From positions 8,294 to 46,953 of the forward strand of contig VBOT01000134.1 in assembly GCA_005893225.1 (NCBI GenBank): 38,660 nucleotides of DNA. The letters are read 5' to 3'. The DNA is from Candidatus Eiseniibacteriota bacterium. GTDB taxonomy: Bacteria > Eisenbacteria > RBG-16-71-46. The translations under genes and the position numbers were made by a program. Within the stretch, counting starts at the first letter, position 1; every line of letters starts with the position of its first letter. Below, in pieces: positions 1 through 38,660 of this stretch. Under the pieces are notes generated by a model. That model was not told the origin of the DNA. It was given only the letters and a program-made list of their open reading frames with translations, and did not search any database.

Positions 1-854
1 ACAGCAAGGCCTACAAGACTTTCGACAACGGCGACGTCCAGGCGGTGGTGACCACGGACTGCACGGGCGGCACCGGCATCGACATCATCGCCGGCACCAA
101 GTCGCCCACCGCCGGGCAGGGCACGATCGAGATCTGGAAGAGCGACGACGCGATCCTCCCGAGCTTCAGCCGTCTCGAGATCTATCCCCCCTCCGGGGTC
201 ATCCCCAGCAACAGCCTGGGCGAGGTGACCGCGATGGCGCTCGCCGATCTCAAGAACAGCGGCAAGAAGGACCTGGTGGTCGGCACGCGCACCGGCACCT
301 ACAACGGCCAGGTCATGATCTTCAGCCGCAAGGACAGCTCGTTCGTCTACCGCCTCGACGAGAAGAAGACCATCACCAACGGCTCGGTGACCACGCTCGC
401 CTGCGTGGACGTCAACCACGACGGCAGGCTGGACATCGTGGCCGGCACCCAGACCGGCACCGCCGGCGGCAACCTGCTCTACTATCGCAACAAGGGCACG
501 TCGGTCCTGAGCTTCTCGATGGACGACTCGATCACGGCCCCGGGAATCCCGCTGTCGCTCGCCGCCGGAGACCTGGGAGGAAGCAACGGCACCGACATGG
601 TCCTGGGCTGGCGCACCAATGAGACCAGCTACAACGGCGGCGTCACCATCTATTACCTGGACAGCGGAAACCTGACCGGCGCCGCCGCGGTCGACCCTTC
701 GGGCGGCACGGTGACCAACATGGCCCCGGCGGTCACGGTCAACAACTTCAACTACGGTGTGAAGCCGGCTCCCCCCTATCCCTACCAAACGGACATCGCC
801 GCCGGCATCAAGAGCAGCGCCACGACCGGCGCCCTCATCGTCTTCGTCCGCTAG
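1..854 (+). CDS. FG-GAP/VCBS-like repeat protein, 3' part (5' end outside window)
   Basis: The reading frame is open from base 3 and ends at TAG 852-854, so only the last 283 or so residues are seen. The GTG at 45 lies inside the frame and is not the start. The protein consists of repeats of about 50-60 residues of the type ALADL..GKKDLVVGT and CVDVNHDGRLDIVAGT. One repeat carries a calcium-binding-like DxNxDGxxD loop. This pattern is typical of FG-GAP/VCBS beta-propeller blades found in extracellular proteins and in PilY1-like pilus-tip proteins. It sits 12 bp upstream of a pilin-like gene on the same strand, so it may belong to a minor-pilin or pilus-assembly cluster extending to the left. 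The fold assignment is fairly sure; the pilus role is inference. Confidence 0.7.
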   Translation, partial: SKAYKTFDNGDVQAVVTTDCTGGTGIDIIAGTKSPTAGQGTIEIWKSDDAILPSFSRLEIYPPSGVIPSNSLGEVTAMALADLKNSGKKDLVVGTRTGTYNGQVMIFSRKDSSFVYRLDEKKTITNGSVTTLACVDVNHDGRLDIVAGTQTGTAGGNLLYYRNKGTSVLSFSMDDSITAPGIPLSLAAGDLGGSNGTDMVLGWRTNETSYNGGVTIYYLDSGNLTGAAAVDPSGGTVTNMAPAVTVNNFNYGVKPAPPYPYQTDIAAGIKSSATTGALIVFVR

Positions 855-866
855 CCCGAGCCATTC

Positions 867-2120
867 ATGAAAGCCGACTCGAGACTCCAGGGCGGACGGG
901 TACGCGGCGAGCGAGGCATGGCGCTGGTGATGGCCCTCCTGTGCCTCGTGGTCCTCACCATCGCCGCGGCCGCCATCATGATGACGCTGCACGTCGAGAC
1001 CAACGTGGCCGGGCACAGCCATCGCGGCAACCAGGCCCTGGACATCGCGGAGGCCGGCGTGGCCGAAGCCATGGCGCGCATCCGCTCGGGCGACATCCCC
1101 GACAACGGCAACCCCCGCATGGTGTCGCAGATCTTCCTCGCCCAGGGCGGGCAGGTGCCGGTGCTCGGGCCCGATTCGATCGCGCTCGCCACCGCGCAGC
1201 GCGCCGGCGAGTGGCTCAAGTACAGCATGCCCACGCAGGGCCAGAACGTCCTCACCGTGAGCTACAAGACCGACGGCTCGCAGAGCGTGATCTACCGCTA
1301 CGACGACACCAAGGACCCGCCGGTCCAGACCGACACCGGGATGCCGATCTTCGTGATCACCTCCACTGGCCGGCAGGGCGGCGACCGCTGCCGCGTGATC
1401 ACCGAGGCGATCCACAAGCCCTTCAACGCGAACGTCAAGGCGGCCGTGGCCGCCGACAAGCCGATCGATTTCTCCGGCAACTCCGAGGTCTGTGGCTTCA
1501 ACCACCGGGCCGACACGCCTCCCGGCGTGAGGGGGCGCCCGCCCGATTCGCCGGCCGGGTCGCTGGGCCCCTGCACCGACTGGGAGACGAGCGGGGGACA
1601 CCTGCCCGGGGCGTGGAGCACCGGCACCATTGACAGCCACGGATCGTCCTCGCAGCACGGCACGCCGAGCGACGTCGCTCCCGATCAGTCCGGCTTCTAC
1701 AACGGGCCCTGGGAGGCCGCCGGAATGGGCCAGCAGGAGTTCTTCACCTGGATCGGCCAGCCGCTCCGCACCATCCCGGAGAACCCGCGCGGGATCCTCT
1801 ACATCGACGACAACGACATCGCCCAGGATCAGTCGGGCACGTTCGGGTTGAAGAACGGAGACGGCGAGGGGCTGCTCTACATCGACGGCGACGTGACCCT
1901 GAACGGCAACTTCACGTACGAGGGCCTGCTCTACGTGGAGGGCGACCTCCACATCAACGGGACCTGCTGGATCCTGGGGGCGCTGATCGTCAAGGGCAAG
2001 ACCACGATCAAGATCGCGAACGGCGACTGCAGCGTGCTCTACAGCTCGGCCGCGATCGAGGAAAACATCTCGAAGTACGGGGGCCAGATCGTCACGCTAT
2101 CGTGGCGCGAGGACCACTAG
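867..2120 (+). CDS. PilX-like minor pilin / prepilin-type protein
   Basis: 417 residues. The N-terminus has a short basic leader ending in RGERG, followed by a hydrophobic helix (MALVMALLCLVVLTIAAAAI, about residues 18-37). This is a class III prepilin signal with cleavage expected after Gly17. Glu5 of mature major pilins is absent, as in PilX N-terminal domain proteins. The next segment, ALDIAEAGVAEAMARI, matches the conserved PilX N-terminal region. The ATG at 867 is preferred because it includes the leader. The C-terminal 100 residues contain repeated LLYIDGDVTLNG / LLYVEGDLHINGT strands that look like a small beta-helix or polymer-forming fold. A minor pilin of a type IV pilus or type II-like pseudopilus is likely; the exact role is unknown. 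Confidence 0.75.
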   Translation: MKADSRLQGGRVRGERGMALVMALLCLVVLTIAAAAIMMTLHVETNVAGHSHRGNQALDIAEAGVAEAMARIRSGDIPDNGNPRMVSQIFLAQGGQVPVLGPDSIALATAQRAGEWLKYSMPTQGQNVLTVSYKTDGSQSVIYRYDDTKDPPVQTDTGMPIFVITSTGRQGGDRCRVITEAIHKPFNANVKAAVAADKPIDFSGNSEVCGFNHRADTPPGVRGRPPDSPAGSLGPCTDWETSGGHLPGAWSTGTIDSHGSSSQHGTPSDVAPDQSGFYNGPWEAAGMGQQEFFTWIGQPLRTIPENPRGILYIDDNDIAQDQSGTFGLKNGDGEGLLYIDGDVTLNGNFTYEGLLYVEGDLHINGTCWILGALIVKGKTTIKIANGDCSVLYSSAAIEENISKYGGQIVTLSWREDH

Positions 2121-2200
2121 CGGACCGCTGAAGGGCGCGCAACACCTTCAGGCCTTGACCTCGGCGCCTCCCCGTGTCAGCTTCAGCCCTCAGCAAGGCT
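2121..2200 (+). other. Short gap between pilX-like gene and T-box; hairpin, no clear promoter
   Basis: There is a perfect 7-bp inverted repeat CTGAAGG/CCTTCAG (2128-2134 and 2145-2151) just after the pilin stop. It lacks a T-tract and could be a weak end signal. A second stem, CCCCGT (2170-2175) with ACGGGG (2204-2209), overlaps the 5' base of T-box Stem I and could compete with it. TTGACC at 2155-2160 is a possible -35 box, but no convincing -10 follows, so the ileS promoter is not identified. Confidence 0.35.
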
Positions 2201-2478
2201 GTGACGGGGACGAGTAGGCGCGCGAGGCGTCCCAGCGAGCCGGGGACGGTGTGAGCCCGGCACCCACCCGCGCGCCGAAGATCACCCCCGAGCCGCCGAC
2301 CGAACGGCACCGGCACTAGTCGCCGCCCCAGTAGGCTCGGACGGATGCCCCCCGAGAGTGGGTCGGAGCCGGAGAGCCAACCGCGCTCCACGAGGCGGAG
2401 GCCGGCCTCCGCGAAGTTGGGTGGTACCGCGAAACCTTTCGCCCCAACGGTCAGAGAACCGCTGGGGCGCTTTTTTTT
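2201..2478 (+). promoter_or_regulatory. T-box leader RNA, Ile (AUC) specifier, controlling ileS
   Basis: Stem I is formed by an exact 8-bp helix GGCGCGCG (2217-2224) with CGCGCGCC (2269-2276). Below it is a specifier loop with GGACGAGUA on the 5' side (2208-2216) and GAAGATCA on the 3' side (2277-2284). AUC at 2281-2283 is the expected isoleucine specifier codon. The distal Stem I motifs CAGCGAGCCGGGG and GGUGUGAGCCCGG are present (2233-2260). The hallmark T-box GTTGGGTGGTACCGCG is at 2416-2431. Its UGGU bulge would pair with the ACCA end of an A73 tRNA, which fits tRNA-Ile. GUUGGG (2416-2421) can pair with CCCAAC (2443-2448) as antiterminator, and that right arm also forms the terminator's left arm. 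Uncharged tRNA-Ile should therefore turn ileS on. The base of Stem I near 2201-2209 is approximate. Confidence 0.93.
2440..2478 (+). terminator. Intrinsic terminator of the ileS T-box
   Basis: The arms CGCCCCAACGGT (2440-2451) and ACCGCTGGGGCG (2458-2469) pair with one A/C mismatch, and T8 follows at 2471-2478. The left arm overlaps the antiterminator pairing region of the T-box, so the two structures exclude each other. Confidence 0.93.
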
Positions 2479-2505
2479 CGGGCCCGCGCGGTGGAGAGGA
2501 GCTCG

Positions 2506-5325
2506 ATGGCTGGCTATCGCGACACGCTAAACCTGCCCAAAACCGAGTTCCCCATGAAGGCCGACCTCCCCAGGCGCGAGCCCGAGCGGCTCGCGTGGTG
2601 GAATGAGCGCCAGCCGTATCGCGCGCTGCGCGAGCGCCGCCTTGGGGCTCGGGTGTGGCTGCTGCACGACGGCCCGCCCTACTCCAACGGCCACCTCCAC
2701 ATGGGAACCGCCGCCAACAAGATCTGGAAGGACGCCGCCGTGCGCGTGGCGAGCCTCATGGGTCACGACGCGCCGTACGTCCCGGGCTGGGACAACCACG
2801 GGATGCCGATCGAGGTCCAGGTGGGAAAGGAGATGCGTCACGCCGGCGGTGAGGTGGACCGCCTCGAGCTCAGGCGCCGCTGCCGCGAGTACGCGGCCCG
2901 CTGGGTCGCGATCCAGCGCGAGGAGTTCGAGCGGCTCGGCGTGTGGGGCGACTGGGACTCCCCCTACCTCACCATGGACCCCGGCTTCGAGGCCGCCATC
3001 CTGGAGGCGTTCGCCGGGCTGGCCGAGAAGGGCTTCGTGCAGCGAGGGCTGAGGTCGATTCACTGGTGCCCCACCGACCGCACCGCCCTGGCCGAGGCCG
3101 AGATCGAGTACCAGGACGATCCCTCCCCATCGATCTACGTCTCGTTCCCGCTGCGGAGCGATCCCCGGGGAGTGCTGCCCAAGGGCTCGCCGATCGCGGC
3201 CCTGGCGTGGACCACCACTCCCTGGACGCTGCCCGCGAACCTCGGCCTGATGGTGGATCCCGAGGCTCGCTACGCGGTCGTGGACAGCGGCAAGGGACGT
3301 TACCTGGTGGCCGAGGCCCGCCGGGCCGCGGTGGCGGAGGCGGCGGGCTGGCCCGCGGCGCAGGTCGACGCGGTGCTTTCAGGGCGCGCGCTCCTGGGCG
3401 TGGTGTTCGAGGGGCCGTGGGGAAACGATTCACCGGTGGTGGACGGGAGCCCTCACGTGAGCCTCGAGGACGGGACCGGGCTCGTGCACACCGCGCCCGG
3501 ACACGGCAAGGAGGACTTCAACGTCGGCCAGCGCGCCGGTCTCGCCGTGGTCTCTCCGGTCGACGAGGCGGGTCGCTTCACCGCCGGAGCGGAGCCGTTC
3601 GTGGGGCGCAGCGTGCTCGAGGTGAACGAGGACATCGTGGAATGGCTCCGCTCCCGCGGGCGTCTGGTGGCCTCGGGCACGCTGACCCACGCGTATCCGC
3701 ATTGCTGGCGGTGCCGCGGGCCGGTGATCTTCCGCGCCACGCGCCAGTGGTTCATGATCATCGACCACGACGGCCACCGCCAGCGCGCGCTCGACCTCAT
3801 CGAGACGGCGGTGCGCTGGGATCCGGCCACTTCCAAGAATCGCATCCGCGAGGCGGTGCGCTCGCGGCCCGACTGGTGCCTGTCCCGCCAGCGTTCGTGG
3901 GGGGTCGGGATCCCCGCCCTCTATTGCGAGGCCTGCGGGGCCGCCGCGCTCGTCCCCGAGGTGATGCATCGCGCCGCGGCGCTGACGCGCACCGGGGGTT
4001 CGGATGTCTGGTACGAGCTGCCGGTGGAGCGCTTTCTGCCCGAAGGATTCCACTGCCCCGACTGCGGCGCGCCGGGCCCATTCCGGAAGGAGACCGACAT
4101 CCTGGACGTGTGGTTCGACTCGGGATCGACCCATCTCGCCGTCCGCGCCACTCATCCCTCGCTGGCCGAGGCATGGGATCGCGCCCGCTCCGGAGGACGA
4201 GTCGTCTACTTCGAGGGCCCGGACCAGCATCGCGGGTGGTTCAACTCCTCCTTGATGGTGAGCGCTGGACTCACCGGAGGGGCGCCGTTCACCGACGTCC
4301 TCACCCACGGCTGGGTGCTGGATGCCGAGGGGCGGGCGATGCACAAGTCGCTCGGCAACGTCATCTCGCCGCTCGACGTGGTGCGGCGCTACGGCGCCGA
4401 CGTGGTGCGGTGGTGGGCGCTCGCCACCGACTGGAGGAGCGACGTGCGGGTCGGAGAGGAGACCCTCGAGCGCGTGGCGGAGGCCTACCGGAAGGTCCGC
4501 AACACCTTCCGCTTCCTGCTCGGGAACCTGTTCGACTTCACACCCGCCGATTCACTCCCGCGCGAGCGGCTCACCCGGTTGGACCGCGCTTTCGCCGACT
4601 ACGTGAGCTCGCGGGTCGCGCGGATGCGAGAGGAGTACGAGGCGCTCATGTTCCATCGCGCCCTGGACGCGCTGCTCGGGCTCTGCACGGTCGATCTCTC
4701 GGCCGTCTTCCTGGACCTGGCCGAGGACCGGCTCTACACCCTGGCCCCGGAGGACCCGCTGCGGCGATCGGCCCAGAGCGTGCTCTGGCAGGCTCTTCAA
4801 GACCTCGCGATCGCCGCCTCGCCGGCCCTGGCGTTCACGGCCGAGGAGGTGTGGCAGTCCCATCCCGGGCTCGCCGGCGAGGCGCCGAGCGTTCACCTGG
4901 CCCTCTGGCCCCAGCGCGCCCCCTCCCCCGCGGCGGAGGAGGAGTGGGCCCTCCTGCTGGGGGTCCGGGACCGGGTCAACGCGGCGCTCGAGCCGCTGCG
5001 GGCGGACCAGAAGATCGCCACCACGGCGGAGGCCGAGGTGGTGCTCCATGCCCCAGCCGACCTGGCGCGCCGGCTCGAGCCCTATCGCGACGAGCTGGCC
5101 TCGTTCCTGCTCGTCGCCGAGGCCCGGCTGGAGGCTGACGGGCGGTCCGAGCTGGAGGTGAGCCCCTCGCGCACGCGGCATCGCAAGTGCGCGCGGTGCT
5201 GGACCTATAGACCCGACGTGGCGGTCGACGGCCCGGAGGCCGGAATCTGCGGGCGCTGCACCGGTGCCCTGCGCTCGCGCCGGGAGGCGGCTTCGCGTCT
5301 CGGTCCGGGTGATCGCGGTCCCTAG
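2506..5325 (+). CDS. ileS: Isoleucyl-tRNA synthetase
   Basis: 939 residues, class I aminoacyl-tRNA synthetase that charges tRNA-Ile in the cytoplasm. The HIGH-type motif is GHLHMG (about residues 62-67), inside the family block DGPPYSNGHLHMG. The KMSKS loop reads AMHKS (residues 611-615), keeping the second Lys (K614). Internal CxxC pairs (HCWRC, YCEAC, HCPDC) and the block DILDVWFDSGSTH are present. A C-terminal zinc finger, C895/C898 and C915/C918, marks the bacterial-type IleS. The ATG at 2506 is chosen because GGAGAGGA (2494-2501) is a Shine-Dalgarno at proper distance; a GTG at 2491 in the same frame lies in that ribosome site. The gene lies 27 bp after the T-box terminator, so it is controlled by isoleucyl-tRNA charging. 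Confidence 0.97.
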   Translation: MAGYRDTLNLPKTEFPMKADLPRREPERLAWWNERQPYRALRERRLGARVWLLHDGPPYSNGHLHMGTAANKIWKDAAVRVASLMGHDAPYVPGWDNHGMPIEVQVGKEMRHAGGEVDRLELRRRCREYAARWVAIQREEFERLGVWGDWDSPYLTMDPGFEAAILEAFAGLAEKGFVQRGLRSIHWCPTDRTALAEAEIEYQDDPSPSIYVSFPLRSDPRGVLPKGSPIAALAWTTTPWTLPANLGLMVDPEARYAVVDSGKGRYLVAEARRAAVAEAAGWPAAQVDAVLSGRALLGVVFEGPWGNDSPVVDGSPHVSLEDGTGLVHTAPGHGKEDFNVGQRAGLAVVSPVDEAGRFTAGAEPFVGRSVLEVNEDIVEWLRSRGRLVASGTLTHAYPHCWRCRGPVIFRATRQWFMIIDHDGHRQRALDLIETAVRWDPATSKNRIREAVRSRPDWCLSRQRSWGVGIPALYCEACGAAALVPEVMHRAAALTRTGGSDVWYELPVERFLPEGFHCPDCGAPGPFRKETDILDVWFDSGSTHLAVRATHPSLAEAWDRARSGGRVVYFEGPDQHRGWFNSSLMVSAGLTGGAPFTDVLTHGWVLDAEGRAMHKSLGNVISPLDVVRRYGADVVRWWALATDWRSDVRVGEETLERVAEAYRKVRNTFRFLLGNLFDFTPADSLPRERLTRLDRAFADYVSSRVARMREEYEALMFHRALDALLGLCTVDLSAVFLDLAEDRLYTLAPEDPLRRSAQSVLWQALQDLAIAASPALAFTAEEVWQSHPGLAGEAPSVHLALWPQRAPSPAAEEEWALLLGVRDRVNAALEPLRADQKIATTAEAEVVLHAPADLARRLEPYRDELASFLLVAEARLEADGRSELEVSPSRTRHRKCARCWTYRPDVAVDGPEAGICGRCTGALRSRREAASRLGPGDRGP

Positions 5326-5351
5326 CGGAGCTTCTTCACGGGCGACGAAAA

Positions 5352-6086
5352 CTACTTGGGGTCCGGGATGCGCTGCCCTGGGGCCCCTTGCCGCTTCCGC
5401 TTTCCCGAGGAGCCGGGGCCAGGCACCGGGCCCCCGGACTTGCTCTCCAGCTGCAGCTCGGCCTGGCGCGGATAGCGGCGCTTCAGGTCGTCGACCAGCC
5501 GGCGGAACGCCGGGGTCGGGCCCTGGAGCGGCACCCGATCGGTGTCGATCTCCAGCACCTCGAGCTCGGCCCGCGCCCGGCGCATCCAGTCCTCGTAGGC
5601 GCGGTTGAGTCGCCCGATGTAGTCGATGGTCACGGCCATCTCGCTCGGCCGCCCGCGCTTCGCGATCCGCTCCATCAGGACCTCGGGACTGGCCCGGAGA
5701 TAGATCACCAGGTCCGGCTTCCTGAGATACGACACCAGGATGCGGAACAGCGAGGAGTAGTTCTCGTAGTCCACGTCGGTCATCGAGCCCTGGTCGTGGA
5801 GGGTGCGCGCGAAGATCTCGGCGTCCTCGTAGATGGTCCGGTCCTGGATGAAGGGCAGCGGACTCTGGCCGATCTCAGCCTGCGCCTTGAAGCGCTCGCT
5901 CAGGAAGTAGATCTGGAGGTGGAAGCTCCAGCGCGGCATGTTCTCGTAGAACGAGTCGAGGTAGGGGTTTTGAATCACGGGCTCGAAGTACGCCGCCCAG
6001 CCCAGCTCCTCGCTGAGCCGGTGGGTCAGCTCGGTCTTGCCCACCCCGATGTTCCCCGCGATGGCCAGAAAGTAGCCTGGATTCAC
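5352..6086 (-). CDS. Deoxynucleoside kinase (dNK/dGK-dAK family)
   Basis: 244 residues. The P-loop GNIGVGKT is at residues 11-18, the family Glu is in YFEP (E35), the DR(S/T)-type motif DRTIYED starts at residue 82, and an Arg-rich LID RIAKRGRP is near 140-147. Together these identify the family that phosphorylates deoxynucleosides with ATP for dNTP salvage. The start is GTG at 6084-6086, with a purine-rich AGAGGAAGAGG just upstream. The last 30 or so residues are a Gly/Pro/Lys-rich tail (SGKRKRQGAPGQR) that goes beyond the usual domain and is probably disordered. The gene is convergent with ileS (26 bp between stops, no obvious terminator) and separated by 365 bp from prsR on the same strand. 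Base specificity cannot be told from sequence. Confidence 0.88.
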   Translation of the reverse strand: MNPGYFLAIAGNIGVGKTELTHRLSEELGWAAYFEPVIQNPYLDSFYENMPRWSFHLQIYFLSERFKAQAEIGQSPLPFIQDRTIYEDAEIFARTLHDQGSMTDVDYENYSSLFRILVSYLRKPDLVIYLRASPEVLMERIAKRGRPSEMAVTIDYIGRLNRAYEDWMRRARAELEVLEIDTDRVPLQGPTPAFRRLVDDLKRRYPRQAELQLESKSGGPVPGPGSSGKRKRQGAPGQRIPDPK

Positions 6087-6451
6087 CGGCCTCTTCCTCT
6101 TGCTTGCCTCATGTCAGGGCCCTGTTCAGCCCCTGAAGCGGCTGACGAATCTTTACGATTCGCGGACCACCCTCGTAAACGGATGTGGGAGGATAACCGC
6201 TGACGGAGGACCGCGAGAACCCCGGGGCTCCCGCGAGAATTTAATCGAACCCCCGGGCCTCCTGTCGCATCTGTACCAGACGAATTTGGGGGGCTAGTTT
6301 GAAGATACTCGCGTGCGGCCCGCGATTCTGAGAACGAAGTCCCCCGTAAATATTCACCCCGTTCGCGATCGACGCGGACGGGGTGAAGTGTTTTTGGTTT
6401 AAAGCGGAAACGAGCAAACGCCAGCAACGACCACGGGGAGCGGCCCCCGCG
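6087..6451. other. Structured intergenic region, no gene recognised
   Basis: This 365-bp stretch is clearly less GC-rich than the genes around it. It holds hairpins (TTCAG/CTGAA at 6125-6137; CGAATC-TTTAC-GATTCG at 6146-6162), a duplicated CCGCGAGAA (6211-6219 and 6231-6239), and two related blocks (6217-6231 and 6247-6262, GAACCCCGGGGCTCC-like). A strong + strand terminator hairpin ends it. I looked for tRNA, tmRNA, SRP RNA, 6S RNA and common riboswitch signatures and recognised none. It may be a small RNA on the + strand or a long leader of the deoxynucleoside kinase on the - strand. Confidence 0.4.
6353..6395 (+). terminator. Intrinsic terminator, + strand, with no recognised upstream gene
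   Basis: TTCACCCCGT (6353-6362) pairs perfectly with ACGGGGTGAA (6378-6387). An inner CGCG/CGCG helix (6364-6367 with 6373-6376) extends it, and GTGTTTTT (6388-6395) follows on the + strand. On the - strand the sequence after the hairpin is only TATTTAC, so it fits + strand termination better. The neighbouring genes are both on the - strand, so what it terminates is unknown. Confidence 0.75.
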
Positions 6452-7849
6452 TCATGAGTCCTCGTCCGCCTCGTCCGGGGAAGGAGCGTCGGGGTGCCGG
6501 AAGCGGCCCGCGTCCAGCCCGTGCTTCCGCAGGAGGTCGTGGAACGTCGGGCGGCTGACGTCGATGTCGCGCGCCGCGCGGGTGATGTTCCCGGCGTTCC
6601 GGACCAGCGCGTCCTCGATCAACGAGCGCTCGGCCGTGTCCCGCGCGTCCTGCAGCGTGCGGGGCGTCTCGGCCGCTCCTTCCCCGAGCTCCAGGTCCTC
6701 CGGCCTCAGGTAGGCGTCCTGCGCCAGGATGACGGCGCGCTGGACCCGGTTCTCGAGCTCGCGGACGTTTCCCGGCCAGGGGTGAGCCTGGATGGCGCGC
6801 AGGCCGGACTGGGTGAACCCCTTGATCCGGCGCTTGTGATGGCGCGAATAGAACTCCAGGAAGTACTCCGCCAGGAGGCGGGTGTCGTCACCGCGCTCCC
6901 TGAGCGGCGGCACCTGAACCGTGACCACGCTGAGCCGGTAGAACAGATCCTCGCGGAACGTCCCGGCCGCCATCGCGCTCTTCAGGTCGTGGTTCGTGGC
7001 CGCCACCACCCGCACGTCGACGCGCTGCGCCTCGCGCCCCCCGATCCGCTCCACCTTGTGGTCCTGGAGGAAGCGCAGCAGCTTGACCTGGACGGGGGTC
7101 GGGATCTCGCCGATCTCGTCCAGGAACACCGTGCCGCCGGCGGCCACCTCGAGCTTGCCCTCCCGCATGCGGTGCGCGTCGGTGAACGATCCCCGCTCGT
7201 GACCGAACAGCTCGCTCTCAAGCAAGGTCTCGGGGATCGCCCCGCAGTTGATCGGGACGAAGGGGCCCTCGCGGTGGGAGCTGGCCTGGTGGATCGCGTG
7301 CGCGACCAACTCCTTGCCGGTGCCGTTCTCCCCCAGGATCAGCACCGTGGCGTCGGTCGGGGCCACGCGCTGGACCAGCGAGAAGACCTTGCGGATCGCG
7401 AGCGACTCCCCCACCAGCCGGTGGTATCGCTTCCGGCCGCTCGCCGGCTCGGGCGAGGCCTCCTCGATGCGGCGGATGTGGAGCGCCCGCCGCAGGATCA
7501 TCTTGAGCTCGGCGAGCTCGATCGGCTTGGCGTACCAGTCCACCGCCCCGCGCCGGATCGCGAGCAGCGCGTTCTCGCGACTCTCGTTCCCCGTCACCAT
7601 CACGACCTTGGCGAGCGGGTGCTGGTCGACGATCTCGTCCAGGAGGAGCAGGCCCTCGTCCTGGGGAGCGCCCGGCGGGCTGAGCGCGACGTCCAGCGTC
7701 ACGAGGCTCGGACGCTGCTCGCGCAGCAGGCGCCTCGCCTCGGCGGCGTTGGCGGCGCACACCACCTCGAACTCGTCCGCGAGCCCCCACTTGAGCTGGT
7801 TGCGGATCGACTCCTCGTCGTCGACGATCAGGACCTTCTCGACGCTCAT
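6452..7849 (-). CDS. prsR: PrsR-like response regulator, NtrC-type (exosortase/PEP-CTERM system)
   Basis: 465 residues. The N-terminal receiver has the acidic pair D10/D11, phospho-acceptor D53 (VTLDVA) and K108 (AKP). The AAA+ domain carries Walker A GENGTGKE (173-180) and Walker B VFLDEIGE (241-248). The C-terminal Fis-type helix-turn-helix is ARDIDVSRPTFHDLLRKHG. The order REC-AAA-HTH and the pairing with PrsK fit the PEP-CTERM-box regulator PrsR. The sigma54-contact loop is GSFTDA (220-225) instead of GAFTGA, which may weaken or change contact with sigma54. The ATG (7847-7849) overlaps the prsK stop by 4 bp, so the pair is translationally coupled. In related systems this regulator controls genes for exosortase substrates; that role is inferred here. 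Confidence 0.88.
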   Translation of the reverse strand: MSVEKVLIVDDEESIRNQLKWGLADEFEVVCAANAAEARRLLREQRPSLVTLDVALSPPGAPQDEGLLLLDEIVDQHPLAKVVMVTGNESRENALLAIRRGAVDWYAKPIELAELKMILRRALHIRRIEEASPEPASGRKRYHRLVGESLAIRKVFSLVQRVAPTDATVLILGENGTGKELVAHAIHQASSHREGPFVPINCGAIPETLLESELFGHERGSFTDAHRMREGKLEVAAGGTVFLDEIGEIPTPVQVKLLRFLQDHKVERIGGREAQRVDVRVVAATNHDLKSAMAAGTFREDLFYRLSVVTVQVPPLRERGDDTRLLAEYFLEFYSRHHKRRIKGFTQSGLRAIQAHPWPGNVRELENRVQRAVILAQDAYLRPEDLELGEGAAETPRTLQDARDTAERSLIEDALVRNAGNITRAARDIDVSRPTFHDLLRKHGLDAGRFRHPDAPSPDEADEDS

Positions 7850-10044
7850 CCCGCGACCTCCCGCGCCACCGCCGGGGGCGGCGCGGCGTCCCTCTCGGCC
7901 TCGCCGCGCGAGCGCGCCGGCACCGGCACACGGACCCGGAACGTGGTGCCGCGACCGGCGCGGCGCTCGACCGCGATCGTGCCGCCGTGGGCCTCGACGA
8001 TAGCCTTGCACTGCGCGAGCCCCACCCCGAGGCCCTCGGCCTTGGTGGTGGCGAAGGGCTTGAACAGCGAGGTGCGGATGAACTCCTCGCTCATGCCGCG
8101 GCCGTTGTCGATCACCGACAGGGTGAGCGTGCCCGGCCCCTCCGGGCGCCGCCGCATCAGCTCGGCCTCGACCTCGATCTCCCCGCTCTCGCTCACCGCC
8201 TCGCGGGCGTTGGTGAGCAGGTTGACCATCACCCTCAACATCAGGCGGCGGTCGACCCGCACCCGCTCCCGGACGTTGCACAGCACGTCGAGGCGAACCC
8301 CGTCGCGCTCGCCCAGCGACAGGCCGGTGGCGGTGACGGCCTCGTCGAGCATCTCCGCGAGGTCGCAGGGCTCGGGCCGCACTTCGGGGGGCCGCGCCAC
8401 GCTCGCGACCTGGCTCATCAGCTCCCTCAGGTTCGCCACCGTGCGCTCGATGACCGCCATGGCGTCGCGCTGGAAGTCGGGGTTGGCGAGGTGGCGGCGC
8501 GCGTTCTCCACCACCAGCGACAGGCCCGACACCTGGTTCTTGATGTCGTGCAGCACGAAGCTCGACAGCCGGTGCAGCGACTCGAGCTGGCGGGTCTCCG
8601 CCAGGATCTCGGCCTGGCGCGCGAACCACAGCGCGGCCGCGAGCTGGCGCGCCATCGCCCCGAGGAATTCCACGTCCTCGTAGGAGTAGTCCTCGTCGTT
8701 GCCCTTGTCGGAGAGCCACAGCAGGCCCACCAGCATCCCGCCGACCGAGAGCGGCGCGCACACCGCCGCGGACAGCGCCTCGATGGTGGTGCGGTTCTCG
8801 ACCACCACCGGGATGAGATCGATGTCGCGCGACACCTCGGCGAACACCAGCGGGACGCGGGAGCGCTCCAGCTCGACGGCCAGGGCGTTGTCGGGCGCCA
8901 CTTCCTCCGGCATCGCGGGCGGGCCGTGGACCCTGCGGAACGGTCCGCCGCCCTCCTCGCGCAGGTAGACGGCCGCCCGCTCGGCGTCGAACACCGCGCA
9001 CACCAGCTTCTCGATCTGGTGGCAGATGTCCTCGGGACGCGCGGTGGGGGTGATCGAGTTGCTGACCCGCTCCCATTCCCGGCGGTAGTCGTACCGGTTG
9101 GCGTAGAAGTTCCGGTCGACGAAGCGCTTGACCGCGCGGTTGGCGCGCGGGCTGAGGGTGAGGACGAACCCTCCCCCGCCCGCGAGCAGGTAGAACCCCA
9201 CGCTCACGATGCGCTTCCACTCCGGGGTGAGAGCCGGCAGGATCTTGGACAGCACCGCCATGGTGAGCAGGAAGGCGCCGGCGATGGTGAGCGAGACCGA
9301 GGAGTAGTAGATCACCGGGCGCGCCATCGGAACGCTCACGTCCGAGAGCCGGCGCCGCGCCAGCGCCAGGGCCGTGACCACGCCCGAGATGAACATCGGG
9401 ACCGCGCTCGCCACCATCCAGGTGGCCCGGATGCCCCCGTAGAGGAGCCCGGCCGAGACCACCAGCAACTCGCTCAGGATCGCGGCCAGGAACGCCAGGA
9501 ACATCGGGCGCAGCCGGCGCTGAGCGGAGGCCTGGGCGGCTCTCAGCATGCGCTCGAGGTTCATGAGCACCGCCACCATCACCACCACCAGGTACATCAG
9601 GTAGACCTTGCCCATGGTGCCGAACACCACCAAGGACTGGCCGCCCGAGCCGGCCACCTCGCGCACCACGTAGGGCGAGCCCGCCGCCGCGCTCATCGCC
9701 AGGCACCCGATCAGCGCGAGCGCCAGGTAGGCGCCAGCGTTCCGGATCTCCGGCCAGGGCTCGGAGCGCGCCAGCACCACGCTCAGGGTGAGCCACAGCC
9801 AGGAGGCCAGCGAGGAGGTGCGTGCCAGGTAGATCGCCCAGTCGCGCGCCGCCCCCGGAGAGCCGGCGTTCAGGATCCCCAGCGTGCCGGCCTGGAAGGC
9901 CGCCATCGTCAGGAACGAGGCGGCGAACACCAGGGTGGTGAGCCAGTGCCCGCGGCGCAGGGTGGCGAGGAGGCCGATCATGGCGGCGAGCAGCGCGCTC
10001 GCCATCACGATGCTGGCTTCGAACGGAGAACCCGTGATGCCCAC
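7846..10044 (-). CDS. prsK: PrsK-like membrane sensor histidine kinase
   Basis: 732 residues. About eight hydrophobic helices fill the first 300 residues, a GAF domain covers about 330-475, and a histidine kinase core follows. The H-box is FVLHDIKNQ with H499, the N-box LLTNAREAV has N612, and the ATP lid contains DNGRG (646-650) and GLGVGLAQCK (671-680). The architecture (multi-pass membrane domain, GAF, HisKA/HATPase) and the downstream PrsR match the exosortase-associated kinase PrsK. The start is GTG 10042-10044 with AGGAG 6-7 bases upstream, 34 bp after the stop of the TPR lipoprotein gene. The signal it senses is unknown. Confidence 0.88.
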   Translation of the reverse strand: MGITGSPFEASIVMASALLAAMIGLLATLRRGHWLTTLVFAASFLTMAAFQAGTLGILNAGSPGAARDWAIYLARTSSLASWLWLTLSVVLARSEPWPEIRNAGAYLALALIGCLAMSAAAGSPYVVREVAGSGGQSLVVFGTMGKVYLMYLVVVMVAVLMNLERMLRAAQASAQRRLRPMFLAFLAAILSELLVVSAGLLYGGIRATWMVASAVPMFISGVVTALALARRRLSDVSVPMARPVIYYSSVSLTIAGAFLLTMAVLSKILPALTPEWKRIVSVGFYLLAGGGGFVLTLSPRANRAVKRFVDRNFYANRYDYRREWERVSNSITPTARPEDICHQIEKLVCAVFDAERAAVYLREEGGGPFRRVHGPPAMPEEVAPDNALAVELERSRVPLVFAEVSRDIDLIPVVVENRTTIEALSAAVCAPLSVGGMLVGLLWLSDKGNDEDYSYEDVEFLGAMARQLAAALWFARQAEILAETRQLESLHRLSSFVLHDIKNQVSGLSLVVENARRHLANPDFQRDAMAVIERTVANLRELMSQVASVARPPEVRPEPCDLAEMLDEAVTATGLSLGERDGVRLDVLCNVRERVRVDRRLMLRVMVNLLTNAREAVSESGEIEVEAELMRRRPEGPGTLTLSVIDNGRGMSEEFIRTSLFKPFATTKAEGLGVGLAQCKAIVEAHGGTIAVERRAGRGTTFRVRVPVPARSRGEAERDAAPPPAVAREVAG

Positions 10045-10078
10045 TCGAATCTCCTAGTATTCCGGAACGGAAGTCATG

Positions 10079-11581
10079 TCAACGCCTGCTCAGCCGCTCG
10101 ATGGCGGCCTGGGCCTGCCGCTGGGTCGCCGGCTCCCCGGAGCCGGCGAGGAGCCCCTGGTAGAGCTCCATCGCCCGTTTGCGGTCGCCGAGCCCCGATT
10201 CGGCTAGCTGGGCCGCCTCCAGGCCCGCCTCCGCCCCCGCCGGGGCCTCAGGATAACGCCGCCACAGGTCGGCAAGGGCGTCGCAGGCGCGCCCCGCCTC
10301 TCCCATCGCGAGCCAGAGATCGGCGCGGGCACGGCGCCCGCGCATCAGCACGCCGTCGTCGCGCTGCGTGGCGATCAGCTGATCCACCAGCTCCAGGGCG
10401 CGCCGGCCCTCGATCCGGGCCAGCTCGCCTTCCTTCTGATCGGCGTGGTGCCGCACGATTCTCACCAGCGCGGCGAGCCCCAGCTCGTGAGCCGGCTGGA
10501 GCGCCGCCAGCCCGCGATACTCCGCGCGCGCCTCCTCCCAGCGCCCGATCTTCTCAAGCAGCTCGCCGCGGCGGAAGCGGGCCTGCGCCTGGGCCTCCGA
10601 GCCGGGCGGCTCGGATTCGACCAGTCCTTCATACACCACCAGGGCCGAGTCCGCCATGCCGAGCGACTCCCAGGCCCGGGCGCGGATCAGCCGGGCCTCG
10701 GCCCCGAGCGGGCCCCTGAACTCGCGTCCCGCCCACGCCGTGTAGACCAGAGCGGTGTCCGGCCGCGCGGCCTCGAGCGCGCCCCTCGCCAGCGCCAGCA
10801 CCACCTGGGGCCGGTCGGCTCCCAGCGCCGGCTCGCGGAGCACGCGGCGCCAGGCGTCGAGCGAGCGGTCGAACTCCCGCCGCCGCTCGAGGGCCAAGGC
10901 GAGCTTCATGCCGATCGGGGGCGCCGCCTCGGTGCCGCTCCGGGACGCGAGCTCGCGCTGGTAGCGCTCGACCGCGGCGTCCAGCACGGAATCGGCCGCA
11001 GCCGCCTGCCCGCGGCCGCTCAGGGCCCTGGCCGCCTCGAGAGGCGCCTCGAGGGCCGGCTCGAGCGCCAGGCCGCGCTTCTCGTCCACGAGCGGCAGGT
11101 CCCGCGCCATCTCCATCCAAACCGCCGCCGCCTCGCCTTCGCGCCCGAGACGCAGGAGCGACCGCGCCTGCCCCGCCGCCGCCTCCGCCGCCACGGTGGA
11201 CACCCCGCGGTACCGCTCGAAGGCGCTCGCGTAGCATCGCTCGGCCTGATCGATCCGCCCGCGCATCTCCTCCACCTGCCCGAGCGCCAGCGCGGCCATC
11301 CCCGAGACCTCGGCCACGTCCCCGGCGTAGCCCGCCGATCGAGGCCCGGCCCCCCAGCGCTCCGGCGGGAACTCCTCGGCCAGCCTCCGGAAAGCCGCGA
11401 GGGCCCGATCGTACTCCGCATCGGGAGCGAGCCGCGGATTGAGCTGGATGCGGTCGACCTCCTTGCACGCCTTCCAGAAGTCGCGCTCGGCCCGGTAACG
11501 CGCCCACAGCGCGCCGTCTCCGCAGCCGGCCGCGACGAGCGTCGCCGCAGCCGCGATCAGCAGTTGCCCGGCGCGCCTCAC
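10079..11581 (-). CDS. TPR-like repeat lipoprotein in exosortase operon
   Basis: 500 residues. The signal peptide RRAGQLLIAAAATLVAAGC ends in a lipobox (AAGC, lipidated C20), so the protein should be membrane-anchored in the envelope. The rest is almost wholly alpha-helical, with Ala-rich pairs of helices such as AERCYASAFERYRGVSTVA, ALVVYEGLVESEPPGSEAQA and EEARAEYRGLAALQPAHE, typical of tetratricopeptide repeats. The GTG start (11579-11581) overlaps the previous stop by 4 bp. No catalytic motif is visible. Its place between epsI and prsK suggests an assembly or scaffold role for the exopolysaccharide or exosortase machinery (inference); I do not recognise the family by name. Confidence 0.75.
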   Translation of the reverse strand: MRRAGQLLIAAAATLVAAGCGDGALWARYRAERDFWKACKEVDRIQLNPRLAPDAEYDRALAAFRRLAEEFPPERWGAGPRSAGYAGDVAEVSGMAALALGQVEEMRGRIDQAERCYASAFERYRGVSTVAAEAAAGQARSLLRLGREGEAAAVWMEMARDLPLVDEKRGLALEPALEAPLEAARALSGRGQAAAADSVLDAAVERYQRELASRSGTEAAPPIGMKLALALERRREFDRSLDAWRRVLREPALGADRPQVVLALARGALEAARPDTALVYTAWAGREFRGPLGAEARLIRARAWESLGMADSALVVYEGLVESEPPGSEAQAQARFRRGELLEKIGRWEEARAEYRGLAALQPAHELGLAALVRIVRHHADQKEGELARIEGRRALELVDQLIATQRDDGVLMRGRRARADLWLAMGEAGRACDALADLWRRYPEAPAGAEAGLEAAQLAESGLGDRKRAMELYQGLLAGSGEPATQRQAQAAIERLSRR

Positions 11582-12432
11582 GGGGCGCTCCCGGTCTCGG
11601 GCTCGGCGATCGCGCCCAGGTAGACCAGGCACGCGCTGCCCGAGAGGACGAACCAGACCAGCAGTCCGACCGCCACCTCGGCGATCGCCAGCCAGCCAAT
11701 CAGCTCGGGGCTTCCCCGTTCGGCGATCGCCTCGGCATGCCCGGAGAGGAAGTGAATCGGCACGAGCGGCAGCAGCATGACGAGCCCCAGGAACAGCGCC
11801 GCCCACATCCCCCGCCTCCAGGTGCGGGGCAACTCGCGGAGCGCCCCGAGCGCGGACCTTCCCTCGAGCATCACCAGCGGGCCGACGTAGAGGAACACCG
11901 CCTGCACCACCACCGGCACCACCACCACGCCGGCGAACACCAGCACCCCGTGCGTGAGGCCGGCCCTCCTCGCCCCGAGCGCGCGATCGATCGCGAGCGT
12001 CATGAAGACGAGCAGCAGGTTGAACGGCAGGTGGGAGAGCACCAGCGTCCCGCTCCTCCGGAAGGCGCGCGCCAGCGTCTCCCCCACCGCCGCCCTGGAC
12101 CCCCGGAACCGCTCCGCGAACAGCAGGGTCGCGGCCCCGATCATGATCGAGCCCAGGATCGCACCGATCACGAGGTCCAGACCGCCGAACAGCACCGGCA
12201 GCCGGCGAAGCACGTTCGGGTAGTGCAGCGCGTCCTCGCCGGCCCAGTTTCTGAGGAGCGGCGCCATGACCCAGGAGACCGCCGGATGGGCGTAGCCCCA
12301 GATCAGGACCACCACCCCGACCTCGACCGCCCCGAGCAGCAGCCACGGCGCCCACAGTGCGGGACGCCACGCCTGGCGCAGCGTGCGCCCCAGGGCCAGC
12401 CACGCCAGCGACACCTGCTCGATCGGGTTCAC
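11578..12432 (-). CDS. Unrecognised multi-pass membrane protein in exosortase operon
   Basis: 284 residues with about six hydrophobic segments, for example APWLLLGAVEVGVVVLIWGY, GAILGSIMIGAATLLFA, VLVFAGVVVVPVVVQAVFLY, LFLGLVMLLPLVPIHFL and AVGLLVWFVLSGSACLVYLG. The pattern resembles membrane-domain-only proteins with an amphipathic block before the last helices, but I cannot assign a family. No catalytic motif is seen. The GTG start (12430-12432) overlaps the epsI stop by 4 bp, and its stop overlaps the start of the lipoprotein gene by 4 bp. It is therefore locked into the operon between EpsI and the TPR lipoprotein, and a joint envelope function with both is a reasonable guess. Confidence 0.65.
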   Translation of the reverse strand: MNPIEQVSLAWLALGRTLRQAWRPALWAPWLLLGAVEVGVVVLIWGYAHPAVSWVMAPLLRNWAGEDALHYPNVLRRLPVLFGGLDLVIGAILGSIMIGAATLLFAERFRGSRAAVGETLARAFRRSGTLVLSHLPFNLLLVFMTLAIDRALGARRAGLTHGVLVFAGVVVVPVVVQAVFLYVGPLVMLEGRSALGALRELPRTWRRGMWAALFLGLVMLLPLVPIHFLSGHAEAIAERGSPELIGWLAIAEVAVGLLVWFVLSGSACLVYLGAIAEPETGSAP

Positions 12433-13067
12433 CGGCGCTCCACCGCGACTGCGGCCGCGAAGGCGATCGAAAGGCCGCCGGCCACTCGGGTCGCGAAGTC
12501 GTCGAGCCGCGCCGCGGCGGTGGTCTCGCCCTCGCCGCCGACCGGCGTCTCCACGCGGACCTGGGTTCCCCACGAGCGATTGTCCAGCGCCCCCTCGAGC
12601 GCCATGCGCCGCCGGAACTCGGCCCCATCGGCGGTCGCGTACCCGCCCGTGCTCCACCAGTAGTAGACCAGGCGCCGGTCGCGCCCGCGGCTCGCGACGA
12701 ATCGATTCGCCTCGAGGGCCGCCGGCCCACCGCCCACCCGTCCCACTCCGCGATCCTCGAGCAGATAGCCCTGCGACTCGTAGCAGAGTCTCGGATCATG
12801 GGCGCCGTAGCGCCGGTGGCGATGGTAGACGACGCACAGCCACGCCACGTCGTCGCCCCGGCGGTAGCGCCGCACCAGCAGGTCATCGGCTTTGAGCTCA
12901 TCGATCACCGCGTTCTCGAAGGAGAGGTCGGTGCCGTTCCACAGTCCGAACGTGGCCGGGCAGGCGGCGAGCCATCCGCGCCCGACCGCCAGGTTCGACG
13001 GCGGATGGAGCTGGACGTAGACCGCGGTGGCGAGGAGCAAAGCCCCGGTGGCGACGAAGCGGGTCAC
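12429..13067 (-). CDS. epsI: EpsI-like exosortase-associated protein
   Basis: 212 residues: one N-terminal hydrophobic segment (FVATGALLLATAVYVQL), then a soluble domain with WNGTDLSFENAVIDELKADD, YHRHRRYGAHDPRLCYESQGY and VYYWWSTGGYATADG. The order (LSF/ENAVIDELKAD, HDPRLCYESQGY, YWW) matches the EpsI/DUF3485 family that accompanies exosortases, either as a separate protein or as a fused domain. The start is GTG 13065-13067, overlapping the exosortase stop by 4 bp. Its biochemical job is not established; it is thought to assist exopolysaccharide production or exosortase function. Confidence 0.85.
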   Translation of the reverse strand: MTRFVATGALLLATAVYVQLHPPSNLAVGRGWLAACPATFGLWNGTDLSFENAVIDELKADDLLVRRYRRGDDVAWLCVVYHRHRRYGAHDPRLCYESQGYLLEDRGVGRVGGGPAALEANRFVASRGRDRRLVYYWWSTGGYATADGAEFRRRMALEGALDNRSWGTQVRVETPVGGEGETTAAARLDDFATRVAGGLSIAFAAAVAVERR

Positions 13068-13981
13068 GGGCCGTCCCCCTTCGCTCCGGCCGCGGCGGGG
13101 CGAGGGGCGGCGCCGCCGAGCGCCGCGCGCACCGCGAAGAGCCCGAGGATGGCGAGCACGTAGACCATGTAGCCCGAGCCGTCGTGGAACGGGCCGGTGG
13201 CGACCGCGACGCCGGCGTAGTGCCCGACCAGGAGGAGCGCGGTCAGGCGGATCGCGTTCGAGGCCACCGCGATCGGTATCGCCGCCGCGACCAGGCACGC
13301 CCGCCGCCACCACGCCCCGGGCTGGAAGAACGCGAACGCCGCCCCGGTGGCCAGGAGCGCCAGCAGCGACCTGAGCCCGCTGCAGGGATTGTCGACGCGG
13401 AGAGCGCCACTCGCGAGATAGACCGTCATGCCGCGGCGCTGGAACGTCACTCCCAGGGCCTCGGCGGCGTGCGTCGCCAGGCGGACCGCGATCTCCTTGA
13501 GCGCGTAGCTGAGCTGCTGGATCACCACCGGCGGGAAGGTGAGCATGAACGCCAGGTAGGCGATCGGGAACGCCAGCCGCCGCGTCCAGGCCCCGCCGAG
13601 GAACACCAGCGCCAGCCCGTAGAGCATGAGGATCAGCGAGTAGCCCTGCAGGGCGAACACGTCGGCCCGGAGCCCCGCCACCTCGAGGAGGCAGGCCGCC
13701 GCCACGAGCCCGATGCCCCGTGCATCCGGGCGGACCGGCGTGTCGCGCAGCCGGGCGCGCATCGACCACACCATCCCCAGGGCCGCCACGGGAACGAGCG
13801 GGCCGTGCGAGTAGTTGTCGTTGGTGGTCCAGGTGGCCCACAGCACCGCCGCCGTGCGCCCGTAGATGGCGGCGAGGAGCCCCAGCAGGGCCGCGCCCTG
13901 GATCGCGGGCGCGGGGTGGGAACTCCCCGCCCGAAGCGCTTCGAGCGGCCGAGGGGCGGTGGTCTCCAGCCCTTCAGCCAT
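13064..13981 (-). CDS. Exosortase (Xrt family membrane transpeptidase-like protease)
   Basis: 305 residues, about eight transmembrane helices. The three invariant family residues are visible: C200 in DNPCSGLRS, R245 in SNAIRLTALL, and H266 in GPFHDGSGY. Exosortases cut C-terminal PEP-CTERM-type tails (signature, transmembrane helix, basic end) from secreted proteins, probably joining them to a cell-surface acceptor. The NDNYSHGPLVP block near residue 54 is also typical. The ATG (13979-13981) shares the ATGA overlap with the preceding glycosyltransferase gene. Neighbouring EpsI, PrsK and PrsR suggest the XrtA type. No tailed substrate protein is encoded in the window. Confidence 0.92.
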   Translation of the reverse strand: MAEGLETTAPRPLEALRAGSSHPAPAIQGAALLGLLAAIYGRTAAVLWATWTTNDNYSHGPLVPVAALGMVWSMRARLRDTPVRPDARGIGLVAAACLLEVAGLRADVFALQGYSLILMLYGLALVFLGGAWTRRLAFPIAYLAFMLTFPPVVIQQLSYALKEIAVRLATHAAEALGVTFQRRGMTVYLASGALRVDNPCSGLRSLLALLATGAAFAFFQPGAWWRRACLVAAAIPIAVASNAIRLTALLLVGHYAGVAVATGPFHDGSGYMVYVLAILGLFAVRAALGGAAPRPAAAGAKGDGP

Positions 13982-15792
13982 CAGTAGACGCCTCGATTCG
14001 AGAACAGGGTGATCACGGTCCTGAGCAGGATCATGAGGTCCAGCACCGGCGAGAGGTGCTCCAGGTAATATCGGTCGTATTCCACCTTGCGTTGCAGCGG
14101 AATCTCGTCGCGCCCGTTGACCTGGGCCAGCCCCGTCACCCCGGGCCGGAGCGCGTCCACGCCGGCGGCCTGGCGCAGCCCGATCAGGTCCTCCTGGTTG
14201 AACAGCGCGGGCCTCGGGCCCACTAGCGTCATGTCGCCGGCCAGCACGTTCAGGAGCTGGGGCAGCTCGTCCAGGCTGGTGCGCCTCAGGAATCTCCCGA
14301 TCCGGGTCACGCGGCTCGAGCCCGGGCCCACGAGGTGCGAGGCGAGATCGGGAGTGCCGACCCGCATGGTGCGGAACTTGAGGATGGTGAACTCCTTCGA
14401 GCCGCGCCCCACGCGGCGCTGGCGAAACAGGGCGGGGCCCGGCGAGTCGAGCGGGATCGCGAGCCCGAGGAGGAGCAAGACCGGCGCGAGCGCCACCACC
14501 ATGCCCGCCGCCACGATCACGTCGGCCAGCCGTCTCGCGATTCCATGGAGCCCCCCGGGCAGCGGCGTCACCGCGCGCCCCCGCGCCCGCACGTGCACTT
14601 CGTCGAGCAGCCGCGCCAGCTCCTCGCCGGTCGCGCGCCGCGAGTAGTGCTGCTCGACGAACTCCGGCCCCGAGCCTTCCAGGCGCGAGCGCAGCGCGGA
14701 ATCCGAGGCCAGCCGCTCGATCGCGCCCGCGATGGCGCGCCCGTCGCCGGGCTCCACCACGATCCCTCCGCCGGAGCGATTCACCACCTCGGCCGCATCG
14801 CCGCTCACCGCCGCCACCACCGGTCGCCCGCACGCCAGGTAGTCGAACAGCTTGACCGGGATGGTCTCGCCGCAGAACGCACCGGCCCGCGTGGTCGCCA
14901 CGCACACGTCGGCCTCCCGGATCACGTCCACCAGGCCCTCGGGGGACAGGCTGGGGCGGAAGGCCACGTGGCAGAGCCCCGCCTCCTCGGCGCGGCGCTC
15001 GAGCGCGGGCTTGGCCACGCCGTCCCCCACCAGGACGAACGCCACGTCGTCGCGACCCTTGAGGCTCTCCGCCGCATCGATCAGCGCCTCCATGCCGTGG
15101 ACCAGGCCGTGGGTCCCGGCGTAGAGCACCGTGAACGGACGCCGCGCGGCGCCGTTCCGCCCGCGGCCGGGGCGGAAGAGGTCGGTGTCGGCGCCGTTGG
15201 TGATGAGTGCCAAGCGCCCGCCGTCGAGTCCGCGGGCCTCGAGCTGGCGGCGCATGCCCGGCGTGACGGCGATCACGCGCGCGGCGCGGCGCTGCAGGAA
15301 CCACGACAGCCCCTCCAGGGCCCAGGTCACCGGTCCGGGCCGGAGCTCCCCCAGGGCCACCGCCGCTCGCGGCCAGTCGTCGCGGCAGTCCAGCACCAGC
15401 GGCGCGCGGTGGCGGCGCGCGGCGAGCCACGCCGTGATCCCGAGGAAGAGCGGAGGCGTGCTCGCGATCACGAGGTCGGGCCGCGGTCCGGAGAGCGCCA
15501 CCGGGAGAGCCGACCAGGCGAAGGTGAGGTGGTTCCAGAGCCTCGTCACCGCGGTCTTCCGCGGCGTGGCGTGGAGCCAGACGCGCTCGACCGTGATGCC
15601 GCCGCGGCGCTCGGTGGCGCGGCGGACCCTCGCGTACTCGGGCCGGATCGCTCCCGAGGGATGGTTCGGGAGCCCGGTCAGCACCCGCACCTCGTGGCCC
15701 GCTCGCTCGAGCGCGCGGGCGAAGTGCGCCGCGCGCGCCGGGGCGGCCCCCGACTCGGGCGGGAAGTACTGGGTCACGAACAGGACGCGCAT
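13981..15792 (-). CDS. Fused GT4 glycosyltransferase and phosphoglycosyl transferase
   Basis: 603 residues with two enzymes in one chain. Residues 1-400 are a GT-B glycosyltransferase of the WbuB-like GT4 family (VTQYFPPESGAAPAR, GDGVAKPALER, GETIPVKLFDYLACGRP). Residues 415-603 are a monotopic phosphoglycosyl transferase: membrane segment 421-445, KFRTMR at 472, catalytic pair D508-E509 in TSLDELPQLLNVL, and VGPRP. The PGT would put the first sugar phosphate on undecaprenyl phosphate, and the GT4 half would plausibly add the second sugar. The start ATG is 15790-15792, chosen at the true GT N-terminus. The gap to the methyltransferase gene is 17 bp. Confidence 0.9.
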   Translation of the reverse strand: MRVLFVTQYFPPESGAAPARAAHFARALERAGHEVRVLTGLPNHPSGAIRPEYARVRRATERRGGITVERVWLHATPRKTAVTRLWNHLTFAWSALPVALSGPRPDLVIASTPPLFLGITAWLAARRHRAPLVLDCRDDWPRAAVALGELRPGPVTWALEGLSWFLQRRAARVIAVTPGMRRQLEARGLDGGRLALITNGADTDLFRPGRGRNGAARRPFTVLYAGTHGLVHGMEALIDAAESLKGRDDVAFVLVGDGVAKPALERRAEEAGLCHVAFRPSLSPEGLVDVIREADVCVATTRAGAFCGETIPVKLFDYLACGRPVVAAVSGDAAEVVNRSGGGIVVEPGDGRAIAGAIERLASDSALRSRLEGSGPEFVEQHYSRRATGEELARLLDEVHVRARGRAVTPLPGGLHGIARRLADVIVAAGMVVALAPVLLLLGLAIPLDSPGPALFRQRRVGRGSKEFTILKFRTMRVGTPDLASHLVGPGSSRVTRIGRFLRRTSLDELPQLLNVLAGDMTLVGPRPALFNQEDLIGLRQAAGVDALRPGVTGLAQVNGRDEIPLQRKVEYDRYYLEHLSPVLDLMILLRTVITLFSNRGVY

Positions 15793-15809
15793 CGGGATGC
15801 GAGCGAGGC

Positions 15810-16745
15810 TCAGCCGCGCCGGACCAGGGTCAGGCCTGGCGAAACACTCGCGGCCGGAGTCGCCACCATGAGTTGCCGCCGCGCCGAGGAGCCCCCCAGC
15901 CACCACTGACGCTGGAGCGGAGCGAGGAGCCCCGCGTAGAGGGCATCGGGCACGACACCCAGCCCGCCCCAGTAGAGCTCGTGGTGCAACACGCGGAATC
16001 CCGCGCGCACCATGATCTGCCTGAGCTCACCGGGAGGGAACGGACGCTCGACGGCGTAGGCGTGGCGCTCGCCGTCGGGCGCCACGTACTCCTGGTGCAC
16101 CGCGGTGCGCACGCTCTCGAGCTTCTTCAGATGGGCCGGGTTGCTCCCGTTGATGTCGCCGACCACCAGCACGCCGCCCGGACGCAGGTGGGCGCGGACC
16201 GCGGCCAGGAACTCCTCCAGCGGATCGATGTGGGAGAGCGCGTTGTAGACCCAGACCAGGTCGTAACCGCGTTCCCAGCGACGGGTGAGGTCCGCTCGCT
16301 CGTAGCGCACGGGCAGGGCCTGCCCGCTCCGCGCCGCATGGAAGGCCAGACGGCGCGCGGCGGCGCTCAGGCGGTCGGGCCTCAGGTCGACTCCGATCAC
16401 CTCGGCGCCGATCGCCGCGTAGAGCATCGAGTAGGTCCCGAAGCCCGAGCCCGCGTCCAGCACCCGCACGTCGGGGAACCGCTCCAGCCGCGCGGCGATC
16501 CAGCGCGCCGTCCACCCCGCCTCGCCACGCCACATCCCGCGCAGGTAACGGGCGAGGGCGGGCTCGTCGCCCGCCGCCGGCAGGTTGCGGTAGTAGGCCT
16601 GGAACGCTTCGCGCTCGCCCGGCGGGATGAATCCCGGGGCGGCGGGGAGCTCTTCCTCGATCGTCCACCGGACGAACCGCTCGAACGACTCTCGCGCCGG
16701 CCCCCTCGGGGGCCTCGGCGCCATGTCATGGACCGTCACCGTCAC
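15810..16745 (-). CDS. Class I SAM-dependent methyltransferase
   Basis: 311 residues. Motif I is VLDAGSGFGTYS, with the acidic loop VIGVDLRPDRLSAAARR. Later motifs are YDLVWVYNALSHIDPLEEF and LRPGGVLVVGDI, all typical of Rossmann-fold methyltransferases. The start is GTG 16743-16745, because AAAGGAG lies 7 bases upstream. It is separated from the upstream GT4 by 60 bp, the largest gap within the operon body. The substrate cannot be read from sequence; by context it probably methylates a sugar or a precursor of the exopolysaccharide. Confidence 0.82.
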   Translation of the reverse strand: MTVTVHDMAPRPPRGPARESFERFVRWTIEEELPAAPGFIPPGEREAFQAYYRNLPAAGDEPALARYLRGMWRGEAGWTARWIAARLERFPDVRVLDAGSGFGTYSMLYAAIGAEVIGVDLRPDRLSAAARRLAFHAARSGQALPVRYERADLTRRWERGYDLVWVYNALSHIDPLEEFLAAVRAHLRPGGVLVVGDINGSNPAHLKKLESVRTAVHQEYVAPDGERHAYAVERPFPPGELRQIMVRAGFRVLHHELYWGGLGVVPDALYAGLLAPLQRQWWLGGSSARRQLMVATPAASVSPGLTLVRRG

Positions 16746-16805
16746 GAGCACACTCCTTTGCGCCGCGCCCGAGAGCGCGCCCAAACGCCGAACTGCCCAC
16801 CTGGA

Positions 16806-17969
16806 TCAAGCCGACGCACGTCCCTCTCCCGCTCGCCGCCCGGCGGGCAGCCGCGCCCCGCGGGCGCGGAGCTCGGCCCGGTAGAGCGCCTCGGTCTCGC
16901 TCACCATCCGCTCGGCGGTGAAGCACCGGGCCCAGCGCTCGCGCCCGGCGGCTCCCAGCGCCCGCGCGCGAACGGGATCCGAGAGCAGCTCCAGGAGCGC
17001 CTGGCCGAGCGCCACGGGCTCGCCGGGCGGGACGATGCGCCCCGTCACTCCGTCCTCGATCGCCTCCCGGGCCCCGCCCACGTGGGTCGCCACCGCCGGA
17101 CAGCCGGCTCGCATCGCCTCGAGCAAGGTGATCGGCAGCCCCTCTCGAACCGACGACAGCGCGAAGAGGTCCGCGGCTTGGACCAGATCGGCCACGTCCG
17201 CGCGGGGGCCGAGGAAACGCACCCGGTCGCCGGCTCCGGAGGCGCGCGCGCGCGACTCGAGCGCGGCCTGAAGCGGGCCCTCGCCCGCGATCAGGAGCCG
17301 GGCTCCGGGAACCCGGGGATGGAGCCAGGCGAACGCGTCGATCAGGACGTGCTGCGCCTTCTGCGGGGTCAGGCTCGCGATGGTGAGCACCACGCGATCT
17401 CCCTCCGCGATGCCCAGCTCGTTCCGCACCGCCTCGCGCGCCCGCGCGGCCCGCGCCTGCGATATCCCGTTCGCGATCGTCACGAAGCGGGACTCGGCCC
17501 AGCGAAGGCGCACGGCGTGGCTCTCTCGCACCGCCTCGCACACACCGATCACGCGCCGGGTGAGGAGCGTCACGAGCGGCTCGATGAGCGACGGATAGAG
17601 CGCCGAGTGCCGGCCGCGGTAGTGGATGCTGTGCTCGGTGCGGACGACGACCGGGACTCCCGCGAGCTTCCCGGCCAGGGCCGCGTAGAGGCCCCCGGTC
17701 GGGTTGTGGCCGTTCGCCACCGCCACGCGCTCGGACCTCATCAGACGCGCGAGCTGGATCAGGCGGCTCAGCCGGTCCGGGGCGTCGCCGAGCACGAAGG
17801 TGCGCGCGCCGAGTGCCTCGGCGGCCTCCATCGCCGGGCCGCCGCGATTCAGCGCGCAGACCAGGCTTTCGACCCCCGCCCCCGCGTGCCGGACGTGCTC
17901 CACCACCAGGGTCTCGGCGCCTCCCTGGTGCATCGCCTCCACCACGTGCAGGACGCGGAGCGCGCTCAT
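16806..17969 (-). CDS. GT4-family glycosyltransferase
   Basis: 387 residues, GT-B fold. The N-terminal half has VLHVVEAMHQGGAETLV and a TEHSIHYRG segment. The C-terminal nucleotide-sugar half has TIASLTPQKAQHVLIDAF, IAGEGPLQAAL and the retaining E-x7-E motif (EGLPITLLEAMRAGCPAVATHVGG). ATG 17967-17969 overlaps the previous stop by 4 bp (ATGA). It would transfer a sugar from a nucleotide donor to the lipid-linked exopolysaccharide repeat on the cytoplasmic face. Donor and acceptor are unknown. Confidence 0.88.
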   Translation of the reverse strand: MSALRVLHVVEAMHQGGAETLVVEHVRHAGAGVESLVCALNRGGPAMEAAEALGARTFVLGDAPDRLSRLIQLARLMRSERVAVANGHNPTGGLYAALAGKLAGVPVVVRTEHSIHYRGRHSALYPSLIEPLVTLLTRRVIGVCEAVRESHAVRLRWAESRFVTIANGISQARAARAREAVRNELGIAEGDRVVLTIASLTPQKAQHVLIDAFAWLHPRVPGARLLIAGEGPLQAALESRARASGAGDRVRFLGPRADVADLVQAADLFALSSVREGLPITLLEAMRAGCPAVATHVGGAREAIEDGVTGRIVPPGEPVALGQALLELLSDPVRARALGAAGRERWARCFTAERMVSETEALYRAELRARGARLPAGRRAGEGRASA

Positions 17970-19210
17970 CCGGCTTCCGCCCGGACCTCGGGCTCGCCCG
18001 CTCCCGGCCCGTCCTGGTTGAACAATGACAGCAGCCGCTCGAAGCTCGGCGCGGTGTCGAACCGCTGGGCGACGCGCGCGCGCGCCCGGCTCCCCATCGC
18101 GTCGAGTTCCTCGGGATGGGCGAGCAGCCGCTCGAGCGCGTCGGCCAGGCTCTCGGGGTCGCCGGGATCGCACAGCGCCCCGGTCTCGCCCGGCACGATC
18201 GCCTCCTCGAGCCCGGCTGCGCGCGTGCCCACGCACGGCAGCCCCATCGCCATCGCCTCGGTCACGACGTTGGGGATCCCGTCGCGCCGCCCGTTCTTGA
18301 GCTCGACGCTCGGCGCCACCAGGAGCCACGCTCGCCGGTAGAAGGGAAGCAACTCCTCGCGGGTGATCGATCCGGCGAACCAGACGCGCGCCTCGACGCC
18401 GAGCTCCCGGGCCAGCGCCTCGAGCCGCCCGCGCTCGGGGCCATCCCCCACCAGGACCAGCCGCGGCGCGCGCGCGCGGCGGCCGAGAATCGAGAGAGCG
18501 CGCACCGCGTCGCCGAAGCCCTTGGTGGGAGCCAGGCGCCCGACGGTGAGCAGCAGCGGCTCCGGGTCTCGCCGCCTTCCCTGGCCATCGAAGCGCTCGA
18601 GGTCCACGCCGTGATAGATCCACTCCACGCGCGCCCGCGGGCCGCCGAGGATCTGCAGCATCTCGGCATTGCTCCGGACGCAGGCGGTGACGAACTCGGC
18701 GGCGCGCACCTTCTCGGCCAGGAACGCCTGGGTCCGGTAGAGATCTCCACCCGCGTGGCCCGCGAGGCTCAGCGGGCGGCCGGTGAGGCGCGACGCCAGG
18801 TAAGCGACGCTGCCCGGGAAGTGAGCCCAGGCACCGTGGACCCGCTGGAGATCCTCCCGCTCGAGGAGGAGCGCCGCCTCGGCCGCGGCGGGCAGGTAGG
18901 CGAGGTGCCCCGCCAGCGCGTAGAGGCTGCGGCGCGACGCCCACAGCATGCGGGCGGCCTCGGGCACGAGCACCTGCGGGCGGCGTATCAGCCAGTAAGC
19001 GAGCGCCGCCCAGGCCCCCGGGGAGAGCGGATTCCCGATGCGGCGGGTGAGAAAGGCCAGGGGGGCGTGCTCGGGCTGGTACTCGCGCCCGACCGGCCGG
19101 AGCGTCAGCACCCGCACCCGGACGCCGCGCCGGACCAGGCGGTGAACCTCGTTCTCGAGGAACCAGGCGAGGGTCGGGAAGGTGGTGGTGATGTAGGCGA
19201 CCGATTCCAT
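17966..19210 (-). CDS. GT4-family glycosyltransferase (WcaL-like)
   Basis: 414 residues. It starts with VAYITTTFPTLAWFLENEV, the N-terminal pattern of colanic-acid-type WcaL glycosyltransferases, and has a HAWA-type GAWAHFP region. The donor domain shows VGRLAPTKGFGDAVRAL, VGDGPERGRLEAL and the E-x7-E region in DGIPNVVTEAMAMGLPCVGT. ATG 19208-19210 shares one base with the preceding TGA. Three GT4 genes stand in a row here (16806-20328), so the repeat unit contains at least several different sugars. Confidence 0.88.
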   Translation of the reverse strand: MESVAYITTTFPTLAWFLENEVHRLVRRGVRVRVLTLRPVGREYQPEHAPLAFLTRRIGNPLSPGAWAALAYWLIRRPQVLVPEAARMLWASRRSLYALAGHLAYLPAAAEAALLLEREDLQRVHGAWAHFPGSVAYLASRLTGRPLSLAGHAGGDLYRTQAFLAEKVRAAEFVTACVRSNAEMLQILGGPRARVEWIYHGVDLERFDGQGRRRDPEPLLLTVGRLAPTKGFGDAVRALSILGRRARAPRLVLVGDGPERGRLEALARELGVEARVWFAGSITREELLPFYRRAWLLVAPSVELKNGRRDGIPNVVTEAMAMGLPCVGTRAAGLEEAIVPGETGALCDPGDPESLADALERLLAHPEELDAMGSRARARVAQRFDTAPSFERLLSLFNQDGPGAGEPEVRAEAG

Positions 19211-20328
19211 CAGGGCTCCGTCACTCGCCGGTAGAACTCCTCGTGCCGGCGTACCATCCGATCGATGCCGAAGGACTCGAAGGCCCGCTGCCGCGCGGCC
19301 TCGCCGCGGCGACGGGCCTCGTCGGGACGGGCGATCGCATCCTCCAGGGCCCCGGCGAGGAGCTCGGGCGAGCCGGGCGGAACGAGCCATCCGGTCTCGC
19401 CGCCGGTCATCACCTCGGAGGTCCCGCCGACATCGGTGGCCACCGAGGGGCGGCCGGCCGCCATGGCCTCGAGCAGGGCGTTGGGGATTCCTTCCTCGCG
19501 CGAGGAGAGGACGAACACGTCCATGCCGGGGAGCAAGCGCTCCACGTCGTTCCGCTCGCCGAGGAAGCCGACGCGGCCCTCGAGACCGAGGTCGCGGGCG
19601 CGTGCCTCGAGCCCGGGACGCTCCGGACCCTCGCCCACGAGCACGGCGCGGAAGTGGCACCCGCGCCCGGCCAGGAGCGCCAGCGCCTCGAGCAGGGTCG
19701 CGTGATCCTTGCGCGGCGCGAGGCACCCTACGGTGCCGACCACGACCCCGTTCCCGTTCGCGTCGGTCCGCGAGCGGGCGGGCGGTGCGGCGAAGCGCGA
19801 GAGGTCCACGCCGTTCGGGATCACGGTCACCCGCTCGCGCGCGGCTCCCAGCGCCACGGCGGTCTCCGCCACGGCGTGGCTCACCGCCGTGACGTGGGTG
19901 GCGAGCCGGTGCGAGAGACGCTGCACGGCAACCTGGCGCGGGGTCTCGAAGGCGTCGACGTTGCGCTTGGCGATCACGACCGCCGGCACTCCGGTGAGCC
20001 GGCCGGCCAGCGCCGCGTAGAGGTTCGGTCCGAAGAGGTAGCCGTGGACGACGTGGGGACGGAAATCCAGGATCAGGCGGCAGAGGCGCAGGAGGCCGAA
20101 CAGGCCGGAAACGCTCGCCAGACGCCGCCCCACCGCGAGATCGTGCACCGGCCAGCCGAGGGCCAGGACCTCGTCCAGGAACTGGCCTTCGCGGCGGAAG
20201 CAGGCGATCGCGACGTCGAACCCCCCGCGGTCGAGGCGGCTCCAGAGCTCGAGCAGGTGGCGCTCGGCTCCGCCGGCGACGAAGTTGCCAACCACGTAGA
20301 GAACGCGGATGCGCCCCGAGGGCTTCAC
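19210..20328 (-). CDS. GT4-family glycosyltransferase
   Basis: 372 residues. The N-terminus VLYVVGNFVAGGAERHLLEL is the common GT4 acceptor-domain start. VVGTVGCLAPRKDHATLLEAL, LVGEGPERPGLEA and the E-x7-E motif in EEGIPNALLEAMAAGRPSVA follow. The GTG start (20326-20328) overlaps the deacetylase stop by 4 bp. The predicted action is transfer of a sugar to the lipid-linked glycan in the cytoplasm. The precise linkage is unknown. Confidence 0.88.
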   Translation of the reverse strand: MKPSGRIRVLYVVGNFVAGGAERHLLELWSRLDRGGFDVAIACFRREGQFLDEVLALGWPVHDLAVGRRLASVSGLFGLLRLCRLILDFRPHVVHGYLFGPNLYAALAGRLTGVPAVVIAKRNVDAFETPRQVAVQRLSHRLATHVTAVSHAVAETAVALGAARERVTVIPNGVDLSRFAAPPARSRTDANGNGVVVGTVGCLAPRKDHATLLEALALLAGRGCHFRAVLVGEGPERPGLEARARDLGLEGRVGFLGERNDVERLLPGMDVFVLSSREEGIPNALLEAMAAGRPSVATDVGGTSEVMTGGETGWLVPPGSPELLAGALEDAIARPDEARRRGEAARQRAFESFGIDRMVRRHEEFYRRVTEP

Positions 20329-21341
20329 GTCCCCACCTCCACGCCGCGCATGCGATCGAAGGCCCCGTCCAGCTCGGCGATCGCGAGGCGGCGCGAGAAG
20401 CGTCCCGAGGGACCGAGGCACGCGCCCTCCGAGAGCCCGCGGCGCCTGAGCTCGAAGGGACGGTCGTCGGGCCGGTTGATTCCCGCGCGGGTCGTGACGG
20501 CGTAATCGAGGCCCGAGGCCTCGACGATCTCGAGGGTGCGGGCGTCGTGATCTCCCCCGGGATAGGCGAGCCCGGTGGGGCGAACGCCGAGGCGGCGCTC
20601 GATCAGCTCCACCGAGCCCGCGACCTCGCGGCGCTGCTCGGCGGGCGAGAGGAGGCTCAGGAACGGATGGTCGAGCGTGTGGGCTCCGACCTCCATCCCC
20701 GATCGAACCAGGGCCGCGGCCGACTCCCACGGGGCGAGCTCGCAGGGAGCTTCCCCGACCTCCAGCCGGCCGGCGATCTCGGCTAGCCGGCGCTCGCGCT
20801 CGACGGGGTGGACCCGCAGCTCGGGCACGAGGCGCGCGAGAGCGCTCACGCGCTCCGATCGCGTGCGGAGCGGCAGGGCGAGCTGCATCTCGCCCACGGT
20901 CCACTCCAGCAGGTCGCGGCGCGTGTGCTCGAGGGCGTGAGCGAGCGAGTCCCACCAGGGCGCCAAACGGCGCTCGATCAATCCGGCCGTGAGGTAGAAG
21001 GTCGCCCTTCCCCCGCTCGCCTCGAGCAGCGGCAGCGCCCGCTCTACGTTGTCGAGGTAGCCGTCGTCGAACGTCAGCGCCACCCATGACCCGGGCTCCC
21101 CCTCCCGGAGTCGGCGCCAGCCCTCGGCCACCGTCACCGGCGTGAGCCCCAGCTCTCCCAGGAGCGCGAGCTGAGCGGCGAGCACCGGCTCGCCGACGCC
21201 CAGCCGGTAGAGCGGCCGAGCGCCCGCGGCGTAGACGCGATGGTGCCGGATGATGGTGAGCCGGCCCCGCGCCCCGCCGGGCTCCTGGACCGCGGCGCGA
21301 TGGGCCAGGCTCAGCAGCCATCGCAGCGCGCGCCCGCTCAC
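20325..21341 (-). CDS. Polysaccharide deacetylase (NodB-homology, CE4)
   Basis: 338 residues. The metal-binding and catalytic motifs are visible: TFDDGYLDN (D92/D93), HTLDHP (H221 and H225), and GLAYPGGDHDARTL. The early RHHRV segment is common in this family. About 120 residues separate the first two motifs, longer than in minimal NodB domains, so an insertion of unknown role is present. The GTG start at 21339-21341 overlaps the previous stop by 4 bp. No signal peptide is evident, so it may act on the lipid-linked unit inside the cell or be exported otherwise. It probably removes acetyl groups from amino sugars of the exopolysaccharide. Confidence 0.87.
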   Translation of the reverse strand: MSGRALRWLLSLAHRAAVQEPGGARGRLTIIRHHRVYAAGARPLYRLGVGEPVLAAQLALLGELGLTPVTVAEGWRRLREGEPGSWVALTFDDGYLDNVERALPLLEASGGRATFYLTAGLIERRLAPWWDSLAHALEHTRRDLLEWTVGEMQLALPLRTRSERVSALARLVPELRVHPVERERRLAEIAGRLEVGEAPCELAPWESAAALVRSGMEVGAHTLDHPFLSLLSPAEQRREVAGSVELIERRLGVRPTGLAYPGGDHDARTLEIVEASGLDYAVTTRAGINRPDDRPFELRRRGLSEGACLGPSGRFSRRLAIAELDGAFDRMRGVEVGT

Positions 21342-22804
21342 GCCCGCGCCTCCTGGGGTACCCGCGATAGCGGGGCGGGACGCTGTCCGAGCAGGATGTC
21401 GTCGGCGAGCGCGCAGATCATCCAGAAGCTCCCGGTGATCGCGATGTTGAAGAAGCGGTCGCCGAAGAGACAGGAGACGGCCAGGGCCAGGACGGCGGCC
21501 GAGAGACCGACGCACATCTGCCGGTCGAAGGGGGTCCGGGCGGCCCGCCCCGCGTCCCGCGCCAGGGCCCAGCACTTCCACAGCAGGAAGCAGAAGAGCC
21601 CCAGGCCGAAGACGCCCATCTCGGCCAGGAAGCGCAGGAAGGTATTGTGCGAGGAGTCCTTGACCTCGAGGCCCAGCGCCTCGCCCGCGTCGGGCAGCAC
21701 GTAGGCCAGGCCGGCGAAGCCCACGCCGTCGATCGGGTGGTCGCCGATCACCGTCATCGTCGCCTTCCAGGTGTCGACCCGGAGCTGCGCCGAGTTCTCG
21801 AGCTCCACCTCGTCGGTGCCTTCCACCGCGCGCTGGGTGCCGGTCATCCGCTCCTTGAGGTAATCCGGCGCCCAGAGCGGGCCGGTGAGGAGCACGGCCA
21901 CGAACAGCAGCGTGAGGATTCGCGAGCTCTTGAACCCGACGTAGAGGAGGCCGAGCACCATCGCGACGATGGCGCCGCGCGAGACGCTCAGGATCGTGGC
22001 GTAGGCCCCGGCGGTCACCATGCCGAGCAGGATGAGACGCGCGAACCAGCGCCGTACTGCGGGGAGGAGCGCCGCGACCATCACGGTGTAGAGGGCCAGG
22101 AAGGCGCCGAGCTCGTTCGACTGCCCGATCGATCCTACCGCGCGCCCACCCCTGCCGTTCCTGCGGTAGAGGATGGTGCACGCGGCCTCGGCCAGAAGCC
22201 CGGGGGTGACGGCCCAGGTGAGGCGCCTGCGGTCGCGTTCCCCGCGCGCCATCGCGAGCGTGATGAAGTAGACGCTGAAGGCGACCGAGGAGCGGAACCA
22301 CACCAGGGCGGTGCGGTCCGCCGGATACTCGTAGCCGGTCGGGACCGCGGCCCCGCGCACCACCGAGAGGGCGGCGAGCGCCACCACCGCGCCGATCACG
22401 GCGCCGAGCCGGCCGGGGCGGAACACATCCTGCCGATTCAGGACCCGGGCCAGCGCCCAGGTGAGGAACACCGAACCCAGCAGGACGTTCTGCGGGTTGA
22501 GCCCCGGGATCCTGAGCATCGGGAGCCAGGGCAGGAAGGGCGTGACGATCGGGATCGCGAGGAGCCCGACGCGAGGCCACGCCAGCACGCCCCCGAAGGC
22601 CGCCGCCCCGATCAGGATCTTGACCAGCCGGTGCGCGGCCTGATTGAAGTGATAGTCGAGCACCGCGAAGGCGGAAACCGCGGCCAACGCGGCGATGGTC
22701 CCGAGAACGGTGGCGAGCCCCGCCGAGAGCGCCTGCGCATGCCGGCGGGCCGCCTCGCGGACCTCCCGCAGCTCGGCGGTGTCGAAGGGCGTCGTGGCCG
22801 TCAC
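21338..22804 (-). CDS. O-antigen ligase/Wzy-like polymerase
   Basis: 488 residues, about eleven hydrophobic helices and a large periplasmic loop around residues 290-370. The loop and its flanks contain GSIGQSNELGAFLALY, SVSRGAI and SSHNTFLRFLAEMGVFGLG, the His-Asn motif typical of the Wzy/WaaL superfamily. In a Wzx/Wzy pathway it would polymerise lipid-linked repeats in the periplasm. It is the only such candidate in the operon. The GTG start (22802-22804) has a 4-bp overlap with the GT2 stop. Confidence 0.85.
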   Translation of the reverse strand: MTATTPFDTAELREVREAARRHAQALSAGLATVLGTIAALAAVSAFAVLDYHFNQAAHRLVKILIGAAAFGGVLAWPRVGLLAIPIVTPFLPWLPMLRIPGLNPQNVLLGSVFLTWALARVLNRQDVFRPGRLGAVIGAVVALAALSVVRGAAVPTGYEYPADRTALVWFRSSVAFSVYFITLAMARGERDRRRLTWAVTPGLLAEAACTILYRRNGRGGRAVGSIGQSNELGAFLALYTVMVAALLPAVRRWFARLILLGMVTAGAYATILSVSRGAIVAMVLGLLYVGFKSSRILTLLFVAVLLTGPLWAPDYLKERMTGTQRAVEGTDEVELENSAQLRVDTWKATMTVIGDHPIDGVGFAGLAYVLPDAGEALGLEVKDSSHNTFLRFLAEMGVFGLGLFCFLLWKCWALARDAGRAARTPFDRQMCVGLSAAVLALAVSCLFGDRFFNIAITGSFWMICALADDILLGQRPAPLSRVPQEARA

Positions 22805-23817
22805 GGCCTCCTCCCCGAGCCGCCGGGTGCCCCCTGGAGCGCCACCCGGCGCACGCGCGCCATGGGTGCCGCGAGCTCCCGCTTGGCCCAGCCGCGACCG
22901 CGCACCCACTCGAGGAGCGGGCGCGGCAGGAAGCTCGCGAGCCAGAGGAGCAGGACCTGGCCGGCGCGCTCCGGAAACATCCAGCCGCGGCACACCCGAC
23001 GCCGCGCCTCGGTGCTCCTCCCCTCGCGCAACGAGACCATCGCGAGCTTGAAGTGAGCCAGCGCCTCGCGGCGCCGCGCCCGCCTTCTCAGGGCCGGCGT
23101 GAGCGAGGCGTCCGAGGCCAGGCGGTGGAAGAGGTCCACGTCGCCTCCGAGCCGCGACTCGACCTGGCGCGTCAGGCCCCCGGGCCGATGCTGGTAGCGC
23201 ACCAGCGGGCGGCGCGAGGCGGTGGCCTTGGAGCGGCGGCTCATCCGGATCCAGAGGTCCAGGTCCTCGGCGTGGGTCATCCGCTCCTGGAACCCGCCCA
23301 GCTCCTCGAGCAGATCCCGCCGCGCCACCACCGACGAGGTGAGGATGAAGTTCACCTCGAAGAGCTCGGCGAGGGGCTGGCCCACGTACGGCTCCGGAAG
23401 GTCGGCGTAGGCGGCCAGCCACGAGTCCCGAAGCTCCCCCTCGAGGCTGCGGAAGGAGCCGTCGCTGAAGAACCACGCCGCCTCGGGGGCGCGCGCCAGG
23501 CACTGGGCCGCCGTGGCGAGCTTCTCCGGGAACCACAGATCGTCGGCGTCCAGGAAGGCGATCCAGGGCGCCGAGGCGGCGCGCCAGCCGGCGTTGCGCG
23601 CCGCCCCGGCGCTGCCGCACGAGCGCTCGAGGATGGTCACGCGATCGCCGAAACGCGCCCGGACGGCGGCGGCCGTGCCGTCGCGCGAGCCGTCGTCGAC
23701 CAGCACCACCTGCTCGGGCCCGAGCGTCTGCTCGAGCGCCGAGGCCACGGCGTCCAGGACGTCGGGCAGCCCGTCACGGGCCGGGATGACGGCCGCCACG
23801 CGGAAGCCGGAGCTCAT
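22801..23817 (-). CDS. GT2-family glycosyltransferase
   Basis: 338 residues, GT-A fold: VAAVIPARDGLPDVLDAV, LVDDGSRDGT, GAARNAGWRAA, and the metal-binding FLDADDLWFPEKL. AEDLDLWIRMSR supplies the likely catalytic acid region. The last 100 residues are helical and Arg-rich. ATG 23815-23817 overlaps the preceding stop by 4 bp. It is a paralogue of the next GT2 upstream (23814-24809); both share DADD.WFP.KL, SDG and L(R)(D/E)SWL. It would add one sugar to the exopolysaccharide repeat. Confidence 0.88.
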   Translation of the reverse strand: MSSGFRVAAVIPARDGLPDVLDAVASALEQTLGPEQVVLVDDGSRDGTAAAVRARFGDRVTILERSCGSAGAARNAGWRAASAPWIAFLDADDLWFPEKLATAAQCLARAPEAAWFFSDGSFRSLEGELRDSWLAAYADLPEPYVGQPLAELFEVNFILTSSVVARRDLLEELGGFQERMTHAEDLDLWIRMSRRSKATASRRPLVRYQHRPGGLTRQVESRLGGDVDLFHRLASDASLTPALRRRARRREALAHFKLAMVSLREGRSTEARRRVCRGWMFPERAGQVLLLWLASFLPRPLLEWVRGRGWAKRELAAPMARVRRVALQGAPGGSGRRP

Positions 23818-24809
23818 GCCGCTTCCCGGGCTTCATCCCCGACCCCGAGGATTCCGGGAGCCTGCCGCGAGGCCGCCGCGGTCTGCTTGATCCAGCGGGA
23901 GCGCAGCAGGCGGGTCAGCCACCAGTCGGGGGCCAGCGCTCCCGCGCCCGCGATCAGCCGGCGCCGGAGCGGCCCGCGCGCCATCGCCCGCCACAGGTGC
24001 TCGCGGGCCTCCTCGTTGCGCCCGGTGCGCAGGCACAGGAGCGCGAGGTCGAACTCCAGCGACGCCGCCCGGCGCGCGGCCCGGCGCTGGAGCGGCTTGC
24101 GCTTGCCTAGCTCGCCGCGCTGGATGCGGCGCATGATCGCGAGGTCGTCGCGATAGCGCTCCTCGTAGCGGCGCGACAGCGCTCCCGGGCTCGAGTAGTA
24201 GGTGATGAGCCGGTCGGCCATGAGGCCGCCGCGGTGGCGCGCCAGAACCCTCAGCCACAGATCGTAGTCGTGCGAGTAGGTGATGTCGGGGTCGAGCCCG
24301 CCGACCTCGCGGTAGGCGCTGCGCTCGACCATGACCGAGCTCATGAGCGGGAAGCAGCGCTCGATCAGCGGCGGAAAGAGATCGCCCACCATCTCCCGGA
24401 CCGGATCGAAGTAGTCCGAGAGCCACGACTCGCGCAGCACTCCCTCGGCCGAGCCGTAGACTCCGTCGCTCATCACCATCCGGACGTCCGGATGCCGGGC
24501 GATGAAGTCGAGCTGCCGCTCCAGCTTGTCGGGGAACCACGTGTCGTCGGCGTCCATGAACGCGAGCCAGTCGCCGCCGGCGTGCGCCAGCCCCTCGCGG
24601 CGGGTCGCCGAGGCGTTGCGGTGCGGCAGCCTCAGCACCGACACGGCGGCGCCGTAGCGCTGCTCGACCAGGTCGGCCGTGCCGTCGGTCGAGCCGTCGT
24701 CGCACACCAGGATCTCCTCGGGAACGCGCGACTGGCGAAGCACGCTGTCGAGGGCGTGCTCGACGCACCAGGTGGCGTTGTAGACCGTGAGGACGAGGCT
24801 GACTTTCAT
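23814..24809 (-). CDS. GT2-family glycosyltransferase
   Basis: 331 residues. It shows SLVLTVYNATWCVEHALDS, LVCDDGSTDGT, ATRREGLAHA and FMDADDTWFPDKLE, with SHDYDLWLRVL near residue 190. These are the donor-binding and base motifs of inverting GT2 enzymes. It looks like a tandem duplicate of the following GT2 gene, diverged well enough to have another sugar or linkage. ATG 24807-24809 overlaps the flippase stop by 4 bp. Confidence 0.88.
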   Translation of the reverse strand: MKVSLVLTVYNATWCVEHALDSVLRQSRVPEEILVCDDGSTDGTADLVEQRYGAAVSVLRLPHRNASATRREGLAHAGGDWLAFMDADDTWFPDKLERQLDFIARHPDVRMVMSDGVYGSAEGVLRESWLSDYFDPVREMVGDLFPPLIERCFPLMSSVMVERSAYREVGGLDPDITYSHDYDLWLRVLARHRGGLMADRLITYYSSPGALSRRYEERYRDDLAIMRRIQRGELGKRKPLQRRAARRAASLEFDLALLCLRTGRNEEAREHLWRAMARGPLRRRLIAGAGALAPDWWLTRLLRSRWIKQTAAASRQAPGILGVGDEAREAA

Positions 24810-26410
24810 GGCCGGGCTCCCGCCCCCGCCGCGGCGCCGCGCAGGCCGAGGAGCCCCGGAACCATCCGGCCCCACCGCCCGCGCTCCCCGCGGCTGATGC
24901 CGAAGCGCCACGCGAATCCCGCGAACAGGAGCCAGCAGCCCCCGACACTCGCCGCGAGCGGCCCCCACCCGACCGGGTGGAGGAGGAGCTGGATCCCGAG
25001 TGCGGGGAGGACGAAGGCCAGGCTCGCGAGCCCGGGCCTCGCCATGCCGTCCCACAGGTAGCGCGGGAGCGGCAGGTCGAGCGCCCTGCAGGTGTAGACC
25101 GCGGTCGCGACCCCCGAGACCAGCGCGAGCGGAACCGCCGTCCCCAGGGCCACGCCCACGAGGCCGAACGGCCGGACCCACAGGAGCGAGAGGCCCAGGT
25201 TCAGCAGGGCATTGAGCAGCGACAGCGCCACCACGCCCTTGTGCCGGCTCACCCCGAACAGCACCGACGACGCGGCCGCCTGGGGAAGCGCGATCAGGGT
25301 CGGCACGCTCAGGATCGTGATCAGCCGCGATTCCGACGCGTGCTGGGCGTCGACCCAGGTGGCGAGCAGATTCCGCCCGAAGATGATGAGCGCGAACAGC
25401 ACCGGCCAGCTCAGCAGCACCGAGTACTTGGAGCCCGCGATCATCATCTCCTGGAGCCGCCCCGCCTCACCCTTGGTCTCGAGCTCGCTGGCGGTCGGCG
25501 ACAGCACCCAGGTGGCGGCGTGGACCAGCGAGCGCACGTTCTCGACCAGGCCGGCCGCGAGCGCGAACGGGGTCACCGAGGCCGCGCCGATGAAGCCGGT
25601 GATGACCAAGGAGTCGGTCTGGAAGGCGATGCTGGTGGCGAGGGCTCCCACGAACGCGAACCCGCTGTAGACGCCGATCGTGGTGAGGTGCTCGCGGGTG
25701 ACGTGAGGGAGGCCGAAGCGGAGGCGCGGCAGCAGGCGCCGCACCGCCACGAAGCTCAGGGCGTGGCCGGCCAGGTTCATGACCAGGGTCACGGCCGCGA
25801 GCCCTACCAGGCCGCCTCCGAGCCTCAGCACCACCACGAAGGCGATGGCCCGGACCAGGACGATCGCGATCCCGATCGCGTTGGCGATGTCGTAGCGCTG
25901 GAGCCCCGAGAGGGTCGCCCCGAAGACCCCGAGCGGGAAGCCGAGGCCGACCGCGAAGCCCGACAGGAGCAGCGTGACCTGCGCCGGGCCGAGCTGCTCG
26001 GGCTGGATCCGGAACCAGGCGCCGAACCGCGCCGCCACCACCAGGCTCGCGACGATGGTGACGAGCCCCACCAAGCCGTAGAGCGCCATCGCGCTGTTGA
26101 GGGTGCGCGACAGCCCCTCGTGGTCCTCGCGCGCGTGGTCGCGCGACACGTAGCGGACCAGCGAGGGCCGGATCCCCTGATCGAACAGCCCGAAGTAGCC
26201 GGTGAGCGAGAACACCGTCACCCACAGGCCGTAGTCGCCGTCGCCCATGAGGTGCACCATCAGGGGCGTCAGGACGAAGCCCAGCGCCCCCGTCACGAAC
26301 AGACGGAGGTAGTTGGTGACGATGTTTCGAAGAACGCGAAGGCTGCGCAATCGGGTCCCTTCCGGCGAGAGGCCGGGCGCGGCGCCGGGTTCAGGGCCGG
26401 CAGGGGCCAC
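24806..26410 (-). CDS. Wzx-like polysaccharide flippase (MATE/MVF superfamily)
   Basis: 534 residues with about 12-14 hydrophobic helices. LRLFVTGALGFVLTPLMVH and GDGDYGLWVTVFSLTGYFGLFDQGIRPSLVRY form the usual N-terminal region of polysaccharide translocases. It would flip the lipid-linked repeat to the periplasm. The longest start is GTG 26408-26410. A TTG at 26348-26350 with GGAAGGGA five bases upstream would give a start MRSLRVLRNIV, more typical of the family, so the true start is uncertain. The gene follows the tyrosine kinase after 29 bp. Confidence 0.85.
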   Translation of the reverse strand: MAPAGPEPGAAPGLSPEGTRLRSLRVLRNIVTNYLRLFVTGALGFVLTPLMVHLMGDGDYGLWVTVFSLTGYFGLFDQGIRPSLVRYVSRDHAREDHEGLSRTLNSAMALYGLVGLVTIVASLVVAARFGAWFRIQPEQLGPAQVTLLLSGFAVGLGFPLGVFGATLSGLQRYDIANAIGIAIVLVRAIAFVVVLRLGGGLVGLAAVTLVMNLAGHALSFVAVRRLLPRLRFGLPHVTREHLTTIGVYSGFAFVGALATSIAFQTDSLVITGFIGAASVTPFALAAGLVENVRSLVHAATWVLSPTASELETKGEAGRLQEMMIAGSKYSVLLSWPVLFALIIFGRNLLATWVDAQHASESRLITILSVPTLIALPQAAASSVLFGVSRHKGVVALSLLNALLNLGLSLLWVRPFGLVGVALGTAVPLALVSGVATAVYTCRALDLPLPRYLWDGMARPGLASLAFVLPALGIQLLLHPVGWGPLAASVGGCWLLFAGFAWRFGISRGERGRWGRMVPGLLGLRGAAAGAGARP

Positions 26411-26439
26411 GAACCGGGCCAGGGAGCCCGCTTGGGACG

Positions 26440-28680
26440 CTAGGCTTCGCCTGCCGCGGCCTCCGAGGCGTCGCCGTAAGCGTCGTGGTAGCCGTAGTAT
26501 CGGGGCAGGACCTCGCCAGCATCGTTCATGAGGACTCCCAATATGTTATCGCGAGCCTCGCGCTGGACCTTGACCCCGAATTCGGCCGCCTTGCGCATGG
26601 TCGTGCCGGCCTTGATGACGTAAACGACGCCCTCCACCGCGCGCCCCAGGATAAGGGGATCGGGGACCGCCAGGTTCGGCGCCGAGTCGATCAGCACCAG
26701 CGGGTACCGGGCGCGGGCTTCCTGGATGAACCACTCCACCGCCTCGGTGTCGATCAGCTCCGAGGCCGGCCGCTCGCTCTTGCCGGCGCCGAGGAAGTCC
26801 AGGTTGGGAAGCACCGTCGCGCGCACCAGGCGCTCGTCGAACTTCTGCTGCCGGAGGATGTGAGCGGTCCCCCAGCTGCTGCCGGGAAGCCCGAGCGAGC
26901 GGTGCAAGGCGGGGCTCCGGAGGTCGAAGTCGACCAGCAGCACCTTTCCCTTGAGCTCGCGCGCGAACGTGATCCCGAGGCATGCCGAGGTGGTGGTCTT
27001 GCCCTCGCCTCGGGTCGAGCTCGTGACCAGCAGGGTTCCCGGCAGCGAGCGCCCGCGGGTCCTGGCGAGCTTGAGATAGACGCGGCGGAACTCGAGCCCG
27101 AGCGGGCTCTCGACCTTGAGCCGCTGGAGCATGCCGGGATCCCGGGGCGGCGCCCCGGCCCCGCCGCCCGGGGCGCCACGCGACCGCCGCGCCCGGCGCA
27201 GCTCCTCGACCCTCGGCACCGCCCCCAGCACGGGGAGGCCCAGCAGGTTCTCGACCTCGTCGGCGTTCTTGACCGACTGATCGTGCTGCTCCACCACCAG
27301 CACCAGCCCCACGCCGATCACTCCCCCCATCACCAGCGAGAGGAGAACCAGCATCGGGCGGTTCGGCTTCCCGGGCGAGCGCGGCAGGTTGGCGGGCTCG
27401 AGCACCACGAACCGCCCGCTCACCTTGGCGTTCTCGAACGCCTCGGCGATCTGCGCCGCCGAGGACTGCTCGAGGAACGAGTTGTAGAAGGACCGGTTGC
27501 TCTCCACCTCCTGGTTGAGGCGCTGGAGGTCCAGGTCGCGGTCGGGGCTCATCACCGCCCGGCTCTGGTAGGCGCTCACCTGGCCGCTCAGGTAGTTGCG
27601 CCGCGCCTCCTTGGCCTGGAGGTCGGCCTGGGCCAGCCGGTAGCGCACCATCAGGTCGCGCGCCTCGGACGAGGCGCCAGGGAGCGCCATCGCGGCGTTC
27701 GCGGTGAACTGCCGCTCGAGCTCCGCCACCTTGCGGGCGATCCCCTGGCGCGCCCCCGCCCCGTTGTCGCTGTTCGGGTCGGCGAGGAGCATGGCAGTGG
27801 CGAGCTGGCGCTCGAGCCCCACGAGCTGGCCGGTCAGCTCGTTGGTCTGGGGGCTGGTGAGGAGCGCGGGGTCGTTCTCGCGCACCTTCCCGCCGAACTG
27901 GTCGTGAAGCTGTGCCACGCGCTGGCGTTGCTCGTCCAGGTCGAGCCCGGTCTGGTCGAGCAGCGTCCGGGCCCGCGCCATGTTGCCTTCGTTCACCGAG
28001 GAGCCGGTCATGGAGCTCGAGATCGTCTCGCGGCGGAACGCTTCGAGCCGCTGCTCGCTCTCGTCGAGCTTGCGCTTGTAGACCTGCTGCTGCTCGATGC
28101 TGAACTCCTGGGTGGCCCTGACGGCCTCGAGCTGGGCCGCCTTGGAGGCGATCACGAACTCGTTGGCCACCGCCTCGGCGAGACGGCGCGCCCGCTCGGC
28201 GGTGTAGTCCCCGACAATGATCTGGAACACGTTGCCGCGCCCGCGCCGGACGTTGATGTTGTCGCGCAGGTAGTCGACCAGGAACGCCTCGACGCGCTCG
28301 TCGGGCGACAGCCCAGGCACCTTGTCGGCGTGCCTGAGCGCCCAGGCGCGCGTGGCGGGGTCGGACTTCACCCCCGACGCCGTGATGACGCTGCGCAGGA
28401 ACAAGCTGCTCTGCACCTGCTCCCGCATCACCTCGGCCTGCTGCTCGGGACCGATCGCGCTCACCATGCCCCCCAGCGCGCCGGAGAGCGCCTGGGGCCG
28501 CTCCAGGAGCAGCGTGACGCCGCTGAAGTAGATGGGCTTGAGCAGGAACGCGAGGGTCGCCCCGCCCAGCACGGCGGCCGACCAGGGAACCAGCATCAGG
28601 ACCTTGCGCCTCATCAGGACGCGCCAGGTCTCCCGCAGGTCCGGCGGAGGAGAGGGCAGCGCCTCGGCCCTGACGGCCAT
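26440..28680 (-). CDS. Wzc-like tyrosine autokinase / chain-length determinant
   Basis: 746 residues. Residues 1-470 are a Wzz-like domain: TM1 near 30-48, long coiled-coil region about 185-400, the Pro-rich LEPANLPRSPGKPNRP and TM2 near 442-463. Residues 515-746 are a bacterial tyrosine kinase: Walker A TSSTRGEGKTTT (553-564), Walker A' LLVDFDLRSP (581-590) and Walker B VLIDSAP. The C-terminus has a Tyr cluster (Y728, Y729, Y731, Y735), the usual autophosphorylation tail. It controls chain length and export with the Wza-like protein encoded just upstream. Its ATG shares one base with the preceding TAA. Confidence 0.92.
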   Translation of the reverse strand: MAVRAEALPSPPPDLRETWRVLMRRKVLMLVPWSAAVLGGATLAFLLKPIYFSGVTLLLERPQALSGALGGMVSAIGPEQQAEVMREQVQSSLFLRSVITASGVKSDPATRAWALRHADKVPGLSPDERVEAFLVDYLRDNINVRRGRGNVFQIIVGDYTAERARRLAEAVANEFVIASKAAQLEAVRATQEFSIEQQQVYKRKLDESEQRLEAFRRETISSSMTGSSVNEGNMARARTLLDQTGLDLDEQRQRVAQLHDQFGGKVRENDPALLTSPQTNELTGQLVGLERQLATAMLLADPNSDNGAGARQGIARKVAELERQFTANAAMALPGASSEARDLMVRYRLAQADLQAKEARRNYLSGQVSAYQSRAVMSPDRDLDLQRLNQEVESNRSFYNSFLEQSSAAQIAEAFENAKVSGRFVVLEPANLPRSPGKPNRPMLVLLSLVMGGVIGVGLVLVVEQHDQSVKNADEVENLLGLPVLGAVPRVEELRRARRSRGAPGGGAGAPPRDPGMLQRLKVESPLGLEFRRVYLKLARTRGRSLPGTLLVTSSTRGEGKTTTSACLGITFARELKGKVLLVDFDLRSPALHRSLGLPGSSWGTAHILRQQKFDERLVRATVLPNLDFLGAGKSERPASELIDTEAVEWFIQEARARYPLVLIDSAPNLAVPDPLILGRAVEGVVYVIKAGTTMRKAAEFGVKVQREARDNILGVLMNDAGEVLPRYYGYHDAYGDASEAAAGEA

Positions 28681-29633
28681 TACTTCTGCTTGTCCAGCAC
28701 CTGGGCCAGCGCCACGACCCCGAGCACGTCACGGCTCACGCCGAGGAGCTGGAGGAAGCTCGCCCACGTCCCGCCGCCCTTGGACTTCACGATCACGATG
28801 TCCCCGGGCTTGACGATGTAGGACGAACGGTTCCCGCGCTCGAGGGTGTGGATCAGGTCGATCCGCAGCGCCCCTCCGCCCTGCCGGTCCTTGGCCAGCA
28901 CCCGGATCGCGCCGAGATCCCCGCGTCCGGTGGCCCCGCCCGCCAGCGCCAGCGTCATCCAGAGATCCTGGCCGGCGCCCACCGGGTAGAGCCCCGGGTG
29001 GTTCACCTCGCCCAGGACACCCGCCCCATCGGCGATCGGGCCGGTGGCCTCCGCGCTCACCGGAACCACGATCGCGTCGCCGGCCGCGAGAACGGTCTCG
29101 GCTCCCGCGCCTCCGGGCGCCGAGACGTCGACCGTCGAGGTGCGGCGCGCCGCGCCCTCGCGCTTCACGACCTGGACATGCCCGAGGTCGGCGGTGGGCA
29201 AAGCTCCGCCGGCCGCGTTGATCACGTCCGAGACTCCGGGGATGCGCTCGAAGCCGTAGCGTCCCGGTCGCGCGACCGCGCCCGAGACGAACACGCTCTG
29301 GCTCAGGTACTGGGTCACCGTGACCGTCACCGTGGCGGTTTGCCGCAGGTAGGCCGACAGCCGGTCGCTGACGTGGTCGCCGAGCTGCTTGGCGGTGAGG
29401 CCCGCGGCCTGGATCTCGCCCAGGGGCGGGAACACGATGCTGCCCTTGGAGGAGACCGTGACGGCGCGCTCGAGCTCGGGGTGGAGCCACACCGAGACCG
29501 ACAACACGTCGTCCGCTCCGATCACGTATTCCTGGGGGTCGGTGCGGGCGGGGGCGGCCGCGCCGGACATCAGCACGGCCGCGATCGCGGCCCACAGGCA
29601 GCGGTATATCCAGGGAATGCTAGTCCTCGTCAT
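28680..29633 (-). CDS. Wza-like polysaccharide export protein
   Basis: 317 residues. A signal peptide (hydrophobic IYRCLWAAIAAVLMSGAAAPA) precedes a polysaccharide-export domain (EYVIGADDVLSVSVW) and two SLBB-like segments (SQSVFVSGAVARPGRYGF; VLGEVNHPGLYPVGAGQDL). An amphipathic C-terminal helix follows. It would form the outer-membrane channel for the polymer. There is no Cys at the end of the signal peptide, so unlike E. coli Wza it does not appear to be a lipoprotein. A strong AAAGGAG ribosome site lies before ATG 29631-29633, and the start overlaps the dehydratase/PGT stop (ATGA). Confidence 0.9.
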   Translation of the reverse strand: MTRTSIPWIYRCLWAAIAAVLMSGAAAPARTDPQEYVIGADDVLSVSVWLHPELERAVTVSSKGSIVFPPLGEIQAAGLTAKQLGDHVSDRLSAYLRQTATVTVTVTQYLSQSVFVSGAVARPGRYGFERIPGVSDVINAAGGALPTADLGHVQVVKREGAARRTSTVDVSAPGGAGAETVLAAGDAIVVPVSAEATGPIADGAGVLGEVNHPGLYPVGAGQDLWMTLALAGGATGRGDLGAIRVLAKDRQGGGALRIDLIHTLERGNRSSYIVKPGDIVIVKSKGGGTWASFLQLLGVSRDVLGVVALAQVLDKQK

Positions 29634-31678
29634 CGCGTCACTCCTTTGACGGCGGTCGCCGAGCTCGAGGGGTATGGGGCAGGTCTCGATTGGGCGGAAG
29701 CTTCGTCGCCAGCCGCCGGAGCGGAAGCCCGTTCTTCGAGGGGGGTCGCGGCCAGCATCGGCCTCATCGGGGGCGGATCCTCGGCGCGCAGCACGAGCGC
29801 GGCGGTGCGCGTCATGGTCCGGAGATCCAGCAGCAGGGAGCGATGCTCGACGTAATGCAGATCGTAATGAAGCCGCCGCGTGATTCCCTCGGCGTCGGCG
29901 TCGGGCAAGCCCGAGATCTGAGCGAGGCCGGTCACCCCCGGCAGCACGCTGAAGCGCCGGTCGTAGCTGGGCAGCAGCAGCCGCCACCTCAGGACCTGCT
30001 CCTCGCGCTCCGGTCTCGGCCCCACCAGCGCCATCTCGCAGCGCATCACGTTGAGCAGCCACGGCAGCGTCTCGAGATGGTGATGCGCCACCCAGCGCCC
30101 CACCGGCCCCAGGTCGACGCGGAAGCGCGCGCAGCGGATCGCGACACCCTTCAGATCCTGGGTGCGGCGCTCGATGCTGCGCCGCTCGATCGGCATCTCC
30201 GTAGGCGTGCTCCGGCGCTGGTCGCGCCGGCGGCTCGCGCCGATCCGGTTCTCGCGGATCAACGGGCTCTTGTGCCCCGAGGAGCGGGCCTCGATCCACA
30301 GCGCCACCCAGATCGGCAGCGAGATCGCGACCAGGAGGGAAGCCACGAAGCTCTCGACCAGGCTGCGGGTCGTGGCCTGCCAGGTCTGGGACGGAACACC
30401 AGCCCGCGGCGCCGTCGCCGCCGGCAGCTCCACCACCGGCGTCTTGGGCGCGGCCTCCAGGACCTCGTGGGAAGGCTCGGCGTACTCCGGAACCAGCCGC
30501 CGCAGCTGGCGCTTGATCGCGCCGGGGTTCCCCTCGTGGGCCAGGGCCTCGAGCTCGGTCACCTCGTTGAGCAGGCTCTCCTCGTCGCGCGCGTCCAGCT
30601 CCCACACCAGGATCCGCTCGTGCCGGGTGATGCGGGTGCGCTCGGTGTCGGAGTGGAGCTCCTCGCACAGCTTCTCCCCCGGCCTCAGGCCGGTGAAGAC
30701 GATCTCGATGTCCTCGCCCTCGTGCAGCCCCGCCATGCGGATGAGCTGGCGCGCCAGGTCGACGATCCGCACCTGCTCGCCCATGTCGAGCAGCAGCACG
30801 TCGCCGCCGCGCCCCATCGCCGCCGCCTGGAGCACCAGCCGCACCGCCTCGGGGATGGTCATGAAGTAGCGGCGCGCCTCGGGGTGGGTGACGGTGATCG
30901 GGCCGCCGCGCTCGAGCTGGCGCTGGAACAGCGGGATCACCGAGCCGTCGCTTCCCAGCACGTTGCCGAACCGGACCGCGACGAACCGCGTGCGGCTGCG
31001 CTGCGAGCGGCTCTGCAGCAGCATCTCGCACACCCGCTTGGAGGCGCCCATCACGCTGGTGGGATTGACCGCCTTGTCGGTAGAGATGAGCACGAACTTG
31101 CTGACCCCGTGACGATCGGCGGCCCGCACCAGATGCCGCGTCCCGACCACGTTGTTGAGCACCGCCTCGCGGGGATTGGCCTCGAGCAGCGGCACGTGCT
31201 TGTGCGCCGCGGCGTGGAACACCACCGAGGGACGGAACCGCGCCAACACCCGCTCCACCCCCTCGGCGTCCTTGACGTCGCAGATCACGGGGTGGACGGG
31301 GACGCCGGGATGCAGCGCGGCCAGCTCGTTGTGCACGTAGTAGAGGCCGTTCTCGGCGTGGTCGAGCAGCACCAGCTCGGCCGGCACGAAGCTGGCGATC
31401 TGCCTCGCCAGCTCCGATCCGATCGACCCGCCGGCGCCGGTCACGAGCACGCACTGCCCACGTAGCAGGCCGCGCACCTCGTTCAGGTCGAGATGCACGG
31501 GCTGGCGCCCCAGCAGGTCCTCGATCCGCATGTCGCGCATCTGGGACAGCGCGGTGCGGCCCGCCTGGTGGTCGGCGAGGCCCTGCAGGGTCTTGACCCG
31601 CACGTTGGCCTGGGCGCAGAAGCTCGCGATCTCGCGAACCACCTTGGCCGGCATGTCGGGGTCCGAGATCACCACCAC
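29630..31678 (-). CDS. Sugar-nucleotide dehydratase (FlaA1/CapD type) fused to degenerate sugar transferase; C-terminal fragment of frameshifted gene
   Basis: The frame, from about GTG 31678, holds the end of the first Rossmann unit (IEVVVISDPDMPAKVV). The SDR domain follows: VLVTGAGGSIGSELARQI, HAAAHKHVPLLE and STDKAVNPTSVMGASKR, with Met-x3-Lys as in membrane UDP-GlcNAc 4,6-dehydratases. A linker leads to a hydrophobic helix (VESFVASLLVAISLPIWVAL). The last domain resembles a phosphoglycosyl transferase (LNVMRCEMALVGPRPEREEQ, FSVLPGVTGLAQISGLP), but the catalytic Asp-Glu pair is HLETLP and the KFRTM block is lost. The sugar-transferase part is thus probably inactive. The natural N-terminus is encoded in another frame at 31669-32259. 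The dehydratase itself probably supplies a 6-deoxy-4-keto sugar nucleotide. Confidence 0.8.
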   Translation of the reverse strand: MVVISDPDMPAKVVREIASFCAQANVRVKTLQGLADHQAGRTALSQMRDMRIEDLLGRQPVHLDLNEVRGLLRGQCVLVTGAGGSIGSELARQIASFVPAELVLLDHAENGLYYVHNELAALHPGVPVHPVICDVKDAEGVERVLARFRPSVVFHAAAHKHVPLLEANPREAVLNNVVGTRHLVRAADRHGVSKFVLISTDKAVNPTSVMGASKRVCEMLLQSRSQRSRTRFVAVRFGNVLGSDGSVIPLFQRQLERGGPITVTHPEARRYFMTIPEAVRLVLQAAAMGRGGDVLLLDMGEQVRIVDLARQLIRMAGLHEGEDIEIVFTGLRPGEKLCEELHSDTERTRITRHERILVWELDARDEESLLNEVTELEALAHEGNPGAIKRQLRRLVPEYAEPSHEVLEAAPKTPVVELPAATAPRAGVPSQTWQATTRSLVESFVASLLVAISLPIWVALWIEARSSGHKSPLIRENRIGASRRRDQRRSTPTEMPIERRSIERRTQDLKGVAIRCARFRVDLGPVGRWVAHHHLETLPWLLNVMRCEMALVGPRPEREEQVLRWRLLLPSYDRRFSVLPGVTGLAQISGLPDADAEGITRRLHYDLHYVEHRSLLLDLRTMTRTAALVLRAEDPPPMRPMLAATPLEERASAPAAGDEASAQSRPAPYPSSSATAVKGVTR

Positions 31679-32259
31679 CTCGATCCGGCACGGACGCCCT
31701 CGACCAGATGTCCGGTGAGGCGGGCCTCGTCGTCGATGAAGCCGATGGGGGTGAGCCGCTCGGGCCCGCCGCCACGCCGCATCTCCTGGATGAGATGGAC
31801 CCCGGTGTGGTCGGCCCCCACCACCAGCGCGCGCACCGCGCGGCGCGGCGCCGTGTCGAGCAGACGGTCGCGCGACAGCCGCCACGCGAAGCGCACCCCC
31901 CCGACCACGACCAGCTCGACCAGCCCCACCAGGAGCACCAGGCTGTGCGGGAGCACCTCCCGCGGTGTGAACAGCATGACGATCGCCAGCATGATCGTGG
32001 ACAGGGTGACGCCCTTGAACACCTGGAACAGCGTCACGGTGCTGGCGTAGCGCCACAGCCCGTCGTAGAGCCCCGCGAGGTAGAAGCCGAGGAGCGAGAG
32101 GACGGTGAAGATCGGGGCGATCTGCAGGTAGCCGGACCAGAAGCGGGCCGGCACGGCGCCCTCGAAGCGCAGCAGCAAGGCCGCCAGGCACGACGCCTGG
32201 ATCAGCGCCGCATACCCGACGGTCAGCAATGTGTAGCGAGGCGTCTTTCGCAAGCTCAT
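31669..32259 (-). CDS. Membrane N-terminal part of the same dehydratase (frameshifted)
   Basis: 196 residues: four transmembrane helices (LLTVGYAALIQASCLAALLL, APIFTVLSLLGFYLAGLYDG, LSTIMLAIVMLFT, SLVLLVGLVELVVVGGVRFA) followed by the start of the nucleotide-binding domain (ALVVGADHTGVHLIQEM, TPIGFIDDEARLTGHLVEGV). This is the normal N-terminus of FlaA1/CapD-type proteins. After GV the frame runs into GSRWW and a stop, while the sequence expected next (IEVVVISD) continues in the other frame with about 15 residues missing. The gene is first in the operon behind the 32260-32536 leader. A deletion, a sequencing or assembly error, or two real polypeptides are all possible. Confidence 0.75.
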   Translation of the reverse strand: MSLRKTPRYTLLTVGYAALIQASCLAALLLRFEGAVPARFWSGYLQIAPIFTVLSLLGFYLAGLYDGLWRYASTVTLFQVFKGVTLSTIMLAIVMLFTPREVLPHSLVLLVGLVELVVVGGVRFAWRLSRDRLLDTAPRRAVRALVVGADHTGVHLIQEMRRGGGPERLTPIGFIDDEARLTGHLVEGVRAGSRWW

Positions 32260-32536
32260 GAAGCTGGCGCTCCGAGGTCACCCGATTCCCGGGGGCAAAG
32301 CAATCATCGGAGCCTAGGCGCCGATCGCCCCGACGGGCGCGACACCGCCGGCCACCGATGAAACGGGCCCCCTTCGTCGACGGTTCCCGGTTAGGAGCGA
32401 GGATCGTGCCCGAATGCGGTGGGCTCCGGTGAGCCCCCTGAACATTAGCCCCGGAGCCTCTTTCTGGCCCCGGGGCCGCTCCGGCCCCCCATCGGGCACC
32501 TCCGGATGCCCGACGAATCCCGGCGGTTGGCTTTGT
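32260..32536 (-). promoter_or_regulatory. Long structured 5' leader of the exopolysaccharide operon
   Basis: About 277 nt lie between the predicted transcription start (near 32536) and the first ATG. On the RNA strand three hairpins follow each other: TCGGGCA/TGCCCGA (32513-32492), GGGGCCG/CGGCCCC with a 3-nt GAG loop (32488-32472), and GGCTCCGG/CCGGAGCC (32458-32422). I recognise no known riboswitch, JUMPstart or ops element. No open frame with coding character is present. It may be an attenuator, antitermination site or ligand-binding RNA (inference). Confidence 0.5.
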
Positions 32537-32542
32537 CCACGA

Positions 32543-32572
32543 ATTCTAGGTCGGCCGCGAGAACGCTGTCAA
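32543..32572 (-). promoter_or_regulatory. Sigma70-type promoter of the exopolysaccharide operon
   Basis: On the - strand, the -35 box TTGACA (32572-32567) is perfect. The spacer is 18 bp and the -10 box TAGAAT (32548-32543) matches five of six consensus bases. The surrounding region is locally AT-rich against a GC-rich background. Transcription would start near 32536 and read into the dehydratase gene and the 18 genes after it. Confidence 0.8.
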
Positions 32573-32730
32573 TAAATGCGGTGGTAACGGCTTAGCCCGG
32601 GGCGCGAATGCAATCCGCGAGGTTGTTGCATTTCGCCGCCGCGCGTCGCGAAACGCCCGCTCGCAACGCGGCGCCCGGGCCAGGTTGACGGGCCGGGAGT
32701 GCGTTTCAAGCTGCGCTGGGCGCGACCGCT
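32573..32730. other. Gap between epimerase-like gene and operon promoter; nothing recognised
   Basis: These 158 bp contain no coding frame and no hairpin with a T-tract, so no intrinsic terminator for the epimerase-like gene is visible. Read-through from it into the exopolysaccharide operon cannot be excluded. Confidence 0.4.
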
Positions 32731-33663
32731 CTATCGGGGTGACAACAGTTTGGCCTCGGCCCGGATGCCATCGGCAAAAGATCGGGGCTCGAAGCCGAGA
32801 TCGCGGCGCGCCGCCGAGATGTCCACGGCCTTGGATTCGGTGAGCCGCAGGATCTGCTCGGGGCGGACCGGGCTCCGGAGGCCCAGCCGCCGGAGCAGCG
32901 ACGCCGCCCCGTGCGCCGGGCCCAGAGGAACGCCGAGCACGAAGGCGCGGCGCCCGACCGAGGCCGCGCAGGCGTGGATCAGATCCCTCAGCGTGAGCGC
33001 CTCCGGCCCGCCCACGTCGTACTCCTTTCGCTCCGTCTCGGGACGCTCGAGCGCGTTCGTGATCGCGGCCACCAGATCGCCGACGTGTACCGGCTGCTGC
33101 AGCGTCGCTCCGCCACCCGGCACGGGCACCAGGGGGCATGCGCGCAGCCAGCGCAGCAAGCGCGCCAGGTTCCGGTCGGCGGGGGTGCCGTAGATCATGC
33201 TTGGCCTGAGTATCGTGTAGCCGATCGAGGAGCGCCTCAGCGCCTCCTCTCCGGCGCGCTTGGCATCCGCGCTGCGGCTCTCGAGTCGCGTGCGGACTCC
33301 CGCCGAGCTCACGAACACGCCGCGCCGGACCCCCGCCCCCTCGAGAGCGGCCACCAGGCCCGGAACCTGCGCGAGCCCCGAGAGGTGGACAACCGCCTCG
33401 GCCCCCTCGAACGCTCCTGCCAGCGTGCCGGGATCGTCGAGGTTGGCGCGCCGGATCTCGGTGACCCGGTCCTCGAGCCGCGAGGCGTCGCGCCCCGGTC
33501 GGACCAGCGCGATGACGCGGGCGCCGCGCTCGAGGAGGCGCGGCAGCAGGTGCGAGCCGACGAATCCCAGCACCCCGGTCACGGCGACGGGGCTCGGGAG
33601 CGCGGGGCGGACCCGAGGGTCCGCCCCGCCGCCATGGCTTGGGAGCGCGAGGTTCTGCACCAC
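32731..33663 (-). CDS. Atypical NAD(P)-binding epimerase/dehydratase-family protein
   Basis: 310 residues. The Rossmann motif VAVTGVLGFVGSHLLPRLLE is near residue 27, with an Arg-containing ALVRPGRD after beta2 and a HLSGLAQ segment. The SDR catalytic Tyr-x3-Lys is not seen; the region after VFVSSAG lacks it. That is typical of atypical SDRs (NDUFA9-like/NmrA-like) with binding or chaperone functions. YTILRPSMIYGTPADRN and YDVGGPEALTLRDLI are standard later motifs. GTG starts occur at 33661-33663 and 33658-33660. It lies 51 bp downstream of the protease gene on the same strand; the substrate is unknown. Confidence 0.75.
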   Translation of the reverse strand: MVQNLALPSHGGGADPRVRPALPSPVAVTGVLGFVGSHLLPRLLERGARVIALVRPGRDASRLEDRVTEIRRANLDDPGTLAGAFEGAEAVVHLSGLAQVPGLVAALEGAGVRRGVFVSSAGVRTRLESRSADAKRAGEEALRRSSIGYTILRPSMIYGTPADRNLARLLRWLRACPLVPVPGGGATLQQPVHVGDLVAAITNALERPETERKEYDVGGPEALTLRDLIHACAASVGRRAFVLGVPLGPAHGAASLLRRLGLRSPVRPEQILRLTESKAVDISAARRDLGFEPRSFADGIRAEAKLLSPR

Positions 33664-33714
33664 GCCCTGGACGACGCATCCGACGTGCCAGGCCGCGGTG
33701 GACGTCGCCCCCGC

Positions 33715-36700
33715 CTACTCCAAGACTACGACCTTGCGTGTGGCGCGGTCGCCCCCAGCCTCCAGCCGGTAGAAATAGATCCCGCTCGGCACCAGCCGGC
33801 CGGAGTCGTCGCGACGATTCCAGACCACCGAACGCCGGCCCGCCGCCTGGAACTCCGACACCAGGGTCCGGACGCGCTCGCCGCGCAGGCCGTAGATCGC
33901 CAACTCCACGGGACCCGAGCGCGGGAGCCCGTAGCGAAGCACGGTGCTGGGACCCGAGACCGGGTTGGGCACGTTCTGATGGAGCGCGAATCGGGCCGGG
34001 AGGTTGTCGTCCGCGCTCACGATGGCATCGCCATTGACGAGGATCGTCCGCGACGAGGCTGGGCCCCAGTTCCCCGCGGCGTCCCGCCCGCGGACCCAGA
34101 ATCGAGATTCGCCCCGAGGCAGCTTGCCGGCCGGGATCGCCGCCGAGACCTCGTTGTCGGGGCCGTCGAAGGGGCCGCTCATCGCGACCCCCATGCCGGC
34201 GGGCGCGGGGGTGTCGCCGCGCGACCATTCCGCGGCCGCGATCCGGGAGCCGCCGGCCGCGACATCGGAGATCCGGGCCAGGAGGTCGGTCGCGGCGCGA
34301 TTGTCCATCGGGTTTGGATCGGACCGGAGCGATCCCGCCACCACCACCGGCCCGCGGTTGTCTCCCCCGGGCCGCGCGATGGTGAAGTCGGCGTCGGATC
34401 CGTCATGGCCGTGCAGCGCGGGGTTGCCGTTGTCGGACACGTCGACGCGCACGCGGTAGGCGGTCCCGTTGAGGAGACCGCTCACGTTCCAGGCATAGGG
34501 TGAAGCTCCGGCGTTCGTGGTGACGAGCCGCCACGACTGGCCGCCGTCCGGCGAGTAGTACACCGCGCGCTGGGCGATCGTGGCCCCGCCGTGAGGCGTC
34601 TCGGTCCAGGTCACGGACACGGTGTTGCCATTCACGACCTCGCCGCCGTTGGGACTCTGCACCGCGACGTCGGGGTGGTCGTTGCCGATCAGCCAGATGA
34701 GCGAGCGGTCGAGGATGTCGGTGCGGTCGGCGGCATTCACGAGCTGCAGCCATTCGAAGGCGTTGTAGAGCAGCTTGCTCGGCGTGCCGCCCCACACCGC
34801 GCCGGCCGGGCTGCCGTCCGGCGTGGCGCTCTGCCAGCGCAGGCCGATGTTGCCCTGGGTCGCGTCGGTGTCCTTCCAGACGTAGCTGCCGGTGCCCGAG
34901 CCCGCCACCAGCTCGATCTCGTCCCCGCTGGCGCCCTGCCGGTGCGCGCTGTACGGCACCCCGGCCGCGTAGGGATCGCTGATCGGGTCGCCGGTGACGC
35001 CCTGGTTCACGACCCAGGCCGCGGGGTCCTCGAGGAAGCGCGCGTGCAGCGTGCCCTCGAGCCACGCCACCCGGTCGGGGGTGTAGAAGCCCGAGGCGGG
35101 ATCGGTGAACGCCCAGGAGATGTCGTGCCCGGTCACCGCCAGGCGCCCGCCGCCTTGCTGGTACTGGGTGAGGACTTCGCGCGCGGCGTCCGGCACCGGC
35201 GGATACTGCTCCTGCCCGCACTGCCACCACACCGTCGTGAACGAGCGCAATCCCGAGTTGCGGTCGCCGAGCGGCGGGTTGTCGATCGTGCCGCCTTCCA
35301 GCACCGACGGGTTCCAGCCGCGCTCGATCAGGGCGTCGACGTAGGTGCTCGTGCCCGGGAAGCTCCCGTCGCCGATCACCACCAGGATGTCGCCCTTGCT
35401 CCCGCTCACGAAGCGGTAATGGCTGCCGCCGTTGTCGTCGCGCGTGACGTTGCCGTCCTGGCCGGCGGATTCGACGTCGTAGAAGTACTCGGTCTGGGGC
35501 TGGAGTCCGGTGAGCAGCACTCCGTGCGTGAGCACCAGGTCCTGATCGAGCGGCGTCGCCTGGCCGAGAGCGGTCGTCGTGCCGTAGTACACGCGCGTCG
35601 AGGCCTGGACGTTCGTGCTCCACGTGACGAGCTGGTTCTCGCCGCGCTCCGCCGCGCCGACGCCGGTGATCTCCGGCCCGTCGAAGTCGATCGTCGCGCT
35701 CGCGGTGAGCGTGGCCGCCGGAGCGGCATCGACGTAGGTGACGGTGACGGCGTCGCCGTGCGAGACGGAGAGCTTGCCGTCCCCGTGAGCGGCCTCGAGC
35801 GGCGTGGTCGCGATCGAGCCGGTGAACACACCGCCGCTTCCCGAGAGCAGGACCGTCTCGGGCGTGCTCTCCGTGCTCGACCCCACCGTCACGCTGACCG
35901 GTCCGGCCGCGTTGGCGTCGTCGACCCGCACCTGGATCAGGTCGTCACGGCCGTAGACGTGGCGGTCCAGGCTGAGCAGGCCGCCCACGTTCCCGACCCC
36001 GCCGGTGATGGCGAGCGCGAAGGGCTGCGGTCCGAAGGGCACGTTCGCGGCGCTGACGCGGATCTTCCAGACGCCGCTCAATGGCGCGTTGCTCCGGAAG
36101 CCCTCCTCGACGTTGAGGAAGTCCGCGGCGCCCCCGGGCGCCGACTGGCCTCCCGACATCACGTTGCCGAGGTAAGGCACTCCGTTGGGGTCGGTCACGG
36201 TGAGATCCAGGTCGTTCACGAGCTGGGTCATCGAGGCCGGGTTGCCCTCCTTGTCGGTCCAGCACAGCGTGACCTTGAGCGGGACCGAGGTGTCGTAGAC
36301 GTCGAGCCCGTACTCGGCGAACTGGCCGGTGGTGAGCCCGCCGTTGTCGTCCACAACCGCGAGCCGGGTGGCCTCGCCGGTGAAGTACATGACGTTGTCG
36401 AGCTTGATGCGGCCCCAACCGACGCCATAGTCGGGGATCGGATGCCCCGGCATGTCGTTGTCGGTCGAGGTGATCTCCATCGCCTTGAGCAACGCCGCGC
36501 TCGGATTGAAGCCGTTCGCGGAGACCGGCGCGCCGGTCGGATACCAGCCGTCGGTCAGGTACTGCCGGATCAGCGCCGCGGCCCCCGCCGCCGCCGGCGA
36601 CGACATGCTGGTCCCGGCCAGGTTCTGGTAGCCGGTGTCGTTCGCCCCGTTGGCCGACGTGATGCCGCTGAGCGGCGTGACGCCGTCGCCCGGGGCGCAG

Positions 36701-38277
36701 ATGGTGGGCTTGCGGCGGCCGTCCTCCGTGGGCCCCTCGCTGCTGAACGAGGCCTTCACTCCCGCGGTCGTGCCGTTCTGCGTGGCGCCGACGCCGATAC
36801 CGTCCTTGTTGACCGCCGGGGTCCCGACCATCGCGGCGGCGAAGTCGTTGCCGTTCGAGAAGCAGATCAGGAAGTCCTTGTGGTCCCACATGAACTGGTC
36901 GACGCTCATCGCCAGAACGTCGTAGTTGTTGGAAGAGGCACCCCACGAGTTGGACGAGATGCGCGCGGCGCCGCCGGCGTTGCCCTGGTAAGCCGGACCG
37001 AACAGCAGATTGAGGTCGCCGGGCGTGCTGATCGAGTTCGCGGTGTTGCCGGCGTCGGTGAAGAAGATCTTCGCCTTGAGCGCCTGGCCGTCGTTGAGGT
37101 TGGTCGCGAAGGGCGAATCGTCACCCACGATGGTCCCCGCGGTGTGCGTGCCGTGATACGACGCACCCGAGGCGTCACCGAACAGGATGCCCGGCAGCGC
37201 CGCCCGGTAGGCGATGATCTTGCGATGGGTCGGGTAGTCGCCGAAGGTCGTGATCGGCACGCTGGGATCGCGGAACGCGTTGTGGGTGGTCCGGATGCCG
37301 CTGTCGGAGGTGTGCACCACCTGACCCTGGCCCTGGATCCCCATGTCCCAGATGTGCCGGTTGTTCGTGACGTTGGTCTGCACCACCCACTGGGCCGTCG
37401 CGTTCTCGATCACCGGCTGATGCCAGGGCTCGACCCACGCCACATCGTTCCGCGCGGCGATCGTGGAGGCCTGGGCGCCGTCGATCGAGACCCGCACGAG
37501 CTTGTTGCGCCCCGAGTCGGTGGCCTCGATCACCGTTCCTCCCATGGCCTCGAGCGCCGCGCGCTCGGCGGCCAGGTCGGCATCCGGGAACAGCAGCACG
37601 ACGAGTGTGGCGGGCCCGCCCGCGAGGTCCATCTGGGGCTCGTCGCTGAGCTTGTAAGCCGGCTGGTAGGGGCCCACCCAGCGAACGAACAAGAGAACTT
37701 CCACCGTCGCCCGCGCCCCATCGGTCATGCGCACGAGAAACGTGTAGCGCGGCAAGTAGGCGACCACGATTCCTCCCGCCGCTTCGATCTGCTCGCGCTG
37801 GCCGGCATCGACCGGGCCGGCGAGCTGGACCAGGTAGGCTCCGCGGCCGCCGCCCGGAATCGCCGCGGCGGTCAGGTTCGACGGCGGCGCCGGCTCGCCG
37901 TCGCGCAGCGGATCGAAGCGGTACCCGTTGCCGAGTTGGATCTCTCCGGCGTCCGGGTAAGGCGCGACCGCCTGCGTCCCGCGTGCGGTTTCCCGGATCA
38001 ACCCCGATGCGTCCGTGCCGCCCGCCATGACGCCGCCGGCGCGCAAGGGGTTCGGTGTCGGAGCCGCTCGCGTGATGGCGTCCCGAGGCGCGGCCCCGAG
38101 CCGCGCCGTGACCACCGCAGCCGTGCCGATGCCCGGCGAGGGCTTGGGCCGCGATCCGTAGGCCAGCGTGGACGCGCATCCCACGGCCATGGCGGTGGCC
38201 CACAGGATCGCGTGGCGCAGAGCCCGATGAGGTCCGGTGGGGGTCGACGTGCGGCGGGTCGAACGGTACGCGGTCAT
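33715..38277 (-). CDS. Large secreted subtilisin-family (S8) protease with C-terminal sorting-type domain
   Basis: 1520 residues. The start is ATG 38275-38277 with AAAGGAG upstream. A long basic N-region and a hydrophobic core end in AVGCASTLAYG, either a normal or a lipoprotein signal. A propeptide-like region precedes the catalytic domain: Asp325 (HTSDSGI), His375 (YHGTHTAG), Asn near 477 (SNGND) and Ser557 (AGTSMSSPAAAG). It is followed by a jelly-roll P-like domain (PLSGVWKIRVSA), a fibronectin-like domain (LLTGLQPQTEYFYDVES), a ThuA/GATase-like domain (GDILVVIGDGSFPGTSTYVD, VWWQCGQEQYPP, GRLAVTGHDISW), and an Ig-like domain (SPNGGEVVNGNTVSVTW). The last 90 residues (HQNVPNPVSGPSTVLRY to KVVVLE) are a FlgD/T9SS type A-like domain. 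It is probably exported and cell-surface or extracellular. Confidence 0.9.
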   Translation of the reverse strand: MTAYRSTRRTSTPTGPHRALRHAILWATAMAVGCASTLAYGSRPKPSPGIGTAAVVTARLGAAPRDAITRAAPTPNPLRAGGVMAGGTDASGLIRETARGTQAVAPYPDAGEIQLGNGYRFDPLRDGEPAPPSNLTAAAIPGGGRGAYLVQLAGPVDAGQREQIEAAGGIVVAYLPRYTFLVRMTDGARATVEVLLFVRWVGPYQPAYKLSDEPQMDLAGGPATLVVLLFPDADLAAERAALEAMGGTVIEATDSGRNKLVRVSIDGAQASTIAARNDVAWVEPWHQPVIENATAQWVVQTNVTNNRHIWDMGIQGQGQVVHTSDSGIRTTHNAFRDPSVPITTFGDYPTHRKIIAYRAALPGILFGDASGASYHGTHTAGTIVGDDSPFATNLNDGQALKAKIFFTDAGNTANSISTPGDLNLLFGPAYQGNAGGAARISSNSWGASSNNYDVLAMSVDQFMWDHKDFLICFSNGNDFAAAMVGTPAVNKDGIGVGATQNGTTAGVKASFSSEGPTEDGRRKPTICAPGDGVTPLSGITSANGANDTGYQNLAGTSMSSPAAAGAAALIRQYLTDGWYPTGAPVSANGFNPSAALLKAMEITSTDNDMPGHPIPDYGVGWGRIKLDNVMYFTGEATRLAVVDDNGGLTTGQFAEYGLDVYDTSVPLKVTLCWTDKEGNPASMTQLVNDLDLTVTDPNGVPYLGNVMSGGQSAPGGAADFLNVEEGFRSNAPLSGVWKIRVSAANVPFGPQPFALAITGGVGNVGGLLSLDRHVYGRDDLIQVRVDDANAAGPVSVTVGSSTESTPETVLLSGSGGVFTGSIATTPLEAAHGDGKLSVSHGDAVTVTYVDAAPAATLTASATIDFDGPEITGVGAAERGENQLVTWSTNVQASTRVYYGTTTALGQATPLDQDLVLTHGVLLTGLQPQTEYFYDVESAGQDGNVTRDDNGGSHYRFVSGSKGDILVVIGDGSFPGTSTYVDALIERGWNPSVLEGGTIDNPPLGDRNSGLRSFTTVWWQCGQEQYPPVPDAAREVLTQYQQGGGRLAVTGHDISWAFTDPASGFYTPDRVAWLEGTLHARFLEDPAAWVVNQGVTGDPISDPYAAGVPYSAHRQGASGDEIELVAGSGTGSYVWKDTDATQGNIGLRWQSATPDGSPAGAVWGGTPSKLLYNAFEWLQLVNAADRTDILDRSLIWLIGNDHPDVAVQSPNGGEVVNGNTVSVTWTETPHGGATIAQRAVYYSPDGGQSWRLVTTNAGASPYAWNVSGLLNGTAYRVRVDVSDNGNPALHGHDGSDADFTIARPGGDNRGPVVVAGSLRSDPNPMDNRAATDLLARISDVAAGGSRIAAAEWSRGDTPAPAGMGVAMSGPFDGPDNEVSAAIPAGKLPRGESRFWVRGRDAAGNWGPASSRTILVNGDAIVSADDNLPARFALHQNVPNPVSGPSTVLRYGLPRSGPVELAIYGLRGERVRTLVSEFQAAGRRSVVWNRRDDSGRLVPSGIYFYRLEAGGDRATRKVVVLE

Positions 38278-38502
38278 GACGTTCTCCTTTCCTGACGGCC
38301 GGCGGCTTTCGCCGGATCGGAGCCCCCGGACGCGGGGGTGCAAGCAGGGGGAATCACCGCGTTGATCTCAGCAGGGGTCGCTTGAGCGGCGCTTGAGCGG
38401 GAAGGGTCGAGAAGCGGGGACGGGCCACGGGCGGCGACCGATCCCGAGTGGCCCTAGGCAGTTAGCGGGATGGTCCGGGACCCAGAGGCCCGGGCGAGTC
38501 GC
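38278..38502. other. Gap upstream of protease: hairpin and tandem repeat, promoter not clear
   Basis: CCGGCG-GCTTT-CGCCGG (38299-38315) forms a stable stem between the presumed transcription start and the protease ribosome site. An 11-bp tandem repeat lies further upstream (separate entry). No convincing -35/-10 pair is seen on the - strand, and no T-tract terminator follows the cytochrome gene. Confidence 0.3.
38379..38400. repeat. 11-bp exact tandem direct repeat
   Basis: CGCTTGAGCGG occurs twice in direct contact (38379-38389 and 38390-38400), about 100 bp upstream of the protease start. The spacing of one helical turn would suit a dimeric or tandem regulator site, but chance is possible. 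Confidence 0.5.
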
Positions 38503-38660
38503 CTACTTCTTGATCACGAACGGAGGCCCGACGTCGTGCTCGGCCGCCGGGACCGACTTGAGGAAGCGATAGATGGCGCGGAGGTCGTCGTCGGTCATCC
38601 TGCGATAGGCCTGCCAGGGCATCGGCGAGCCCGGGATGGCGCGGCCGGCGCGGAATCGCG
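38503..38660 (-). CDS. Cytochrome c-family protein, C-terminal end (cut by window edge)
   Basis: Only the last 52 or so codons are inside the window; the frame runs from the right edge to TAG 38503-38505. The translation contains GSPMPWQAYRRMTDDDLRAI followed by YRFLKSVPAAEHDVGPPFV. The block (Met-Pro-Trp...Met-Thr-Asp-x-Asp-Leu-x-Ala-Ile-Tyr-x-Phe-Leu-Lys-Ser) is typical of the C-terminal helix and axial Met region of small c-type cytochromes. The CxxCH heme site would lie outside the window. Its link to the protease gene, 225 bp downstream on the same strand, is not clear. Confidence 0.7.
   Translation of the reverse strand, partial: RFRAGRAIPGSPMPWQAYRRMTDDDLRAIYRFLKSVPAAEHDVGPPFVIKK

Follow-up and report, generated by a model that had tools for sequence, protein, structure and literature searches.

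The leader at positions 2192-2478 of the window (the whole 38,660-nucleotide stretch of Candidatus Eiseniibacteriota contig VBOT01000134.1 that was analysed) is very probably a class I, or transcriptional, isoleucine T-box riboswitch, and its sequence predicts that it switches the ileS gene that follows. The first-pass annotation had described a complete isoleucine T-box in front of ileS, and all of the parts that it listed were located, with the specifier exactly where it had been placed. The extent proposed there, from 2201, denotes the same element, the real start of which lies a few bases earlier, at 2192-2195. The "class II" label has to be replaced, as a long Stem I together with a terminator is class I in the terms of TBDB, which uses class I for transcriptional and class II for translational T-boxes (PMC7778990). 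The features of the leader and gene are given in Table 1.

Table 1. Features of the ileS leader and gene, in window coordinates
Feature	Position	Strand	Sequence or remark	Basis
Likely promoter	2155..2183	+	TTGACC 2155-2160, 17-nt spacer, CAGCTT 2178-2183	By eye
T-box leader	2192..2449	+		RF00230 match end to end; family Stem I model
Stem I	2195..2294	+	K-turn GGC-UGU-GA / GA-GCC	Alignment of 13 leaders and covariation
GAGTA (AGUA) box in Stem I	inside 2209-2217	+		Sequence
AG bulge in Stem I	2231-2244	+	AGCGAG strand	Sequence
Distal loop	2248-2255	+	GGUGUGAG, site also given as GGTGTGAG	Sequence
Specifier (isoleucine)	2281..2283	+	AUC, in GAAGAUCACC	Sequence
Stem II and Stem IIA/B region	2292..2366	+	S-turn strands (GAA ... 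AGUA)	RF00230 alignment, positions
Stem III region	2392..2415	+	Purine flanks	RF00230 alignment; conservation in alignment of relatives
Antiterminator	2416..2448	+	A1 GUUGGG/CCCAAC, A2 GCGAAA/UUUCGC	-11.2 kcal/mol
T-box bulge	2422-2428	+	UGGUACC (TGGTACC), in GTTGGG-TGGTACC-GCGAAA; UGGU 2422-2425	
Intrinsic terminator	2440..2478	+	Arms 2440-2451 and 2458-2469	-19.8 kcal/mol
Terminator U8 (T8)	2471-2478	+		Sequence
ileS	2506..5325	+	Bacterial-type IleRS1, 939 aa, C-terminal Cys4 motif	TIGR00392, translation

Stem I of the window T-box is about 100 nt long, and the AUC specifier agrees with the identity of the downstream gene. The antiterminator and the terminator are mutually exclusive, as the arm at 2440-2448 is common to both. 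A simple terminator scan missed the terminator because its stem is interrupted. The end of the T-box lies 27 bases before the ileS ATG, with the ribosome site of the gene near 2493-2501, downstream of the U8 terminator. A consensus promoter scan gave no score for the element that we take to be the promoter; a TTGAC followed by a CANNNT-like hexamer was seen upstream of the T-box in most of the relatives' leaders.

The identity of the leader was assessed with covariance models. When positions 2050-2600 of the window were scanned against all 4227 Rfam families, the T-box model RF00230 aligned end to end (model 1-219) to 2192-2449 on the forward strand, with 61.5 bits and an E-value of 5.5e-13. 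This match, the check that the first-pass annotation had named for its own reading, is significant, although it lies below the RF00230 gathering score of 93, and a default, gathering-score Rfam scan of the window therefore gave no match. The low score is explained by the G+C-rich stems of this leader, and GC-rich T-boxes in general can fall below the Rfam cut-off and be missed by standard annotation. A Stem I model built from 13 leaders of the window's own family (f1) scored the window T-box at 109.7 bits. A weak match to the Rfam family NsiR1 at 2422-2476 reflected only the terminator hairpin. The single-strand folding energy of the leader was ordinary compared with shuffled sequences (z -0.63); the evidence for a T-box therefore comes from homology and covariation and not from stability.

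Thirteen f1 leaders, from the window and 12 relatives, were aligned to examine conservation and covariation. Stem I contained 46 invariant columns, and its K-turn, AGUA box, AG bulge and distal loop were invariant or nearly so. Standard pairs made up 93.2% of Stem I pairs, compared with only 29-48% in slid control versions; 8 of the 24 pairs had changed on both sides, and none of 500 shuffles reached the observed covariation score. In the antiterminator (A1/A2), 99.2% of pairs were standard and 4 of 11 had changed on both sides. The specifier read AUC in 12 of the 13 aptamers. In the leaders that were folded, an arm of the antiterminator (-11 to -17 kcal/mol) also formed part of a more stable hairpin (-19 to -61 kcal/mol). 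The T-box is therefore not a chance resemblance: the same element, with covariation, stands before the same gene in the window and in 12 relatives. As the f1-only Stem I model also matched ileS leaders from other organisms, 17 in number and almost all from Bacillota, the f1 element is homologous to known isoleucine T-boxes.

In the established T-box mechanism, uncharged tRNA stabilises the antiterminator (review PMC7583486), and the window T-box most likely works in this ordinary way. As judged from the promoter recognised by eye, the transcript would begin near 2190, at the base of Stem I. Stem I would read the anticodon of tRNA-Ile(GAU) through the AUC specifier, and its distal loops would grip the tRNA elbow. 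If the tRNA were uncharged, its 3' NCCA end would pair with UGGU, the antiterminator would be held and polymerase would read through into ileS; if it carried isoleucine, the more stable terminator would form and ileS would be off. A gene for tRNA-Ile(GAU) was not found in the window's assembly, nor was that assembly's own 16S rRNA. Neither a tRNA-Ile pattern search in 15 genomes nor a tRNA-Ile DNA query in two (G001 and G018) found one, and there was no tRNA-Ile among the 30 of 39 tRNAs that could be typed in an all-tRNA search of G008.

The distribution of the T-box was determined in a sample of 47 genomes of the phylum. RF00230 matched 10 of these (window included), all in f1. With the f1 Stem I model, 13 f1 genomes gave a single site each, and the 27 genomes from outside f1 gave none. 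The contig of another f1 genome, G016, begins inside the leader with the antiterminator present, giving 14 f1 genomes with T-box sequence before ileS. Wherever it could be read out in f1, the T-box lay directly before ileS, at one per genome. No further T-box, as might have stood before the other synthetase genes that the first-pass annotation had proposed to examine, came out of these genome searches. No plasmid record was similar to the locus. We found no earlier report of a T-box in Eisenbacteria, although absence from the literature that was searched is weak evidence; the present data add this candidate phylum to the T-box range.

The synthetase downstream of the T-box also sets f1 apart. 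The IleRS of the window scored 761 bits against TIGR00392 of NCBIfam (cut-off 621) and only 244 against MupA, whereas the IleRS of G020, from the sister family f2 of the same order, scored 810 bits against MupA and 792 against MupB. By the IleRS1 and IleRS2 distinction of PMC4861432, the window enzyme is of type 1 and that of G020 of type 2; this is the only enzyme typed directly as IleRS2, the other families being assigned from their similarly low identity and their length. Readable f1 enzymes were 64-76% identical to that of the window, and the best matches in other families were mostly 29-35% identical. No clear IleRS emerged from six genomes (G005, G010, G011, G034, G035 and G046), which leaves the survey of types incomplete. 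When f1 genomes were searched with the IleRS2 of G020, only the IleRS1 locus matched, with no second enzyme. As the T-box occurs in a single family, and that family has a distinct IleRS type, a joint gain is the more economical account, and we consider it likely from these sequence comparisons that the f1 ancestor acquired the T-box and an IleRS1-type ileS together, replacing the IleRS2 type of the other families.

An IleRS tree was used to examine the source of the f1 enzyme. As the first-pass annotation had proposed, ileS was placed in a phylogeny, where f1 grouped with Armatimonadota, TA06 and WOR-3 (support 99) rather than with Bacillota. Within this group f1 adjoined an Armatimonadetes sequence (L013), a pairing with support of only about 30. 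An origin from Bacillota was disfavoured but not rejected, the constraint costing 43.5 log units (p-AU 0.0504). Alternatively, the ancestor of Eisenbacteria might have had both ileS1 and the T-box, with the other families later swapping their IleRS. Vertical retention of this kind would fit the presence of T-boxes in deep lineages such as Armatimonadota and the long, isolated f1 IleRS1 branch, which has no close donor. However, the distant type occurs in the sister family f2 and in most of the other families whose IleRS could be read, so that several replacements would be needed. Moreover, the one IleRS1-like enzyme elsewhere, that of G036 in family f11, was rejected as a partner of the f1 enzymes (p-AU 0.0027), and the G036 genome had no T-box match. 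We therefore regard vertical retention as rather unlikely. Of the two origins offered in the first-pass annotation, ancient or transferred, the second is thus favoured by the restriction of the T-box to a family with a different IleRS type, and the first less so.

Several relatives had altered leaders. In three sister genera (G004, L094; G012, L105; G007, L210) the promoter and a terminator-like hairpin were kept upstream of ileS but the aptamer was absent, and the models found nothing beyond noise in these leaders. The aptamer is therefore dispensable in f1. Because a constraint uniting these genera into a single clade of the IleRS tree was rejected (p-AU 0.011), the aptamer was probably lost at least twice, provided that the assemblies are correct. 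The leader before ileS in G002 (L106, 1200-1299) had AAC in place of the AUC specifier and GC instead of GA in a K-turn strand. UGGC replaced UGGU in four others (G008, G015, G018 and G019; loci L097, L099, L100 and L104); it would fail to pair with the usual A73 and would pair with a G discriminator. We see about an even chance that these observations add up to a single history, in which a single-T-box regulon was gained with IleRS1 in one Eisenbacteria family and the aptamer was later lost at least twice, the promoter and terminator persisting as a fixed attenuator before an essential gene. Whatever its course, f1 provides leaders that are intact, altered or devoid of the aptamer, all in front of one essential gene, useful for following the gain of a riboswitch with its gene and then its loss.

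The same leaders bear on whether the window T-box still responds to tRNA. The aptamer-less genera and the changed specifier and K-turn strand of G002 would be expected if the T-box had decayed, with the fold remaining but the switch unresponsive and the terminator setting only a basal level. In the window, however, every motif is intact and the U8 is the longest U tract of the set, and pairs are preserved by double changes in the relatives; decay of the window T-box is thus very unlikely. Control of translation, by a class II T-box with a 3' hairpin that hides the ribosome site, might be suspected from G015 (L099) and G017 (L101), where the hairpins at the terminator site (-56 and -61 kcal/mol) lack a U tract and might work at the level of translation or terminate transcription in some other manner. 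For the window itself we give this reading hardly any weight, as its hairpin ends in U8 upstream of the ribosome site and its Stem I is long, unlike that of class II elements. Ribosome-mediated attenuation through a leader peptide with isoleucine codons can be practically dismissed: a terminator does precede an isoleucine-related gene and short ORFs occur by chance, but an ORF with a run of isoleucine codons was looked for in the leader and none was found, and the T-box motifs and covariation account for the leader.

We compared the predicted class I T-box with known systems. Bacillota ileS T-boxes (for example those of Desulfovirgula, Syntrophomonas and Neobacillus; L017, L044 and L075) are likewise class I elements before ileS, and the Eisenbacteria model matched their Stem I at 27-48 bits; the two Bacillota genomes checked had 10-12 T-box matches each, compared with one in an Eisenbacteria genome. 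T-boxes related to ileS have been described in Deinococcus radiodurans and Dehalococcoides (PMC2494555). Likened by description rather than by sequence, these share with the present case a link to isoleucine-tRNA ligase outside Firmicutes, but they belong to other phyla and number two or three per genome. In Armatimonadetes UWMA-0252 (L013), a T-box (leader match 39.4 bits, E 1.2e-7) precedes the IleRS1 that is most similar outside Eisenbacteria (49%) and belongs to the same tree group; as its contig begins inside the leader, the comparison excludes Stem I. T-box matches numbered two and three per genome in the Armatimonadota G059 (L013) and G063 (L018), respectively. The translational, class II ileS T-boxes of actinobacteria (Mycobacterium and Nocardia; PMC7583486, PMC7778990) have the same isoleucine specificity and a Stem II with S-turn and IIA/B, but combine a short Stem I with a sequestrator, whereas in the window T-box a long Stem I is paired with a terminator. 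The emphasis of the first-pass annotation on an ileS T-box in a non-Firmicute must accordingly be moderated, since D. radiodurans, Dehalococcoides and, here, Armatimonadota have them too. With isoleucine T-boxes already known outside Firmicutes (PMC2494555), the link between this T-box and a changed IleRS type, together with the recurrent aptamer loss, is of greater interest.

The lineage itself had been read correctly from the envelope genes as diderm and not Firmicute. In a search for IleRS homologues, the nearest relatives bearing a name were Candidatus Eisenbacteria nzgw207 and WS_11; the leader of nzgw207 matches that of G017, a member of f1. The PilX, exosortase, O-antigen ligase, Wzz and Poly_export/SLBB domains encoded in the window are consistent with a diderm. 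The window also has an exopolysaccharide cluster on the reverse strand (13064-31775), with exosortase EpsH, glycosyltransferases, O-antigen ligase, Wzz/GNVR and Poly_export/SLBB, near which lies a gene for a sigma-54 activator (6452-9796).
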